From positions 1 to 62,620 of the forward strand of contig CANQBC010000011.1 of the NCBI GenBank assembly GCA_947589225.1: a stretch of DNA of 62,620 nt, in the 5' to 3' direction. The notes below the pieces were generated by a model that did no database searches, was not told the DNA's origin, and saw only the letters and a list, made by a program, of their open reading frames with translations. This stretch comes from an uncultured Oscillospiraceae bacterium (lineage in GTDB: Bacteria; Bacillota; Clostridia; Oscillospirales; Oscillospiraceae). Shown piece by piece: positions 1 through 62,620 of the stretch (position 1 is the first letter of the stretch; every line of letters starts with the position of its first letter). The position numbers and the translations under genes were made by a program.

Positions 1-55
1 TTCGGACAGATACGCCGCAGAGCTTCGCCATTTCTCCTGTCGTGTATTTTGACAT
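1..55 (-). CDS. MerR-family regulator, N-terminus only (cut by window edge)
   Basis: Reading leftward from an ATG at 55 gives MSKYTTGEMAKLCGVSVR, the start of a MerR-type winged helix (the TGEMAKLCGVS helix-turn-helix). A strong ribosome binding site (AAAGGAGGT) lies just upstream. Only about 18 codons are inside the window, so the effector domain and the target genes are unknown. It sits beside other small regulators at the end of what looks like a decayed mobile element. An over-long promoter typical of MerR autoregulation lies upstream (79-109). Confidence 0.7.
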   Translation of the reverse strand, partial: MSKYTTGEMAKLCGVSVR

Positions 56-78
56 AGCTTTTACCTCCTTTCGCCCTC

Positions 79-109
79 ATTTTACTTCATTACGCTGCGT
101 CACAAGCAA
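79..109 (-). promoter_or_regulatory. MerR-type promoter with 19-bp spacer
   Basis: On the minus strand a TTGCTT -35 (104-109) and a TAAAAT -10 (79-84) are separated by 19 bp, longer than the usual 17. The spacer holds an imperfect dyad (GTGACGCAGCGTAAT). An extended spacer with a dyad inside it is the classic arrangement of promoters that MerR-family proteins untwist, so autoregulation of the adjacent MerR gene is likely. The predicted leader is very short. Confidence 0.5.
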
Positions 110-223
110 TACCTTACGCAAGGGGATTTTTTTGAATTTCATAAATTTTCTCCTTATAGGCTATTTCTGCCCGGCTTTACCCTATTGTGCAAACTTATTT
201 CTTATCCCGTTTTAGGCAGGCTA

Positions 224-409
224 TCAGCGAGGTTTCCTGTTTTCTGATCTGCGACCATCTACCGGCTTTTTAGCATTACGGGGAATTAACCATACCCGGC
301 TCAAATGCACAACACCGTCAATCCGATTTTCGGAACACAGGATTTGCACCCTCCGCTCGGAAATACCCCACAGCTTTGCTGCTTCCTGCACTGTCATATA
401 TTCAAACAT
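224..409 (-). CDS. Small helix-turn-helix DNA-binding protein (excisionase/MerR-like)
   Basis: This 61-residue protein starts MFEYMTVQEAAKLWGISER and is almost entirely one MerR/Xis-like winged helix: VQEAAKLWGIS forms the helix-turn-helix, and VWLIPRNAKKP resembles the wing that ends these domains. Small proteins of this type occur on integrative elements and beside recombinases or toxin genes. The ribosome binding site AAAGGAGGG is well placed. It probably binds DNA, but its target and role are not visible. Neighbours are a MerR gene and a broken XRE regulator, consistent with an element remnant. Confidence 0.65.
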   Translation of the reverse strand: MFEYMTVQEAAKLWGISERRVQILCSENRIDGVVHLSRVWLIPRNAKKPVDGRRSENRKPR

Positions 410-546
410 TATAAGCCCTCCTTTGAGCGGTTTTTTATATTATACTCGGTCAGCCGAACAATAGCAATAAAGAAAAAATGAATTATTTACCCTCACTATG
501 GGAATTGTATAGACATATTCAAATAAAGAAAGGAACAATAAAATGT

Positions 547-786
547 ATGCAGATGAACGAAAAAGTCATAGTGAGGGCAGACGATATGAAAAGACCGATA
601 CCGCTTTACGATTTCAAGGCTTTCGGGGAAGCCATAAAAGAAGCCCGGAAAAAGAGGGGTGAGAGCCGCAACAAGGCCAGCAGCGACCTCCGTTTCTCCA
701 CGGTATCTTGCCACTATCGAAAACCATGGATAACATGCAAGCCTATAATAAATGTTCTATGATCTTGTCACCCGGAGGGATATGCA
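547..786 (+). pseudogene. Broken XRE-family helix-turn-helix regulator
   Basis: The first frame (from an ATG at 547) reads through MKRPIPLYDFKAFGEAIKEA and KKRGESRNKASSDLRFS, the start of an XRE/Cro-type DNA-binding domain. Near 698 the natural continuation moves to another frame, where PRYLATIENHG is recognisable, followed by in-frame stops and then MFYDLVTR. At least one frameshift and several stops have destroyed it. Intact relatives are small regulators on Clostridia conjugative elements. No functional product is expected. Confidence 0.65.
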
Positions 787-927
787 GGTAATGACCTCGG
801 TGCGCTGGAGCTGGCGCGGGAGTACCGGGACGAGGCGTTCATGGATCGGGCATATTTCCTCAACGGCTACGCCCAGGACATGGAGCTTGACAATATCTTC
901 GCGGAGGCAAAAAAGAGACTGAGCTGA
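763..927 (+). pseudogene. Unidentified coding remnant upstream of the sigma factor
   Basis: An open frame without a usable start encodes GNDLGALELAREYRDEAF and continues to AEAKKRLS, ending at a TGA (925-927). The composition looks like real protein rather than noise, and it ends just before the ribosome binding site of the sigma-like gene. It may be the tail of a lost gene that once formed an operon with it. The family was not recognised. Confidence 0.4.
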
Positions 928-942
928 AAGGAGGAGCGGCCG

Positions 943-1779
943 GTGGATGCGGAACTTCTCATAAAAGAAAATATGAGACGCCTCACCATGGCCGCGCGGA
1001 AGCTCATCCGGAATTTTGGCGTCCCGGGTATGATGGATGATTTGATTCAGGAGGGGTCACTGGCGCTGATGGAGGCAGCAGGGAGATACGACACGTCGGG
1101 TGATGCGTCCTTCGATGCCTACTCAGACAGGATCATCAAGTCAGCTATGCTCGACTACATATACCGCAACGCCACCCAGTTCACTATGCCGCCGGACAGG
1201 TTCAGAGTACTGCGGCGTGTCGCAAGGCTTCTTGCGGACGGCGGAGGCGTTCGGGAGATTTGCAGTGATTTGAGCGTATCTTCTGCTGTCGCACGTAAGC
1301 TGATTTTGGAATACCGTGAGACATTCAACACCGTTCCATTGGACGACGCTGATGCCGATACCAGCGACTACGGGAACCCGGAGCAGGTCTACAGCGAGAA
1401 GCTCCAAAGGGCCGCCGCCCTCGATGCTCTCAATTCCCTCTCCTCACGTTCCCGGACGATTATCAAGTACCACCTCGGCCTGGACCAGCCGGATGAGCAG
1501 ACCATGACCTTTCAGGACCTGGCCGTCCGCCTCAACTACAACAGCCCCGGCGCGGCGGACAAGGCATACAAACGCGCGGAGGCCGAGTTGCGGCGGATCT
1601 TCAACGCCGGAGAGTACGGCCGCTGGAGGTCGGCGCTCCAAGCTGTCCGCAGGGCAAGTGCGGAGACGCTTCAAACCGATTGCCATATCCCATGGGCGGA
1701 GGTCAACGATTTGGCTGAACAGTTCACCGCCCATGTCGCCATACTGCAATGGGTCTATTCCATTTTGTCCGAATACTGA
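943..1779 (+). CDS. RNA polymerase sigma-70-like factor of a mobile element
   Basis: This 278-residue protein has sigma-70 architecture. Region 2 is seen in MMDDLIQEGSLALMEAAGRY and in FDAYSDRIIKSAMLDYIYRN. A middle segment LADGGGVREICSDLSVSS resembles region 3. Region 4 spans about residues 150-215, with ALNSLSSRSRTIIKYHLGL followed by FQDLAVRLNYNSPGAADKAYKRA, the promoter-contacting helix-turn-helix. Translation starts at GTG after AAAGGAGG. Such factors occur on Clostridia conjugative elements, where they may drive element genes, but the target promoters are unknown. The frame stays open for 40 codons past the stop (see 1780-1902), so the present C-terminus may be shortened. Confidence 0.7.
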   Translation: MDAELLIKENMRRLTMAARKLIRNFGVPGMMDDLIQEGSLALMEAAGRYDTSGDASFDAYSDRIIKSAMLDYIYRNATQFTMPPDRFRVLRRVARLLADGGGVREICSDLSVSSAVARKLILEYRETFNTVPLDDADADTSDYGNPEQVYSEKLQRAAALDALNSLSSRSRTIIKYHLGLDQPDEQTMTFQDLAVRLNYNSPGAADKAYKRAEAELRRIFNAGEYGRWRSALQAVRRASAETLQTDCHIPWAEVNDLAEQFTAHVAILQWVYSILSEY

Positions 1780-1902
1780 GCGCCCGGCTCCACCGTGAGC
1801 ATCTCTATCGCCAACCTCGCGCCTAACGTGAATGTCTCCCGGAAGCTGGCATCGTCCATATATGACACCGTTATGCTTCTCGCGGACAACCCGTACATAT
1901 GA
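1780..1902 (+). other. In-frame open extension past the sigma-gene stop
   Basis: Immediately after the TGA at 1777-1779 the same frame continues for 40 sense codons with protein-like content (SISIANLAPNVNVSRKLASS, then DTVMLLADNPYI) before the next stop. It has no start codon or ribosome binding site of its own. It is either an old 3' part of the upstream gene cut off by a nonsense mutation, or the remnant of another gene joined by a deletion. The family was not recognised. Confidence 0.35.
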
Positions 1903-1959
1903 CTATTCTATTTTGAAATCGACCGCTGCCGGAGATGAGAGTTTATTTTGTCTATTGAG

Positions 1960-1988
1960 TTGATTTTGTAGCGCAAATGGTATATAAT
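1960..1988 (+). promoter_or_regulatory. Sigma-A-type promoter of the relB-like antitoxin
   Basis: TTGATT (1960-1965) and a perfect TATAAT (1983-1988) are separated by 17 bp, about 35 bp ahead of the antitoxin ATG. RelB-type antitoxins normally repress their own promoter. Confidence 0.6.
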
Positions 1989-2022
1989 ATATGTGCAACA
2001 GATAAAGAAGAGAGGCAGTTTC

Positions 2023-2298
2023 ATGGCAGGCACAACAAATTTCAGCGTCCGCATGGACAGCGACATCAAAAAGCAATGTGAGAGTCTATATAATGAGTTA
2101 GGGGTCAACCTTACCACCGCGATCAACGTCTTTTTGCGTCAGTCGCTCCGGGTCGGCGGGTTCCCGTTTGAGGTGCGGTTGAATCAACCCAACAGAGAGA
2201 CGATTGCCGCCATGTTAGAGGCAGAGCGGATCGCGCGTGATCCCAGTGTAAAGCACTATTCCGATGTGGAAGAAGCACTCCGGGAGTTGAAACGATGA
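2023..2298 (+). CDS. RelB/DinJ-family antitoxin
   Basis: This 91-residue protein begins MAGTTNFSVRMDSDIKKQCE, the ribbon-helix-helix DNA-binding start of the RelB/DinJ family, followed by GVNLTTAINVFLRQSLRVGG, the conserved dimerisation helices. The C-terminal part should wrap and neutralise a YafQ/RelE toxin. The ATG at 2023 is preferred over one 10 codons upstream because it begins the conserved domain and follows a purine-rich ribosome binding site. It overlaps the toxin start by 4 bases (ATGA). The toxin partner is internally deleted, so this antitoxin is an orphan within the window. Confidence 0.85.
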   Translation: MAGTTNFSVRMDSDIKKQCESLYNELGVNLTTAINVFLRQSLRVGGFPFEVRLNQPNRETIAAMLEAERIARDPSVKHYSDVEEALRELKR

Positions 2299-2432
2299 AC
2301 CGTGATATCGTCTGGACCGCCAGATTCAAAAAGGACTACAAACTGGCAATGAAACGCCACCTCACAGAGGACGATGTGCTGGTGCTGACGCTTGTCCGCA
2401 CCGGGACGCATAGTGATTTGTTTGGGATGTAA
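2295..2432 (+). pseudogene. YafQ/RelE-type toxin with large internal deletion
   Basis: The frame encodes only 45 residues. The N-terminus (VWTARFKKDYKLAMKRH) and the C-terminus (VLVLTLVRTGTHSDLFGM) match the two ends of a YafQ-type mRNA interferase of about 90 residues. The central half, which carries most of the catalytic residues, is missing, yet the reading frame is intact. The join falls near residue 24. It starts inside the antitoxin stop codon, as in intact operons. The product should be inactive as an RNase. Confidence 0.75.
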
Positions 2433-2753
2433 GATGCCTGCGGCGGCTTTATAGAGGGTGAGCCCGACCCCTCGGTGGAACAGAACACGGAGGACATCTA
2501 ATTTGCTTCTCTCAACCGCCTCTGACTACTATTTTCAAGAATTCCCCTCTCCCTTTGCGCCGCAACGGGTTTGGGAATTTTCAAAAGGTTTCGCAAGAAC
2601 GGTTATAACGCCGACTTAAGAAGGTCGTGCGTTCGAATCGCATCTAGATATCGAGGGTCGTGCTGACCTGGGAGCGGCCCAGGAGGCCGGCGACGGCGGC
2701 GGGATCGGTGCCGCCTGAAATCATGTTGCCCGCCGCCGCGCGGCTATTTGAGA
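2433..2753. other. Gene-free stretch at the boundary of the decayed element
   Basis: No complete gene is visible. At 2433-2501 a frame encodes GFIEGEPDPSVEQNTEDI and stops, which looks like the tail of a lost protein. Around 2597-2660 there is a tRNA-like fragment: a T-arm-like stretch (TGCG TTCGAAT CGCA) preceded by an anticodon-arm-like CGACTTAAG...GTCG, but no matching 5' half. This could be an attachment-site remnant. A GC-rich 19-mer at 2726-2744 recurs exactly at 8937-8955. Confidence 0.35.
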
Positions 2754-3359
2754 TCACTCCTCATCGGGCTGTTGCCCGTCGTGGGCGGGCCATTGACAGT
2801 CTGTCAGGGACATATGGGAGAAAACAGCCTTGAAGGAGGAGTCCTCCGGACTGCAGGCGTAGATGCCGAAGCGCACCTCTTCCGCAGCCTTGAACATGTG
2901 GCATACACGCATCTGGAAAAAGTGAACGCCGTCCCGGGAGCATTCCACACGGAAGTCCTCCTCCCTTCGGCTCAGACGGTACCACATGGATTTGACCGAG
3001 GCGTCGATCTCCGTCGTGGCCCAGTCGGAGAAGCCGTAGTTGGTCACCACGCTCCCCAGGTGCTGGAACCGCTCATTTTCAAACTCCACGGAGGCCTTCA
3101 GCCAGTTCTCGCTGTCCAGGTACATCACCACGCCGCACTGGTCAAAGCGGCGCCTGCTCTGATATTCCGTCCTGACCGTGAAGGAGAAGTACCTCTCCCC
3201 TGTTCCCATCTGAAAGACCGGGGCGTTGTCGTTACGGAAATGGTAATAGGTTCTCTGCCACAGATCCGTGTGGGGTTTTGTGACCACCTCTATTCGATCT
3301 CCCGCCGTCTCAAACCCCGCCGGGCGCCTTGTCCACTCAAATTTGCCGAAGTCAAGCAT
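2754..3359 (-). CDS. DUF1349 family protein (concanavalin-like fold)
   Basis: The roughly 200-residue protein matches the DUF1349 pattern, also called 'regulation of enolase 1'. Recognisable parts are the central RRFDQCGVVMYLDSENWLKA and VEFENERFQHLGSVVTNYG strands and a C-terminal VRFGIYACSPEDSSFKAVFS. The family adopts a concanavalin-A-like jelly roll, and its ligand and role are mostly unknown. There is no signal peptide, so it should be cytoplasmic. The start at MLDFGKFEW is chosen over an ATG 6 codons upstream because a GAGGG ribosome binding site precedes it. It is a single-gene unit facing bioY divergently. Confidence 0.8.
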   Translation of the reverse strand: MLDFGKFEWTRRPAGFETAGDRIEVVTKPHTDLWQRTYYHFRNDNAPVFQMGTGERYFSFTVRTEYQSRRRFDQCGVVMYLDSENWLKASVEFENERFQHLGSVVTNYGFSDWATTEIDASVKSMWYRLSRREEDFRVECSRDGVHFFQMRVCHMFKAAEEVRFGIYACSPEDSSFKAVFSHMSLTDCQWPAHDGQQPDEE

Positions 3360-3639
3360 GGGTATCCCTCTTTTCAAAGCGTTGTGTATCTACTATACAA
3401 CAACGGCGCGGGGTTTTCAAGTCATCTTTTCAAGCCCGGATCACCCCACTCAAGCCGGCACGCCGGCTGTTTTTCGTCATGGAGCCTTTCTTCTCAAAGA
3501 GTGTCCCGTGTACTGCTTATGTGGAATTATACACAGCGGACGCGTTCGATTCAATAAAAATCCATCCATTTTTCACATATGATTTTTACGTCAAAAAATG
3601 TATAATTCCCTTGGCGCCTTTTGCGCCCGGGAGGTTGAT

Positions 3640-4182
3640 ATGGGAAAAATGAAATTTAAGACCGTTGATCTGGCCTACGTCGCCCTGGGCGCGGGGCTCA
3701 TCGCCGTCTGCTCGTGGCTGGCGATTCCCACCACCGTGCCCTTCACCATGCAGACCTTCGCCGTTTTTGCGGTGCTGTCCATTCTGGGCGGTGCCCGGGG
3801 TACGGCGTCGATCGCGGTGTATCTGGCTCTGGGGGCAGTGGGCGTGCCGGTATTCGCCCAGTTCACTGCCGGCGTCGGCATACTTTTGGGCGCCACCGGC
3901 GGGTATCTGGTCGGCTTTTTGCTGACGGGCATATGCTACTGGATCACCACGGCGAAGTACGGGAACAGCCTCCGGGCGGAGATCCCCGCCCTGGCGCTGG
4001 GTCTTCTGCTGTGCTACGCCTTCGGAACCGCCTGGTTCATGTCGGTCTACAACCGCCAGACCGGCCCCGTGGGCCTAACCACCGCCCTGGCCTGGTGCGT
4101 ACTCCCCTTCCTTCTGCCGGACGCGGCCAAACTGGCCCTGGCGCTGACAGTCTCCCGGAGAGTCAGGCCGCGGATCAAATGA
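3640..4182 (+). CDS. bioY: BioY, substrate-binding subunit of an ECF biotin transporter
   Basis: This 180-residue integral membrane protein has about six hydrophobic segments. It carries the BioY hallmarks TVPFTMQTFAVFAVLSILGG near residue 40 and LLGATGGYLVGFLLTG near residue 95. BioY captures biotin and either works alone or with the EcfA/EcfT module shared by other vitamin transporters; no A or T genes lie next to it. The ATG at 3640 follows GGAGGT, so the upstream in-frame ATG is not used. A TATAAT box at 3601-3606 is a plausible -10. No clear BirA operator was seen. Confidence 0.9.
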   Translation: MGKMKFKTVDLAYVALGAGLIAVCSWLAIPTTVPFTMQTFAVFAVLSILGGARGTASIAVYLALGAVGVPVFAQFTAGVGILLGATGGYLVGFLLTGICYWITTAKYGNSLRAEIPALALGLLLCYAFGTAWFMSVYNRQTGPVGLTTALAWCVLPFLLPDAAKLALALTVSRRVRPRIK

Positions 4183-4230
4183 TCACCAGGGCAATATCAA
4201 ATTTCTTTACTCTGCTTTTGCACAGCAAAA

Positions 4231-4252
4231 AGCCCGGACACATGTCCGGGCT
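4231..4252 (-). terminator. Rho-independent terminator (probably bidirectional)
   Basis: A 9-bp GC-rich inverted repeat (AGCCCGGAC / GTCCGGGCT) with a 4-nt loop is followed on the minus strand by TTTTT and on the plus strand by a weaker CATTTT. It lies between the converging bioY and exonuclease genes and touches the exonuclease stop codon. Confidence 0.8.
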
Positions 4253-5208
4253 CATTTTCTCTTCCTCGCGTGTTTATCGCGCCGACTTCTGTGACGAAGA
4301 TACGAGGGGCTGCGGGTGCGGCGGCAGACGAAGGTCTCGCAGGCGCGGGCGGCCTCAAACCGGGCCAGGTTTTCACGGGAAGGGGCCAATGTGTCGTTAT
4401 AGGCCCAGAAACGGCCGTCCCGATCCTCCGCAAGGCGGAGGCGGCGCAGGATGCGGCCGTGGGCGGGGCAAATATATTCGCCGTAGTAGAAGCTCCTGTC
4501 GGCGGTGTACCACTCGTGGACGCGGCCAAGCTTGCGGCAATTGCCGCACACGGCCCGACGGCAGCCCATGTTGTTCAGGGTAAGCTCCCTGGAGGCAAAC
4601 GGGCCCATGCGCGTCTGGTTCTTCTTGGGCTTGGCGGGCTTAACGACAGGCCGCACATCCTCGGGGGTCAGGGTGCGGACGCACTGGTCAAGCGCCTTTT
4701 GCGAGGCGAAGCCCCCCACGAGACTTGTGTATAGCGCGTCGTTGAGCGCGTTATGAAAAACAAATATGTCAGGGATCCCACAGTACTCAGCGGCCAGATA
4801 GAGCTGCGTCGCGTTGTCCGCGCCGATGGTTTTCATAAAGGCCGCCTGAACATCTATGTAACTCTCCGGCATTATGGGATCAAGACCGAAGTACACGGCA
4901 TTGCGGCCCAGGATCTTAAAGTCGTCTCTCCCCCACTCGGCAAAGCTTGTCTCGCCGTCACAGAAGTCGATGAAAGACCGGAGCGCCTGTTCGAACGGAA
5001 CGCCGGAATCAAGGCTCTCCTGTAACTCCGGCAGCACCCGCGCGCCCGGCGAGAGACGCTTGTGGACGCGGGGCTTAACAAATATGTTGAAAATGCCGGT
5101 GACAGGCCCGCCCAGCTTATCCACGCGCACGGCGCCGATCTGAAGGATCTCTTCAAGACACTCCGTACCGTACATGCCGCTGTTAAATTCAAGGTCAAGG
5201 ACTATCAG
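4252..5208 (-). CDS. DEDDh-family 3'-5' exonuclease-like protein
   Basis: This protein of about 318 residues starts with an exonuclease fold of the DnaQ/KapD type. The first acidic motif, VLDLEFNSG, is only included if translation begins at a CTG (5208), which follows AGAGGTGAT at good spacing; no ATG, GTG or TTG is available in that frame. A later block, FVFHNALNDALYTSLV, matches the HxAxxDA motif of DEDDh enzymes. The C-terminal third is basic and Cys-rich (MGCRRAVCGNCRKLGRV, CPAHGRILRR), a likely zinc-binding nucleic-acid domain. Function is inferred as nuclease; the substrate is unknown. Confidence 0.7.
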   Translation of the reverse strand: MIVLDLEFNSGMYGTECLEEILQIGAVRVDKLGGPVTGIFNIFVKPRVHKRLSPGARVLPELQESLDSGVPFEQALRSFIDFCDGETSFAEWGRDDFKILGRNAVYFGLDPIMPESYIDVQAAFMKTIGADNATQLYLAAEYCGIPDIFVFHNALNDALYTSLVGGFASQKALDQCVRTLTPEDVRPVVKPAKPKKNQTRMGPFASRELTLNNMGCRRAVCGNCRKLGRVHEWYTADRSFYYGEYICPAHGRILRRLRLAEDRDGRFWAYNDTLAPSRENLARFEAARACETFVCRRTRSPSYLRHRSRRDKHARKRK

Positions 5209-5246
5209 AAGAGATCACCTCTTTTTTCTCACGGGCAGATAAAAGC

Positions 5247-6407
5247 TCACATTTCGGACGCCTTTTTGATGTCCTCCCTGATCACAAGGGTCAAATCCCG
5301 CTCGTCAATTTCCGGGTCGTAGGCGACCCGGTCGGCGTGGACGCCTATAACGTTTTCAAATATATTGCGTACGTCTCGGGCGTTGCCGAAGTTGGGTCCA
5401 CGGTTTGTATAGAGGTCGGAGAAAAGCTTCTTTGCGTACTCCTGAGCCTCCACAGTGAGCTTGTACTTATTCTTTTCGCACATGGATAAGAAGATCTTGT
5501 AAAGCTCTTCCCCGTTATAGTCGTCAAAAGTGAAATAGCGGTTAAAGCGGGACGCAAGTCCGGGGTTGGAGCTTATGAACTGCTCCATCAAGTCCTCATA
5601 CCCGGCCACGATGACCACCAGGTCTTTCCGGTTGTCCTCCATGGCCTTCAGGACAGTCTCAATGGCTTCCCGGCCAAAGTCGTTCTCGCCGGTGTTGGCG
5701 GCCAATGAGTACGCCTCGTCAATAAACAGCACGCCGCCAATGGCCTTCTTCACAGCCTCATCCGTCTTGATGGCGGTCTGGCCAACGAATCCGGCCACAA
5801 GGCCGGAGCGATCCACCTCCACAAGCTGCCCTTTGCTGAGGACGCCGATGGCGTAGTAAAGCTGGGCGATAAGCCTCGCCACGGTCGTCTTGCCAGTACC
5901 GGGGTTTCCCATAAAGACAAGATGCAGGCTCATGGCCGGCGTGGGAAGGTCGTGCTCCTCCCGGAGCTTGCGCACTTTGGCCAGGTTAATAAGGCTGCGA
6001 ACGTTCTTCTTGATCTCCTCAAGTCCTACCAGCTCGTCAAGCTCGGCCAGAAGCTTGTCAAGATCCGGCTTTTCGGGGCTCTTCTCCGCCTCCGTCTTGG
6101 GGGCGGAGGGACTCAGGGCCGCGCCCTTTTTCTCCATCTCGGAAAGAAGATCGTCCGCGGCTTTTTTGGCCTCGTCCATGGATGTCTGCAAAGTATCCTG
6201 AGTTTTATTCGCGGGTCTCTCCCCGGCTTCCCCGGGCTTTGCGGCGCCGTCGGGCTTTACGGTGGAGCCAAAGCCCGTAAGCGAGACCGTAAGCTCGTCC
6301 TTGAGGCGCTTGATATCGTCAAGGTAGGACGACGCGGGACGTAGATTGAACGCGTTGAAATCTATATTCGTTCCGTAGGTTTTGGACTGTTTCTTTTTAT
6401 CGGCCAT
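5247..6407 (-). CDS. AAA+ ATPase of the CbbX/SpoVK family
   Basis: The N-terminal 110 residues are charged and low in complexity. After that comes a single AAA+ module: LDELVGLEEIKKNVRSLINL, Walker A GNPGTGKT, Walker B GVLFIDEAYSL, sensor VVIVAGYEDLM, and the arginine-finger region NPGLASRFNRYF. The CbbX/SpoVK family acts as hexameric remodelling motors; in Bacillus, SpoVK is a sporulation protein, while others remodel Rubisco or unknown partners. The start at MADKKK is favoured by the upstream AGGTGG. The gene follows asnS on the same strand with a 95-bp gap and may be cotranscribed. The partner is unknown. Confidence 0.85.
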   Translation of the reverse strand: MADKKKQSKTYGTNIDFNAFNLRPASSYLDDIKRLKDELTVSLTGFGSTVKPDGAAKPGEAGERPANKTQDTLQTSMDEAKKAADDLLSEMEKKGAALSPSAPKTEAEKSPEKPDLDKLLAELDELVGLEEIKKNVRSLINLAKVRKLREEHDLPTPAMSLHLVFMGNPGTGKTTVARLIAQLYYAIGVLSKGQLVEVDRSGLVAGFVGQTAIKTDEAVKKAIGGVLFIDEAYSLAANTGENDFGREAIETVLKAMEDNRKDLVVIVAGYEDLMEQFISSNPGLASRFNRYFTFDDYNGEELYKIFLSMCEKNKYKLTVEAQEYAKKLFSDLYTNRGPNFGNARDVRNIFENVIGVHADRVAYDPEIDERDLTLVIREDIKKASEM

Positions 6408-6502
6408 AAAAACCACCTCAAAACAGGAAAAAATTTTTCCTCCACGTTACTTTATATCACGTCGCTTACATGCTATGTCATACTTGTATAGATAGTATTT
6501 GT

Positions 6503-7924
6503 TTAAAAGTCCGCGCTCCCCACAGTCCTGGGATGGGGCAGAACGTCGCGGATGTTGGAAACGCCCGTCAGGTACATGATCATCCGCTCAAAGCCCAGGC
6601 CGAAGCCGGCGTGCTTGCACCCGCCGTAGCGGCGAAGATCCAGATACCACCAGTAGTCCGACTCCCTCATGCCCAGCTCCCTGATGCGGGCTTTCAGTAC
6701 ATCAAGGCGCTCCTCACGCTGGCTTCCTCCGATGATCTCCCCAATGCCGGGGGCCAGGCAGTCCGCGGCCGCCACGGTTCTGCCGTCGTCGTTCAGGCGC
6801 ATATAGAAGGCTTTGATCTCCCTGGGGTAGTCGGTGACGAACACGGGGCGGCGGTAGACCCGCTCGGTGAGGTACCGCTCGTGCTCGGTCTGAAGATCAA
6901 TGCCCCAGTCAACCTTGTAATCGAATTCGTCGTTGTTCTTCTTCAGGATCTCCACCGCCTCGGTGTAGGTCACCCGGGCAAAGTCGCTGGAAACGACATT
7001 TTGAAGCCGCTCCAGAAGCCCCTTGTCCACGAAGGAATTGAAGAAGGACATCTCATCCGGGCACTTTTCCAGCACGGTGTTTATAATGAATTTAACCATC
7101 GCCTCCATGACCTCGAGATCCCCGTCAAGGTCACAGAAGGCCATCTCAGGCTCGATCATCCAAAACTCCGCGGCGTGGCGCTGGGTGTTGGAGTTTTCAG
7201 CCCGGAAGGTGGGGCCGAAGGTATAGACATTGCCGAAGGCCATGGCGAAGTTCTCCGCGTTCAGCTGGCCAGAGACGGTCAGGTTCGCGGGCTTGCCGAA
7301 GAAGTCCTGGTTGTAGTCCACCTCGCCGCTCTCGGTGCGGGGCGGGTTTTCGGGATCCAGGGTGGTGACCCGGAACATCTCCCCCGCGCCCTCGCAGTCG
7401 GAGGCGGTGATAATGGGGGTGTGGACGTAGACGAAGCCGCGCTCCTGGAAGAAGGTGTGGATGGCGTAGGCCGCCACAGACCGGACGCGGAAAACCGCGG
7501 AGAAAAGGTTTGTCCGGGGACGAAGGTGCTGGATGGTGCGCAGGTATTCCACACTGTGGCGCTTTTTCTGCAACGGGTAGTCGGGGGTGCTCGTGCCTTC
7601 AACCGCGATTCGAACGGCTTTCAGCTCTAGCGGCTGCTTTGCCCCGGGAGTCAGCACAACCTCACCGATGACCGTAAGGGCCGCGCCCACGTTCTGAGCG
7701 GCGATGTCCGCGTAATTGGAAAGTCTCTCCCGCTCCATGACCACCTGGAGGTTCTTAAAGCAGCTGCCGTCGTTTAATTCGATGAAGCCGAAATTCTTCA
7801 TGTCCCGGATGGTTCGGGCCCAGCCGCTGACGGACACCAGGTGTCCGCCCAGGCTCTCCGCGTCGGCGTAGACAGCGGCGATTTTAAGCTTCTTTGCCTC
7901 GTAGATCTCTGTTTTGACTTCCAT
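6503..7924 (-). CDS. asnS: Asparaginyl-tRNA synthetase
   Basis: This 473-residue class IIb synthetase charges tRNA-Asn with asparagine. It has an N-terminal OB-fold anticodon-binding domain ([20 protein letters not shown]) and a catalytic core with motif 2 ([20 protein letters not shown]) and motif 3 ([20 protein letters not shown]). The N/H context [15 protein letters not shown] distinguishes AsnRS from AspRS. The length matches the family. It lies 11 bp after the solute-binding lipoprotein gene, suggesting one transcript. No T-box leader is visible in the short gap. Confidence 0.97.
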
Positions 7925-7935
7925 AACAATACCTC

Positions 7936-8703
7936 TTATTTTCTCACAACGATGAGTTGTGTGGAGTGTAAATAGCCGGATGTGAATGTGACGGCCCGGT
8001 TCTCAGGGTCGGAGGCGATGCGGCCGATGGCGAAGGCGGTCTTGCCGCTCTCGGCCATATATAGAAGGATATCCGGCTTCACATCGGAAAATACCGGCTC
8101 CAAGTTGAGCTGATCGCAAAGCGCCCGCACCACGTCCACCTCAAGGCCGGCAAGCTCCCCCTCCTCGTCGTAGAAGGCATAGGGATATAAGTCGGCGCAG
8201 ATGGCCACGGAGATGGTGTCCGTCTCCGGATTTGGCGTGTACCCGCCGCTCCCCTCGCCGCTCCCCTCGCCGCTCTCCCACCGGTCGATTATTCCGCCAA
8301 GCTCGCCGGAGGCTCGGATATAGGACATGGCTTCATTGAGATTCTCGATGAGCAAGCTGTTCTCCACTGAAACGGGAATGGCGTAGTCATCGTCGGCGAA
8401 GGGCTCGGACAATGTGGTAAGGCCGCGGCGCACCACATCGTCCCGGTCATCGGATCCGACAAGGGCGCAGTCGATAACGCCGTCCCGCAGATCGGCGGCA
8501 AGGCGTCTCGGATCGTCGTACGTCCTGACTACGGCCTCCCCATAAGCCGTCAGATACGCCTGGGAGAGGCTTCCTTCCAGCACGCCCACAGTGGCACCGC
8601 TCAAGTCGTCCCGGTCATGTATCTGATTTTCGGGGTCGGAGCGGCAGGAGGCGAGAGAGATCGTGAGTAAAGCGGCAAGCGCCGCGGTGATGAGCTTTTT
8701 CAT
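7936..8703 (-). CDS. Family 3 extracellular solute-binding lipoprotein
   Basis: The 255-residue protein starts [20 protein letters not shown], a lipoprotein signal peptide with Cys in a LASC lipobox, so it should be membrane-anchored outside the cell. Two lobes follow: [20 protein letters not shown], then after a Gly/Ser/Glu linker ([12 protein letters not shown]), [20 protein letters not shown] and [20 protein letters not shown], typical of amino-acid binding proteins. No permease or ATPase gene adjoins it, so it may be an orphan receptor. The linker is encoded by a 12-bp direct repeat near 8250-8275. The upstream ATG at 8754 is rejected because it would bury the signal peptide. Confidence 0.8.
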
Positions 8704-9152
8704 ATGTGTCTTTCCCTGAATCAGGGCATGTTTTATAAATGTCAACATACCCAAACGACGGGTCTTTTTTGTCGTGTCGAAAGCCGCTTTTCCTTGAAAT
8801 ACACGAAATATTCAAGGGAAAGCGCCTTGCCTGACGTAAAATCCCCTCGTCCTTGGACGCGTTGCCCATTTTTAAAAAGCCCGAATCGTCAATAAAATAT
8901 AAGTAATGCCGATTTAATAAAATTTAAAGGCCGTTTTGCCCGCCGCCGCGCGGCAGCCGGCAAACAAACGCTAATCTTACTCCCGCGGTTATTTAATTGC
9001 CGGAGCAATAACTGTTTTCCAGATCCAGTTTGTCATTATATTTGATTTTTGCAAAGTTCGCAACAGGAAAATGAAAAAAATAAAAAATAAAATGAATTTA
9101 CCGCCGAGCCTCGGGGCCTATGTACGGTCGGGCGATCCGCCCGACCAGTGTG
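8704..9152. other. 449-bp gene-free region
   Basis: No convincing gene is present. The left part is upstream of the lipoprotein and should hold its promoter. The middle is AT-rich except for a GC-rich palindromic 19-mer (8937-8955) shared exactly with 2726-2744. At the right end is the hairpin at 9126-9146. Short open frames here lack family features. Confidence 0.5.
9126..9146 (-). terminator. GC-rich hairpin after the nucleotidyltransferase gene
   Basis: A perfect 9-bp stem (GGTCGGGCG / CGCCCGACC) with a 3-nt loop lies 7 bp beyond the stop codon of the minus-strand gene. No T-run follows, so it is either a weak terminator or an mRNA 3'-end stabiliser. Confidence 0.5.
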
Positions 9153-11477
9153 TTATTTGTTCTTGTCCTGCTTTTCAGCCATCTCGCGGGCCAGCCTTTC
9201 GGCTTTCAGGCAAAGCTCTTCAGCCATCTCCGCGCTGCCCGCCTCGGCGGTAAACCGCAGGGCGCGGCCGTCAAAGGTCGGGGCGATGTGGATCTCGCCG
9301 CGGGTAGTGCCTATTCTCAACCCGCCCGAGATCTCCGACGCCGTTTCGGCGCTGGCCTCTGTCATCAGCCGCATGAGCCTTGCCGGGGAGACCGGGGCCT
9401 CCACCTGCCGCTCTTCTACGGCGAAGGTGGGGAGATCGTCGTAAAGGGCTGCAAGCTGGATCGCGTCCCTGGCCATCACGGACGTTATGAGCGCGGCCTT
9501 CAAGGCTCCGTCGCGGAGATAGCGCTGCTTCTCCCAAAGCGCGGCGCCGGAGGATGTGTCCGTTCCGTCGGCTTTACATCCGTATCTTGAGCACATACGC
9601 AATATGGCGGCGGGTGCGTCATTTGGGAGGGCGATCCTGTCCACGCCCAGGCGCATCAGGCTCTGGGCGGCAAGCGCCATGGTGTGTCGCGGATCCGACT
9701 CCCGGCCACGCTCGTCGACCGCAAAAAGCTCAAAACCGTCCGGAGACAGCTTGAAAGAAGCCATGCCGGGTTTCGCCCTGCCAACAGTGAAGCCGAGGCC
9801 GGCCAGCACACACCTCAGGGCGCGGTTTTCAGGGCCGGCCCCGGATACGGCAACTGTAACGGAGCCGTTGTTCGGAATGATCGTCCGGATCTCCTCGACA
9901 GCACCGGAGATATAGGCTCTGGCGGTGCCGGAGACGGAGGACACGCCGCCGATGATCGGGGCCGTACGCGGCCTGTCGCCGGTGAGGACGGATTGAAGCT
10001 TCGCCCGCTTTTCCCGGCCTATGGGCGTTCCCGCGCCGGTAAAGAAGGTCATGGCCGTCTCCTCCCCGTCCTCTCTTACGAACACCGCGCCGTCAAGGGC
10101 AAAGAGCTTGGAGACCCCCGCGAGCTGTGCCTCGAAGCCCGCGTCGATGCGGCAGCACTCCCCTCCCGCGGCTGTAACGCCGCAGAGAAGCGCGCCGGCC
10201 AAAAGCCTGGAGCCCTGTCCCCCGGTATGGGCGATGCCGATACGACCGTCTTTGCCCAATACGGCGCCGAGAGCCAGAGCCGTCTCCGGCGTAAGGGAGG
10301 TGGCAACAGATCCCGTCAAGCGGTGGTTGGAGACAAATTTGCCTGTCTCCGCGGGCGCGTCGCCGGTGAGGCTCCTGGCCAGTCTGCTCCCGCGGGGAAC
10401 GCGCCTGTCGGTCCAGACGCGCACGCCGGGGGCGAGGACGCAGTTTTCGCCGAGGTGCGCTCCGTCGCCTACCACGCACTCACGGCCTATCCGCGCGCCG
10501 TCGCCGATCCTCGCGTCCCGGCCTATGATCGCTCCCTCCACAACGCATTCCGCGCCAACGTGCGCGCCGTTTATCACGCTGTCGCGCACAGCGGTTCCTT
10601 TGCCGATATGGGAGTTGTTCGATATGACCGCGCCGGGGCCGAGTATCGCCCCAGGCTCGACAACGCTGCCCTCCCCCACGAACACCGGAGGGGAGAGCTT
10701 CACGCCGGTAAGGGAAACATTTGAATACACACCCGTCTCATTCTCCGGGGTTTTCAGGTCGATGCCGACACGTCCCGAGACAATGTCCACACAGCACTGC
10801 CTGTACGCCTCCGGCGATCCCACGTCGCACCAGTAGCCGCCCGCCGGCGCGGCAAAAAGGCGTTTGCCTTCACGAAGCATCCTGGGAAACAGGTCTTTAC
10901 CAAAATCATACTGCCCATCGGCGGGGATCATATCGACTGCCTGCGGCGATAAAATATAGATGCCCGTGTTGACCATGCTGGTGACCACGTTGTCCCAGGA
11001 GGGCTTTTCCGAGAAGGCGGTGACACGTCCGTCCGAGTCTGTCAGCACAAGTCCAAATCGCGTGGGCTCCGGGTGCTCATAAAGAACGATGGCCGCGTCG
11101 GCGGACTTCTTCTCAAAGAACTCGCCGCAGGCGCGAAGGTCGAAGTTGCACACACCGTCGCCGGAGATGACCAGCACCGGCTCGTCCCCTATGAAGTCCC
11201 GGCAGGCCCGGACGCCTCCGGCGGTACCCAGGGGCGCCGTCTCTATGCTGTAAGTGATTTTTACGCCCATTTTCTCCCCGTCCCCAAACCAGTCCTCAAT
11301 GACTTTGGGAAGATAGCGGAGCGTAAAGCGAATATCCGTGATTCCGTTTGCCTTCAGGTGCTCCACCGTCCGCTCAAGGATCGGCGCGCCGAGAAGCTCC
11401 ACCATGGGCTTGGGCCGCCCCTCCGTGAGAGGTCTGAGCCTTGTGCCCTCTCCGCCCGCCATTACAATTGCTTTCAT
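9153..11477 (-). CDS. Sugar-phosphate nucleotidyltransferase fused to a phosphomannomutase-like domain
   Basis: The 774-residue protein has three parts. Residues 1-235 are a nucleotidyltransferase (MAGGEGTRLRPLTEGRPKPM, then LVISGDGVCNFDL) that would make an NDP-sugar from a sugar 1-phosphate. Residues 245-370 are left-handed beta-helix hexapeptide repeats (SVVEPGAILGPGAVISNNSH). The rest resembles an alpha-D-phosphohexomutase, but the catalytic phosphoserine loop (normally TASHNP-like) is replaced by DGAVFVREDGEETAMTFF, so mutase activity is doubtful. Such fusions are usually labelled mannose-1-phosphate guanylyltransferase; the true substrate cannot be read here. A role in envelope polysaccharide synthesis is likely. 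It is divergent from the GdpP-like gene. Confidence 0.8.
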   Translation of the reverse strand: MKAIVMAGGEGTRLRPLTEGRPKPMVELLGAPILERTVEHLKANGITDIRFTLRYLPKVIEDWFGDGEKMGVKITYSIETAPLGTAGGVRACRDFIGDEPVLVISGDGVCNFDLRACGEFFEKKSADAAIVLYEHPEPTRFGLVLTDSDGRVTAFSEKPSWDNVVTSMVNTGIYILSPQAVDMIPADGQYDFGKDLFPRMLREGKRLFAAPAGGYWCDVGSPEAYRQCCVDIVSGRVGIDLKTPENETGVYSNVSLTGVKLSPPVFVGEGSVVEPGAILGPGAVISNNSHIGKGTAVRDSVINGAHVGAECVVEGAIIGRDARIGDGARIGRECVVGDGAHLGENCVLAPGVRVWTDRRVPRGSRLARSLTGDAPAETGKFVSNHRLTGSVATSLTPETALALGAVLGKDGRIGIAHTGGQGSRLLAGALLCGVTAAGGECCRIDAGFEAQLAGVSKLFALDGAVFVREDGEETAMTFFTGAGTPIGREKRAKLQSVLTGDRPRTAPIIGGVSSVSGTARAYISGAVEEIRTIIPNNGSVTVAVSGAGPENRALRCVLAGLGFTVGRAKPGMASFKLSPDGFELFAVDERGRESDPRHTMALAAQSLMRLGVDRIALPNDAPAAILRMCSRYGCKADGTDTSSGAALWEKQRYLRDGALKAALITSVMARDAIQLAALYDDLPTFAVEERQVEAPVSPARLMRLMTEASAETASEISGGLRIGTTRGEIHIAPTFDGRALRFTAEAGSAEMAEELCLKAERLAREMAEKQDKNK

Positions 11478-11554
11478 ATCTTTCTCCCCCGTTTTCTTTT
11501 TTCCTCAGGTTTTAATAGCTTTTCCGGGAAGAAAAATTATTTGCATATTTGCTA

Positions 11555-11583
11555 TTGTTAATGACCGCGAGATTTGGTATAAT
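11555..11583 (+). promoter_or_regulatory. Sigma-A-type promoter of the gdpP-rplI-dnaB block
   Basis: TTGTTA (11555-11560) and TATAAT (11578-11583) are separated by 17 bp, 41 bp ahead of the first ATG of the rightward housekeeping run. Confidence 0.75.
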
Positions 11584-11624
11584 GAAACTGTATATGCTAA
11601 AGTACCCTGAAAAGGAGGCGTGGC

Positions 11625-13640
11625 ATGAACAGAAAAATAAGGAGCCTGCTCAGCTCCAATATGCACCTTCTGGTAGCGACGCTGGTGCTTTTTGCCATCG
11701 CGACCTTCTTCTTCGGCCAGTACAGCCTTGAATTGGCGATGGCGGAGCTGGCGGTCATCCTTGTGCTTCTCATTTACACCAGGGCCACCTCCCGCAGAAG
11801 GAGCCGGGAGATGCTGGGGTACATTGAGTCCGTGACGGCGAACATTGACAGCGCCACAAAAAACACCCTGCAAAATTTTCCCTTCCCCATGGTGACCTTC
11901 ACCCTGAATGAAAACGAGATCATTTACGCAAACGAGCAGTTTCTCGATGTGGCCGGCGAGAGGGAACGGCTACTTGCCATCACTATTTCCTCCATCGTCC
12001 CCGGCTTTTCGGCCCGGTGGCTCATGGAGGGCAAAAACGAGTATCCCGAGCTTGTGACCGTAGGCAACCGTCGTTTTCGTGTATTCGGGAACCTGGTTCG
12101 CGGCTCCGACGCGCCGGGGGTCAAAAATTTTGTGGCCACCACCTACTGGGTGGACGAGACGGAGTACGCCCAGATAAGCGAGGAGTTCGCCAGCACCCGT
12201 CCCGTTTTCGCGATCATCATGCTGGACAACTATGAAGAGTTCACCTCCGGCATGAGCGAAAAAGACAAATCGTTTCTTATGTCCTCGGTGGACGACAAGC
12301 TCACCGAGTGGGTCCGGGACAAGAGCGGATATCTCACCCGCCCCGACAGGGATCGATACGTGTTCATTTTTGAGGAGCGGTATTTGCAGTCCTATGTGGA
12401 CACGAAATTCGCCATCCTCGATTCCATCCGCGAGCTTACCACCCCCAAGGGGATGCACCCCACCATCAGCATCGGCATAGGGCTTGACGGGAAGAGCCTT
12501 GAGGAGAATTACCAGTTCGCCTCCCTGGCCCTGGAGATGAGCCTCTCCCGCGGCGGGGATCAGGCGGTCATCAAAAACCGATACAACTTCGAGTTCTACG
12601 GCGGCAAGACAAGTCAGGCGGAAAAGCGCACGAAGGTCAAATCCCGCGTAATGGCAAACTCCCTTTCCGAGCTCATGCGCTCGGCCTCGCAGATCTACAT
12701 CATGGGCCACAAGTACGCCGACCTCGACTCCGTAGGCAGCGCCGTGGGCCTGTGCTGCGCCGCCAGAAGTCTTGGAAAACCGGCAAAGATCGTCATTGAC
12801 CTTGACACGCAGGTAAGCCAGCCTCTCATCGACAAGATACTTACCCTTCCTGAATACAGGGACGTATTCATAAATCCCCAGGAAGCGCTTCTCAACATGG
12901 ACGGCTCCACCCTCCTTATCATTGTGGACACCAACAGGCCGGATCAGGTGGAATCCGAATCGCTTCTCCAGTCCTGCAACCGGGTGGCCATCGTGGACCA
13001 CCACCGCAGGGCGGCGGACTACATCCAGAACGTGGCGCTCTCCTTCCACGAGCCCTACGCCTCGTCGGCGTCCGAGCTGGTCACGGAGCTTTTGCAGTAT
13101 ATGGTGGAGCAGTCCGATATCCTCCGCATCGAGGCCGAGGCGTTGCTTGCCGGCATCGTGCTGGACACCAAGAACTTCACCCTGCGAACAGGCGGACGTA
13201 CATTCGACGCCGCGGCGTTCCTGCGCAGGGCCGGTGCCGACACCTCGGACGTCAAGCACCTTCTCCAGTCCGACCTCAAGTCGGCGGTGGCCAAGTACGC
13301 CATCGTCCAGCGGGCGAAGATCTACAAGGCCGGCATCGCCATCGCCGCCGCGGAGAGCGTGGACAGCAAGGTGACGGCGGCCCAGGCGGCAGACGAGCTT
13401 CTGAACATCTCCGGCATCCAGGCGTCCTTTGTGCTCTTTCCGCTGGACGACAAGGTCAATATCTCCGCCAGAAGTCTCGGGGACATCAACGTACAGGTCA
13501 TTGTGGAGAGGCTGGGCGGTGGCGGGAACAAGTCCACAGCCGGCGCGCAGATAAGCGGCAAGACCATGCGCGAGGTATTGGAGGCGCTGTTGGCTGGGAT
13601 CGACAAATATCTTGAGGATTACTCGATCACGGACGAATAA
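11625..13640 (+). CDS. gdpP: GdpP/YybT-type cyclic-di-AMP phosphodiesterase
   Basis: The 671-residue protein has the full GdpP layout: two N-terminal membrane helices (about 12-58), a PAS-like domain (MVTFTLNENEIIYANEQFLD), a degenerate GGDEF domain (RPVFAIIMLDNYEEFT, then GGDQAVIKNRYNFEFYGG), and a DHH-DHHA1 phosphodiesterase. Metal-binding motifs are GHKYADLDSVGS near residue 360, VDTNRPDQ, and DHHRR near residue 458. GdpP cleaves c-di-AMP to control osmotic balance and cell-wall stress. In the C-terminal DHHA1 motif the usual GGGH reads GGGN (GGGGNKSTAGAQ). The position just ahead of rplI and dnaB is the conserved Firmicutes order. Confidence 0.92.
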   Translation: MNRKIRSLLSSNMHLLVATLVLFAIATFFFGQYSLELAMAELAVILVLLIYTRATSRRRSREMLGYIESVTANIDSATKNTLQNFPFPMVTFTLNENEIIYANEQFLDVAGERERLLAITISSIVPGFSARWLMEGKNEYPELVTVGNRRFRVFGNLVRGSDAPGVKNFVATTYWVDETEYAQISEEFASTRPVFAIIMLDNYEEFTSGMSEKDKSFLMSSVDDKLTEWVRDKSGYLTRPDRDRYVFIFEERYLQSYVDTKFAILDSIRELTTPKGMHPTISIGIGLDGKSLEENYQFASLALEMSLSRGGDQAVIKNRYNFEFYGGKTSQAEKRTKVKSRVMANSLSELMRSASQIYIMGHKYADLDSVGSAVGLCCAARSLGKPAKIVIDLDTQVSQPLIDKILTLPEYRDVFINPQEALLNMDGSTLLIIVDTNRPDQVESESLLQSCNRVAIVDHHRRAADYIQNVALSFHEPYASSASELVTELLQYMVEQSDILRIEAEALLAGIVLDTKNFTLRTGGRTFDAAAFLRRAGADTSDVKHLLQSDLKSAVAKYAIVQRAKIYKAGIAIAAAESVDSKVTAAQAADELLNISGIQASFVLFPLDDKVNISARSLGDINVQVIVERLGGGGNKSTAGAQISGKTMREVLEALLAGIDKYLEDYSITDE

Positions 13641-13671
13641 AAAAATAACAAATCAGAAAGGATCTACCGAT

Positions 13672-14121
13672 ATGAAAGTCATTTTACAGCAGGACGTGCG
13701 CGATCACGGCAAGAAGGGACAGATGGTGGAGGTCTCCGACGGATACGCCCGCAACTACCTCTTCCCCCGCAAGCTGGCCGTACCCGCCACGGCGGACGCG
13801 GTGAACACCATGAAGCTCAAGGAGAAGGCGCGTCTGAGGCAGATCGAGGAGGAGAAAGCAAAAGCCCTTGAAAACGCCAAAAGGCTCGAGTCCGTGGTGG
13901 TGAAGATCTCCGCCAAGGCCGGCGAGGGCGGTAAGCTCTTCGGGTCTGTCACAAACAAGGACATCTCCGACGCCCTCAAGGCCCAGTTTGGCATCGACGT
14001 GGAGAAGAGCCGTATCGTTATCGCGGAGCCCATTAAGTCCTACGGCTCCTACGAGGTCAAGTGCAAGCTCGGTTACGAGATCAGCGGGATCGTGCATCTT
14101 CTCATTACCGAGACAAAATAA
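13672..14121 (+). CDS. rplI: 50S ribosomal protein L9
   Basis: This 149-residue protein begins MKVILQQDVRDHGKKGQMVE and continues VSDGYARNYLFPRKLAVPAT, the rRNA-binding N-domain of L9. A long helix (KLKEKARLRQIEEEKAKALE) joins it to the C-domain (LFGSVTNKDISDALKAQFGI). The length is normal. The start is the ATG after AGAAAGGAT; an in-frame ATG inside the upstream gene is rejected. It lies 31 bp after gdpP and 56 bp before dnaB, within one operon. Confidence 0.97.
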   Translation: MKVILQQDVRDHGKKGQMVEVSDGYARNYLFPRKLAVPATADAVNTMKLKEKARLRQIEEEKAKALENAKRLESVVVKISAKAGEGGKLFGSVTNKDISDALKAQFGIDVEKSRIVIAEPIKSYGSYEVKCKLGYEISGIVHLLITETK

Positions 14122-14177
14122 AAGATAACTCCGCTCATGTCCCCCGGGACTTACGAACGCGGAAGGAGGGATAACGT

Positions 14178-15518
14178 ATGCCGGAGCTTCTGAATTTCTC
14201 ACAGCTGCCCCATAATTCCGACGCTGAGCAGTCGGTGCTGGGGTCGATGCTGTTCGATCCGCGGTGCATACCGGAGGTGGTTCGGATCCTGAAGGCCGAG
14301 GATTTCTACTACGACCTGAACCGCGACCTTTTCGAGGCCATCTACTCCATGTTCATCTACTCCAAGACCATCGACGCCGTGACGCTCACCGACGAGCTTC
14401 GCATCAGAGGCAAGTATTCGGACGAGACGCGTGATTATATTTTTAAGATCCTGGAGCTCACGCCAACCGCGAAGAATTACCTGAAATACGCCAATATCGT
14501 CAAGGATCAGGCGCTTCTGCGCCGGCTTGCGCTGGCGGGTACGGACATCAACTCCGCCGCCATGGAGGCCCAGGGAGAGGCCGACGACATATTGGAGCTG
14601 GCCGAGCAGAAGATCTACGACATCCGTCAGGGCCGGGAGAACGCGGGACTTAAAAAGGTCTCCGAGGTCATGGGGACGGTATATGCCGCTCTCGCCGAGG
14701 CGGCCAAAAGCGGTCAGCAGATACCGGGGTTGTCCACCGGCCTTGCCGACCTTGACAGGGCCATGATGGGCCTTAACAAGTCAGACCTCATTCTGGTGGC
14801 GGCAAGGCCCGGTATGGGAAAGACCAGTATCGCCCTGAATATCGCCCTCAATGTCGCCCACCAGTCGCCGGTGTCCATCGCCATTTTTTCCCTGGAGATG
14901 AGCCGGGCGCAGCTTTGCCGGAACCTTCTGGCGATGGAATCGCAGGTAGATCTGAAGAAGCTCCAGACCGGGCAGCTCAGCTCCGAGGAGTGGGAAAAGG
15001 TGGTGGCCAGCTGTGTCTCCATCAGCGACATGAATATTTATATCGACGAGAACCCCACGCTGACCGTGGCGGACATTTCCGCCGCGTGCCGCCGCGTGGA
15101 TAACCTGGGGCTTGTCATCATTGACTACCTCCAGCTGATGACCTCCGCCGGAGGGAACAACCGGGCCAACGAGAACCGGCAGACGATCGTCTCGGAGATC
15201 AGCCGCATGATGAAGATCATGGCCAAGGACTTGAACGTCCCCGTGGTCTGCGCCTCTCAGCTATCCCGCGCCAACGAGGGCCGGCAGGATAAACGGCCAA
15301 TGCTCTCAGACCTTCGTGAGTCCGGCGCCATTGAGCAGGACGCGGATATCGTCCTGGCCCTTTACCGGGACGACTACTACAACAAAGAAACCGAGCGGCC
15401 AAATGTGGCCGAGTGCATTATTCTGAAAAACCGCCGCGGCGAGACGGGTACCGTGGAGCTTCGGTGGACGCCGGAATACACCACCTTCTCCTCTCTGGAA
15501 TGGCGGCGCGAGGATTAA
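14178..15518 (+). CDS. dnaB: Replicative DNA helicase DnaB
   Basis: The 446-residue hexameric helicase unwinds the fork during chromosome replication. The N-terminal domain (PHNSDAEQSVLGSMLFDPRC) is followed by a RecA-like core with Walker A RPGMGKTSIALNIA, Walker B LVIIDYLQLM, the SQLSRANEGRQDKRPMLSDL loop and the ESGAIEQDADIVLALYRDDY motif. The length is normal and no intein interrupts it. A strong GGAAGGAGGG ribosome binding site precedes the ATG. Confidence 0.97.
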   Translation: MPELLNFSQLPHNSDAEQSVLGSMLFDPRCIPEVVRILKAEDFYYDLNRDLFEAIYSMFIYSKTIDAVTLTDELRIRGKYSDETRDYIFKILELTPTAKNYLKYANIVKDQALLRRLALAGTDINSAAMEAQGEADDILELAEQKIYDIRQGRENAGLKKVSEVMGTVYAALAEAAKSGQQIPGLSTGLADLDRAMMGLNKSDLILVAARPGMGKTSIALNIALNVAHQSPVSIAIFSLEMSRAQLCRNLLAMESQVDLKKLQTGQLSSEEWEKVVASCVSISDMNIYIDENPTLTVADISAACRRVDNLGLVIIDYLQLMTSAGGNNRANENRQTIVSEISRMMKIMAKDLNVPVVCASQLSRANEGRQDKRPMLSDLRESGAIEQDADIVLALYRDDYYNKETERPNVAECIILKNRRGETGTVELRWTPEYTTFSSLEWRRED

Positions 15519-15554
15519 AAAATGCTTTGACCAATGGAACAACCGCTTTGATGT

Positions 15555-16877
15555 ATGCTTGATCAAATCGAAAAATTCTGTCAACAATATGATATGCTCT
15601 CCCCATGCGCAAGGCTTCTAGCCTGCGTCTCCGGCGGGACGGACTCCATGTGCCTTCTTCATGTGCTGGAAAAGCTGCGGGCAAGGTACGGCTATTCCCT
15701 GTATGCCGTCCACTACAATCACAACCTGCGTGGCGCGGAATCGGAAGGCGACGAGGCTTTTGTGCGGGAATGGTGCGAAAAGCGCGGCATTCCCATTATT
15801 ACCGGCTCCGGCGACGTTGCCGGAGAGGCGGGGAGGTCGGGGCGCGGCATTGAGGAGACAGCGCGGGAAATGCGCTATCAATTTTTCTTCGAGCTGTCCG
15901 AAAAGTTGGGAGGCGCCAAAATCGCCACCGCCCACAACGCCGACGACAACCTTGAGACGGTGTTGATGCGCATAGCCCGCGGCACCGGGCTTCGGGGGCT
16001 GGGCGGGATCCCCGCCGTATCCGGAAACCTCATAAGACCGCTTCTGGGTATCACACGGGCGGAGATCGAGGCTTACTGCGTGTCGAACGGCATCCCTCAT
16101 CGGGAGGATTCCACCAACGCGTCCGACAAGTACACCAGAAATAAGCTCCGCCACAACGTGGTCCCGGTTCTGAAGGAGCTGAACCCGTCCCTGAACATCA
16201 CCGGCATGACGGAGCTTTTAAGACGGGACGAGGAATTTCTGGCTGCGCTGGCCGCGGATTTTCTGGAGAAAAACGCCTTTGGCGATTCCGTTTCCGCCGA
16301 AAAGCTCACCGCTCTCCCCTATCCCGTGGCGTCACGGGTCGTGAGGGCGCTTTTCGGGGAGAAGCTCAGCGCCGTCCATGTGGACGCTATACTGGCTTTG
16401 GCGAAAAGCGGCGGCCCGTCGGGACAAATTTCCCTTCCCGGCGTCACCGTGCGGCGGGAGTATGACAGGCTCACCGCGCGGAACTTCCAGGAAAAAAGCT
16501 TTCCCGCCACGAAGATCCCCCTTGACAGGTCTGTTATAATAGAGGAGATACGTCTTAAATTGATATGTACTCCTTATAAACAGGACGGGATTTACAATTC
16601 CTTAACTAATTTTCTTTTAAAAAGAGATAAAATCAATGCCGGTATATATGTGCGGCCCCGTAAAACCGGGGATTCGTTGAAGCTTCCGGGCGGAACGAAG
16701 TCCGTTAAAAAGCTGATGATCGATAAAAAGATACCGGCGGTATATCGTGATTCGCTCCCTGTGATCGTCTCCGGGGATGAAGTCCTGGCCGTGTACGGAC
16801 TGGGGCAGAGCGTGGATTCCCTGCCGGCAAAGGGCGAGTCGGCTGTACTTCTTAAAACAGAAAAAGTGGAGGGATAG
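15555..16877 (+). CDS. tilS: tRNA(Ile)-lysidine synthetase
   Basis: TilS modifies C34 of tRNA-Ile(CAU) to lysidine so that it reads AUA. The PP-loop ATP pyrophosphatase motif SGGTDSM is at about residues 28-34, and the domain continues with [20 protein letters not shown] and [20 protein letters not shown], both diagnostic. A C-terminal domain with [20 protein letters not shown] and [17 protein letters not shown] matches the TilS C-domain. The length is typical. It is 2 bp from hpt, in the classic tilS-hpt-ftsH order. An AT-rich patch near 16550-16640 differs from the surrounding codon use but the frame is unbroken. Confidence 0.96.
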
Positions 16878-16879
16878 AA

Positions 16880-17419
16880 ATGCTGGAAAAGGATTTAGAC
16901 AGAGTATTTTTCTCTGGGGAGGAGCTCCAGGCGAAAGTCCGTGAGCTCGGCGCCCGGATCACCCGCGACTACGCGGGCAGGGATCCCCTTTTCGTGGGCG
17001 TCCTCAAGGGCTCCTTCGTGTTTATGGCCGACCTGATGCGCGCGGTGGATCTCTACTGTGACATTGACTTCATGGCGGTGTCCTCCTACGGCTTCGGCAC
17101 CACTACCACAGGCGCCGTAAAGATCAACAAGGATCTCAGCTACAACGTGGAGGGGCGGCACATTATTCTCATTGAGGACATACTGGACTCCGGCGTGACC
17201 CTCTCCTATCTCAAAAAGTACATCGAGGCCAGAAAGCCCGCCTCCGTCAGGATCTGCACCCTGCTTGACAAGCCGGCGCGCCGTAAGGCTGATATCAGCG
17301 CCGACTACGTGGGCTTCGACTGCCCGGACGCCTTCATCGTGGGCTACGGCCTTGACTACGCCGAGCGCTACCGCAACCTTCCCTACATAGGCGTGTTGAA
17401 GCCCGAGATCTACGCCTGA
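16880..17419 (+). CDS. hpt: Hypoxanthine phosphoribosyltransferase
   Basis: This 179-residue purine-salvage enzyme converts hypoxanthine or guanine plus PRPP to IMP or GMP. It shows the PRPP-binding motif [17 protein letters not shown] near residue 95, the flexible-loop region [18 protein letters not shown], and the base-binding tail [20 protein letters not shown]. Length and order (tilS-hpt-ftsH) are canonical. The 2-bp gap from tilS implies translational coupling. Confidence 0.97.
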
Positions 17420-17455
17420 GCGCCGGGGGCGCTCCTCAATCCCAAAGGAAAGAAG

Positions 17456-19477
17456 CTGATTGATCTGAACAGAAAATCCCGCCGCCCGGATATCGGGTTT
17501 TATATATTCATAATCGTCATACTCGTGGCGGCGATCTACCTTCTCAGCTCACCCGACGACAAGGCCACCGGCATTGAGTATTCGGAGATGCGCGACCAAT
17601 TTATCAAGGAGAACGTACAGTATTTCTCCATCGAGGACGGGGTCGTATACATGGATCTCAAGACCTCCATGGACGATGTCTCCGGTAAAAGCGTTTACCA
17701 CAAGCTCATGAGCGTGTCAATATTCTGGGATGACTTGGGCGACCTGATCGCCGACCAGGAGGAACGCGGGATATTGAAGTTCAACCTGGAGCCCGTGTAT
17801 GAGACGCCCTGGTGGGTGACTATCATCCCCTATGTCATTATCATGATCGTCATGGTCATCGTCTGGTATGTGATGATGAACCGCATGGGAGCGGGCGGAG
17901 GCGGCGGCAACGGCGCCGGTCGCTTCGGTCACGCCAGGACGCGTCTGGCCTCCGATGAGAAGAAGAAGGTGACCTTTGCCGATGTGGCGGGCGCCGACGA
18001 GGAGAAAGCCGAGCTTGAGGAGATCGTCGACTTTCTGAAGGATCCCCACAAATATACGGCTCTGGGCGCTCGTATTCCCAAAGGCGTGCTCCTTGTGGGG
18101 CCTCCGGGAACCGGTAAGACCCTTCTGGCCAAAGCCGTGGCTGGTGAGGCAAACGTCCAGTTCCTCTCCATTTCCGGTTCCGATTTCGTTGAGCTCTATG
18201 TCGGTGTGGGCGCTTCCCGTGTGCGCGACCTCTTTGATCAGGCCAAAAAGCTCTCCCCCGCCATCATTTTCATCGACGAGATCGACGCAGTGGGCCGTCA
18301 ACGCGGCTCCGGCCTTGGCGGCGGGCACGACGAGCGCGAGCAGACGCTGAACCAGCTCCTGGTGGAGATGGACGGCTTTAACACCAATGAGGGCGTCATC
18401 GTCATGGCGGCCACCAACCGGGCCGACATTCTCGACTCCGCGCTGCTCCGTCCCGGACGGTTCGACAGACAGGTATTCGTAGGTGTGCCCGACGTAAAGG
18501 GGCGCGAGGCCATTTTGAAGATACACTCCCGGGGCAAGTCCCTCGGCGACGACGTGGATCTCGGCAGCATCGCCCGCGGAACGCCCGGCTTTACAGGCGC
18601 GGATCTTGAAAACGTCATGAACGAGGCCGCGCTTCTGGCCGCCCGCAATAACAGACCGTTTATCACCATGTCCGATGTGGACGAGGCCATTTTGAAGGTT
18701 CAGATGGGCCCGGAGAAGAAGTCCCGGAAGATGTCGGACAAGGCCAGAAGGCTCACCGCCTATCACGAGTCCGGCCACGCGGTCACAGGCATGTTCCTGG
18801 AGCACGCCGATCCCGTACACTATATCACCATCGTTCCCCGTGGCCAGGCCGGCGGCTACACGCTGTTCAGGCCCGAGGAGGATCTGGAAAATTACAAGTC
18901 GCGCTCCGAGATGTTTGAGGACATTGTCATGAGCCTGGGCGGGCGCATTGCCGAAAAGCTCTTTCTGGACGACATTTCCACCGGCGCCTCCGGGGACATC
19001 CAGTCCGCCACCAACATCGCCCGCAGCATGGTCACACGCTACGGAATGAGCGACAGGCTCGGCCCCATCAGCTACGACAGCTCCGACCATTCCATCTTCA
19101 TTGGACGCGACTTTGGCACCACCAAGTCCTACTCCGAGGAGACGGCCGCGATGATCGACGAGGAGGTCAAGCGCATCTTCGACGAGGCGGCCAAACGGTG
19201 TGAGGAGATCCTGACGGCCCACAGCGACATTGTAAAAACAAGCGCCGAGTACCTTTTGGAGCATGAGTCCATGACCGGCGCGCAGTTCAAATACCTCATT
19301 GAGCACGGCACCGTCCCCGCCCCCGAAGAGGTGGAACCGAAGCCCGCCGAGCCTGAGCCGGAGAACCCCATCATGCAGGAGATCCGCGCCAAGGCCCTTG
19401 AGGACGCGCGCCGCGCCGAAATGGAGGAGAAATCAAACTCCGACGGCAGTTGGAAGAACCCCTTTGACGAGGGTTAA
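17456..19477 (+). CDS. ftsH: ATP-dependent membrane zinc metalloprotease FtsH
   Basis: FtsH degrades membrane and regulatory proteins. The first membrane helix ([18 protein letters not shown]) lies upstream of the first conventional start (GTG 17525), so the gene must begin earlier. No ATG, GTG or TTG exists in frame there; a CTG at 17456, 6 nt after AAAGGA, or an ATT at 17459 is the likely start, giving [11 protein letters not shown]. The second membrane helix is at about 115-135. The AAA domain shows [22 protein letters not shown] and [20 protein letters not shown]. The zinc site is HESGHAV. The tail is Pro/Glu-rich. All catalytic residues are present. Confidence 0.95.
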
Positions 19478-19485
19478 TGCATATG

Positions 19486-19519
19486 TTTTCGGCGGACAGC
19501 TGCGACTGTCCGCCGAAAA
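19486..19519 (+). terminator. Long perfect hairpin downstream of ftsH
   Basis: A 14-bp perfect inverted repeat (TTTTCGGCGGACAG / CTGTCCGCCGAAAA) with a 6-nt loop sits 9 bp after the ftsH stop. The A/T-flanked GC stem could end transcription from either side; the converging racemase gene ends 85 bp further on. Confidence 0.75.
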
Positions 19520-19603
19520 ATGTTAATAAGAGAAATGCGCAGATAGATGGGCATTCGGAACACCTGGACTGTGATGGAACGAGCCGTAGCGGGCTTAACG
19601 TTT

Positions 19604-21724
19604 TCACAGCCCCTTTTTTATTGTCACGGGAAGGCGTGGGCCGAGGCGGGAGACAAGCTCGTTTGTGATGGTGCCGGCAAGGGCGGCGACGGTCTCCGCG
19701 CCGACCATCTCTCCCCCTTCGCTTCCTATGAGCGTGGCGGTATCGCCGGCCGCCACGCCGGGGAGGTCCGTCACGTCGAGCAGCATCATATCCATACATA
19801 TAAAGCCGACGACTTTGGCGCGCCCTCCGCGGATAAGCGCATGGCCGACTCCGTTCGATAAGGCCCTTGGATAGCCGTCGCCGTAGCCGATGGGCAGGAG
19901 GGCGACAACGCGGTCACGATCAGAAACGCCCTCGAGGCCGTAACCTACGCCCTCCCCCGCCGGGACCTCGCGGAGGGAAACCACGCGGGCTTTAAGGGAA
20001 AGGACCGGGCAAAGACGTGGGGCCAGAACGGTCCGCTCGCCGGGAGCGGATTGTATGCCATAGACGCCAAGACCTATGCGGACGTAGTCACCGTCAAAGC
20101 CGGGGTAGTTGAGCAGGCCGTAGGTGCTGTCGATGTGGACGGCGGGACGTTTTCCAAAAGAGGATATGAGCTTCATCGCGCTCTCAAAGCGCTCTGTCTG
20201 AAGGGCGGTAAAGCCGGCGGCACTCCCCTCCCGGCTCTCGGAACAGGCAAGATGGGTGAATACCCCGGTGACAGCAATATTCTTGAGCGCCATGATCTGG
20301 CCTATCGCCTCCGCATCGTCAAACGGCACGCCCAGTCGGTGCATACCCGTGTCCAGTTTTAAATGGGTATTCAGCTTAACATTCTGACGATCCAGAGCGC
20401 GGGCACTGGCAAGATCTGTGAGCGTCAGGGTGACACGGTACCTCTTTGCCTCCCGGGAGCGGAGTGGATCTGTGTGACCGAGGACGAGAATCTCCCCCCG
20501 AAGGCCGTATTTCCGCAAGGCTATGGCCTCGTCGATCGTCGCCGTGGCAAAGGCGTCAACGCCCATCCGTTCAAGCTCCGCGGCCACCTCAAAGGCCCCG
20601 TGCCCATACGCCTCCCGCTTTACCACCGCCATCAATCGTCCTTTGGGCGGCAGGAGCTTTTTAAGCTCGGTCAAATTATTCCGCAGAGCGTCCATGTCCA
20701 GCTCGATCCACGCGCGGCTCCGGGACGGATCCGGCGACGCGGGCGCGAAACGGCGAAATATGAGAGATGCGAAACCCGACACAACAAACGAGACGGCGCA
20801 CACCGCCAGAAAGTGCAGGAGGTTGTTTTCAACAAGCGCTTCCCACATGCCGAAATGCCTTGCCGCCGCGCGGACGGAAAGTATGGCAAGCGGGTGTATT
20901 ATGTAAACAAGTAGGGCGAAGGTTCGAAGATCCCTTCTGCGCTTGCCACGGAATGAGGCGATCAGCGAGAAGAGGAATGCGGACACTGCGGGCAGAGACA
21001 GCGTCATAGCGTAGTTTTTCCCCCACCGCAGCCCCCTGAGCGCGACTGTTTCCCCCGCCATAAGCAACAGGGAGACGGCAAACAGGACCACTGTGGTCAG
21101 GCGGTTTGTCTCTTCCCTCCTGTCCCGGCACAGGCCGCCGAGCACAAAGAAAAGGGGCGCGAAAAAGAGGCCGTTTCGGGTCCTGTCCATGATTTGGAGA
21201 AGCACGTTGAACGGCGGGACGGTATTGATGCCCACAATGGTGTCGCCGAAAAAACCGGCGAGGTAAAGCGCGCCGGCAATGGCCAGCGCCCCGGGGTAGT
21301 CACACCGGCGCACGAGTTGATACGCGATCGCGCACCCCAGCATGGCCGCCGGAAGGTACCAGAGGTGATAGAACGTGCCGTCAAAAACGATATCGCGGAC
21401 AAGTTCCGAAAGCCAGCCTGTCCCCGCGAAGTATCCGTTTCGAATAATCACAGGCAGATAGAGAAGTGTGGAGAAAAGATACCAGAGGGCGGCGCGTTTT
21501 TCAAATTTGAGGAGCCGCGACATGTCCTTCGTGTACCGTGTGACGGTAAAATAGCCGCTTGTCATGAAGAAAAAGGGTACCGCAAGGCGCGAAAGGATAT
21601 TTACAAGGATGAAATTGGCGTCCTCGCTCACGTCCAGGAGCGGCTGTGTGTGGATGGCGACCACGAGGACCGCCGCCAGCGGGCGAAAAAGGTCGATACC
21701 GGCCCGATCATGCGTCCTTCTCAT
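19604..21724 (-). CDS. vanT: VanT-like membrane serine/alanine racemase
   Basis: The 706-residue protein is a fusion. Residues 1-335 are an acyltransferase-3-like membrane domain with about ten helices (DLFRPLAAVLVVAIHTQPLL, then FFFMTSGYFTVTRY). Residues 340-706 are a PLP-dependent alanine racemase (ELDMDALRNNLTELKKLL, KREAYGHGAFEVAAELERMG, RIGLGVYGIQS, CMDMMLLDVTDLPGVAAGD). This is the architecture of VanT, which supplies D-serine in VanC/E/G-type glycopeptide resistance. The lysine that binds PLP is in AVVKREAYGHG. It overlaps the ligase gene by 4 bases (ATGA). No VanXY or VanRS gene is nearby, so resistance itself is not established. Confidence 0.85.
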   Translation of the reverse strand: MRRTHDRAGIDLFRPLAAVLVVAIHTQPLLDVSEDANFILVNILSRLAVPFFFMTSGYFTVTRYTKDMSRLLKFEKRAALWYLFSTLLYLPVIIRNGYFAGTGWLSELVRDIVFDGTFYHLWYLPAAMLGCAIAYQLVRRCDYPGALAIAGALYLAGFFGDTIVGINTVPPFNVLLQIMDRTRNGLFFAPLFFVLGGLCRDRREETNRLTTVVLFAVSLLLMAGETVALRGLRWGKNYAMTLSLPAVSAFLFSLIASFRGKRRRDLRTFALLVYIIHPLAILSVRAAARHFGMWEALVENNLLHFLAVCAVSFVVSGFASLIFRRFAPASPDPSRSRAWIELDMDALRNNLTELKKLLPPKGRLMAVVKREAYGHGAFEVAAELERMGVDAFATATIDEAIALRKYGLRGEILVLGHTDPLRSREAKRYRVTLTLTDLASARALDRQNVKLNTHLKLDTGMHRLGVPFDDAEAIGQIMALKNIAVTGVFTHLACSESREGSAAGFTALQTERFESAMKLISSFGKRPAVHIDSTYGLLNYPGFDGDYVRIGLGVYGIQSAPGERTVLAPRLCPVLSLKARVVSLREVPAGEGVGYGLEGVSDRDRVVALLPIGYGDGYPRALSNGVGHALIRGGRAKVVGFICMDMMLLDVTDLPGVAAGDTATLIGSEGGEMVGAETVAALAGTITNELVSRLGPRLPVTIKKGL

Positions 21725-22764
21725 ACATACTGCCCCAGGATGAGGTCAAGGGCGTCGGGAAGCTCTATACCGGCCGCGCGCATCATGGCGGGGAATCGGC
21801 TGTGGGAGGTGAGCCCCGGGATCGTGTTGACCTCGTTAAATACGACCTCCCCGCCGGGGGTCAGGAACATGTCCACTCTGGCAAAACCGGAGCAGTCAAG
21901 GGCGCGGTAGATCGTTTCGGCGGCTCTGATCACGCGCGTCTCCGTCTCACGATCCACACGGGCAGGGGTGTGAATGACGGCGCTTCCGTCGGTGTATTTG
22001 TTATCAAAGTCAAAAAAGCCCCCCGCAAGCTCTATCTCGTCCACCCGGCCCGTTATGAGCCTGTCCCTTCCGATAACGGCGCACCCCACCTCGAAGCCGG
22101 GGACAGCCTGCTCCACGGTCACGGTATCATCGTATCTCGCCGCCTCGTCCACCGCGGAGGGGAGCGCGCTCTCCCCCGCCGCCCTTGTGATGCCGAAGGA
22201 GGAGCCCGCGCGGAGGGGCTTTACAAAGACGGGGAATGTGAGCGTATCAAGGACGCGCCGCTCCCCCTCCTCCCTGTCGCGGACGTGAAAGGTAACGGCG
22301 GCCGGAACACGGATTCCTGTATCCCTCACCAAGCGGTGGGCTCTGTCCTTGTCCATGCACAACGCCGACGCCAGCGTGCCGCATCCCACCACCGTGAGGC
22401 CGGCAAGCTCCAGCATGCCCTGCACGGTGCCGTCCTCGCCGTTTTTGCCGTGAAGAACCGGAAACACCAGATCCACCGGCACACGCCGAAGGCCGCCCCG
22501 GCGGAGCTCAAAAAAGCCTTTCTCCGATCGGCTCAGGGATACGGTCACCGGGACGAGGTGGACGCGATCCGCCCACCATTCATCCTTTTCCAGAAGCTCC
22601 GCGGGCCCTGTGTATCTGTACCAATCACCATCGCCGGTTATTCCGATCGGTATAACATCATATTTGTCCCTGTTTATGTTATCGATTACCGCCGCGGCGG
22701 ATCGAAGGGACACAGCGTACTCGCTGGACTCGCCTCCAAAGAGTATCGCAACTGTCTTTTTCAC
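21721..22764 (-). CDS. vanG: D-alanine-D-serine/alanine ligase, VanG-like
   Basis: This 347-residue ATP-grasp ligase makes a D-Ala-D-X dipeptide for peptidoglycan precursors. Motifs are VAILFGGESSEYAVSLRSAA, LVFPVLHGKNGEDGTVQGML, VKPLRAGSSFGITRA, FFDFDNKYTDGSAV (omega loop) and VVFNEVNTIPGLTSHSRFPA. The overall pattern, with IGITGDGDWYRYTGPAEL, is closer to VanG-type D-Ala-D-Ser ligases than to housekeeping Ddl. Coupling to a VanT-like racemase supports D-Ser as substrate. The GTG at 22764 follows GAGGTGAT and begins the conserved VKKTVAILFGG. Ddl activity cannot be ruled out. Confidence 0.8.
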   Translation of the reverse strand: MKKTVAILFGGESSEYAVSLRSAAAVIDNINRDKYDVIPIGITGDGDWYRYTGPAELLEKDEWWADRVHLVPVTVSLSRSEKGFFELRRGGLRRVPVDLVFPVLHGKNGEDGTVQGMLELAGLTVVGCGTLASALCMDKDRAHRLVRDTGIRVPAAVTFHVRDREEGERRVLDTLTFPVFVKPLRAGSSFGITRAAGESALPSAVDEAARYDDTVTVEQAVPGFEVGCAVIGRDRLITGRVDEIELAGGFFDFDNKYTDGSAVIHTPARVDRETETRVIRAAETIYRALDCSGFARVDMFLTPGGEVVFNEVNTIPGLTSHSRFPAMMRAAGIELPDALDLILGQYV

Positions 22765-22921
22765 GGCGATCACCTCAATATGAGGCTAACTCTTTTATGT
22801 ATCAAATCGGCAAACTGACTGTATCAAAGGGGCATAGAAAGATTTAAGATGTCGCATTTTGTTCCACAACGTTTTCCTACCGGCTTTTCCGGGAACAACC
22901 GGCCATGGCCGAATACCGCGC

Positions 22922-22958
22922 TTTAAAACGAAAAGGACGGATCCCATAAGACCCGTCC
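22922..22958 (-). terminator. Rho-independent terminator of lysA
   Basis: On the minus strand a GGACGG...CCGTCC stem (22935-22958) is followed by TTTTCGTTTT, 33 bp beyond the lysA stop. Confidence 0.8.
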
Positions 22959-22990
22959 CTCTCTATCTATTTATGCGGAAGCTCAAAAGA

Positions 22991-24229
22991 TCACCACATC
23001 ACCGTGGCAAAGTAGTCGTCCGGAGTCTCGGCCCTCCTGATAAGCTCGGTGGTGCCGTCCTCCCTCAAAAGCACCTCGGCGCTTCTGAGCTTGCCGTTGT
23101 AATTATACCCCATGGCGTGGCCATGGGCGCCGGTGTCGTGGATGACCAGGAGGTCGCCGGTGTCGATCTCGGGAAGCTCCCGGTCGATGGCGAATTTGTC
23201 GTTATTTTCGCACAGGCTCCCCACCACGTCGTAGAGGTGATCGTGGGGCGCGTCCTCCTTGCCCAGGACGGTGATGTGGTGGTAGGCGCCGTACATGGCG
23301 GGACGCATCAGATTGCAGGCGCAGGCGTCCACGCCGATGTATTCCTTGTAGATGTGCTTTTCGTGGATTGCCCGGGTGAGCAGGCACCCGTAAGGCCCAA
23401 GCATATAACGGCCGAGCTCCGTGAAGATCTTCACGTCCCCCAGCCCCGCGGGAACCAGGATCTCGTTATACGCCTCCCGGACGCCGTTGGCGATAAGCTC
23501 GATATTCGGCGCGGTCTGGTCGGGGTAGTACGGGATGCCGATGCCGCCGGAGAGGTTCACAAACTCGATGTGCGCGCCGGTGGCCTCGTGAAGCTCCACC
23601 GCAAGCTGGAAAAGCTGACGGGCCATCATGGGGTAATACTCATTAAAGGTGGCGTTGGAGACCAGAAAGGCGTGGATGCCGAAATCCTTCGCGCCGAGAG
23701 CGAGAAGATCCCGGTAGGCGCTCTTCATCTGCCCTCTTGTCATGCCGTACTTGGCGTCCCGGGGGTTGTCCATGATCTGGTTGGCCACGGAGAATACGCC
23801 GCCGGGGTTGAAGCGGCAGCAGATGGACTCGGGGATGCCGCAGATGTCGTTCAGGAATTTGACGTGGGTGTAGTCGTCAAGGTTGATGTACGCCCCCAGC
23901 TCCCGGGCCTTCTTCATATCGGCGGCCGGAGTCTCATTGGAGGAAAACATGATGTCGTGGCCGGAAAAGCCGCAGCGCTCGCTCATCATCAGCTCCGTAA
24001 GGCTGGAGCAATCGACGCCGCAGCCCTCCTCCTTCAGGATCTTCAGGATCCTCGGCGTGGGGGTGGCCTTGACGGCGAAATACTCCCTATAACCGGGGTT
24101 CCAGGAAAACGCTTTATTGAGACGGCGGGCATTCTCACGGATGCCGCGCTCGTCGTAGATATGTATGGGAGTGCCATATTCTCTGGCGATCTCCTCGAAC
24201 GTATCCTTTGAAGCAAAGGTTTTCTTCAT
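22991..24229 (-). CDS. lysA: Diaminopimelate decarboxylase
   Basis: LysA removes CO2 from meso-diaminopimelate to make lysine, using PLP. The protein of about 412 residues shows the fold III decarboxylase signature: EYFAVKATPTPRILKILKEE with the PLP lysine, GCGVDCSSLTELMMSERCGF, VNLSGGIGIPYYP, TELGRYMLGPYGCLL and GAHGHAMGYNYNGKLRSAEV. ATG 24229 is listed; a TTG one codon upstream is also possible after GGAGGG. It stands alone between two terminator/promoter regions and is divergent from the permease gene. No lysine riboswitch fits in the short leader. Confidence 0.9.
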   Translation of the reverse strand: MKKTFASKDTFEEIAREYGTPIHIYDERGIRENARRLNKAFSWNPGYREYFAVKATPTPRILKILKEEGCGVDCSSLTELMMSERCGFSGHDIMFSSNETPAADMKKARELGAYINLDDYTHVKFLNDICGIPESICCRFNPGGVFSVANQIMDNPRDAKYGMTRGQMKSAYRDLLALGAKDFGIHAFLVSNATFNEYYPMMARQLFQLAVELHEATGAHIEFVNLSGGIGIPYYPDQTAPNIELIANGVREAYNEILVPAGLGDVKIFTELGRYMLGPYGCLLTRAIHEKHIYKEYIGVDACACNLMRPAMYGAYHHITVLGKEDAPHDHLYDVVGSLCENNDKFAIDRELPEIDTGDLLVIHDTGAHGHAMGYNYNGKLRSAEVLLREDGTTELIRRAETPDDYFATVMW

Positions 24230-24262
24230 CAAACTAACCCTCCAAAGTGAAAATACATCATT

Positions 24263-24291
24263 ATTTTAATACATTTCGTACGGTATTGCAA
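24263..24291 (-). promoter_or_regulatory. Promoter of lysA
   Basis: On the minus strand TTGCAA (24286-24291) and TAAAAT (24263-24268) are separated by 17 bp, about 35 bp ahead of the lysA start. Confidence 0.65.
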
Positions 24292-24385
24292 CCTTTTGAG
24301 TCAAATAATATTATACTTATTTTCGTTATTGTATATGACCTTTTTTATCCTTTTCGACAAAAATAGTCATGTTTGGACGATTTAC

Positions 24386-24415
24386 TTGACACGGGCGCGA
24401 AAACGGTGCTATATT
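24386..24415 (+). promoter_or_regulatory. Promoter of the nucleobase permease
   Basis: A consensus TTGACA (24386-24391) and TATATT (24410-24415) are separated by 18 bp, 40 bp ahead of the permease ATG. Confidence 0.75.
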
Positions 24416-24455
24416 TTCCACAGCGAAATCATAAAAATTTACAGGGGGTACAAGA

Positions 24456-25799
24456 ATGAATCTGACTTACAACATCAAGGACAAGCCCGGCTTTGGCAAG
24501 ACCCTGGTTTTCGCGCTCCAGCAGCTGCTGGCCATCATGGCGGCCACCATCGCGGTGCCCAGCATCGTGGGCAACGGCATGAGCCAGACCGCCGCCCTCT
24601 TCGGCGCGGGTGTGGGCACGCTTGTGTATCTGTGCTTCACCAAGTTCAAAAGCCCCGTGTTCCTGGGAAGCTCCTTCGCGTTCCTGGGCTCCATGTCCGC
24701 GGCCTTCGCCGGGGCGGCCTCCGTTGAGATCGGCTACGCCGGACTCGTCATCGGCGCGCTGATTGCCGGCCTTGTGTACGTGGTCATCGCCCTGGTCATC
24801 AAGGCCGTGGGCGTCCGCTGGATCGACAAGCTGATGCCTCCCGTCATCATCGGGCCCACCGTCGCCATCATCGGACTGAGCCTTGCCGGCAACGCCGTGG
24901 GCGATCTCATGGGCGCCTCCGGCGCCGTGGCCGCCGGGGCCTCCACCTACGTGTGCATCCTCTGCGGGCTTGTGACCCTGGCCGTCACCATGGTCTGCTC
25001 CGTCTACGGCAAAAAGATGGTCAAGATGATCCCCTTCATCATCGGCATTCTGGCCGGGTACGCCGTGGCCCTGTGCTTCACCCTCATCGGCAACGCCACC
25101 CAGAACGCCGCCCTCCAGATCATTGACTTTAGCAAGTTCTCCCAGATGACCTGGGTTCCCGACTTCACCTTCCTGAAGGCCGGCAAGGGCCTCAAGGGCG
25201 TCACCGGAACCTATCTTGCCACCCTGGCCGTGGCCTACGCCCCCGTGGCCTTCGTGGTCTTTGCCGAGCACATCGCCGACCACAAGAACCTTTCCTCCAT
25301 CATCGGCCAGGACCTGCTCAAGGATCCCGGCCTTGCCAACACCCTGCTGGGTGACGGCGTGGGCTCCATGGCGGGCGCCATCTTCGGCGGCTGCCCCAAC
25401 ACCACCTACGGCGAGAGCGTGGGGTGCGTCGCCATCTCCGGCAACGCCTCCGTCATCACCATCCTCTACACCGCCGTTCTCGCCATGGTCATCAGCTTCT
25501 TCGGGCCCTTCGCCACCTTCCTGGCCTCCATCCCCAGCTGCGTCATGGGCGGTGTGTGCATCGCCCTCTACGGCTTCATCGCCGTCTCCGGCCTTAAGAT
25601 GATCCAGGGCGTGGATCTCAATGACAACCACAACCTCTTCGTTGTCTCCGTCATCCTCATCGCCGGCGTGGGCGGCATGGCCGTCTCCTTCGGAAAGGTC
25701 ACCGTCACCGAGGTCGCCTGCGCCCTGATCCTGGGCATTCTCACCAACGTCCTGCTTTCCGGGAAGAAGAAGGATTCCGCGCCCAAGGCAAAAAAATAA
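24456..25799 (+). CDS. Nucleobase:cation symporter, UraA/NCS2 family
   Basis: The 447-residue membrane protein has about 12-14 hydrophobic helices and NCS2 motifs: LQQLLAIMAATIAVPSIVGN at the start, the MPPVIIGPTVAIIGLSLAGN helix, AEHIADHKNLSSIIGQDLL with the substrate-binding Glu, and GGCPNTTYGESVGCVAISGN, the family signature with the second conserved Glu. NTTYGE is typical of uracil permeases rather than xanthine carriers, so uracil is the likely substrate. It stands alone with its own promoter and terminator. No PyrR or purine riboswitch leader was seen in the 40-nt leader. Confidence 0.9.
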   Translation: MNLTYNIKDKPGFGKTLVFALQQLLAIMAATIAVPSIVGNGMSQTAALFGAGVGTLVYLCFTKFKSPVFLGSSFAFLGSMSAAFAGAASVEIGYAGLVIGALIAGLVYVVIALVIKAVGVRWIDKLMPPVIIGPTVAIIGLSLAGNAVGDLMGASGAVAAGASTYVCILCGLVTLAVTMVCSVYGKKMVKMIPFIIGILAGYAVALCFTLIGNATQNAALQIIDFSKFSQMTWVPDFTFLKAGKGLKGVTGTYLATLAVAYAPVAFVVFAEHIADHKNLSSIIGQDLLKDPGLANTLLGDGVGSMAGAIFGGCPNTTYGESVGCVAISGNASVITILYTAVLAMVISFFGPFATFLASIPSCVMGGVCIALYGFIAVSGLKMIQGVDLNDNHNLFVVSVILIAGVGGMAVSFGKVTVTEVACALILGILTNVLLSGKKKDSAPKAKK

Positions 25800-25812
25800 G
25801 CTTTTCTCGATC

Positions 25813-25840
25813 ATCCCCCCGGTAACCCGGGGGGATTTGT
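25813..25840 (+). terminator. Terminator after the nucleobase permease
   Basis: A 10-bp perfect stem (ATCCCCCCGG / CCGGGGGGAT) with loop TAAC is followed by a weak T-rich tract (TTGTTG), 13 bp after the permease stop. Confidence 0.75.
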
Positions 25841-25893
25841 TGCATCAACGCACCTGTAAGCCCCCCCATCGGATCTACGGGAGATTTTTCTGT

Positions 25894-26676
25894 TCAAAAA
25901 AGCTCGTCAAGAAGCGTGAAGTACCTGATTTTCTCTCTGTCCGGGCGAATGCCCAAATATTCAAAGAGCGCGTCGGCGTCATAGCCGGGGCAGGCGCGGC
26001 CGTGACAGCCGTCGGTGTTGTCGTGTAAGCTTCGACGGGCAATGGCAAGATCGCGGTACGGATCCGCCACTCCCGCGCCGCCCAAGTCGATAAAGCCGCG
26101 TATTCTCCCATTCTCTGTGAAAATATTGGGAAGGCACATATCACCATGGGTAAAAGCGAGCTCCTGGGACGGCCGGTTTTTCTGGAGCCACGAGAGGAGA
26201 TGCTCCGGATCACGGAAGCCTCCCGGGCCAAAGGTCGCGGGGTCAACGTTATCCGTGTCGACCTCTCCCCTCTCCACACGCCTCCGGGCAATGGCAAGCT
26301 CCGTGTCAAGGTCGGCCATATATGGGCAGCCTGTATGATCAACGCTCCGAACCATCTCAAGGGCTTCGGCCAGAAGCCCGGTCAAGCGGGCGGGCTCCCG
26401 CACAACGGTCCTGTCGCACAGCATGAGCCCCGGAAGCCGCGTCATCAGCAGGAACCGATATCCGCCCTCGCTCTCGTCCGCCAGGATCTCTGGCACCGGC
26501 AGCCGGCCGCGAAGCCACCCCATTACGCCCGCCTCACGGCGGGCGTTTTCATCGTCCGGTGATATTTTCAGCACCATGTCCGGATAAAGCCGCACCCCGG
26601 CGCCGGACATGCCGATATTGTCCTCAGTGTACAGAGAGGCGCCGATCAGCTCCTGTATCCTTTTCGGGATCGTCAA
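25894..26676 (-). CDS. APH(3')-like aminoglycoside phosphotransferase family kinase
   Basis: The 260-residue protein has the kinase fold of the APH(3') family: a nucleotide loop (DNIGMSGAGVRLY), LKISPDDENARREAGVMGWL around the ATP-binding Lys, the catalytic loop LAFTHGDMCLPNIF (HGDxxxxN) and the metal motif RGFIDLGGAGVADPYRDLA. These match APH(3')-type enzymes that phosphorylate kanamycin-like drugs. Length fits APH(3') (about 264). Translation starts at a TTG that overlaps the recG stop (TTGA), so it is the second gene of a recG operon. Resistance is plausible but the native substrate could be something else. Confidence 0.75.
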   Translation of the reverse strand: MTIPKRIQELIGASLYTEDNIGMSGAGVRLYPDMVLKISPDDENARREAGVMGWLRGRLPVPEILADESEGGYRFLLMTRLPGLMLCDRTVVREPARLTGLLAEALEMVRSVDHTGCPYMADLDTELAIARRRVERGEVDTDNVDPATFGPGGFRDPEHLLSWLQKNRPSQELAFTHGDMCLPNIFTENGRIRGFIDLGGAGVADPYRDLAIARRSLHDNTDGCHGRACPGYDADALFEYLGIRPDREKIRYFTLLDELF

Positions 26677-28733
26677 TTGAGTGTCCCCCTGTTCTTTTCC
26701 AGCATCCGCGTGACGCTCTCCCGCAGGGGGGCGTTTTCCTCACATCTCAGCTCCGGATCGGAAGCCAAAAGCTCCTTCGCGGCTGTCTGGGCGTTTTTCA
26801 GCATGTCCATATCGGTGGCGAAACTGGCGATATTCATGTCGGGAAGCCCGCTCTGGCGGGAGCCGAAGAAGTCGCCGGGGCCGCGGATCCTGAGATCCTC
26901 CTCAGCGATCTTAAATCCGTCGTTCGTCTTGCAGAAGGCCCGCATGCGCTCCCGCGCCGCGTCCCCTCCGCCTCCCTCAAAAAGGACGCAGTAGGACTTG
27001 TACCCGCCGCGGCCCACGCGGCCCCGGAGCTGGTGGAGCTGGCTCAGGCCGAAGCGGTCGGCGTTCTCCACCACCATCAGGTTGGCGTTGGGCACGTCCA
27101 CGCCCACTTCGATCACCGTAGTAGCCACGAGGATGTCAATGTTCCCTGCGGCAAACGCTCCCATTGTCTCGTTTTTTTCCTTGGGGCGAAGCTTACCGTG
27201 GACGAGGGCCACGCGCAGGTCGGGGAACACCTTTTCCGAGAGCTCTTTCGCGTACTCCTTCACGGACTTGAGCCCGTCGGGCGTCTCCTCCGTCTCCTCC
27301 ACCGCGGGGCAGACGATAAAGACCTGCCTGCCCACCTCCACCTGCTTTCGTATGAACTTGTATATCCTCTCCCGCATGGATTCCCCCACCAGGAATGTGT
27401 CGATCGTCTGGCGGCCGGGCGGAAGCTCGTCAATGACGGAGACATCCAGGTCGCCATAGAGGATCAGGGCGAGGGTGCGCGGGATCGGCGTGGCGGACAT
27501 CACCAGCACATGCGGCGTATCCCCCTTATCCGAGAGGGCCGCCCGCTGCTGAACGCCGAAGCGGTGCTGCTCGTCGGCGATGATGAGGCCCAGGTCGTCA
27601 AACTCCACGCTGTCGGAGATAAGCGCGTGCGTTCCGATGACGAGCTGAGTCTCCCCGGTTTTGAGCCGTGCCTGGGCTTCGCGCTTTTGCTTTGCTGTGA
27701 GGCCGCCGGTAAGGATGTCCAACTTAATACCCAAGGGTTCCAGCAGCTTTGTGAGGGAGCTGAAATGCTGCTCGGCCAAAATCTCCGTTGGCGCCATAAA
27801 GGCGGCCTGTCTGCCGTCCTTTATGACAGCGTAGGCAGCGGCGGCCGCTACCACGGTCTTACCGGAGCCCACGTCGCCCTGTATAAGCCGCGACATGGGG
27901 CGCTCGCCCCTTGTCATGTCACCGAGGATCTCGTCCACAGCGCGTCTCTGGGCGCCTGTGAGGGCGAAGGGAAGCACCTTATAAAACGGTGCCATGTCGG
28001 GCGCTCCAATGCGCTTGCCGGCCTTTTTCCCCTGGCGTGAGCGCATGAAGGCGAGGGTGCAGCTCAGGACGAAGAACTCCTCGAATATGAGCCTTCTTCT
28101 GGCCAGCTCAAGGCTCTCCGCATCCCGTGGGAAATGGATATTTTCATAAGCGAAGCGGGTCTGCGCAAGCCTGTATTGTTCCCTTATATACTGCGGCAGC
28201 TGCTCTGGAAACTCGTCGCCGCACAGGGCGAGGCCCTGGCGCACGGCGTTGGCAATCATGCGCTGGGAAAGACCCGCCGTCATGCGGTAGACCGGGACGA
28301 TGCGCCGCGTGAAGGCGGGCGGCACGTCCTCGGCCTCCATCACGGGATTTTGCATCTCCGGCGTGCCAATACGGCCCCCCACCCTGCCATAGAAAACATA
28401 GTTCTGCCCGGGAATGAGATTTTTACCGATGTAACTCTGGTTGAAAAAGGTAATGTTCATGCGGCCGGTCTCATCCACCACCACACACTTTGTAATGTCC
28501 AAGCCCCTTCGTATCCGGGCAAGCTTCGCCGGCGTGGCGACGGTCGCGCTGACACAGCATGTCTCGCCAAATTGAAGCTCTTCGATCCTCTTGACCGTCT
28601 GCCTGTCGTCATAAGCCCTCGGGAAGGCCATGACAAGGTCGCGCAGAGTCCTGACACCTAGTTTTTCAAATGCTTTGGCTCTCTGCTCTCCCACGCCCTT
28701 TATAAATCGCACCTCGGTGTCGAGTTTCTCCAT
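26673..28733 (-). CDS. recG: ATP-dependent DNA helicase RecG
   Basis: RecG processes stalled forks and Holliday junctions. The 686-residue protein has the N-terminal wedge domain (VRFIKGVGEQRAKAFEKLGV, then YVFYGRVGGRIGTPEMQNPV) and a superfamily 2 helicase core with Walker A QGDVGSGKT, DEQHRFGV, SATPIPRTLAL, QVFIVCPAVEETEET and QLHQLRGRVGRGGYKSYCVL. The ATG at 28733 after GGGAGGG is preferred over the far upstream ATG. The stop overlaps the start of the APH-like gene. Confidence 0.96.
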   Translation of the reverse strand: MEKLDTEVRFIKGVGEQRAKAFEKLGVRTLRDLVMAFPRAYDDRQTVKRIEELQFGETCCVSATVATPAKLARIRRGLDITKCVVVDETGRMNITFFNQSYIGKNLIPGQNYVFYGRVGGRIGTPEMQNPVMEAEDVPPAFTRRIVPVYRMTAGLSQRMIANAVRQGLALCGDEFPEQLPQYIREQYRLAQTRFAYENIHFPRDAESLELARRRLIFEEFFVLSCTLAFMRSRQGKKAGKRIGAPDMAPFYKVLPFALTGAQRRAVDEILGDMTRGERPMSRLIQGDVGSGKTVVAAAAAYAVIKDGRQAAFMAPTEILAEQHFSSLTKLLEPLGIKLDILTGGLTAKQKREAQARLKTGETQLVIGTHALISDSVEFDDLGLIIADEQHRFGVQQRAALSDKGDTPHVLVMSATPIPRTLALILYGDLDVSVIDELPPGRQTIDTFLVGESMRERIYKFIRKQVEVGRQVFIVCPAVEETEETPDGLKSVKEYAKELSEKVFPDLRVALVHGKLRPKEKNETMGAFAAGNIDILVATTVIEVGVDVPNANLMVVENADRFGLSQLHQLRGRVGRGGYKSYCVLFEGGGGDAARERMRAFCKTNDGFKIAEEDLRIRGPGDFFGSRQSGLPDMNIASFATDMDMLKNAQTAAKELLASDPELRCEENAPLRESVTRMLEKNRGTLN

Positions 28734-28857
28734 ACCGGCCCTCCCCTTTCTCAGATTTTCCTCTTGTATATTGTAACACATACAAGCGGAAATTGGAAGC
28801 CGGGAAAGGCCAATGAAAAAAGAATGTATGCCTTTTTGTTCATATTTTGGATTTTCT

Positions 28858-28886
28858 GTTGCTAAGGGACGATAAATATGTTAAAA
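28858..28886 (+). promoter_or_regulatory. Promoter of the putative metal exporter
   Basis: TTGCTA (28858-28863) and TAAAAT (28881-28886) are separated by 17 bp; the ATG is 33 bp further, after TGGAGG. No riboswitch fold was recognised. Confidence 0.6.
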
Positions 28887-28919
28887 TAATTATTTATACA
28901 GCTTATATGGAGGCTTTAT

Positions 28920-29777
28920 ATGCTTGAGGTATTGCTGGATGCGGCTTTGGACACGTTGAAGTTGCTTCCGTTTTTGTATGTTACCTATCTTGTTCTTGAA
29001 TTTATTGAGGAAAAGGCCGAGGAGGGTTCCATAAAGCTTGTGCGCCAGTCGGGCGTTCTCGGGCCGGTCATCGGCTCCGCGCTGGGACTTATCCCGCAAT
29101 GCGGATTTTCCGCCTCGGCGTCAAATCTCTTTGCCCAGAGGCTCATTTCCGCGGGGACACTGATCGCGGTGTTCCTTGCCACCTCGGACGAAATGCTGCC
29201 GATCCTCATTTCCAGCTCCGTCGCTCCCCTGGCCATACTGAAAATTCTTGGCGTTAAACTCCTGGCAGGAATGTCAGCGGGGCTTATTGCGGACAAGCTG
29301 TTCCGTCTCTGCCGCCATGAGGGTGAGCGTGTTGATCTGCACGAGATGTGCAAGGAGGAGAACTGCGGTTGTGAGGAGCACGGGATATTCGTCTCCGCGC
29401 TTCTCCACACCCTCCAGATCGCCGGTTTCGTGCTGGCCATCGACCTCATCCTCGGCGCGGTCTTTCACTTCGTGGGCGAGGAAACGCTCTCCGGGCTCAT
29501 TTTGAATAAGCCGGTCATTGGGCCCGCGATCACAGCCGTTGTGGGCCTCGTCCCCAACTGCGCGGCCAGCATCCTCATCACCGAGCTTTATCTTCAGGGC
29601 GCCATGACCGCCGGGAGCATGATGGCGGGCCTTCTCTCCGCCTCCGGCGTGGGGCTCCTTGTTCTTTTCCGTGTAAATCGCAGGGCCATGCGGGACAACG
29701 TGAAGATCCTGGCGTATGTGCTGGTGAGCGCGATCGGCATCGGCATTGCGCTGGATCTTCTCGGGATCACGTTCTGA
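28920..29777 (+). CDS. ArsP_2-type putative heavy-metal exporter (putative manganese transporter)
   Basis: The 285-residue membrane protein has about 8-10 hydrophobic segments in two similar halves, each with a GPxIxxxxGLxPxC motif: GPVIGSALGLIPQCGFSASA in the first and GPAITAVVGLVPNCAASILI in the second. A cytosolic loop is His/Cys-rich (CRHEGERVDLHEMCKEENCG, then CEEHG), suggesting metal contact. This repeated pattern matches the putative 10-TM heavy-metal exporter family (PF11449), often annotated as an arsenic efflux or manganese transporter. The true ion is not known. It is a single-gene unit with its own promoter and terminator. Confidence 0.75.
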   Translation: MLEVLLDAALDTLKLLPFLYVTYLVLEFIEEKAEEGSIKLVRQSGVLGPVIGSALGLIPQCGFSASASNLFAQRLISAGTLIAVFLATSDEMLPILISSSVAPLAILKILGVKLLAGMSAGLIADKLFRLCRHEGERVDLHEMCKEENCGCEEHGIFVSALLHTLQIAGFVLAIDLILGAVFHFVGEETLSGLILNKPVIGPAITAVVGLVPNCAASILITELYLQGAMTAGSMMAGLLSASGVGLLVLFRVNRRAMRDNVKILAYVLVSAIGIGIALDLLGITF

Positions 29778-29798
29778 ACCAGTGGCCGGTGATATGAA

Positions 29799-29840
29799 AA
29801 GCCTCCCTTTTTCACAAAGGGGAGGCTACTTTAATTTTAT
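29799..29840 (+). terminator. Terminator between the metal exporter and the DUF1413 gene
   Basis: An AAGCCTCCCTTT / AAAGGGGAGGCT stem with one bulge is followed by CTTTAATTTTATTT, 20 bp after the exporter stop. On the other strand the A-rich left flank would read as TTTT, so it may also serve the converging gene. Confidence 0.8.
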
Positions 29841-29865
29841 TTCTCACAGGCTGTCATAAAAATCG

Positions 29866-30240
29866 TCACTTTTTAATATATTTGTTTGTTCCTCCACTCA
29901 ATACCTCATAGACGGCAAAGTCGGAAGGATGATCTTTGACGTATCTGGAAAGAAATTTCGAAAGAATCATTTTTTGGGAGCGGGACAGCTTCACCCAATC
30001 CTCCGGGATCAGCGCGCTTACAATAAATGTATCTCCTCTGTGAAGATCATTCAACCTAAGCTCCATTTTTTGCGTAAGTTGCCGCAGCGGAAACGGCTTA
30101 CTATTTTTCCCATTACTCCCGGCGTATAGCATCACGCAATAGTGCTGAAAGGCGGACGGGGAAAAACCGAGCTCCCTTGCAAGATTCGTGACATACTCAA
30201 AATCCGCGTCAGAGTAGTTTGAGTAGATTCGTTTGGACAT
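29866..30240 (-). CDS. DUF1413-like hypothetical protein
   Basis: The 124-residue soluble protein begins MSKRIYSNYSDADFEYVTNL, where SPSAFQHYCVML suggests a ribbon-helix-helix-like or small helical segment. The second half (LNDLHRGDTFIVSALIPEDW, then RSQKMILSKFLSRYVKDH) resembles DUF1413, a short domain of unknown role found in Firmicutes element-associated proteins. A purine-rich ribosome binding site precedes the ATG. Its base composition is more AT-rich than its neighbours, hinting at horizontal origin. No function is claimed. Confidence 0.6.
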   Translation of the reverse strand: MSKRIYSNYSDADFEYVTNLARELGFSPSAFQHYCVMLYAGSNGKNSKPFPLRQLTQKMELRLNDLHRGDTFIVSALIPEDWVKLSRSQKMILSKFLSRYVKDHPSDFAVYEVLSGGTNKYIKK

Positions 30241-30380
30241 AAAAAATCATTTCCTTTCTATTTTCTATTTATCTGTGGTAGGTGCTACATCAGACAATAA
30301 CATATTAATCGCTTCTTGTCAAGCACCGAAAAGGGAAAAAACTGAATTTTGCGAAATTCAGAGGTTTTTGTTATAATAAA

Positions 30381-30420
30381 GCAGGGAACATAGCTCAATC
30401 GCGCTATGTTCCCTGCTTTT
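30381..30420 (-). terminator. Strong bidirectional terminator after hydA
   Basis: A perfect 14-bp inverted repeat (GCAGGGAACATAGC / GCTATGTTCCCTGC) with an 8-nt loop is flanked by TTTTTTT on the plus side and TTTATTAT on the minus side, ending the hydrogenase operon. Confidence 0.9.
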
Positions 30421-30462
30421 TTTACGATCAGCTTACCGGCCGACGGGTAAAAATACTGATTT

Positions 30463-32226
30463 TCAGTTGAAACGCTCGCGGGCGGCGTAGGTGGTGTGCA
30501 GAAGCTCGTGTGCGCGGTGTCCACAGGGTTCACCCAAGTATTCGGCGTAAAGCTTCTGGATCTGGGTGTTGTTGTGGGACTGACGGACGGACTGGCGCTC
30601 ATCCTCGGAGTAGATGGCGGCGGTACGCTTCTGCTTATAGGTGTCGAGAATATCGATGTCCTCGTCCGGCAGGAAGCAGGGCTTCACATAGGGCTGCCCG
30701 CCGCCGGCGACGCAGCCGCCGGGGCATCCCATGATCTCGATGAAGGCGTACTTCGAGGTGCCGGCGCGAACCTCGTCCATGAGTATCTTGGCGTTCTTCA
30801 TGCCATGGGCCACGGCCACGTTGACCACGGTGCCGTCGATGTCGATAGAAGCCTCCTTGATGCCCTCAAGGCCGCGGACCTGCTCAAACTTGATAAGGTC
30901 ATGCTCACGGCCGGTGAGGGCGTGGTAAGCGGTTCTGAGGGCCGCCTCCATGACGCCGCCGGTGACGCCGAAGATAACGCCGGCGCCGGAGTACTCGCCC
31001 AGGAGATCCTGGTCAAACTCCTCGTCGGGGAGCTTCGCAAAGTTGATACCTGAACGGCGGATGAGAGCGCCCAGCTCCCGGGTGGTGAGGACGCAGTCCA
31101 CGTCCTTGAGGCCGTTGGTCACAAGCTGCGGACGCTCCTTCTCAAACTTCTTGGCGGTGCAGGGCATGATGGAGACAACGAAGATGTTCTTCGGGTCGAG
31201 GCCGTTCTTTTCGGCGAAGTAGGACTTCACGATGGCGCCGAACATCTCGTGGGGGGACTTGCAGGAGGAAAGGTGGTCAAGCTGATCTCCGTAGTAGTAC
31301 TCGGCGTAGTTGACCCAGCCGGGTGAGCAGGAGGTGATCATGGGCAGGACGCCGCCGTTTTTCATGCGAAGGAGCAGCTCGTTGGCCTCCTCCATGATGG
31401 TCAGATCCGCGCCGAAGTTGGTGTCATAGACCTTGTCAAAGCCCAGCCTGTGAAGAGCCGCCACCATCTTGCCGGTTACGGGGGTGCCGATCTTCATGCC
31501 GAACTCCTCGCCCAGAGCGGCGCGGACAGCGGGAGCGGTCTGTACAACGATGTACTTGCCGACACGTTTTGCCTCGTCGATCTTGCCGATCTCGGACTTC
31601 TCCATGAGAGCGCCGGTGGGACAGACGGAAACGCACTGGCCGCAGAGGATGCAGGGAGAATCCATGAAGCTGCGGTTCTCGGCGGGGCCGACGATGGTGT
31701 TGAAACCGCGGTTCTCAAACCCCAGGACGGAGAGGCCATGTGCGTTGCCGCACCTGGCGATGCAGCGTCCGCAGAGAATGCACTTGGAGGTGTCGCGCAC
31801 GATGCTGGGGCTTATCTCGTCCACAGTGGCGGGAGTCTTGGCTCCGTTTTCATTTACATTGCGGGCGCCGGTGATCTGGGCCGCGTAATAAAGCTCACAC
31901 TTGCCGTTCTTGGGGCACTGCTGGCACTCGGTGGAGTGGTTGGAGAGAAGAAGCTCCACACTGGTGCGGCGGGCCTGAACGGCCTTGGGGGAGGAGATGG
32001 TGATCTCCATCCCCTCGGAAACGGGATACACACAGGAGGCGACAAGTCCTCTCGCGCCGGTGGCCTCCACGAGGCAGACGCGGCAGGAGCCCTGGTTGCA
32101 CTCGCCGTGATTGAAGGTACAAAGGGACGGGATCTCATAGCCGCAGCGCTTGGCGGCCTCGAGGATGGTAAGACCGGCCTCGACCTGATAGGGATGTCCC
32201 TCGATTTTTATATTCACTAATGACAT
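30463..32226 (-). CDS. hydA: [FeFe]-hydrogenase catalytic subunit HydA
   Basis: The 587-residue protein is the H2-forming subunit of an NAD- and ferredoxin-linked bifurcating hydrogenase. In order: an N-terminal [2Fe-2S] domain (CTFNHGECNQGSCRVC), a His-ligated [4Fe-4S] site (HSTECQQCPKNGKC), two [4Fe-4S] clusters (CILCGRCIARC and CILCGQCVSVCP), and the H-cluster domain with L1 TSCSPGW, L2 MPCTAKKFE and L3 EIMGCPGGCVAGGGQP. The C-terminus has the small-subunit segment (KLYAEYLGEPCGHRAHELLH). All H-cluster cysteines are present. It is last in hydC-hydB-hydA, 19 bp after hydB. Confidence 0.96.
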   Translation of the reverse strand: MSLVNIKIEGHPYQVEAGLTILEAAKRCGYEIPSLCTFNHGECNQGSCRVCLVEATGARGLVASCVYPVSEGMEITISSPKAVQARRTSVELLLSNHSTECQQCPKNGKCELYYAAQITGARNVNENGAKTPATVDEISPSIVRDTSKCILCGRCIARCGNAHGLSVLGFENRGFNTIVGPAENRSFMDSPCILCGQCVSVCPTGALMEKSEIGKIDEAKRVGKYIVVQTAPAVRAALGEEFGMKIGTPVTGKMVAALHRLGFDKVYDTNFGADLTIMEEANELLLRMKNGGVLPMITSCSPGWVNYAEYYYGDQLDHLSSCKSPHEMFGAIVKSYFAEKNGLDPKNIFVVSIMPCTAKKFEKERPQLVTNGLKDVDCVLTTRELGALIRRSGINFAKLPDEEFDQDLLGEYSGAGVIFGVTGGVMEAALRTAYHALTGREHDLIKFEQVRGLEGIKEASIDIDGTVVNVAVAHGMKNAKILMDEVRAGTSKYAFIEIMGCPGGCVAGGGQPYVKPCFLPDEDIDILDTYKQKRTAAIYSEDERQSVRQSHNNTQIQKLYAEYLGEPCGHRAHELLHTTYAARERFN

Positions 32227-32245
32227 TTATCGGTTCCTCCCCTAT

Positions 32246-34129
32246 TTATTCCTTGATAATGGCCTTGAACTTGCAGGTGGACATACAGGCGCCGCACTTC
32301 ACGCACTTTTTGGGATCGATCTCCATAGCGGCCAGCTTCTTGCCGGGGGCCACGTAGTCGGTGCGGGTAATGGCGCCGGCCGGACACGCCCTGGCGCACA
32401 TACCGCAGCCAAAGCAGCTGTCCTTGACGATCTTGTACTCCATCAGGTTCTTGCACACGTGGGCCGGACACTTCTTATCCTTGATGTGGGCCTCATACTC
32501 GTCCATGAAGTGGGTCATGGTGGAGCTTATGGGGTTGGCCGCGGTCTGTCCCAGAGCGCACAGGGAGCCGTTGCGGGTGACCTCGACGAGCTCCTTCAAG
32601 GCGTCGATGTCCTCGGGCTCGCCCTTGCCCTCGGTGATCCGGGTGAGGATCTCCAGCATACGCTTTGTGCCGATGCGGCAGGGCGTACACTTGCCGCAGG
32701 ACTCGTCGCAGATAAACTCCATGTAGAATTTAGCCACGTCCACCATGCAGTTGTCCTCGTCCATGACGATGGCGCCGCCGGAGCCCATCATGGAGCCCTT
32801 GGCGACCAGATTGTCAAAGTCGATGGGCTCGTCCAGGTACTCGGTGGTCAGGCAGCCGCCGGAGGGCCCGCCGGTCTGAATGGCCTTGAACTTCTTCCCG
32901 TTGGGGATACCGCCGCCGATATCGTAGATGAGCTCCCGGAGGGTAGTCCCCATGGGAACCTCCACAAGGCCCACGTTGTTGACCTTGCCGCCCAGGGCAA
33001 AGACCTTGGTGCCCTTGCTTCTCTCTGTGCCGTACTTGGCGAATTCCTCCGCGCCCTCGCGCAGAATGTAGGGCACGCAGGCCAGCGTCTCCACGTTGTT
33101 GACGATGGTGGGGCACTGCCACAGGCCCTTCACCGCCGGGAACGGCGGACGGGGGCGGGGCATGCCGCGCTTGCCCTCGATGGAGTTCAAAAGCGCCGTC
33201 TCCTCGCCGCACACGAACGCGCCGGCGCCGAGGCGGATATGTACGTTGAAGCTGAAGCCGGAGCCCAGGATGTTCTCCCCCAGGAGCCCCTCCTCCTCGG
33301 CCTGTTTGATGGCGATGCGAAGGCGCCGCACAGCGACCGGGTACTCGGCGCGGACGTAGAAATAGCCGTTCTGGGCGCCGATAGCGTAGCCGGCGATGAC
33401 CATGCCCTCGATAACGGCAAGGGGATTGCCCTCAAGGATGGAACGATCCATGAACGCGCCGGGGTCGCCCTCGTCGCCGTTGCAGACCACGTACTTCGTG
33501 TCGCCCTTCTCATTGTAGGCGAACTGCCATTTGCGGCCGGTGGGGAATCCGCCGCCGCCGCGGCCTCGGAGGCCGGCCTTGAGAACCTCGTTGATGACCT
33601 CCTGACGATCCATGGTGAGGGCCTTGGCAAGTCCCTGATAGCCGCCATAGCCCAGGGCCTCGTTGATGTCCTCCGGGTTGATGGTACCGCAGCCGTGCAG
33701 GGCGATACGGTGCTGTTTCTTGTAGAAGTTGATGTCGTCCTGACGCTGGACCTTCTCTCCGGTGGCGGGATCCACGTAAAGGAGGCGTTCGACGATCTCG
33801 CCGCCGATCAAGTCCTTCTCCACGATCTCCTCCACATCCTCCATCTTCACCATGCGGTAAAGGGTGTCCTCGGGAAAGATCTTGACGAAGGGCCCCTGGG
33901 AGCAGAAGCCAAAGCAGCCGACCTGATTGATGGTGACCTTGTCGGACAGCCCCTTTTCCGCGATGATCTGCTCAAACTTCTCGCGGATCTCGGCGGAGTT
34001 GGAGGAAAGGCATCCTGTACCGCCACAGAGAACCACGGCGCGCTTACCGTCCTCGCCCTTGAACTTGCCGTCCAGGCAAGCGGAGCAGGCAGCGACTTTC
34101 TCATTTAATTGTTCAGGTGTTTTGATCAT
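32246..34129 (-). CDS. hydB: NADH- and flavin-binding hydrogenase subunit HydB (NuoF-like)
   Basis: The 627-residue subunit carries an N-terminal thioredoxin-like [2Fe-2S] domain (VVLCGGTGCLSSNSAE, then GCFGFCSQGPFVKI), a NuoF-like core with FMN/NADH motifs (GLRGRGGGGFPTGRKW, CNGDEGDPGAFMDRSILEGN, GAGAYVCGEE-like GAGAFVCGEETALLNS), a [4Fe-4S] site (ESCGKCTPCRIGTKRMLE), and a C-terminal two-cluster ferredoxin (CFGCGMCARACPAGAI, KCVKCGACMSTCKFKAI). This is the complete HndC/HydB architecture, which feeds electrons between NADH, ferredoxin and HydA. It lies 15 bp after hydC. Confidence 0.95.
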   Translation of the reverse strand: MIKTPEQLNEKVAACSACLDGKFKGEDGKRAVVLCGGTGCLSSNSAEIREKFEQIIAEKGLSDKVTINQVGCFGFCSQGPFVKIFPEDTLYRMVKMEDVEEIVEKDLIGGEIVERLLYVDPATGEKVQRQDDINFYKKQHRIALHGCGTINPEDINEALGYGGYQGLAKALTMDRQEVINEVLKAGLRGRGGGGFPTGRKWQFAYNEKGDTKYVVCNGDEGDPGAFMDRSILEGNPLAVIEGMVIAGYAIGAQNGYFYVRAEYPVAVRRLRIAIKQAEEEGLLGENILGSGFSFNVHIRLGAGAFVCGEETALLNSIEGKRGMPRPRPPFPAVKGLWQCPTIVNNVETLACVPYILREGAEEFAKYGTERSKGTKVFALGGKVNNVGLVEVPMGTTLRELIYDIGGGIPNGKKFKAIQTGGPSGGCLTTEYLDEPIDFDNLVAKGSMMGSGGAIVMDEDNCMVDVAKFYMEFICDESCGKCTPCRIGTKRMLEILTRITEGKGEPEDIDALKELVEVTRNGSLCALGQTAANPISSTMTHFMDEYEAHIKDKKCPAHVCKNLMEYKIVKDSCFGCGMCARACPAGAITRTDYVAPGKKLAAMEIDPKKCVKCGACMSTCKFKAIIKE

Positions 34130-34144
34130 ATTGAGCCTTCCTCC

Positions 34145-34621
34145 TTATGCGTTCTTATAGGAGGCCACGATGTCGGGAACATCGGATACCTTGACCTTGG
34201 GATAAACCTTGCCGTTGATGCTGACCGCGGGAGCAATGCCGCAGGCGCCGATGCAGCGGAGGGCATCCAGAGTGAAAAGCCCGTCGGCCGTGGTCTCGCC
34301 GCCCTTGATGCCAAGGACCTCGGAGAATTTGTCAAAGACCTGCCCGCCGCCCTTGACATAGCAGGCGGTACCCAGGCAGCAGCCGATGACATACTTTCCC
34401 TTGGGCTTCAGGGAGAAGAAGGAGTAGAACGTCACCACGCCGTAGATCTCGGCGACTGAAATGCCGGTCTTCTCCGAGACGATCTCCTGTACCTCAAGGG
34501 GTATGTAGCCGTACTCGTTCTGGATGTCGCTGAGGATCATCATCAGCGGTGTGGGCTCGTCAACGTATCTTCCGCAGATCTCGCTGATCTTGGCCACAGC
34601 GCTTTCGCTTAAGCGAGCCAT
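34145..34621 (-). CDS. hydC: [2Fe-2S] hydrogenase subunit HydC (NuoE-like)
   Basis: The 158-residue protein has a helical N-domain (SDIQNEYGYIPLEVQEIVSE) and a thioredoxin-like [2Fe-2S] domain with the NuoE cysteines in CCLGTACYVKGGGQVF and in ALRCIGACGIAPAV. It passes electrons within the HydABC complex. The start MARLSES is chosen because GGAGG lies just upstream; the earlier ATG overlaps that ribosome binding site. It is the first gene of the operon and has a promoter at 34715-34743. Confidence 0.94.
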   Translation of the reverse strand: MARLSESAVAKISEICGRYVDEPTPLMMILSDIQNEYGYIPLEVQEIVSEKTGISVAEIYGVVTFYSFFSLKPKGKYVIGCCLGTACYVKGGGQVFDKFSEVLGIKGGETTADGLFTLDALRCIGACGIAPAVSINGKVYPKVKVSDVPDIVASYKNA

Positions 34622-34714
34622 AGAAATAACCTCCATTTTATCGTTTTCGGACTCCGGCTCTCTCCTTCCGCAGCCCGTAAATACTGACGCGCACTACACG
34701 CCATTATTGTTAAT

Positions 34715-34743
34715 AGAATAACATTCTTTCGGCAAAACTGCAA
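34715..34743 (-). promoter_or_regulatory. Promoter of the hydCBA operon
   Basis: On the minus strand TTGCAG (34738-34743) and TATTCT (34715-34720) are separated by 17 bp, leaving a leader of about 90 nt. No dedicated operator was recognised; a Rex site (TTGTTAANNNNTTAACAA-like) was not found in full, though TATTAACAATA lies just downstream. Confidence 0.6.
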
Positions 34744-34822
34744 TAGTAGATTTCAGCTTTTTTAACCTTTATGAGACATTTTTTTCAGGTAAATAGACAA
34801 GCCGCCTATTTATTGGGATAAT

Positions 34823-35812
34823 TTAATTTAAAGTATTAAATACCATATCCGGATAATCGCTCATAATGGCGTCCGCGCCCTTGCCCGCCAGATCCTTCAC
34901 AAGGCCGGGATCGTTGATCGTCCAGTACTGCACGGCGATGTCATGCTCGTGAGCATAGTTTATCATTCTGGTGGTTCCAAGCTTTATCACATAGTCCTCA
35001 TCGGGTATCTGCAGCGCGACAAACGGATACCAGTCCCGGGGGCGATCCATATTCAGGAGCGAGTCCAGATAGAACCCCACAACCTCCATTACACCCGCGG
35101 AGCGAAGCATATCCGGATATCTCTCCGTCATGTACTCAGTTATCTCCCCGTGAAAGGTGCCGATAATGGCCCGATCCAGCATATCACGTTCCGTCAGGAT
35201 CGCATGGATCTTGTCGGCCGCCTGACGGCCAAAGTCATCCGAATCCTTGATCTCCATGATAAAGCGGTATTCTCCGTACCCGTCGAGAAAGTCAAAGAGA
35301 TCCTCAAGCCGCAGGATCCGCAGATCGTCGGGTATGTCCTCCCCGCGAAGTCCCCGGTAGGGGGTCTCCCCCGCCGCGTTAGTGAAATTTTCTCCCATAT
35401 TGAGCTCCCGGAGCTCGGCGTAGGTGTGTCTGGAAGGGTAGACGTTCTCATACCCGAAGTGCTCGGCGGCGTCCGAGGTGCGATCCAGGGTGTTGTCGTG
35501 GAGCAGGATAAGCTCCCCATCGGCGGTGAGGGCCAGATCAAACTCAAAAATATCCACCTGAAAATCCGACTCCACCACGTTCCGGAAGGCCGCCAGGGTG
35601 TTCTCCGGCGCTATGCCGCCTCCGCTTCTGTGGGCGGAGACCATGGGACTGCCGGTCTGAGATATGTAGGGGTTTTCACAGCCGGAGACGTCCACGGGCG
35701 GAGCGCCCGACCAGTCGCGGGTGCCGATAAAGAGGAATGTCCCGGCAAGGACAGCCAGCCCCAGAAGGGCAAAGCCGGCTATAATCAGCGTTTTCTTGAT
35801 CGTCTTGTTCAT
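34823..35812 (-). CDS. Membrane-anchored glycerophosphodiester phosphodiesterase
   Basis: The 329-residue protein has an N-terminal membrane helix (about 8-30) and then a GDPD barrel facing outside. Catalytic motifs are AHRSGGGIAPENT at residues 60-72, the metal-binding FEFDLALTADGELILLHDNT, and MEIKDSDDF. The C-terminal AVQYWTINDPGLVKDLAGKG and DAIMSDYPDMV complete the family pattern. GDPDs split glycerophosphodiesters, or lipoteichoic acid fragments, to glycerol 3-phosphate and an alcohol. It follows the epimerase gene by 74 bp on the same strand. Confidence 0.9.
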   Translation of the reverse strand: MNKTIKKTLIIAGFALLGLAVLAGTFLFIGTRDWSGAPPVDVSGCENPYISQTGSPMVSAHRSGGGIAPENTLAAFRNVVESDFQVDIFEFDLALTADGELILLHDNTLDRTSDAAEHFGYENVYPSRHTYAELRELNMGENFTNAAGETPYRGLRGEDIPDDLRILRLEDLFDFLDGYGEYRFIMEIKDSDDFGRQAADKIHAILTERDMLDRAIIGTFHGEITEYMTERYPDMLRSAGVMEVVGFYLDSLLNMDRPRDWYPFVALQIPDEDYVIKLGTTRMINYAHEHDIAVQYWTINDPGLVKDLAGKGADAIMSDYPDMVFNTLN

Positions 35813-35886
35813 CTTTCTTTCTCCTCAAACAGGGAATACGCAAAAACCGGGTTGATGCCGGGATCTCGACCCAATCCGCCCGCGGC

Positions 35887-36786
35887 TTATGCCAGGTTCT
35901 CGTCAATGAACTGAATAAGGGGCTTTCTCCTGAGCTCACCCGGGAAGGCGGTGCAGCTCTCCAACGATTCTGCCATCGATCGAGGGAGCGGCTTGGTGTC
36001 CGGCATAAGCTCGGACATAGCCGACACGTCCAGCTCATAGGTGTAGCCGGCAAAGGGGAAGTAGCTCCTCAGGGGAACGTCGCGGCTCACGTATTTAAAC
36101 TCCGGCGCCCGTCCGAAAGGTGCGTAACACAGCTCCACCCATTCGCTCGATGTCACAGTTCCGGGATCCCCGACATTGAACACCCGTCTCTCCGGACGTT
36201 TTTCAACGAGAACGGCCATGAACCTGCAAAGATCTTCCACATCAAAAAATTGCAGCTCCGGCCCGCCGCCCTCCGGCAGATAGAAGGGTCTCCCGGCGGC
36301 GGCGCATTCAAAAACGAAGGACTCACGGTACAGGTTGTTCAGCCTCCCGCACAGATAGGGCGGACGCAGGATATATCCTCCGGGGATGTTTTCCAATACA
36401 TACCTCTCCGCCCGGATCTTGTCCGTTCCGTAGCTGCCCCAAATGCTGTTGAGGCCCGTCTGGCTTCTTTCCACGAACGGCCGCGGTGTCGTCTCCGGGT
36501 ATACGGCGCTGGAGCTTATAAGGATATATGTTCCAAATTCCCCCAGCTCCCGGTGAAGCGTCTCCACGTCATTTCGCGTGTAGGCGGTTATATCCAGCAC
36601 CGCGTCAAAGTGACGGTGGCGCAGCCGGCCGGTGAGGGCGTGCCTGTCGGCGCGAATAAGCTCCACACCCGGCTCCTGGGGCCTCGTCCCGCGGTTCAGA
36701 ACCGCGACCGTATGGCCCAGCGCCCTGAAATATCCCGCCGCGAAGCGGCTTACAAACACCGTTCCTCCGGTTATCAGTATGTCCAT
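35887..36786 (-). CDS. NAD-dependent epimerase/dehydratase family protein
   Basis: The 299-residue protein is an extended short-chain dehydrogenase. The Rossmann motif MDILITGGTVFVSRF deviates from GxxGxxG (GGTVFVS). Downstream parts are VLDITAYTRNDVETL, ILISSSAVYPE, the catalytic-type YGTDKIRAE (YxxxK) and YILRPPYLCG. This resembles proteins that act on nucleotide sugars or bind RNA like CSP41. The substrate cannot be inferred. It is 2 bp from the nitrilase-family gene, so the two are coexpressed. Confidence 0.8.
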   Translation of the reverse strand: MDILITGGTVFVSRFAAGYFRALGHTVAVLNRGTRPQEPGVELIRADRHALTGRLRHRHFDAVLDITAYTRNDVETLHRELGEFGTYILISSSAVYPETTPRPFVERSQTGLNSIWGSYGTDKIRAERYVLENIPGGYILRPPYLCGRLNNLYRESFVFECAAAGRPFYLPEGGGPELQFFDVEDLCRFMAVLVEKRPERRVFNVGDPGTVTSSEWVELCYAPFGRAPEFKYVSRDVPLRSYFPFAGYTYELDVSAMSELMPDTKPLPRSMAESLESCTAFPGELRRKPLIQFIDENLA

Positions 36787-36788
36787 AT

Positions 36789-37667
36789 TCAGCTCCTCCT
36801 GTCGTTTCTGATAAAGGGTTCCCGAATATCCTTTTTCACGATGTCCCCGTACGCCTCCGGCCTTCTGTACGCGTTGCCGTGGACCTCGCGGGCGCGGTAG
36901 CCCCGCAGCGTGTCAAGGTCGAGGCGGGCGGAGTAGACTCCTTCCTCCTCCCCTGTCTCTAGGACGCGCATATCACGTGACCAGGGCAGTCCGGGCAGGT
37001 ATGCCACGCCGTCAAAGAGGGAGGAATGTCCGTTGCAGTCGGGAACGCCCGCGGGATAGTTGCAGGTGGCAATGGCAAGCATGTTCTCGTAGGCTCTCCC
37101 CCGAAGCTGGCTGAGGCGGTTAATCTCCATGGGGCAGGCGTTGGGTACGAGAATGAGCTCGGCGCCGCGAAGCATGAGGATCCGCGCGCTCTCGGGGAAC
37201 TCACGGTCATAGCAGATCATGGCGCCGATCCCGACCGTTCCTTTCGCGGTATCAAGGCCGCAGACGGTAAAGTCATCCCCCGGGGTAAGGCGGCGCTCAT
37301 CCCCGAAGTCGCAGGTATGTACTTTGGCGTAGTCCAATACGCGGCTGCCGTACCGGTCAAAGAGCGCGAAGGAATTACGCGGCGCGGGGTCAAAGCGTTC
37401 AAGGTATGTAACGCCAATGGCAATGCCAAGCTCCCGCGCGAGCTCGCCGAAAAAGCGCACAAATTCCCCGTCCCGCTCCACCGAAAGGGCACGCAGGGCG
37501 TCCATATCCTCCGGGATCGTGTAGCCGCAGCTCCACATCTCCGGGAACAGGGCAATGTCAGCCCCGCTCTCCGCCGCCCCGCGGCAATATTCCGCTCCCT
37601 TTCGAAGGTTCCCTTCAACCGTGCCCGTAGGGGCTATTTGAAGAAAAGATATGTCAAGCGACGTCAT
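36789..37667 (-). CDS. Carbon-nitrogen hydrolase (nitrilase superfamily)
   Basis: The 292-residue enzyme has the Glu-Lys-Cys triad of the family: ALFPEMWSCGY, LDYAKVHTCDFGDERRL, and GAMICYDREFPESARILMLR. Later VPNACPMEINRLSQLRGRAY and ENMLAIATCNYP complete the core fold. Members cut amide bonds in nitriles, amides, omega-amidates or carbamoylated amines. The substrate is unknown. It is first in a likely three-gene unit with the epimerase and GDPD genes. Confidence 0.88.
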   Translation of the reverse strand: MTSLDISFLQIAPTGTVEGNLRKGAEYCRGAAESGADIALFPEMWSCGYTIPEDMDALRALSVERDGEFVRFFGELARELGIAIGVTYLERFDPAPRNSFALFDRYGSRVLDYAKVHTCDFGDERRLTPGDDFTVCGLDTAKGTVGIGAMICYDREFPESARILMLRGAELILVPNACPMEINRLSQLRGRAYENMLAIATCNYPAGVPDCNGHSSLFDGVAYLPGLPWSRDMRVLETGEEEGVYSARLDLDTLRGYRAREVHGNAYRRPEAYGDIVKKDIREPFIRNDRRS

Positions 37668-37715
37668 GGTATCACCTCACGTATATTATATCACCGGCTT
37701 TACGCCCTTTCAAGT

Positions 37716-37742
37716 AAAAACCCGCCCTCAGGGGGCGGGTTT
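37716..37742 (-). terminator. Terminator of the large ABC transporter gene
   Basis: On the minus strand ACCCGCCC...GGGCGGGT is followed by TTTTTACTT, 11 bp after the stop codon. Confidence 0.85.
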
Positions 37743-37753
37743 TCAGGTGGATC

Positions 37754-40726
37754 TTACTCTGTTCTCAGGGCCTCCACGGGGTTTTTCTTGGCGGCCAGTC
37801 CCGACGGGACAAGGCCGGCGATGAAGGTGAGGAGCATGGAGATGGCCACGAGGATGGCCCCCGCTCCTGCGGGAAGGACGGCGGACAGGTCGCTCAGACC
37901 CGTCAGGTGGTGCAAAATGAGGTTGATGGGGATGATGATGAGGAGGGACGCCCCGATGCCGATGACGCCGGCTCCGAAGCCCACGATGAGGGTCTCGGCG
38001 TTGAACACCCGGGAGACGTCCCGCTTGGAGGCGCCGATGGCGCGCAGGATCCCGATCTCCTTTGTGCGCTCAAGGACGGAGATATAGGTGATAATGCCGA
38101 TCATGATGGAACTCACCACCAGGGAGATAGCGACAAAGGCGATGAGGACGTAGCTGACGGCGTTGATGATGGTGGTGACGGAGCTCATGAGCAAGGCCAC
38201 ATAGTCGGTGTATTCAATACGGTCATCCTCGGAAACGGTTTGGTTGTACTGGTCAATGAGGTTGGCGATGGTATCCTTATCCTCAAAGGAGGCGGCGTAC
38301 AGGGCCACGGTGCTGGGGGACTCCACCCGGGCGTAACCAAGCTTCTCCATGTTCTGGTCAAAGTTTGCGTCCGACACCGTGGGAGGCATGAACGCGTCAT
38401 AGAAAGTCACATACTGACTGTCGGTGAACTGGGCGGTCTCCATCATCACGGACAGCTGTTCCGCCGGGACGGACAAAAGCTGGGCGGTGACCTGCTGGGC
38501 GTAGGCCTCACTGACCGTCTGCCTTATCCCCTGCTCGGCCATGGCGAAAAGCTCCTCGTCGCTCATCTCGTTGAAGTAGCTCTCGATCTGGCTGGTGTCG
38601 GTGACGCCCATCTGCTCGGCATAGGAGCCGGTCATCATCTCCATCAGGCTCGCGCGGGTAAGACCGGCCATCTGCTGCTCCACCGTGGCGGACAGATAAT
38701 CCTCCGTGGGAATGGCGGACATTTGAACGAACAGCTCCGCCCGCTCGGCCTCGGGCAGACCCGCGAAGTATTCCCTGAAATCAGCAGCCTTTTGGGCGTC
38801 CTCAGGCTCTTTGTAGTCCGGCGTCCTAAAGGGCAGTCCGGTGAACACGTCCACCGTTTCGTCCTCAAGCTGGGTTTTCACGATTTCCTGCCTGCCGGTC
38901 TCCTCCATGGCGTAGAGGGTGAGGGCGGAGGTGTAACCGATCTGGCCGGAGACGCCGCCGTTACCGTCCTCCGTGGGGCGGACGATGCCCACCACCTTGA
39001 GGGGCACGCCAACGCTCTCGCTGTCGTAGAGGTAGTTCATGCCGGTCTCCGTGGCGGAAAGATCGACATACGTCTTTGTGACGGGATCCCACTGGTAATA
39101 TTCCGAGGGAAGAATAAATTTGAAGCTCGTGTTGCACAGCTCCTCATAGCTCCAGCTGAGGGTCTCCGCCTCCACGGGCTCGCCGTTCATCATGGCGCGC
39201 ATGGTCTCGTTCATATCCTCGGTGGAGATGAAGCCCAGGGAGTATAACATCAGGTCGGAGATCTCGTTCCGGCGGTCGACAAAAATGACGATCTCGTCGT
39301 AGTTTTCCGGCCACTTGCCGTATAAAAGCTCGTACTGCTCCTTTGTGGACTCCGCCACGCCGGTTCCGTCGGCCTCGGGAAGAAGCTCGTTCCACACGTT
39401 GAAGCGCTCGTACATCTGACCCATGTTGTCAAAGTACGCCGAATAATCGCCCCCGAACATGCCGGTCATGGCCTGCTGCATCATTGCCATGGCGTCGGAC
39501 TTCACCACGTTTCCGTCCTCGTCCTTTGTGTATACGTCAAATTTGAAGTCGTAGGAGTAGTGGACGGAGGCGACATCCATGATGCCGTTGCCGCCCTCGT
39601 CCAAAAACTTCTTAAAGGCGGTGAGGTTGTTTGTCTTTGTCTGGGCGTTCATCATGGAGCTGAGCATATCGTACATGACGGTGGCGGAGTAGACCCGGTC
39701 GGGATCCCGCTCTTCCTCCAGGGCCTCCTGCCGGGCGTTCATGAAGCCCAGGAGCATGGAGGACATATCCACGCTCTCGGCCTCAATGGTGATGGGATAG
39801 GAGGAGAGGGTGTCCTCCTGGACCTTGTCGATGTACGCCTGGAAACCGGCGGATACGGACAGGATGAGGGCGATACCGATGATGCCGATGGAGCCGGCAA
39901 AGGAGGTGAGGAAGGTTCTCCCCTTCTTGGTCATCAGGTTGTTGAGGGACAGGGAGAGCGCGGTGAAAAAGGACATAGACTTTTTCTTCTTCTCGATCCT
40001 CTGCTTGCGCTGCTCCTTCTTCGTCAGCGCCTGGGCCACGGCCTCGTCCTCATAGGGGTCGGAGTCGGAGGTGATCTTCCCGTCCAAAAGCCGGACGATG
40101 CGGGTGGAATATTTCTCCGCAAGCTCCGGGTTGTGGGTGACCATGATGACGAGCCTGTCCTTCGCTATCTCCTTCAGAAGCTCCATGACCTGCACCGAGG
40201 TCTCGGAGTCCAGCGCGCCGGTGGGCTCGTCGGCCAGAAGGATATCGGGGTTGTTGATGAGGGCGCGGGCGATGCTGACCCGCTGCATCTGGCCGCCGGA
40301 CATCTGGTTGGGTTTTTTATGAATGTGCTCCTCGAGGCCCACGGATTTGAGGGCCTCGATGGCCCTCCTGCGCCGCTCGGACTTGGAGACGCCGGAGAGC
40401 GTCAGCGCCAGCTCCACATTTGCCAGCACCGACTGGTGCGGAATGAGGTTGTAGCTCTGGAATACGAAGCCCACGGAGTGGTTGCGGTAGGTGTCCCAAT
40501 CCGAATCGTTATACTCCTTTGTGGATTTTCCGTTGATGATGAGGTCGCCCGTGGTGTACTGGTCAAGCCCCCCGATGATGTTGAGGAGCGTCGTCTTGCC
40601 GGAGCCCGACTGGCCCAGGACGGACACAAACTCGCTTTTGCGGAAGGAGATCGATATCCCGTCCAGCGCCCGCTGGGTGAGATCCCCCGTTATGTATGTC
40701 TTGGTTATATTGGAGAGTTTAAGCAT
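37754..40726 (-). CDS. ABC transporter, ATPase fused to FtsX-like permease
   Basis: The 990-residue protein joins a MacB/LolD-type ATPase (about 1-230: Walker [13 protein letters not shown], signature [15 protein letters not shown], Walker [14 protein letters not shown]) to an FtsX-like permease. The first membrane helix is near residue 270 ([20 protein letters not shown]). A large extracytoplasmic domain of about 550 residues follows, with many Met/Glu/Asp residues, and then three helices with the FtsX motif [20 protein letters not shown]. Such transporters move lipoproteins, peptides or drugs, or transmit force to the wall. The exact cargo is unknown. It is a single-gene unit; a TATAAT lies at 40771-40776 on this strand. 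Confidence 0.88.
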
Positions 40727-41042
40727 GGCACATCCCGTTCCGTAATTTTATAGAAATATACACTTCGTCTATTATACCCCCGCGCGGCGTGAAAGGGTTA
40801 ACAAACTTTAAATAAATTGTCGGGATAGTGTGGTGCGAAAGCACAAAAACGAGCAGCTTCGGGGACGTCATAAATAAGACACAAGCAGATCTGTTTCCGC
40901 AACGCCAACGGTTTTTATGCCCGCCCTTTGCCAAATATTGTTTTTACAGGCCGTCCCGCTCCCTCCGGTGGGTGGGATCGCGAAGAAGCAGCTTACCATC
41001 TTTTCCCGTGTCATGTCGGGGAACGCCGGATTGAAAATCAAA

Positions 41043-41069
41043 TATAATAACCGCAAAGCGGTTATTATA
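41043..41069. repeat. Perfect AT-rich hairpin
   Basis: TATAATAACCGC and GCGGTTATTATA form a 12-bp perfect inverted repeat with a 3-nt loop, about 70 bp ahead of the DUF2975 promoter -35. It may be a repressor site, or part of an upstream transcript. No T-run follows. Confidence 0.5.
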
Positions 41070-41137
41070 CCACGTCAGGCGCAAGCACTTTATTTCCGTT
41101 CCCCGATAATATTTTATTGTTTTTCGATAATTTTTTG

Positions 41138-41166
41138 TTGACATTCAGAAATTATGGTGGTAAACT
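41138..41166 (+). promoter_or_regulatory. Promoter of the DUF2975-HTH-DUF4173 cluster
   Basis: TTGACA (41138-41143) and TAAACT (41161-41166) are separated by 17 bp, 24 bp ahead of the ATG and overlapping the region before an AAAGGAG ribosome binding site. Confidence 0.75.
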
Positions 41167-41189
41167 ATCCCCGAAAGGAGTTGAAAAAC

Positions 41190-41690
41190 ATGGGACAAAA
41201 AGAATTATCCCTGCTCTTAAAGATCATTGTAATGGTGCTGGCGGTGTTCCTCGCCCTGACCCTGGGGTTTTTCCTGCCGCCTCTGGCGCGGGAGATCTTC
41301 CTGTTCCTGGCGGAGGATCTGCCGGAGGGCGCGGCGGGGGCGCTGGCGTACTATGGGATCCCCGGCGTCATTGTCCTGTCCTCCCTCCCCTGCTTTGCCT
41401 CCCTGTGGCTGGGCTGGAAAATTTTCAACGAGATCGGGCGCAACAACAGCTTCTGTCTTGAAAACGCCCGCCGCCTGCGAACCATCAGCCGCCTGGCGCT
41501 GGCCGACACGGCCCTCTATCTCGTCCTCTTCAGCGTCTTTTTCGCCATGGGGGCGGCCCACCCGTCGCTGACGCTCATCTACATCGTGGTCATCCTCTTC
41601 GGCGCGGCGGTGACCGTCTGCTGCGCCGCCCTCAGCCACCTGACCCGGAAGGCCGCTGACCTGAAGTCTGACAGCGACCTGACCATATGA
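41190..41690 (+). CDS. DUF2975 membrane protein
   Basis: The 166-residue protein has four hydrophobic helices: IIVMVLAVFLALTLGFFLPP, GIPGVIVLSSLPCFASLWLG, ALYLVLFSVFFAMGAAH and IYIVVILFGAAVTVCCAALS. A loop FNEIGRNNSFCLENARRLRT matches the conserved F-S-xxN-xxRLR segment of DUF2975. Members are commonly paired with a YozG-like Cro-type regulator, as here 9 bp downstream, and may control its activity. The start follows AAAGGAG; an ATG 12 codons earlier is rejected. Confidence 0.8.
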   Translation: MGQKELSLLLKIIVMVLAVFLALTLGFFLPPLAREIFLFLAEDLPEGAAGALAYYGIPGVIVLSSLPCFASLWLGWKIFNEIGRNNSFCLENARRLRTISRLALADTALYLVLFSVFFAMGAAHPSLTLIYIVVILFGAAVTVCCAALSHLTRKAADLKSDSDLTI

Positions 41691-41699
41691 GGTGACGGC

Positions 41700-41909
41700 A
41701 TGATCACTGTAAATCTTGACGTGATGCTGGCAAAGCGGAAGATGAGCCTGACGGAGCTGTCCGAAAAGGTTGACATAACCCTCGCCAATCTCTCCATTCT
41801 CAAGACGGGCAAGGCCAAAGCGGTGCGGTTCTCCACCCTGGACGCCCTCTGCCGGGCGCTCCAGTGCCAGCCAGGGGATATATTGGAGTTTACCGAGGAG
41901 AACGCGTGA
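41700..41909 (+). CDS. YozG-like Cro/CI-type transcriptional regulator
   Basis: The 69-residue protein is a single helix-turn-helix domain: MITVNLDVMLAKRKMSLTEL, then LSEKVDITLANLSILKTGKA and ALCRALQCQPGDILEF. This closely follows the YozG family, which typically sits beside DUF2975 genes. It probably regulates this operon. The stop overlaps the next gene's GTG. Confidence 0.85.
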   Translation: MITVNLDVMLAKRKMSLTELSEKVDITLANLSILKTGKAKAVRFSTLDALCRALQCQPGDILEFTEENA

Positions 41910-42247
41910 ACATGAAAACCTTTCTCTACTGGCTGGAAGTCTGCTCCCCCGGAGGGCTGGCGGTGCTGTGGGGCTATGTGGCCGTCTGCTGCGCGGGGTA
42001 TATCATCTGCGGATTCGCGCGGCGCGGGAGAGTGACGGGAAAATACGTCCTGGTGGTTCTCACGGGACTTTTGGCATCCATAGCCCTGTGCGCCCTATGC
42101 TGGGACGCGCTCTATTTTCGCACCGGCGAGTTCCGCTCAAGCTTCCCGGAGGGCTTTCTGCCGCTCTTTCTGCTCCCGGCGTATCTGGTGCTGGCACTGG
42201 GGGCCGTGCGGCTCGCGGTAACCCTATGGTGTCGGAACAGGCCATAG
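41906..42247 (+). CDS. Small three-helix membrane protein
   Basis: The 113-residue protein has three hydrophobic stretches: GGLAVLWGYVAVCCAGYIIC, YVLVVLTGLLASIALCALCW and FLPLFLLPAYLVLALGAVRL. The GTG at 41906 overlaps the preceding stop and is better spaced from GAGGAG than the ATG at 41912. No family was recognised. Its position between a YozG-like regulator and a DUF4173 protein suggests a role in the same membrane-associated unit. Confidence 0.6.
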   Translation: MNMKTFLYWLEVCSPGGLAVLWGYVAVCCAGYIICGFARRGRVTGKYVLVVLTGLLASIALCALCWDALYFRTGEFRSSFPEGFLPLFLLPAYLVLALGAVRLAVTLWCRNRP

Positions 42248-42278
42248 AGACCTGGCAAAACAAAAAGGAGGCGTTTTT

Positions 42279-43751
42279 ATGTCTGACGAACCCATTGGCG
42301 AATCGGAAAAGAAAGAACCCATTGAACAGCAAACTTCCACCCCGTCCACATCCCCCGCGCCCCTCCAGCCCACGGAAAGCCCGTCCCTCTCCCCCGCGCA
42401 GGGGAAGGAGCCTGTGCGGTTTGACGCCTTTGACTGGCTGGCGGTGGTGATGGGCGTGGCACTGGGGGCGCTGTGGTTCAGCGTCTTTGATCTTGAAAGC
42501 CTCATCAGCGTCCCCGGCCTTGGCACCACGGCGTTTGTGCTGGGGGCGCTGGCCACCGAGTGCGTCTATCTCCGGGGGAAGCCGCGGCCCACCCGCGCCG
42601 GGCTTTTCCTGACGGTCTGCACGGTGCTGCTGGCCGTGGCCTCGGGGCTTTTCCCGGACTGGTCGGTGCGGATGATCAACCTGGCGCTGCTCTCCTGCCT
42701 GACGCCGGCCTCGGCGCTGGCGCTGGCGGGGCGGGAGTTCCCGGCGCTGGAGGCGGCGGCGGTCCCGGAGACGGTGCGGCTCTTTGTCCCCAACCTCTTT
42801 CGGCATTTTCTTAAGCCCTTTCAGGCCGTGCGGCGGCGAGGGAAGGGCCGAAACACCGTCTGGATCGTTCTGCTGACGCTCCTTATCATGATCCCCGTCT
42901 TTGCCGTCGTCCTGTCGCTCCTGGCCGGGGCGGATCAGGTGTTTGAGGCGTTGCTGGGGGACGTGGGCAGGTTTTTCTCCCAAACCCTCTGGCGGGGCCG
43001 ATTTCTTTGGCGGTGGATCAAGATCGCCGTCTTTGGCCTCATGCTCTTCTCCTTCCTCTACTCCCTGGCCCGGCCAAACCCGGAGCGGGAAAAGGCGCCC
43101 AGAGGCGAGGCCGCGTCCCTCCCCTGTCTGCCCTACATCGCGGGACTTGCGGCGTTCGACCTCATTTACGCGGTCTTTGCCGTTATCCAGTTCGTGTTCC
43201 TCTTCGGCGGGGCGGAGACAGCCGCCATGCAGGGCGGCTACGCCCAGTACGCGCGGCAGGGCTTTTTCCAGCTGGCGGCTGTGGCAGGGATCAACCTGTG
43301 CGCCGCGCTGGCGTGCGCCGCGCCCTCGGGGAAGGGCAAAAAGGCCGTGAACGCGCTGGTCTATGTGCTCATCGGCCTTACCGCCGTGATCCTCGTCTCC
43401 GCGCTCTACCGCATGTGCCTCTATATCGGCGTATACGGGCTGAGCCTGCTGCGGTGCGGGACGCTCCTCATCATGGCGTGGATCGCCGTGGCCCTGGCGG
43501 CGGTGACGGTTCGGACGGCAAGACCCGGCTTTAAGGTATTCCCCGTATTCGTCTGCGCTTTCCTGGTTCTGTGGCTGGCGTTGAATTACAGCAACATCGA
43601 CGCGGTGATTGCCCGGTATAACGAGGCCGCGTACAGGCGCGGGGACATCGAGGAGTTTGACCGGGACTACGTCCGCGGCCTGGGGCCGGACACGGCGCAG
43701 AACGACTCCGCCCAATGGCCGGACAAGGTGCTGTTCCCCCAGGAGTGGTGA
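42279..43751 (+). CDS. DUF4173-like polytopic membrane protein
   Basis: The 490-residue protein has a Pro/Ser/Thr-rich N-terminal tail of about 45 residues and then about 12 membrane helices. Recognisable parts are FDWLAVVMGVALGALWFSVF, TVWIVLLTLLIMIPVFAVVL, the ARPNPEREKAPRGE loop and AFDLIYAVFAVIQFVFLFGG, with a YARQGFFQLAAVAGIN segment typical of DUF4173. The soluble tail (NYSNIDAVIARYNEAAYRRG) carries the family N-hydrophobic signature. Function is unknown. It is preceded by AAAGGAGG and ends an apparent four-gene unit. Confidence 0.75.
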   Translation: MSDEPIGESEKKEPIEQQTSTPSTSPAPLQPTESPSLSPAQGKEPVRFDAFDWLAVVMGVALGALWFSVFDLESLISVPGLGTTAFVLGALATECVYLRGKPRPTRAGLFLTVCTVLLAVASGLFPDWSVRMINLALLSCLTPASALALAGREFPALEAAAVPETVRLFVPNLFRHFLKPFQAVRRRGKGRNTVWIVLLTLLIMIPVFAVVLSLLAGADQVFEALLGDVGRFFSQTLWRGRFLWRWIKIAVFGLMLFSFLYSLARPNPEREKAPRGEAASLPCLPYIAGLAAFDLIYAVFAVIQFVFLFGGAETAAMQGGYAQYARQGFFQLAAVAGINLCAALACAAPSGKGKKAVNALVYVLIGLTAVILVSALYRMCLYIGVYGLSLLRCGTLLIMAWIAVALAAVTVRTARPGFKVFPVFVCAFLVLWLALNYSNIDAVIARYNEAAYRRGDIEEFDRDYVRGLGPDTAQNDSAQWPDKVLFPQEW

Positions 43752-43837
43752 GACTTTCGCAAACAGACAGACCTTCCGCAAAAAAGCTCAAATTGAGTAT
43801 TTTTTCCGATGGCACGTACGACGGAAAAAATCCCTTT

Positions 43838-43977
43838 TGTTTTGCGGAGTGTGCGGCCCCAAGGGGGCCGTGCGCGGAGCAAAACGGCAGGGAAATTCCG
43901 CGTGAATTTCGCAAAATTCACGCGGAGTTTCCCGCACGTTCCTCTTTGTCGGAAAAGGCCAACGGCCTTTTTCGACA
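43838..43977. repeat. Stacked palindromic repeats between DUF4173 and dnaJ
   Basis: Three hairpins are packed here. The first (43838-43884) has inner core CGGAGTGTGCGGCCCC...GGGGGCCGTGCGCG inside an outer TTTTGC/GCAAAA stem. The second (about 43897-43926) pairs CCGCGTGAATT with AATTCACGCGG. The third (about 43952-43977) is CGGAAAAAGGCC-like around the loop CAAC. The first core recurs at 47394-47426. Confidence 0.6.
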
Positions 43978-43982
43978 GGTTG

Positions 43983-44013
43983 AAAGCTCCCGTGTACGGT
44001 ACACGGGAGCTTT
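43983..44013. terminator. Bidirectional terminator between DUF4173 and dnaJ
   Basis: A perfect 15-bp inverted repeat (AAAGCTCCCGTGTAC / GTACACGGGAGCTTT) is flanked by T-rich tails on both strands and lies 14 bp beyond the dnaJ stop. Confidence 0.8.
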
Positions 44014-44027
44014 TGACTGTGTAGGGT

Positions 44028-45155
44028 TTATTTCTTCTTGCCGAATTTTCTCGGCCTTCCGGCGCCGCCGCCCAGCGTGGCGTCCAGCTTGCGGACAAGC
44101 TCGCGCTGTTCCGCGCTCAGATTTTTGGGAATAGTCACCGCCACGGTGGCATACTGGTCGCCCCTGCCGGAGGCGTGATAGTACGGTATGCCCTTGCCGC
44201 GCAGACGGAAGGTATCGCCGTGCTGGGTTCCCTCGGGAATGGTGAATTTCACATTGCCGTCCAGGGTCGGAACCTCGATCTCCGCGCCGAGGATCGCCTG
44301 GGTGACGGAAATGGGGATCTCGCACAGGACGCTCGTGCCATCCCGCTCGAAAAATTCGTGGGGACGTATGGAGACGGTGAGCAGTACATCGCCCGCCGGG
44401 CCGCCGTTATATCCCGCGTTGCCCTGTCCTCTCAGGCGGACGGTCATGTTGTTCTGTATGCCGGCGTCTATATGAACATTTACGCTTCTCTGGCGGCGGA
44501 CTTTCCCCTGTCCCTTGCACTTGGGGCAGGGCTCTTTAATGATCTTCCCCTTCCCGCGACATCTGGGGCACTCGGACTGCACCTGTGTCATGCCGAATAT
44601 GCCGCGCTGTGTGGTGACGGTATAGCCGGAGCCGTGGCAGTCGGGGCAGGTCTCCGCGGAGGAGCCCTTGGCGCAGCCTGAACCGCCGCACTCGTCGCAC
44701 AGCTCGATGTGGCTGACATTCAGGGTCTTGTCACAGCCGAAAGCCGCCTCCTCAAAGCTCAGGGAGACGCCTATGCTTATGTCCTCCCCCGGTCTGGGGC
44801 CGTTTTTTGCGCGGCGGCCTCCGCCGCCAAAGCCGAACATATTGAAAAGGTCGTCCAGTCCCCCGAAACCCGAGAAGTCGAAGCCCCCGCCATACGCGCC
44901 CCCGTTCTGGGCGGCGTAGCTGGGATCCACGCCGGCGAAGCCGAACTGGTCATACTTGGCCCTCTTCTCCTTGTCGGACAGGATCTCGTATGCCTCGCCG
45001 GCCTCCTTCATCCGGCGCTCGCACTCCTTGTCGCCGGGGTGCAGGTCGGGGTGGTTGTCCTTAGCGATCTTGTAAAACGCCTTCTTGAGCTCCGCGTCCG
45101 TGGCCGTCTTGGGAACGCCCAGAACCTCATAGTAATCACGCTTTTCGTCTGCCAT
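44028..45155 (-). CDS. dnaJ: Chaperone protein DnaJ
   Basis: The 375-residue co-chaperone stimulates DnaK ATPase. It has the J domain (YYEVLGVPKTATDAELKKAF and the HPD in DNHPDLHPG), a Gly/Phe-rich linker (about 75-120), four zinc-binding repeats (CDECGGSG, CPDCHGSG, CPRCRGKG, CPKCKGQG) and the substrate-binding C-domain (GNAGYNGGPAGDVLLTVSIR). The length is normal for type I DnaJ. It is last in hrcA-grpE-dnaK-dnaJ, 253 bp after dnaK with a terminator-like palindrome between, so expression may be partly uncoupled. Confidence 0.97.
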   Translation of the reverse strand: MADEKRDYYEVLGVPKTATDAELKKAFYKIAKDNHPDLHPGDKECERRMKEAGEAYEILSDKEKRAKYDQFGFAGVDPSYAAQNGGAYGGGFDFSGFGGLDDLFNMFGFGGGGRRAKNGPRPGEDISIGVSLSFEEAAFGCDKTLNVSHIELCDECGGSGCAKGSSAETCPDCHGSGYTVTTQRGIFGMTQVQSECPRCRGKGKIIKEPCPKCKGQGKVRRQRSVNVHIDAGIQNNMTVRLRGQGNAGYNGGPAGDVLLTVSIRPHEFFERDGTSVLCEIPISVTQAILGAEIEVPTLDGNVKFTIPEGTQHGDTFRLRGKGIPYYHASGRGDQYATVAVTIPKNLSAEQRELVRKLDATLGGGAGRPRKFGKKK

Positions 45156-45198
45156 GTCGTCGCGGAAGCCGCTTCCCTCGCCGCGCCGCTTGCGGTGC

Positions 45199-45369
45199 GG
45201 CTCAGGCGCTGACTTCGCTCCTCCTTTCCGTCCCGAACCCGCTGCGGGAGCTGGGCCGGTAAATCACAAGGTGGCGGAGCCGCCGGGGCGGCTCTCGTCG
45301 TCGCTGAACCCGCTTTACCTCGCCCTCCCTTGTGGTCGGGCTCAGGCGCGGGCTTCGCTCCTCCTCTCC
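45199..45369. repeat. Imperfect 31-bp direct repeat between dnaK and dnaJ
   Basis: Two copies begin at 45199 and 45339 (GGCTCAGGCGC..., ending TTCGCTCCTCCTYTCC) with about three mismatches, plus a GAACCCGCT motif near each. The intervening GC-rich DNA encodes nothing recognisable. Confidence 0.55.
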
Positions 45370-45393
45370 CCACGCGATCATGATCGCGTGGGG
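45368..45393 (-). terminator. 26-bp perfect palindrome after dnaK
   Basis: CCCCACGCGATCA / TGATCGCGTGGGG is a 13-bp perfect palindrome 15 bp beyond the dnaK stop. It could attenuate transcription into dnaJ or protect the dnaK 3' end. There is no strong T-run. Confidence 0.6.
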
Positions 45394-45408
45394 ACCCTGC
45401 TTGGAATT

Positions 45409-47271
<1,863 letters not shown>

Positions 47272-47387
47272 TGTTTTTTCCTCCTATATAAATTGAAATT
47301 GTTACCTTTTTAAGCTTTCGCGTCCGCAGACGCGAATCAATTTAATCATTTTTCCAAGGACATGCGCCTTGGAAAAATGCCCTTACA

Positions 47388-47470
47388 GTTGCCCGGAGTG
47401 TGCGGCCCCTGGGGCCGTGCGCGCAGGGAACCGGCAATAATCTCTTTGGCATTGAAAGGGCAACGCCCTT
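47388..47470. repeat. Second copy of the CGGAGTGTGCGGCCCC palindromic repeat
   Basis: The core at 47394-47426 (CGGAGTGTGCGGCCCC, one base, GGGGCCGTGCGCG) matches that at 43845-43880 and sits in a different outer stem (TTGCC/GGCAA). It is followed at about 47450-47470 by a hairpin GAAAGGGC-AAC-GCCCTTTC, the same AAC-loop type found at the first site. Confidence 0.6.
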
Positions 47471-47480
47471 TCAAGCCAGC

Positions 47481-48026
47481 TCAGTTGGCTACCTTTACCA
47501 TGGAAAAGCGGATCACTTTATCCCCCAGCATGAAGCCCTTCTGAAACTCCTCCACCACCTCGTTCTTGCCGTACTTTTCGTCGTCCACGTGCATCACGGC
47601 GTTGTGAAGTTTGGCGTCAAAGGGCTTTCCCACCGCCTCTATGGCGCGAATCCCCAGCTTCTCAAAGACATTTTGGAGCTGCGTCATGGTCATCTCGATA
47701 CCCTTCATAAACGCCTCGTCCGCGCAGCCGGTCTTGATGGCCCGCTCCAGATTGTCGTATACCGGCAGGAAGCCCGTCACGGTGTCCGACTTCACCTGGG
47801 CGTAGAGGGCCTCCCGCTCCTTTGACGAGCGCTTGCGGTAGTTCTCATACTCGGCGTAGAGCCGCATGTATTTGTCCTTCTCCGCGGCCAAAAGCTCCTC
47901 CGCCGTGGGCTCGGCGGGTTTTGTCTCCTTCTCCGGCGTCTCCACGGACTCCGGCTCCTGAGTCCCGGTCTGCGTGGTTTGGGGCTCCTTCTCCTCCTCC
48001 GGAGCGGCGCCATTTTTTTTAGACAT
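47481..48026 (-). CDS. grpE: Nucleotide exchange factor GrpE
   Basis: The 181-residue protein has an acidic, Pro/Glu/Thr-rich N-terminus (about 1-50), a long helix (AEYENYRKRSSKEREALYAQ) and the GrpE signature GMLxxxLxxVFEKLGI-like block (KGIEMTMTQLQNVFEKLGIR, AIEAVGKPFDAKLHNAVMHV, FQKGFMLGDKVIRFSMVKVA). It exchanges ADP on DnaK. The start overlaps the hrcA end by 8 bases, showing cotranscription. Confidence 0.96.
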   Translation of the reverse strand: MSKKNGAAPEEEKEPQTTQTGTQEPESVETPEKETKPAEPTAEELLAAEKDKYMRLYAEYENYRKRSSKEREALYAQVKSDTVTGFLPVYDNLERAIKTGCADEAFMKGIEMTMTQLQNVFEKLGIRAIEAVGKPFDAKLHNAVMHVDDEKYGKNEVVEEFQKGFMLGDKVIRFSMVKVAN

Positions 48027-49098
48027 CCTTGTCTCCTCCCTTTATCATCAGTTTTCCAAATCCCGCGGGCGGCGCGCTCCCCGCGCCAAGAAGCCTGGAA
48101 AGGCCCCCGGCGATGTACGAAAGCTTGGCCGCCACGGCTGAGTAATCCATTCTTGTGGGCCCTACCACCCCAATGAGGCCGCGCATCCCGTCCCCCGCCT
48201 CAAAGCTTGCCAGCACAACGGAGGAATCTCGCAGCTCCAGCGCCGCGTTCTCGGGGCCAATCAGCACCTTCACGTCGCCGAAGTCAGACGAGCCGGTGAG
48301 CGCTGAGATATTTTGCGAATCCGAAAGGTAATTTATGAGCCTATGGGCCTTATCAGGATCCTGAAATTCCGGGAGCTTCAGAAGATTTGCCTCACCGGAC
48401 ACGCTTGTCCCCGCGCCTTTTGAGGTCATCAGCGTCTCTATAAGGAAGCCCGCGATGACGCTTGTAAGCCCCATGGAGTCCCCCACCGCGCGCTCCGTGG
48501 AGGTAATGAGGTCGGAGGTTATCTTCTCCTCCATAAGCCCCGTGAAGCTGGCGTTAAACACAGCCGAAAGTCTCCTGAGCAGATCCTCGGTGAAGGAAAA
48601 AGGCAGGTGTACCAGCTTGTTTTTCACCGTGTCGCCGGTGAGAAGCAGCACGATAATAAAGGAATTGGCGTCCAGATAGATGAGATCCACGCGCTTTACC
48701 GTGGCCGGCGACATGGCCGAGATGGTCAGCGCCGGGTAGCTTGTAAGCTCCGTGGCCATCCTTCCCACATCCGCCATGAGCCTGTCGGCGCGGCCGGAGT
48801 GGCTTTGGAGCTTCCGCGTGATCTCGTCAGTCTCGCTATCGGAAAGCTCCCGCTCCCGCATAAGCTCATTGACGTAGAGTCTGTAACCCTTCGCCGTGGG
48901 CACGCGTCCGGCGGAGGTGTGGGGCTGCTCCAGGTAACCCTCCCTGTCCAGCGCCACAAGCTCGTTGCGGATGGTGGCCGGCGAACAGTTTAGCCCGGCC
49001 CTGTTAAGCACAGTCTTGCTCCCCACAGGTTCGGCGGATTCAATGTATTCCTCCACCACCGCTCGAAGGATTTTCTTCCTTCTCTCGCTCAGCTCCAT
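48019..49098 (-). CDS. hrcA: Heat-inducible transcription repressor HrcA
   Basis: The 359-residue repressor binds CIRCE and blocks the heat-shock operon until chaperone demand rises. The winged-helix N-terminus (RRKKILRAVVEEYIESAEPV, then GSKTVLNRAGLNCSPATIRN and EQPHTSAGRVPTAKGYRLYV) is diagnostic. The inserted dimerisation and C-terminal regions (GPTRMDYSAVAAKLSYIAGG) complete the family. It is the first gene of its own regulated operon, 13 bp after the CIRCE element. Confidence 0.97.
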   Translation of the reverse strand: MELSERRKKILRAVVEEYIESAEPVGSKTVLNRAGLNCSPATIRNELVALDREGYLEQPHTSAGRVPTAKGYRLYVNELMRERELSDSETDEITRKLQSHSGRADRLMADVGRMATELTSYPALTISAMSPATVKRVDLIYLDANSFIIVLLLTGDTVKNKLVHLPFSFTEDLLRRLSAVFNASFTGLMEEKITSDLITSTERAVGDSMGLTSVIAGFLIETLMTSKGAGTSVSGEANLLKLPEFQDPDKAHRLINYLSDSQNISALTGSSDFGDVKVLIGPENAALELRDSSVVLASFEAGDGMRGLIGVVGPTRMDYSAVAAKLSYIAGGLSRLLGAGSAPPAGFGKLMIKGGDKDV

Positions 49099-49111
49099 CG
49101 TTTCACCTTCT

Positions 49112-49138
49112 TTAGCACTCCCATTTCCTGAGTGCTAA
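49112..49138 (-). promoter_or_regulatory. CIRCE operator (HrcA binding site)
   Basis: TTAGCACTC, a 9-bp spacer and GAGTGCTAA match the CIRCE consensus without mismatch. It lies between the promoter and the hrcA start, so HrcA autoregulates the operon. Confidence 0.98.
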
Positions 49139-49142
49139 GCAT

Positions 49143-49171
49143 AATTTACCACTACGGAGAGCGAATGTCAA
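49143..49171 (-). promoter_or_regulatory. Promoter of hrcA-grpE-dnaK-dnaJ
   Basis: On the minus strand TTGACA (49166-49171) and TAAATT (49143-49148) are separated by 17 bp, with CIRCE directly downstream over the start site. Confidence 0.9.
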
Positions 49172-49446
49172 TAGGGATATCTACATTTTATAAAAAATTC
49201 AATAATAGGCCATCTCCAAATACGAGCGCCCCCGCGAGTCTGGCGGTAACGGGCCGGTAAAAAAACGCGCAGAGATCTCTTCAGATCCCTGCGTGTCTTA
49301 ATTCCGGCTTATTTTCGCCCACGGGCTTCGCATCCAGCCCGCAAAGGGCGGCGGCCCGAGAGTTTTGCGAAAGGCTTTCGCGCCGCGTATACTTCCTCTC
49401 TGGGCCGTAGAGGCCCCGCGAACCCTCGTTCCGGCTCCCCTTCCTT
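49172..49446. other. Gene-free segment between the hrcA promoter and the pilT gene
   Basis: No gene was seen. It contains the pilus-operon terminator (49257-49296) and, closer to pilT, GC-rich DNA with a GCGAAAGGCTTTCGC palindrome at about 49367-49381. Confidence 0.6.
49257..49296 (-). terminator. Terminator of the composite pilus operon
   Basis: On the minus strand ACACGCAGGGATCT and AGATCTCTGCGCGT pair (with G-T pairs) around loop GAAG, followed by a run of seven or more T. It lies about 150 bp beyond the pilT stop, at the end of the 13-kb run. Confidence 0.85.
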
Positions 49447-50505
49447 TCAACCGTTGAGGCGTTTTACCATGTTCTCATAGTTGGTGCAGGAGAGGAGAGC
49501 CGTATCCCGGGTGATCCTTCCCTCTTTATAAAGCTTGAGGAGGCTCCCGTCCATGGTACACATCCCGTCAGCCGCGCCGGCCTGCATGGTGGAGTCCAGC
49601 TGATGAAGCTTGCTCTCACGGATCATGTTCTGGATCGCCGGCGTGGTTTTCATCACCTCAAAAACAGGCACCAGACCTCCGTTCACCGACGGAACAAGCT
49701 GCTGGCATACCACGCCCTTCAGGATCTGGGCCAGTTGGATCTTGACCTGCTGCTGTTGATTGGCGGGAAAAACGTCGAGAACGCGGTTGATCGTATTAGC
49801 CGCGCCGCTGGTGTGCAGCGTGCTGAGAAGCAGCACCCCCGTCTCCGCCGCGGTAATAGCGGAGGATATCGTATCGTAATCTCTCATCTCACCGAGCAAA
49901 ATCACATCCGGGCTCTCCCGCAGGGCCGAGCGGAGGGCGTCCAGATACCCCGGCGTGTCGATGGATATCTCGCGCTGGGTCACTATGGATCTCTCGTGCC
50001 TGTGGATATACTCGATGGGATCCTCCATCGTTATAATGTGCCCGTCCCGGCTGCGGTTTATCCGGTCGATCATGCAGGCGAGCGTGGTGGATTTTCCCGT
50101 ACCGGCCGCGCCGGTAATGAGCACAAGGCCCTTTTTGTTGTCCGCAAGGCTCAGGACGTTTTCGGGTATCCCCAGCTTCTCCGGATCCGGCAGTCCGAAG
50201 TAGATGACCCGTATCACCACCGCGAGGGAGCCGCGCTGTCTGAATACATTCACCCGGAATCTTCCCAGGTGTGAGACGGAAAAGGAAAAATCGTCGTCAA
50301 TACCGTTCTCAAGGTTCTTCCGGCTCCGGCCGCCGGCCTCATAGATCTTCTCCGCCAGGCTCCGGATCCCGTCGGGCATCATTCGCTCGCTCCCCTGTCT
50401 CTCCTGGTGTCCGTTGCGTTTGAATGTGACCGGCAACCCGGCTATCAGAAAAATATCCGACGCCCCCGCCTCTATCGCCTTTTCCAAAATCGGTATAATT
50501 TCCAC
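49447..50505 (-). CDS. pilT: PilT-type type IV pilus ATPase
   Basis: The 352-residue hexameric ATPase has the PilT N-domain (AIEAGASDIFLIAGLPVTFK), Walker A GAAGTGKSTTLAC near residue 132, the Asp box (IITMEDPIEYIHRHERSIVT), Walker B (PDVILLGEMRDYDTI) and His box (LLSTLHTSGAANTINR). The stretch AIQNMIRESKLHQLDS closely follows the AIRNLIRE motif that marks PilT retraction ATPases rather than PilB assembly ATPases. The length is typical of PilT. GTG start after AAGGAG. It is the last gene of the operon; no PilB gene is present in the window. Confidence 0.92.
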   Translation of the reverse strand: MEIIPILEKAIEAGASDIFLIAGLPVTFKRNGHQERQGSERMMPDGIRSLAEKIYEAGGRSRKNLENGIDDDFSFSVSHLGRFRVNVFRQRGSLAVVIRVIYFGLPDPEKLGIPENVLSLADNKKGLVLITGAAGTGKSTTLACMIDRINRSRDGHIITMEDPIEYIHRHERSIVTQREISIDTPGYLDALRSALRESPDVILLGEMRDYDTISSAITAAETGVLLLSTLHTSGAANTINRVLDVFPANQQQQVKIQLAQILKGVVCQQLVPSVNGGLVPVFEVMKTTPAIQNMIRESKLHQLDSTMQAGAADGMCTMDGSLLKLYKEGRITRDTALLSCTNYENMVKRLNG

Positions 50506-50517
50506 AAATATTCTCCT

Positions 50518-50853
50518 TTACTCGCCTGTCCAAAGGCCGCCAATCGTTTCGTCCTGTTTCCATTCCTTGTCGACCGTCCAGCAAATCACGTCTCCGTTAT
50601 CGTCCAAAGCGACCCTGAGGCGCATGCCGTCCCGTTCAAAGACCGCCTCCGCTCCCGGCTCCGCGGTCAGAAGAAAGCTCTGGCCTTCCCGCTCCAACGC
50701 GTACCTTGTGCTGACAGTGTCGGCGTACCGCTCCGCCAGGGCTCGATCCGCCCGGGCTGTCGCAAAGGTCAGGATGGCCAGTACGGAGAGGCAGATGCAG
50801 ACTACCGTCAAAAGCAGCGATAAAGGTCCCAATCGGATCGGTGTATCTTCCAT
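50518..50853 (-). CDS. Small pseudopilin-like membrane protein
   Basis: The 111-residue protein has one N-terminal hydrophobic helix (LSLLLTVVCICLSVLAILTF, about 12-31) and a short beta-rich tail (AEPGAEAVFERDGMRLRVAL). This is the pseudopilin shape, but the classic G-FxxxE prepilin site is absent. It lies 12 bp before pilT and 3 bp after another pilin-like gene. A minor pilin role is inferred from shape and context only. Confidence 0.5.
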   Translation of the reverse strand: MEDTPIRLGPLSLLLTVVCICLSVLAILTFATARADRALAERYADTVSTRYALEREGQSFLLTAEPGAEAVFERDGMRLRVALDDNGDVICWTVDKEWKQDETIGGLWTGE

Positions 50854-50856
50854 CTC

Positions 50857-51252
50857 TCAGCCGCCCCCATATCGGCTCAAACAGACGGCCGTCTCAAGGC
50901 CGTATATTTCCCGGTCATTCCAAAACACCGTAATAACACTGTACGCAATCCCGCTTCCCGGCTCCCAGGTGATTTGCGCGCGATACTCCCCGTCCCGAAC
51001 CGTCACACCCGCCTCGTCCAGTTCGGCGTCTCCCGTCCTGCTCAACAGCTCACACAGCTCCTCCGCGTCGGAGGATGCCGCCACGGCCTCCGCCGCGTTC
51101 TCCGCCATGCCCACGGCCTTTGTCAGGCGTTCCGCATCGGCGCTGCGGGCGCGGGCCGCCCCGAACACCGTGGAAAGCGCCAGAATGACCGCCACAAAAA
51201 CAAGTATCAGCAGGAGCGTCTCAAAATAAAACGCCGTTATATGCTTTTTCAT
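50857..51252 (-). CDS. Pilin-like protein with degenerate prepilin motif
   Basis: The 131-residue protein begins MKKHITAFYFETLLLILVFV. A hydrophobic helix starts right after a short basic leader and carries Glu in the position where pilins have Glu5 (AFYFETLLL), but the residue before cleavage is Thr or Ala, not Gly. The rest is a soluble, mixed alpha/beta tail ending in CLSRYGGG. It overlaps the DUF4860 gene by 4 bases (ATGA). Likely a minor pilin; processing by a prepilin peptidase is uncertain. Confidence 0.55.
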   Translation of the reverse strand: MKKHITAFYFETLLLILVFVAVILALSTVFGAARARSADAERLTKAVGMAENAAEAVAASSDAEELCELLSRTGDAELDEAGVTVRDGEYRAQITWEPGSGIAYSVITVFWNDREIYGLETAVCLSRYGGG

Positions 51253-51710
51253 TCCGATCCCTCCCAAGTCCTCAGGCTCAGGAGAGCCTCTCCCGCATCC
51301 GTGCGTATTTCCATGACCCCCGGCTCAATAAACTCCGCCGTGAACACGGACGTCTTTCCCAGCGCGCTTGCCTCGTCAGGGGCAAGCGGCGCGTCCACCG
51401 CGCTGTACTCCTCCATCAGATATCCCTTATATCGATATATACGCACCGCGTATCCGGAGCCGTCCTCGACCACAAGCTCCGGCCCCGTCTCACTGTCCCT
51501 GATTCGGACATTCCCGGCGCTGTCACCGCCCTTTACGCAGGCCGCCAGATACGACAGCAGCGCCCTGGAGTTGTTGTTGCCCTCCTGTCCAGCCGCCACA
51601 GCCTGATAAGTCCGCGCTCCAAACATGACAAGGAGAAGGAGCCCCGCCCAAAAAAGCGCGGCGATCCCCAAGGTATATAGCCCCAGCGGCGATCCGCCTT
51701 TGCGTTTCAT
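51249..51710 (-). CDS. DUF4860-like protein
   Basis: The 153-residue protein begins MKRKGGSPLGLYTLGIAALF, a basic leader and then one hydrophobic helix, followed by YQAVAAGQEGNNNSRALLSY, AACVKGGDSAGNVRIRDSET and a beta-rich C-half. This matches DUF4860, a family found beside type IV-like genes in Clostridia. It could be a pilin-like subunit. Its start is taken at MKRKG because AGGAG lies upstream; a further ATG 6 codons earlier overlaps this. Confidence 0.6.
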   Translation of the reverse strand: MKRKGGSPLGLYTLGIAALFWAGLLLLVMFGARTYQAVAAGQEGNNNSRALLSYLAACVKGGDSAGNVRIRDSETGPELVVEDGSGYAVRIYRYKGYLMEEYSAVDAPLAPDEASALGKTSVFTAEFIEPGVMEIRTDAGEALLSLRTWEGSE

Positions 51711-51745
51711 AAGCTCTCCTCCCTCCATTTATCTTCTGGGCCGCC

Positions 51746-52066
51746 TTAGTGCTCCCTTACCGTCACCCGGATCTCCGGCGGAATGTTTGAGGCGAACGCA
51801 TCATACGTCACGTAATAATCCTCATGGTTGATCTGAAGCCCGTAGTGCTCCTCAAGGTACTTGAGATTCGGGGGGTATACCCCCTCCACCACAAAGCATT
51901 GGAGCGCCCCGCGCTCCACCGCCGCCTTCAGCGACGCGGCGCTCTCTTCCTCCATGTCTCCGTTCATGATACCGCCGGCGAGGGCATATGCCCCCAGGGC
52001 AACCAGCAGTAAAAGAGCCAGCGCTATAAAATATGGCGCGCGGCTTTTTCTTCTGTCACTGTACAT
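51746..52066 (-). CDS. Small membrane-anchored pilus-associated protein
   Basis: The 106-residue protein has a basic N-terminus (MYSDRRKSRA), one membrane helix (PYFIALALLLLVALGAYALA) and an outer segment with AVERGALQCFVVEGVYPPNL and KYLEEHYGL. The ALQCFVVEGVYPP segment recalls the early helix-loop of pseudopilins. It lies 9 bp after the PilC-like gene. The family was not identified. Confidence 0.5.
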   Translation of the reverse strand: MYSDRRKSRAPYFIALALLLLVALGAYALAGGIMNGDMEEESAASLKAAVERGALQCFVVEGVYPPNLKYLEEHYGLQINHEDYYVTYDAFASNIPPEIRVTVREH

Positions 52067-52075
52067 GTCCGCCCC

Positions 52076-53110
52076 TCACCCGATAGCGTTCATCATTCCG
52101 ATGAGCGGCAGCATAACGCTCAAAAGAGAAAGCCCCACTGTAAGCATCAGCACGCCGGACAGCAGCGGATCCACCACAGCCACGAGCCTGTCCACCATAT
52201 TGCCGCAGCTCCGCTCCAAAAGACCCGTGAGCCGTTGAAGAACCTGCTCCATGTTGCCGCTCCGCTCACCGGCCAGGAGCATCCTGCCGTACACCGGCTC
52301 AAACAGATCCTCGCTGTATGCCGCGCTGGCGATGCCGCGGCCCTCCTCCATGAGCTTCAGACACCTTTTAAGTTTTTCCTCCACCGGGGCGTAATCCACC
52401 ATTTTCATGCTGTCGATCACCGCAACGTCCTGCATCTCTCCGCTGGCCAGGAATGTGGACAGAGCCGAGGTGAATCGGAACATTCCCATGCTCTCGAGTA
52501 TCCCGGCGCATATGGGGATCCGGCGTAAAACCGACTCCACCACCGGGCGCTTTCCGCTCCGCCACAACAAAAGCCCCGTTACAAGGGCCGCCGCGAGCAG
52601 CACCATCACCGCCAGCGCCGCGTAGCAAAAGCCGTAAGCCCAACGTATGTACCCATAGCTGGACGCGGTCAAGCTCCCCGACAGGCTCTCATAGACGCCG
52701 GTAAACGTGGGCAGGACCATTGTCAGCATCACCGCCAGCACCGCGATGATCAGCGTGAGCATCGCCGCGGGGTACGTCACCGCGTTTCGGAGCTTCTCGC
52801 CAATGCTTTTCTGCTCCGTGTAATACCGGGAAAGCCTGAACAGAACATCCTCAAGGCGGCCCGAGGACTCGCCGGCGGCAACCATTTTCAGGGCATAATC
52901 GGGGAATATGCCGCTCTGCTCCATGGCCGCGTGGAGACCTTCTCCCCGCTCGACCGCCGCCTCCATTACCTTGAGGCCCTCCTCCAGTACGCCGTCGCCC
53001 TCTTTTCTCAAAAGGCCGATGGCCTCGTCTACCTGGATCCCGGAGCCCAGCATCATCGCCACGCTCTCACAAAACGCGCTGACACCCAATTCATCCAGTT
53101 TCTTGCTCAT
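52076..53110 (-). CDS. pilC: PilC/GspF-type inner membrane platform protein
   Basis: The 344-residue protein has the GspF/PilC layout: two repeated cytoplasmic domains (FCESVAMMLGSGIQVDEAIG, and in the second half FRFTSALSTFLASGEMQDVA) with family motifs MVAAGESSGRLEDVLFRLSR and MLLAGERSGNMEQVLQRLTG, and three membrane helices. It anchors the ATPase and pilin assembly in type IV pilus or type II secretion machines. It is a little shorter than the usual 400 residues because the N-terminal tail is missing. It lies 9 bp after the transglutaminase-like gene. Confidence 0.88.
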   Translation of the reverse strand: MSKKLDELGVSAFCESVAMMLGSGIQVDEAIGLLRKEGDGVLEEGLKVMEAAVERGEGLHAAMEQSGIFPDYALKMVAAGESSGRLEDVLFRLSRYYTEQKSIGEKLRNAVTYPAAMLTLIIAVLAVMLTMVLPTFTGVYESLSGSLTASSYGYIRWAYGFCYAALAVMVLLAAALVTGLLLWRSGKRPVVESVLRRIPICAGILESMGMFRFTSALSTFLASGEMQDVAVIDSMKMVDYAPVEEKLKRCLKLMEEGRGIASAAYSEDLFEPVYGRMLLAGERSGNMEQVLQRLTGLLERSCGNMVDRLVAVVDPLLSGVLMLTVGLSLLSVMLPLIGMMNAIG

Positions 53111-53119
53111 TGGCTCACC

Positions 53120-54058
53120 TCAATATTCATAGACATCCGAGTAGTTTCCCCCATCCCCGATAAACTCGCCGTTCGTTCCGTTCGCGGAGAACGTCAGGTC
53201 GAGACGGCTCCATTTCCCCCCGGAAACCTGGTAGTCGACCGTTACCCAGCCTGTCTCATCCGTGTAAAACATATTCCACGCGTGATATAGATCGTCCGGG
53301 GACACATAGCCGAAGATCACCCTGGTCGGTATCCCCTGGCTGCGCAGCATCGCCGCCGCAAGGGAGGCGTAATCGAAGCAGATGCCCTTCCCCGTCCTCA
53401 TTGTCTCGTCAATGTCCGGCAGATAGCCGCTTTTCACGTCTTTTGCCTTCTGCGTGTCGTACGACACATGTCCGCAAATGTACTCGAACACCGCGGAGAC
53501 CACCTCCACGGCTGTGGCGCAGTCTTTCGCCAGCTCCTCCGCCTTTTTCACACACTGGGAATCCTGTGCGTAGTTCACGTAGTCACTGGGTCGGGTGAAG
53601 GGCTGGAACTCATCCAGAAGGGTGACCTCCGCCTCCTCACTGTACTTTTCCGCGTACTTGGTGTCCGTCACATTCTCCATCACCCGGAATTTGTACGTCC
53701 CGTTCCCGCTCTGAATGGGGAATACGGAGGGGGTACCATCCGATTTGATGTCGTAGGTGTATTTTATGTCGTCCTTGACCACCTGGAATTTCAACCGCGC
53801 GTCGGATACGGCCGATACCGCCACGTACCCCTCTGAAAGCGCGGACAAGTCCAGCTTGACGCCATTCTTTTCCTCCGTGTCGTGGAAGCTCGCGTCCTTA
53901 AACGGCGGGGCCTTATAGGGGGTAAGCTCCCCGTTTCCGTCCGTATTCATATCAGAGCCCGGCACCGTGTTGTTTGGCCCCACAGGCCCGCCTTGTTTGC
54001 CGCAGCCGCCGATAAGGCAAAGGGTCAGCAGGAGTGCCAATATTTTTTTGCGATCCAT
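53120..54058 (-). CDS. Transglutaminase-like lipoprotein
   Basis: The protein begins MDRKKILALLLTLCLIGGCG, a lipoprotein signal with a LIGGC lipobox. A linker and a beta-rich region follow; the C-terminal third is a transglutaminase-like domain with Cys in GKGICFDYASLAAAMLRSQG, His in YHAWNMFYTDETGWVTVDY and the following Asp. These can be proteases, crosslinkers or peptide-binding folds. The start at 54058 begins the signal peptide; an ATG at 54082 overlapping the sortase stop is the alternative. Its place between sortase B and PilC suggests a role in cross-linking or trimming surface proteins. Confidence 0.82.
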   Translation of the reverse strand: MDRKKILALLLTLCLIGGCGKQGGPVGPNNTVPGSDMNTDGNGELTPYKAPPFKDASFHDTEEKNGVKLDLSALSEGYVAVSAVSDARLKFQVVKDDIKYTYDIKSDGTPSVFPIQSGNGTYKFRVMENVTDTKYAEKYSEEAEVTLLDEFQPFTRPSDYVNYAQDSQCVKKAEELAKDCATAVEVVSAVFEYICGHVSYDTQKAKDVKSGYLPDIDETMRTGKGICFDYASLAAAMLRSQGIPTRVIFGYVSPDDLYHAWNMFYTDETGWVTVDYQVSGGKWSRLDLTFSANGTNGEFIGDGGNYSDVYEY

Positions 54059-54078
54059 ACTGTCCCGGCCCCCTGGTC

Positions 54079-54933
54079 TCATTCTTCAATAGGCTCCCCA
54101 CCGGCGCTGTCCACCGGCACAAGCATCCCATGTACCACAAATCGCGCGTCCTGGAAGGAATAGGCGCAGGTGGAAAGCACCACATAACGCGCGTCATCCA
54201 CGGGCTTCGCCGGAGGTTCGACTACCGACTGACCCGTCATCTTTTCCAGGTATTCGTCAAGCTCGATACTGGGGCCTCTGAAGATGGTGTATGTGTCCGA
54301 ATACGCGGATATGGTATAGCAGCTGATTATTTCCACCCTGTAATCCCGCTCCGGCGTAAGCAGCCAGAACACCGGGTGGTCGTCCAAAAACTGCTGGTCG
54401 CCCCATTTTCCAAGCTGTCCGAACATGCTCCCGTCGCGCATATGATGCCCGTAGATTATGGTATTGCTGTCCATAAAATCGCCGCTGTTCGCGCTTTCCA
54501 TAAATATGGAGCCGCTGGTCAAATAATTCCCAAGATAATCGTGGTGCAAATACTCGTCGTTATCGTCCCCCCGCAGCACCGGGTAATTGATGAGCGTGTC
54601 CTCGCAGTAGATCCACCCCACCACGTCCTCGTTGACGGCGCGAAGAGACGCGAAATCCACAACGATCGGCGCCAGATCCGCCTCGTTTCCCGCCGGATCC
54701 TCCCCGCCGCCGGTACTCACGCCGCCGTCCGATTCACCGCCGAGCGGTCCATCGTCAGAACTCGTGTCGCCCAAGGGCTTTTGGGGATTGACGGTCACAA
54801 ATTGACCCGCCGCGGCCTCGTAAATTTTCTGGCCCTTCTTGTAGGCGAGAAACTTTGAGCCTATTTCCACCGCGGAGAAAACGAATACCGCCAGTATCAC
54901 AAGGAAGATGCCGGTCTTCAGCCACCTTTTCAT
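54079..54933 (-). CDS. srtB: Class B sortase
   Basis: The 284-residue transpeptidase has an N-terminal membrane helix (about 6-26), a Ser/Gly/Asp-rich linker (SSDDGPLGGESDGGVSTGGG) and the sortase barrel. Catalytic residues are His in NTIIYGHHMRDGSMFG, Cys in VLSTCAYSFQDARFVVHG (near residue 256) and the following Arg. The long beta6-beta7 segment (TISAYSDTYTIFRGPSIELD) is the class B feature. It should attach specific proteins to the wall. No clear NPxTx-type substrate lies nearby. It is 4 bp after the signal peptidase gene. Confidence 0.9.
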   Translation of the reverse strand: MKRWLKTGIFLVILAVFVFSAVEIGSKFLAYKKGQKIYEAAAGQFVTVNPQKPLGDTSSDDGPLGGESDGGVSTGGGEDPAGNEADLAPIVVDFASLRAVNEDVVGWIYCEDTLINYPVLRGDDNDEYLHHDYLGNYLTSGSIFMESANSGDFMDSNTIIYGHHMRDGSMFGQLGKWGDQQFLDDHPVFWLLTPERDYRVEIISCYTISAYSDTYTIFRGPSIELDEYLEKMTGQSVVEPPAKPVDDARYVVLSTCAYSFQDARFVVHGMLVPVDSAGGEPIEE

Positions 54934-54937
54934 TGTT

Positions 54938-55483
54938 TTACTCCTCGTCCGAGGCGCGTCTCCGATCCCGGAGGCGTCCCGCGATCAAATTGAGCATGGC
55001 GCCGCAGGCGGCAATGATTATGACATAGATTTTTCCCACGGTGCTTGATAAGAAGCCCAAAAGATTGCCGACCACGGGAAAATGGCTCTTAACGCGCCCT
55101 ACCACCGCTTCATAAGGCACGGCGTTCAGATCCTCGCCGGCGTTGGCGTCGCCCTTCGTAGTAAGCTCCCCCTCGACCGTCTGATTCCTCACGACTCTGT
55201 GGGCTATCACTCCCGCGCCGCTCATGAAGGCTATGACGTCTCCCTCTTGCAGTTCCACCGGTTCGACCGTCTTCACATAGAGCACACTCCCCACGGGGAT
55301 CTCCGGCTCCATGCTGGGGCTCGTCACATTATAGATCTCATATCCCAGCGCCCTGGGCACCGCCACCGGCAGACATGCCGCGATAATGGCCACCAGTATC
55401 AAGGTTCCAAACAGGTTACAAAGGGCGGGAAATAACTTCCCGCCCTTTGTATTCCGATTGGGAGAAATCGGATCTTTACTCAT
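54938..55483 (-). CDS. sipW: SipW-type (ER-like) signal peptidase I
   Basis: The 181-residue membrane protease uses a Ser-His dyad. Ser57 lies in VTSPSMEPEIPVGSVLYV and His95 in GVIAHRVVRN, where bacterial-type enzymes have Lys. It has an N-terminal helix (21-41) and a C-terminal helix (VGKIYVIIIAACGAMLNLIA). SipW cuts TasA-type precursors in Bacillus. It overlaps the MucBP-like gene by 4 bases (ATGA) and follows two TasA-like genes in the same operon, which are the likely substrates. Confidence 0.88.
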   Translation of the reverse strand: MSKDPISPNRNTKGGKLFPALCNLFGTLILVAIIAACLPVAVPRALGYEIYNVTSPSMEPEIPVGSVLYVKTVEPVELQEGDVIAFMSGAGVIAHRVVRNQTVEGELTTKGDANAGEDLNAVPYEAVVGRVKSHFPVVGNLLGFLSSTVGKIYVIIIAACGAMLNLIAGRLRDRRRASDEE

Positions 55484-56382
55484 TCTTTTTCTTTCCCCTT
55501 ACTCTTACCTTTCCTGAATATAAGCAGCCAGAATGCAATACCCACCGTCAGAATCGCGCCTCCGGCGATAGCCAGCTTCGCTGTTGTGGACAGAGTGGTG
55601 ACATCGGGAAGTATTTGTGTGGATCCCGGCGCGAGAGGCGTATCATTATCGTCAAGATCTTCATACTCCGAAGGGCCGCCGGGTGTGGTCTCTCCCGGAA
55701 GGGTCCCTTCGCCGCCGGGGCCGGAATCGGGCGGGATGACCTCGCCGCCGGGACCGGGTTCGACCTCTCCACCGCCCTCGCCGCCGGGCGTGGGACGGGG
55801 CGTCTGTCCACCCTCCTGAACCACGCTGGAGGTGGTGACCGGCGCATACACGAAGGTAAATACATTTTCCGCCGCGTTTTCGCTCAGGGTCTTTCCAAGA
55901 CTGTACGCCTGAGGCTCATATCCCTCGATGTACTGATACGCGACAACGGGCTTATCGCCCACATTGCCGTAATAGGTGTTGGAGGGGTAGATCTCATTGC
56001 CGTTGACGTCTTGATAATTCACGGTGTAGGCCACCGAGCTGCCCAGAATCCCGTAGGCGACCACATAATCGATATCGCCGCGTACCAAAATAGACGGACT
56101 GCTGACGGTGCTGTTGTCCTTTCCGCTCTCACGTATGCCCTTGACGTAATACTTGCTGTCCTCAGGCAGTTGGACTCGGTTAATGTTAAAATTGATACGC
56201 GTACCGTAGGCCACATTCTCGTAAACCACCAACGGCTCCCCGTCAATGGTTCCCTGCGCGCCCGCGAAAACGCGCACGGTGTATGTGTATCCCTCTGATT
56301 CCGCCGCCATCGCGGGGAACGCCATCGCGGCCATGAGGCAAACGGCCATGACTGCCGCAAAAAACCTGACGCGGTTCTTCAT
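55480..56382 (-). CDS. MucBP-like surface protein with C-terminal membrane anchor
   Basis: The 300-residue protein has a signal peptide (about 1-26, ending AFPAMA), then YTYTVRVFAGAQGTIDGEPL and a MucBP-like repeat AYTVNYQDVNGNEIYPSNTY with YQYIEGYEPQAYSLGKTL. A Pro/Gly/Glu-rich spacer (about 185-245) leads to a hydrophobic helix (LAIAGGAILTVGIAFWLLIF) and a basic tail. There is no LPXTG, though ILPDVTTL precedes the helix. It is probably a surface adhesin or anchor of the fibre. It is 1 bp after the next surface protein gene. Confidence 0.75.
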   Translation of the reverse strand: MKNRVRFFAAVMAVCLMAAMAFPAMAAESEGYTYTVRVFAGAQGTIDGEPLVVYENVAYGTRINFNINRVQLPEDSKYYVKGIRESGKDNSTVSSPSILVRGDIDYVVAYGILGSSVAYTVNYQDVNGNEIYPSNTYYGNVGDKPVVAYQYIEGYEPQAYSLGKTLSENAAENVFTFVYAPVTTSSVVQEGGQTPRPTPGGEGGGEVEPGPGGEVIPPDSGPGGEGTLPGETTPGGPSEYEDLDDNDTPLAPGSTQILPDVTTLSTTAKLAIAGGAILTVGIAFWLLIFRKGKSKGKEKE

Positions 56383-56383
56383 G

Positions 56384-57124
56384 TCACATTCCCTCCTTAT
56401 CCGAGTCTCCCCGGGCCTTCCGGGCGTGCCGGCGGCCCAGCAGACTATACAGCGCGAGACCCAGAAGCAGTATTCCAGACACGCCCGCGGCGATGATGTA
56501 CGGGGTCATGCTGTCGTCGCCTGTGTAGACGATGGTGGTTTCTCCCGTGTTGAGCTCAACGGCGAAATTCATCTGGAGATCCGCCAGGGTATCCTGATAG
56601 CCGTTGCCCTGGGACTCGCCGTCAAGGGCGACCCGAAGGGTGATCGTGCCAACATCTCCCGTTTCCAGGGTATCGAGGTAGAAGAAATTCTTCAAGGCGC
56701 TGGTGGCTTCATTGAGGCCCTCGCCGGCCTCGCTTTTATCCTCGCCGCCGACGGTATCGCTGTCAAAGAGCACATTCTCCTCACCGTCAGGCGACGTATA
56801 TACAAGCGTGTAGGTATAGGCGCCGCCGCTGGCTGTTTTGCTCCGATCCTCAAGGGACGCGAGAACCTTATTGGTCATGTACCAATTTGTCGTCTCCCTG
56901 TGGTCATTGGCCAGCTTCAGGGTTATGATAACATCGTCCCCGGGCTGCATGCCCAGTATTATGTCGTCCATATCGGAGGACTTAAAGCTGCTTGACATCT
57001 TTGCGTCAGCCGTGAACGCGACACGCCAGTCATCCTCGCCAACAAAGGTTTTGGCGGAAGCCGTCCCCGCGAGGGCGGTCATCAGGATCAGAACGACAAG
57101 TATTGAGGCGATCTTCTTTTTCAT
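56384..57124 (-). CDS. Membrane-anchored surface protein of the pilus operon
   Basis: The 246-residue protein has a signal peptide (ending GTASA), a beta-rich outer domain (WRVAFTADAKMSSSFKSSDM, PGDDVIITLKLANDHRETTN, TLETGDVGTITLRVALDGES) and a C-terminal helix (YIIAAGVSGILLLGLALYSL) with a basic tail. The outer domain recalls the TasA/camelysin fold. No sortase motif is evident. It lies 12 bp after a TasA-like gene and may anchor TasA-like fibres in the membrane. Confidence 0.65.
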   Translation of the reverse strand: MKKKIASILVVLILMTALAGTASAKTFVGEDDWRVAFTADAKMSSSFKSSDMDDIILGMQPGDDVIITLKLANDHRETTNWYMTNKVLASLEDRSKTASGGAYTYTLVYTSPDGEENVLFDSDTVGGEDKSEAGEGLNEATSALKNFFYLDTLETGDVGTITLRVALDGESQGNGYQDTLADLQMNFAVELNTGETTIVYTGDDSMTPYIIAAGVSGILLLGLALYSLLGRRHARKARGDSDKEGM

Positions 57125-57136
57125 GTGACTCCCCCC

Positions 57137-57901
57137 TTAGTCAAGGCTCAGGACGCCGGACTGCTCGTCTACGGAGACCTGTCTGCCCCACGCGCTCAGC
57201 GCGGCGGCCTCGGCATTGTCCTCCTGGACCGCGTCCACCTTGGCCTCAACAATAAACCGCGCGCCGTTGTAGTCATAGACCGACGTCGTGGTACCGTCCT
57301 CTCCCGTGACCTGGCTGACAATGTAGGCGATCTCACCGTTTATCGTCAATGTATCCGCGAAAATGGGGGACTCCTCACCCGAGTTGAGCAGACGGCTATA
57401 ATACAAGATCGTGCGCTCCGGAGTGCGCGCTGACTCGTCCTCAAGCCAGTCTGTGCCAATGTTCACAAAATGCAGATCGATGTAACCGGGATCCAGGTTC
57501 AGAAGCTTTTCTCCGTTTTCATCGACCCAATATTTGTATATCCTGACGCGCGCGTATTGGTTGATGGTGCCGCTGTTCCTGATCTTCAACTCCTCGGCGT
57601 ATGTTTTGCCCAAGGTCAGTTTTTCGCCCTCGGGGAGCATATTCCCCACCAGCGCACCGATATTCTCGTCCCACTGGCCGTCGGCCTCCTCGCCGTAGTT
57701 TCGCCAGGAAATGTCTCTGTCGTTCTCCATAAGGGTAACGCCGATATCAAACAGCTCCACATGGGAAGCGTAAGTCTCGGAGAAGTACGTCAGAGCGGCC
57801 CGCGCCCCGCCGACAGAGCTGAAGATCAAAAGTCCGGCCGCCGCCACGAAGGCGGCAACGGTGACTACCGGGGAAAAGATGAATTTCTTAAACCGTTTCA
57901 T
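57137..57901 (-). CDS. TasA/camelysin-like fibre protein
   Basis: The 254-residue protein has an N-terminal helix and a SipW-type cleavage region: SSVGGARAALTYFSETYASH, then VELFDIGVTLMENDRDISW. An A-x-x-FS-E/D-T block followed by xxVxLxE is the mark of SipW-dependent signal peptides. The mature part (NSGTINQYARVRIYKYWVDE, then YIDLHFVNIGTDWLEDES) resembles the TasA/CalY beta-sandwich. ATG 57901 overlaps the preceding stop by one base. It should be secreted and processed by the SipW-type peptidase encoded four genes on, and may polymerise. Confidence 0.72.
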   Translation of the reverse strand: MKRFKKFIFSPVVTVAAFVAAAGLLIFSSVGGARAALTYFSETYASHVELFDIGVTLMENDRDISWRNYGEEADGQWDENIGALVGNMLPEGEKLTLGKTYAEELKIRNSGTINQYARVRIYKYWVDENGEKLLNLDPGYIDLHFVNIGTDWLEDESARTPERTILYYSRLLNSGEESPIFADTLTINGEIAYIVSQVTGEDGTTTSVYDYNGARFIVEAKVDAVQEDNAEAAALSAWGRQVSVDEQSGVLSLD

Positions 57902-58392
57902 CAACCGTTCCCCCCTTTCTCAGCCGACGACCAATCGGCGTACGGATTGTCCTCGCTGTCGTACTTGACATGGGTGTACTCATAGACCACAATAACGTTA
58001 AAGCTGTCGTTGTCGCCGGGATCCAGGGGAATATTGTCGATGTGGACAAGAAGCTCGTTGGCGCTCTCGCCGGGCCCAAGAGGATCGGCATAGTAGTAAT
58101 ACCCGTCGTCCGGGTTATACGACCAGCCGTCGCCGCTGTACTGGAGGTGGAACTGGCTGCCGGCAAAAGCCCTGGCCCTCACGTAGACGGGTTGGCCGTC
58201 CTCCGCGTTGGTCACGGAAACATGCTTCGTCCAGTTATAAAACCTCTCCTCCACCGTAGCCGGTTCAATGGTCACCTGATAGCCCCCCTGTGCCTCGGTA
58301 TAGGTAGTGAAGTACGCGGCGGCTTGGGGAACAGACACGGACGTCACCATGATCACCGCCAGGGCCAGCAGGAGCAATGTTCTTTTTTTCAT
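57901..58392 (-). CDS. Small SipW-dependent secreted protein
   Basis: The 163-residue protein has a signal peptide ending VPQAAAYFTTYTEAQGGYQV, again an AYFT-x-xT-EA block typical of SipW processing. The mature part (GQPVYVRARAFAGSQFHLQY, then PGDNDSFNVIVVYEYTHVKY) is beta-rich and small, like camelysin-type minor fibre proteins. It overlaps the next TasA-like gene. It might start or cap the fibre, by analogy with TapA. Confidence 0.65.
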   Translation of the reverse strand: MKKRTLLLLALAVIMVTSVSVPQAAAYFTTYTEAQGGYQVTIEPATVEERFYNWTKHVSVTNAEDGQPVYVRARAFAGSQFHLQYSGDGWSYNPDDGYYYYADPLGPGESANELLVHIDNIPLDPGDNDSFNVIVVYEYTHVKYDSEDNPYADWSSAEKGGNG

Positions 58393-58407
58393 CCGAGATC
58401 CCTCCTT

Positions 58408-59442
58408 TTACGGTCTATCAGGGAAGGGGGTCCAGTCCCAGCCGCTGCCCTCGGTATATGTGAAGGCGTTTTTTATGGAGCCGCCGGTCCTGGGAACGTC
58501 AACGGGCCCGTTGGTGAATTCGACCGTGACGTTCTCCTCGGCGGAGAATACCGCCTTCTGTGTGGGATCTGAGGTACATTCGTAGGACGCGCCCGAGTAG
58601 ACCTCCGTGACCGTCACCTCGGCGCCCACCGGGATCCCCTCCACGTCCAGGCTTTTTGTATCTGCCTCGGTAAACACAATGGAAAACACGTCGCTGAAAA
58701 CGAGCCGTCCCTCGATCCTGGCCTCGATGGAGAAAACGAAGGTCGCCGGACTGCCCTTGTATTCGGTAAGTGTCTTTACGATCTTTATGCCGTCAAGGCG
58801 CGGCTCCTGCTGAGGCTTGAGCGTCACCTTCACATAGTAATTCCAGGGAGCCGTCAGATCCAGATGCTCGTTCACCACGTCCTTGCCTGGCACATACACC
58901 AGCTCCGGGAGGAATTTGTATCTGTACTGCTCAGACTGCGCCGACGTGGCGATCCACTTTTCACCGTTATCTCTCTTGACGCTGGTGACATAGTTGGTAA
59001 GGTCGCTGCCTCTGGCAACGACCAGATAAAAGCCCGCGTCAAGTCCTTCGAGCTTCGTTCCCGCCTCGGCGCCAAGGACAGCGGGCTCCGGGGGCGTCTC
59101 GGACTTGAGGGCAATCTGCGCGGCCTGCTGCTCCAGCTGATCCCAGCCGGCCCGGTCGGCGGTCGTTTGAATGACCAGCCCCTCAAAAGGCTCCTCCGCA
59201 TTGAATGTATCCAACGTTTCATAGACCTCGGGCTCGACAGCCGCCACTTTGTAGAGATCCACAACGACGTTTGCCTTCCCGACATCCTCCGCAATGTCGC
59301 CTCCTCCGGCGTAGACGGTAAGCGAACATTTATGATCATCCACAAGCTCGGCGGCCCGCGCGGATCCGCTCGTCCCGGGCGCCGCAGCCATCAGCGCGCA
59401 CGCCAGTGCGAAGGCGGCAATGGCTTTCCATTTACCTTTCAT
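58408..59442 (-). CDS. Pilin-like subunit (Spy0128/FctA-type) lacking a membrane tail
   Basis: The 344-residue secreted protein has a signal peptide (ending GSARA), an N-domain resembling the pilin N-module (CSLTVYAGGGDIAEDVGKAN, EGLDAGFYLVVARGS), and a C-domain resembling the Spy0128/FctA pilin fold (DGIKIVKTLTEYKGSPATFV, IPVGAEVTVTEVYSG) with a Lys/Glu pair suited to an isopeptide bond. Near the end VPRTGGS recalls an LPXTG site, but no hydrophobic helix follows; the protein ends WTPFPDRP. It could be a tip or secreted subunit. It is 15 bp before the TasA-like gene. Confidence 0.7.
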   Translation of the reverse strand: MKGKWKAIAAFALACALMAAAPGTSGSARAAELVDDHKCSLTVYAGGGDIAEDVGKANVVVDLYKVAAVEPEVYETLDTFNAEEPFEGLVIQTTADRAGWDQLEQQAAQIALKSETPPEPAVLGAEAGTKLEGLDAGFYLVVARGSDLTNYVTSVKRDNGEKWIATSAQSEQYRYKFLPELVYVPGKDVVNEHLDLTAPWNYYVKVTLKPQQEPRLDGIKIVKTLTEYKGSPATFVFSIEARIEGRLVFSDVFSIVFTEADTKSLDVEGIPVGAEVTVTEVYSGASYECTSDPTQKAVFSAEENVTVEFTNGPVDVPRTGGSIKNAFTYTEGSGWDWTPFPDRP

Positions 59443-59467
59443 AGGCGCTCCTCCTCACTTTCTTTGA

Positions 59468-60340
59468 TCAAGGCTTTTTCTTGAACTCATCCAACAGCTC
59501 GCTGTTGGGCTTTCTCGGTTTTCTAACGCTCAGCGTTATAAACATGACGGTCAGCAGGACAAACAGGATCGGTATGGCCACCATGGGTATCACGATATAG
59601 GGCTGGATACGGTTGGCCTCTCCGACGATGACAACGGCCTCCCTGGCGTTCTCTATCCGCGTGCCGCGCACCAGCATCCTGTGACTGTTGACGCCGTAGG
59701 GAGTGCAGGTAATAAGCGTGCAGTAATCCCTGCCCTCCTCAATGGCCAGCTCATCGAGCTCATACGGGTACACGATCCTGATCTGGTCGACCATGTATGT
59801 GATCACTTGGTCAAGGACGGTTATTGTAAACACATCCCCCACCACAAGGTCGTCAAGATCCGTAAACAGGCGGGCGGAGGGCAGCCCCCTGTGTCCCGAA
59901 ATGGCCGTGTGGGTGCTCTCCCCGCCTATGGGGAGGGATGTCCCGGTCAGATGGCCCGCGGCCACCTGCAAGACCATCTCGGAGGTGCCGTGGTATATGG
60001 GCAGGCTCACGTCTATCGCCGGGATCTGCACATATCCCATGATGCCGGTGCCGGTGAGATCCAGCAGCTTGTCGTACTCCGCCTGCTCCTCCTCGGATAT
60101 GACGAAATGGATGCCCTCCTTCGCCAGGCGCCGGTTGTACTCGTTTGCCGCGGCGATGGCTTTCTCGCGCTCGTTGTCCGTCATGTTCTCCACCGTCCGG
60201 ACATACGAGGCGACCGCCTTTGACTGATGGAAGGAATTCCACCAGTCAGCCACCGTGGGATAAAGCAGTAAGACAAGCCCCGTCAGAAGAATGATCCCCA
60301 AAAGAAGTGTGGACCAGTGCCTTTTAAAAAACTTCGCCAT
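59468..60340 (-). CDS. srtC: Class C (pilus) sortase
   Basis: The 290-residue pilin polymerase has membrane helices at both ends (LLLGIILLTGLVLLLYPTVA and IVIPMVAIPILFVLLTVMFI), the hallmark of class C. The catalytic residues are His in THTAISGHRGLPSARLF, Cys in ITCTPYGVNSHRMLVRG and the second Arg in that motif. The lid region before the core (ILDLTGTGIMGYVQIPAIDV-like LLDLTGTGIMGYVQIP) is present. It cross-links LPETG pilins. ATG 60340 follows AAGGAG. It lies 105 bp after the pilin gene with a strong hairpin between. Confidence 0.92.
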   Translation of the reverse strand: MAKFFKRHWSTLLLGIILLTGLVLLLYPTVADWWNSFHQSKAVASYVRTVENMTDNEREKAIAAANEYNRRLAKEGIHFVISEEEQAEYDKLLDLTGTGIMGYVQIPAIDVSLPIYHGTSEMVLQVAAGHLTGTSLPIGGESTHTAISGHRGLPSARLFTDLDDLVVGDVFTITVLDQVITYMVDQIRIVYPYELDELAIEEGRDYCTLITCTPYGVNSHRMLVRGTRIENAREAVVIVGEANRIQPYIVIPMVAIPILFVLLTVMFITLSVRKPRKPNSELLDEFKKKP

Positions 60341-60374
60341 ATAAGGGCTCCTTACCAACGCTCGTTTGTCTCCC

Positions 60375-60409
60375 CCGCGGGCCGCGCCGTGTTCGGCCGC
60401 GGCCCGCGG
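60375..60409 (-). promoter_or_regulatory. GC-rich hairpin between pilin and sortase genes
   Basis: CCGCGGGCCGCG and CGCGGCCCGCGG pair perfectly over 12 bp around an 11-nt loop. No T-run follows, so it is more likely an RNA processing, stabilising or attenuation element that sets pilin/sortase ratio than a full terminator. Confidence 0.6.
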
Positions 60410-60444
60410 AGTCCGCGATGCTTATGTACTCCTGTTTTATCCTC

Positions 60445-60605
60445 TCAGCCGTCGTATTTGCTCATGCGCTTCCGGACGACCAGCAGAACGGCCGCTCCGA
60501 TCACCAGCGCGGCGCCCAGGACGTAGAAGATGGTGGTGCCGATGCCGCCGGTCTCGGGAAGGGTCAGGCCCTTCTGGTTGACGACGTCGGTGGAAAGGAT
60601 TCCCG
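60445..60605. repeat. 161-bp direct repeat, copy 1 (pilin 3' end)
   Basis: This matches 62246-62406 with a single base difference, covering LPETG, the membrane helix and the tail. A second shared block (60721-60795) is identical to 62546-62620. The DNA between the two blocks differs between the genes. Confidence 0.95.
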
Positions 60606-62130
60606 ACGGCACACGCTCCCATCCCTCATTACGGGTTGCAGGGATCAACGTCGTTTCGGACTCTATGCCTTCGGCTCCTGTGTCTTTCAGCTCGTTATGG
60701 GCAAAGTCTGCTTCCACCTTAAAGACGATATCCTCCGCCTTGTTGTAGCCGGCGGGAACGGTGGACTCGACCAGCTTGTACCAGCCCTCGTCCAGTCCCT
60801 TGGCGTGGAAGGTGTACCCGTCGCTATCACCATCCAGCGGCTTGCCGCCATCCCAGTGGTAACCGCTCATGTCGTCGGGGACGTCGGCCTTTTCGGGGGC
60901 GTCGTCGCCGAACGAAACGCCGTCGTCGGGGATCAGCTTGTAAATGGTGAATTCAGCGCCCTTCAGGCCCTTGTTCTCGCCGTCCTTCTTGTGGACGTTG
61001 AGCTGGAAGGTGTAAACATCAACCACATAATCTTTGGTCTTGCCCATGCTTTCGCTCTCAGGGTCGTTGGAGAACTCGATGTGGCTCATATTCTGGTTGC
61101 TGCCGTCGTACCACCCGTCTGTTGATTCGTTTTCATCCAGCGTGGCGTCGTACCACCCGGCTGTTGCGTTTTCATTCAGCGTGGCTGTGTACTCCAGGTA
61201 AACGGTGGCGCCCTGAGGGACCTTGAAGTCCTTGATGTTGTTGCAGGTCCAGGTCAGGACATTACCGCCCTTGTACATATCCTCTGTTCCGCCATATGGT
61301 TCGGTTGAATACGTAAATGAAGTAAGCGGTTGGTGAGTGTCCGGCTCCGTTGCGTCAGCACCCTCCGCGACCCAGTATATCGTCGCATCGTTGTTGTAGG
61401 ACAGACCGGCGCTCATGGTATCAACAAATTTCAGTACATAGGTCTTGTACGCGTCATAGTTTTTGTCCTTTATGACCGCGGTGATCCGGAAGGGGATCTT
61501 GTCGCCGATGGCATAGGCGGCCCTTCTACCATACTCAGAACCCTCCTTGTTGTCCTTTACCTTCTTTTCGGAGGAGGGAACGTCGTATTTCCGCGTAACC
61601 GTGATATCACGGGAGAGCTGGAGGATGAGGTCGTTCTTAACGGAGGCTCTGTCGTCGACATCGGTGATGTCAACAATAAGGTAGTAGCCCAGGGGAAGCT
61701 TCGTCCCAGTTCTCCTAAGCTTCGTTCCGTTCTCGGTGAAAAACTCCTTGGCGACCCTGGCGAAGGCGCGAAGCGCACTTTGATTTTTCTCCGGTATGTC
61801 CGAAAGCGCCTCGGCAACGCTCGCCGCGTCGGCGGTCACACCATCATCAAAGTACTCTTTAATTGTCTCGTCGGCCTTAAGGGCGTCAACAAACGCGCCG
61901 ATCTTGTCTTCATTGATCCCGTTGCCCCATTTAATGCCGCCGATGGGGCCGTTGTCATCCGTGACGTCCTGGCTGTCGCCGGTGAAGATCTGGTAGGCCA
62001 TGTATTGGTGGCTATCTTTGACGGTCACGGTCGCGGTTGGCGCGCCTTCCGCCGCCAGCGCGACGGTCGCCAGGCTCAGAAGCATGGCCGCCGCCAGAAG
62101 GATCATCCCGAATTTTTTACATTTTTTCAT
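60445..62130 (-). CDS. LPETG pilin (SpaH/EbpB-type backbone)
   Basis: The 561-residue protein has a signal peptide (MKKCKKFGMILLAAAMLLSL, ending VALA), an N-domain (ATVTVKDSHQYMAYQIFTGD), a middle domain with RIPFRITAVI-like IPFRITAVIKDKNYDAYKTY, a Cna-B-like C-domain (VHKKDGENKGLKGAEFTIYK, then YKLVESTVPAGYNKAED), and a sorting signal LPETGG, hydrophobic helix and RKRMSKYDG tail. The VESTVPAGYN and E-box segments are typical of sortase-assembled backbones. ATG 62130 follows AAAGGGG. Within it is a 13/14-residue tandem repeat (see 61105-61185). The tail is near-identical to the next pilin. Confidence 0.92.
   Translation of the reverse strand: MKKCKKFGMILLAAAMLLSLATVALAAEGAPTATVTVKDSHQYMAYQIFTGDSQDVTDDNGPIGGIKWGNGINEDKIGAFVDALKADETIKEYFDDGVTADAASVAEALSDIPEKNQSALRAFARVAKEFFTENGTKLRRTGTKLPLGYYLIVDITDVDDRASVKNDLILQLSRDITVTRKYDVPSSEKKVKDNKEGSEYGRRAAYAIGDKIPFRITAVIKDKNYDAYKTYVLKFVDTMSAGLSYNNDATIYWVAEGADATEPDTHQPLTSFTYSTEPYGGTEDMYKGGNVLTWTCNNIKDFKVPQGATVYLEYTATLNENATAGWYDATLDENESTDGWYDGSNQNMSHIEFSNDPESESMGKTKDYVVDVYTFQLNVHKKDGENKGLKGAEFTIYKLIPDDGVSFGDDAPEKADVPDDMSGYHWDGGKPLDGDSDGYTFHAKGLDEGWYKLVESTVPAGYNKAEDIVFKVEADFAHNELKDTGAEGIESETTLIPATRNEGWERVPSGILSTDVVNQKGLTLPETGGIGTTIFYVLGAALVIGAAVLLVVRKRMSKYDG
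61105..61185. repeat. Imperfect 42/39-bp tandem repeat inside the pilin gene
   Basis: Unit 1 (61105-61146) and unit 2 (61147-61185) share GTCGTACCACCCG, GTTTTCAT and CAGCGTGGC blocks; unit 2 lacks one codon. They encode two versions of L-x-E-N-x-[ST]-x-GWYD in a surface-exposed stretch. Confidence 0.75.
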
Positions 62131-62245
62131 TCCTATTTCCCCTTTCAAATATTTTTCCAGGTTAAAAGAACTTACTTGGTTTGCCGCCGGAGACTATGCT
62201 CGTGTTATCTGAAATTTCACCGCCGTTGATATTGACTTTGGCGTT

Positions 62246-62406
62246 TCAGCCGTCGTATTTGCTCATGCGCTTCCGGACGACCAGCAGAACGGCCGCTCCG
62301 ATCACCAGCGCGGCGCCCAGGACGTAGAAGATGGTGGTGCCGATGCCGCCGGTCTCGGGAAGGGTCAGGCCCTGCTGGTTGACGACGTCGGTGGAAAGGA
62401 TTCCCG
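62246..62406. repeat. 161-bp direct repeat, copy 2 (pilin 3' end)
   Basis: Partner of 60445-60605. Near-perfect identity, beyond what protein conservation needs, indicates recent duplication or gene conversion. Confidence 0.95.
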
Positions 62407-62620
62407 TCTCCTCCGACCCCGCGGTAGTCGTAGGTTCTTCTTCTTGAATTATCGGGGCGACATGGGAATTGGCGATCTTCTCGGGCGTTACGCCGCCGGC
62501 GCCGGTCTCATTCAGCTTTCCGTTATCAAGATCCGCGCTCACCTCAAAGACGATATCCTCCGCCTTGTTGTAGCCGGCGGGAACGGTGGACTCGACCAGC
62601 TTGTACCAGCCCTCGTCCAG
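62246..62620 (-). CDS. Second LPETG pilin, C-terminal part (cut by window edge)
   Basis: Only the last 124 codons are in the window. They encode EGWYKLVESTVPAGYNKAED, a short variable stretch (GKLNETGAGGVTPEKIANSH, then EEEPTTTAGSEETG), and a sorting signal LPETGG plus hydrophobic helix and RKRMSKYDG tail. The frame is open to the edge, so the gene continues beyond 62620. It precedes the first pilin by 115 bp in transcription order and is probably a tip, ancillary or alternative backbone subunit assembled by the same class C sortase. Confidence 0.9.
   Translation of the reverse strand: MDEGWYKLVESTVPAGYNKAEDIVFEVSADLDNGKLNETGAGGVTPEKIANSHVAPIIQEEEPTTTAGSEETGILSTDVVNQQGLTLPETGGIGTTIFYVLGAALVIGAAVLLVVRKRMSKYDG

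Follow-up and report, generated by a model that had tools for sequence, protein, structure and literature searches.

A minus-strand operon of an uncultured Oscillospiraceae bacterium joins surface-fibre genes to an apparently PilT-only type IV filament gene set

To our knowledge, TasA-like and sortase fibres require no motor, and sortase- or SipW-dependent fibres are normally thought to be motor-free. For type IV filaments, a 2023 review places a pilin, a prepilin peptidase, an extension ATPase and a platform in every system (PMC10191384). The locus studied here resembles several described systems at once. Its second part, module 2, shares with the Com pilus of monoderms (ComGA-GG plus ComC) one ATPase, one platform, few pilins, no PilMNO and a minimal operon (PMC10790768). 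PilC and PilT homologues, and the pilin-like fold predicted by models for two subunits, recall the type IVa pilus. In the first part, module 1, the LPETG backbone pilin and class C sortase are like those of SpaA/FctA-type sortase pili. SipW, BsaA-like proteins and a nearby srtB are shared with the SipW-BsaA matrix operon of Clostridium perfringens (PMC7395162).

Operon extent and the surface-fibre module

The window (the whole stretch of DNA analysed, 62,620 bp) is an entire contig. On its minus strand, from 62620 to 49447, the ORF list gives a row of 17 tightly packed ORFs. This confirms the seventeen genes on one strand of the initial annotation. The operon is 5'-truncated, its first gene being cut by the contig end. 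The tight packing described earlier holds at 14 of the 16 junctions (a gap of at most 25 bp, or an overlap). The two exceptions are gaps of 97 and 86 bp, one on either side of the complete LPETG pilin gene. The 14 include three overlaps of 4 bp and one of 19 bp. The 19-bp overlap shrinks to 4 bp if the gene sm136 begins at its ATG, which is probably the one at 51252.

The row ends at the following site:

49268..49293, minus strand: terminator-like hairpin with a T-run, after pilT (scan; 11 pairs)

It has the longest stem among the terminator-like sites listed in the window, in line with the strong terminator proposed before, but their overall number there is in keeping with chance (17 found against 15.4 expected). 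Downstream genes that resemble hrcA-grpE-dnaK-dnaJ, judged by eye and without a family search, share the minus strand, so the co-direction of the operon genes is, by itself, weak evidence. Rfam and tRNA scans of the 62,620-bp window were empty.

Operon proteins exceed the curated cut-offs of GramPos_pilinBB, SpaA, Gram_pos_anchor, DUF5979, Sortase (twice), Transglut_core, Peptidase_S26, T2SSF, DUF4860 and T2SSE. Curated models also assign a class C sortase, a class B sortase and the PilT family. Module 1 consists of the pilins, class C sortase, DUF5979 protein, three TasA-like proteins, MucBP, SipW and SrtB:

62246..62620, minus strand: LPETG pilin, 3' part only (Gram_pos_anchor 30.8 bits, cut-off 20)
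60445..62148, minus strand: LPETG pilin, backbone type (GramPos_pilinBB, SpaA and Gram_pos_anchor over cut-off)
59468..60358, minus strand: class C (pilin) sortase (NF033745 275.1 bits, cut-off 160)
58408..59442, minus strand: DUF5979 protein (PF19407 30.0 bits, cut-off 25)
57901..58392, minus strand: TasA/BsaA-like protein 1 (TIGR04090 23.4 bits, below cut-off 60; 10-row alignment)
57137..57904, minus strand: TasA/BsaA-like protein 2 (TIGR04090 19.0 bits, below cut-off 60; 10-row alignment)
56384..57124, minus strand: TasA-like protein 3 (assigned by place)
55480..56382, minus strand: MucBP-like surface protein, membrane helix at its C-terminus (PF06458 15.5 bits, below cut-off 23)
54938..55483, minus strand: SipW-like signal peptidase (TIGR02228 88.6 bits, cut-off 51.85)
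54079..54933, minus strand: class B sortase (TIGR03064 191.4 bits, cut-off 153.75)

An LPXTG backbone pilin and a class C sortase, the marks of a sortase-assembled pilus, are both present. The C-terminus of the cut pilin nearly repeats that of the next one, whose start is more likely the ATG at 62130. The DUF5979 protein is apparently secreted; no C-terminal membrane anchor is seen in its translation. The signal peptidase scores 74.3 bits against the SipW model, below the cut-off of 190. SrtB belongs to class B by its curated TIGR03064 score.

Sortase pilins, TasA-like genes, SipW, class B sortase and PilC/PilT do lie in one row, as first reported, but the TasA-like assignment of proteins 1 and 2 is weak. 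None of the three reaches the curated TasA/BsaA family (TIGR04090), and protein 3 has no match to it. Profile searches of solved-structure sequences with proteins 1 and 2 gave nothing credible. Protein 3 has a sorting-signal-like end, with TG, a membrane helix and a basic tail. T201 and G202 are invariant in the 10-row alignment, and remote counterparts end in NPQTG/NPRTG or SPDTG.

A seven-gene set with a single PilT-family ATPase

Module 2 runs in the order transglutaminase lipoprotein, pilC, four small proteins, pilT:

53120..54082, minus strand: transglutaminase-like lipoprotein (PF01841 85.5 bits)
52076..53110, minus strand: PilC/GspF platform protein (PF00482 129 bits, two stretches)
51746..52066, minus strand: sm106, pilin-like, major-pilin/GspG-like (predicted model)
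51249..51728, minus strand: DUF4860 protein, minor-pseudopilin-like, GspJ type (DUF4860 over cut-off; predicted model)
50857..51267, minus strand: sm136, pilin-like (Glu5 kept, Gly-1 lost)
50518..50853, minus strand: sm111, single N-terminal membrane helix (alignment; pilin-like by place only)
49447..50505, minus strand: PilT-family ATPase (TIGR01420 407.7 bits, cut-off 319.1)

Of 93 loci, 82 keep exactly this order on a single strand; ten are incomplete and one is rearranged. The 80 PilT loci compared are the best 80 of 274 by PilT identity, and counts favour close relatives. Residue counts come from alignments of up to 87 rows, with rows containing X, overlong rows and nine truncated loci excluded. 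PilC carries the T2SSF domains of a type IV filament platform. The ATPase belongs to PilT/PilU by curated score and motor motifs: the Walker A Lys, Walker B Glu and His box are kept in 87/87 rows, and its AIRNLIRE-type residues are conserved in the alignment. The transglutaminase keeps its Cys (83/83 rows), His (83/83) and Asp (82/83). Its gene is variable in place. None is seen upstream in G054, G086 and G147, and it lies 3' of pilT in G028. Another genome, G266, is probably not a carrier of the module; its DUF4860 match, at 20.3 bits, is weak and does not reach the cut-off, and it has no PF00437 match.

Three of the small proteins appear to be pilin or pseudopilin subunits. The best structural matches of the sm106 and DUF4860 models are pilins or pseudopilins, and VIA-align Z, on which the call is based, supports the fold clearly for the DUF4860 model and moderately for sm106, where rank 10 (unrelated, 3.9) is close to ranks 4-9. 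Foldseek gave E-values of 0.2 and 1.4 for the two models and none below 0.001. Profile searches of solved-structure sequences with both proteins found nothing credible. sm136 seems pilin-like by sequence: it has the pilin Glu5 in 87/87 rows, and its same-place homologues in other operons bear the N_methyl motif of canonical pilins. sm111 stays outside this group, with no family match over cut-off in the Pfam scan.

The cleavage site is a different matter. The module 2 pilin-like proteins do not show the class III signal peptide with its terminal Gly-1. The pattern G-x4-E close to the membrane helix occurs in 0/86 sm106, 0/87 DUF4860, 2/87 sm136 and 3/86 sm111 rows, and Gly-1 itself in two of the 87 sm136 rows. 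Pfam scans covering all 17 proteins of the operon found no PilB, PilM, PilN, PilO or PilD. The operon has no prepilin peptidase and no extension ATPase of the PilB/GspE/ComGA kind; the ATPase there is of the PilT family only.

These components were also searched in whole genomes. Among 35 host-family genomes with the module (G003 and G032 are excluded, as their PilT is 51% identical but beside a PilB-like match), 23 have no match to PF01478 (Peptidase_A24). It is present elsewhere in the other 12, this genome included. The search can miss real enzymes: it found 12 of 14 controls, and the Lactococcus lactis control has no Peptidase_A24 match, but an A24_N_bact match. G505 and G362 have a canonical pilin motif yet no Peptidase_A24 match. 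Where Peptidase_A24 is present elsewhere in the genome, the subunits could be cleaved in trans at a site without Gly.

Alternatively, module 2 could assist a Tad system or a canonical type IV pilus as an accessory, with PilB and prepilin peptidase supplied in trans. Another contig of the same genome, C26, has a separate locus with PilB, PilT, PilC, a canonical-motif pilin and prepilin peptidase, and the operon's PilC/PilT set is distinct from this canonical pilus. Peptidase_A24 is found in 30 of 41 further class-wide DUF4860 genomes (in 27 of the 34 that are of good quality), judged by this family alone and not by A24_N_bact. These data agree with an accessory. However, 13 of 22 good-quality host-family module genomes have neither a Peptidase_A24 match nor a PilB-scale ATPase, and 85 of 87 sm136 rows are without Gly-1. 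We consider the accessory reading unlikely.

Linkage of the two modules across genomes

Comparison of gene order in relatives, the check proposed at the outset, gave a divided answer. TasA1-TasA2-TasA3-MucBP precede transglutaminase-pilC-...-pilT in the same order in nine of 58 loci (those with at least 5 kb of upstream sequence); among these nine, srtC falls past the sequence end in two and SrtB was not found in five. In contrast, the PilC/PilT set has no TasA2 next to it at 49 of the 58, and both modules are present but not adjacent in G115, G461 and G532, the kind of outcome that the initial annotation had named as refuting and that counts against an obligatory single organelle. PilT proteins of linked loci form no single clade in a 57-row tree. 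The tree has six changes, at least four of them forced by well-supported branches (counted over loci that extend 2 kb or more upstream). A single gain followed by several losses is possible.

The suggested composite organelle would have TasA-like and LPETG subunits physically joined to, and driven by, a PilC/PilT motor. The conserved order, seen in the window and in nine loci scattered on the PilT tree, speaks for it. So does a second, divergent arrangement in G411 and G479, of another family, where TasA2-TasA3-MucBP face away from the same seven genes. Nevertheless, the 49 loci and the three non-adjacent cases argue against it, and we know of no need for a motor in TasA-like and sortase fibres elsewhere. 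Moreover, C. perfringens BsaA polymerises even when purified from E. coli (PMC7395162). A single composite organelle is improbable, and an obligatory one does not fit these loci. The alternative offered with it, a linked and perhaps co-regulated gene set, is supported.

Stacking of independent surface modules for co-expression, with shared regulation and no shared mechanism, is a possible though doubtful explanation. It would account for the 49 loci, for the TasA-like genes without DUF4860 in G355, and for the variable genes upstream of the PilT module. But the PilT module is found repeatedly, and in differing arrangements, near sortases, TasA-like sets and one and the same BTAD regulator. A first count of sortases beside it (11 of 64) was revised, with L090, L110 and L113 out and L061 and L079 in. 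The L090 and L110 candidates are other surface proteins, the one in L113 has no sortase match, and one in L098 has no Pfam match. In L061 and L079 the overlap arose from a transglutaminase start set too far out. Calls in L035, L070, L079 and L121 come from a home-made profile alone.

Proposed reading and comparison with known systems

The operon joins two separable modules, and a functional link between them is plausible. Gene content and order, conserved catalytic residues, two pilin-like model folds, the lost cleavage site of a third subunit, and many hosts with no recognisable prepilin peptidase or PilB are observed. On this basis we propose a fibre module beside a reduced type IV filament machine with uncleaved subunits and PilT only. 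We hold this whole explanation with evenly balanced confidence.

Module 1 would give wall-attached fibres. The class C sortase would polymerise the LPETG pilins and SipW would process the TasA-like subunits. The class B sortase would most likely be the enzyme that attaches protein 3 by way of its TG-containing tail. In module 2, PilC would be the platform. The four pilin-like proteins would be inserted in the membrane and assembled with the leader uncleaved, and the single PilT-family ATPase might move a short pseudopilus in and out. Wall or fibre proteins beyond the membrane would be the substrates of the transglutaminase-like lipoprotein. The repeated presence of sortases and TasA-like sets next to module 2 suggests that the machine may serve surface-fibre display or anchoring. 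With TasA2 lacking at 49 of the 58 loci, service to TasA fibres cannot be its general function.

Module 2 appears to do without two of the four components held universal for type IV filaments. What is new is apparently a PilT-only variant independent of prepilin peptidase. If it works, pilin cleavage would be dispensable in some members and PilT able to act alone. It also allows a concrete test of the idea that sortase- or SipW-dependent fibres can be served by a motor in the cytoplasm. In the open-access literature we found no paper on DUF4860, and no description of module 2 under missing prepilin peptidase or PilT plus transglutaminase in Lachnospiraceae.

Compared with the Com pilus, the ATPase is of the PilT family (407.7 bits), with 121.9 bits for the ComGA model (cut-off 300) and 111 bits for ComGB (cut-off 240). 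In module 2 the four pilin-like proteins do not have the Gly cleavage site, a prepilin peptidase is absent from the set, and a transglutaminase lipoprotein is usually present in addition. The type IVa pilus differs in PilB, PilM, PilN, PilO and PilD, which this operon lacks, and the genome's own locus of that type lies elsewhere. Unlike the C. perfringens SipW-BsaA operon, to which sequence similarity is weak, this one has three TasA-like proteins plus MucBP and a sorting-signal-like tail on protein 3, and its gene row is shared with sortase pilins and a PilT module. Finally, where SpaA/FctA-type loci have their pilins and class C sortase, here the TasA-like, SipW and PilT modules come next.

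Operon layout and the sortase and TasA-like genes

Window translation gives 17 ORFs on the minus strand, from 62620 (the contig end) to 49447. The initial annotation described a tightly packed 17-gene row on one strand, ending at a strong terminator. This layout was confirmed, as 14 of the 16 junctions overlap or are at most 25 bp apart. The window is the entire contig, so the first gene is cut.

49293-49268, minus strand: hairpin with a T-run, 3' of the operon, after pilT
62246-62620 and 60445-62148: tandem LPETG pilins at the contig end, with nearly identical C-termini

The near-repeat of the pilin C-termini probably caused the assembly break. A pilin homologue lies ~0.4 kb (locus L035) and ~1.1 kb (L070) upstream of the compared stretch in two relatives, which fits the gene order of the window if contig numbers correspond. 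The tandem pilins are also a possible source of pilin variation through recombination. The operon is followed immediately, on its own strand, by ordinary hrcA-grpE-dnaK-dnaJ-like genes (44028-49098, by eye).

The upstream part of the operon (module 1) consists of already known kinds of proteins. Curated families match the LPETG-anchored backbone pilin, the class C sortase, the DUF5979 protein, and the class B sortase. The SipW-like protein scores above the cut-off of an archaeal-type signal peptidase I model and below that of the SipW equivalog model. Two TasA-like proteins weakly match the BsaA/SipW-dependent family, and the third shows no match to it. This third protein has an invariant T-G near its end, with a membrane helix and a basic tail after it; its remote counterparts end in NPQTG/NPRTG or SPDTG. 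Signals of the (S/N)PxTG type suit class B sortases. At L061:4767-6236, a single ORF of 489 aa begins with a match to a signal peptidase domain (weak, below cut-off) and closes with one to a sortase domain, an apparent fusion of SipW and class B sortase. Locus L160 (G461, contig C14) presents the TasA-like/DUF5979/MucBP set twice within 20 kb; sortases and LPXTG proteins separate the copies, and its TasA-like protein 3 has tails of the NPQTG/NPRTG type. Part of a Clostridium perfringens study (PMC7395162) describes SipW-BsaA with a sortase gene nearby, which was not needed for the BsaA polymers.

A conserved seven-gene unit and its neighbours

The last seven operon genes (module 2) are one unit. 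We fetched the best 80 of 274 PilT relatives, 11 stretches from family genomes, and 2 from another family; L117 was left out of the counts, being apparently the same locus as L054. The order transglutaminase lipoprotein-pilC-sm106-DUF4860-sm136-sm111-pilT (sm, small pilin-like proteins; sm111 is pilin-like by place) is complete, exact, and on one strand in 82/93 loci, counting the window. Ten are incomplete, nine of them at contig ends and L126 without the transglutaminase gene, the least fixed member; one has pilT on the opposite strand. The lipoprotein, PilC/GspF, DUF4860, and PilT match curated families. This class of PilT occurs in 35/150 family genomes, always adjoined by module genes. 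DUF4860 is present in 42/391 class genomes and in none of 14 named control genomes. Similar operons at L178:7826-12021 and L179:7249-11143 have no recognised transglutaminase gene, and a canonical motif for pilin cleavage is present in their sm136 counterpart. They possibly represent the ancestral state.

A BTAD-type regulator (~400 aa; PF03704, 31.3 bits in L084) or its small partner (~140-190 aa) lies in the fetched stretch of 60/89 module loci. They occur on either side: downstream of pilT in L036, L045, L084, L110, and others, and upstream in L161 and L162. Neither was found in the window. In 10/64 loci a sortase gene immediately precedes the transglutaminase gene, and in G091 (L124) one directly follows pilT. 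By profile match alone, sortase-like genes also adjoin module 2 in G056, G108, G006, and G028. L119, L120, and L121 show another order, a single row running from the BTAD regulator through a sortase and the transglutaminase gene to the pilT module, and no TasA-like genes were found in that row.

Linkage between the two modules

The initial annotation proposed a single composite organelle or coregulated set. Gene order in relatives upholds this in part: the link is recurrent but optional. The TasA-like set precedes module 2 in the same order in 9 of the 58 loci for which 5 kb or more of upstream sequence was available. In G411 and G479, from another family, TasA2-TasA3-MucBP with the BTAD regulator and its partner is divergent to the seven genes. 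Yet G461 carries the two sets on different contigs, and in G532, a single-contig genome, ~190 kb separates them. G115, a fragmented genome, also has them on different contigs, and the 16 kb of its module locus contain no TasA-like gene. G532 and G355 have TasA-like genes with a BTAD regulator and module 2 not beside them. The TasA2 profile matched 5 of 150 family genomes at E ≤0.001 (2 strongly, G000 and G115) and 17 of 391 class genomes. Among the loci listed, 13 others showed no TasA-like gene upstream; judged by eye, several of the genes at that place resemble housekeeping genes.

The 57 loci with 2 kb or more of upstream sequence were placed on a PilT tree, where 10 rows are TasA-linked. 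Explaining these rows takes 6 changes, of which well-supported branches force at least 4, and they form a single clade in 0/200 bootstrap trees. They are more clustered than shuffled labels (2/500 shuffles as low).

Core parts not recognised, and comparison with type IV filaments

Peptidase_A24 had no match in 23/35 family genomes with module 2, nor in 13/22 of good quality (≥90% complete, ≤5% contaminated). The N-terminal domain of prepilin peptidase was absent from those 23 and matched in the positives G000 and G108. No PilB-scale ATPase was found in the 13 good-quality family genomes without Peptidase_A24. The single-contig G296 has module 2 (sm111 not recognised), one PF00437 match, and no Peptidase_A24 match. 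Class-wide, 30/41 DUF4860 genomes besides this one have Peptidase_A24 (27/34 of good quality). These absences can mislead, because the search missed the control Lactococcus lactis, where the N-terminal domain matched, and because Peptidase_A24 was also unmatched in G505 and G362, which have the canonical pilin motif. This genome carries a canonical type IV pilus locus on contig C26.

Module 2 would most likely build a short, membrane-tethered pseudopilus of uncleaved subunits. PilT alone would drive it on PilC, and the lipoprotein transglutaminase would act outside. From the adjoining sortase genes, our best guess for its role is display, anchoring, or cross-linking of surface proteins. The TasA-like fibres may be one client.

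According to a review (PMC10191384), four components occur in all type IV filament systems; PMC10790768 describes the Com pilus, with its eight components, as minimal. The portions of the open-access literature consulted gave no published description of module 2. It is like type IV filament systems in its platform, pilin-like fold, and PilT-type motor, but appears to lack the usual cleavage site, a prepilin peptidase, and an extension ATPase. We rate it as a type IV filament-like machine of apparently undescribed make-up.
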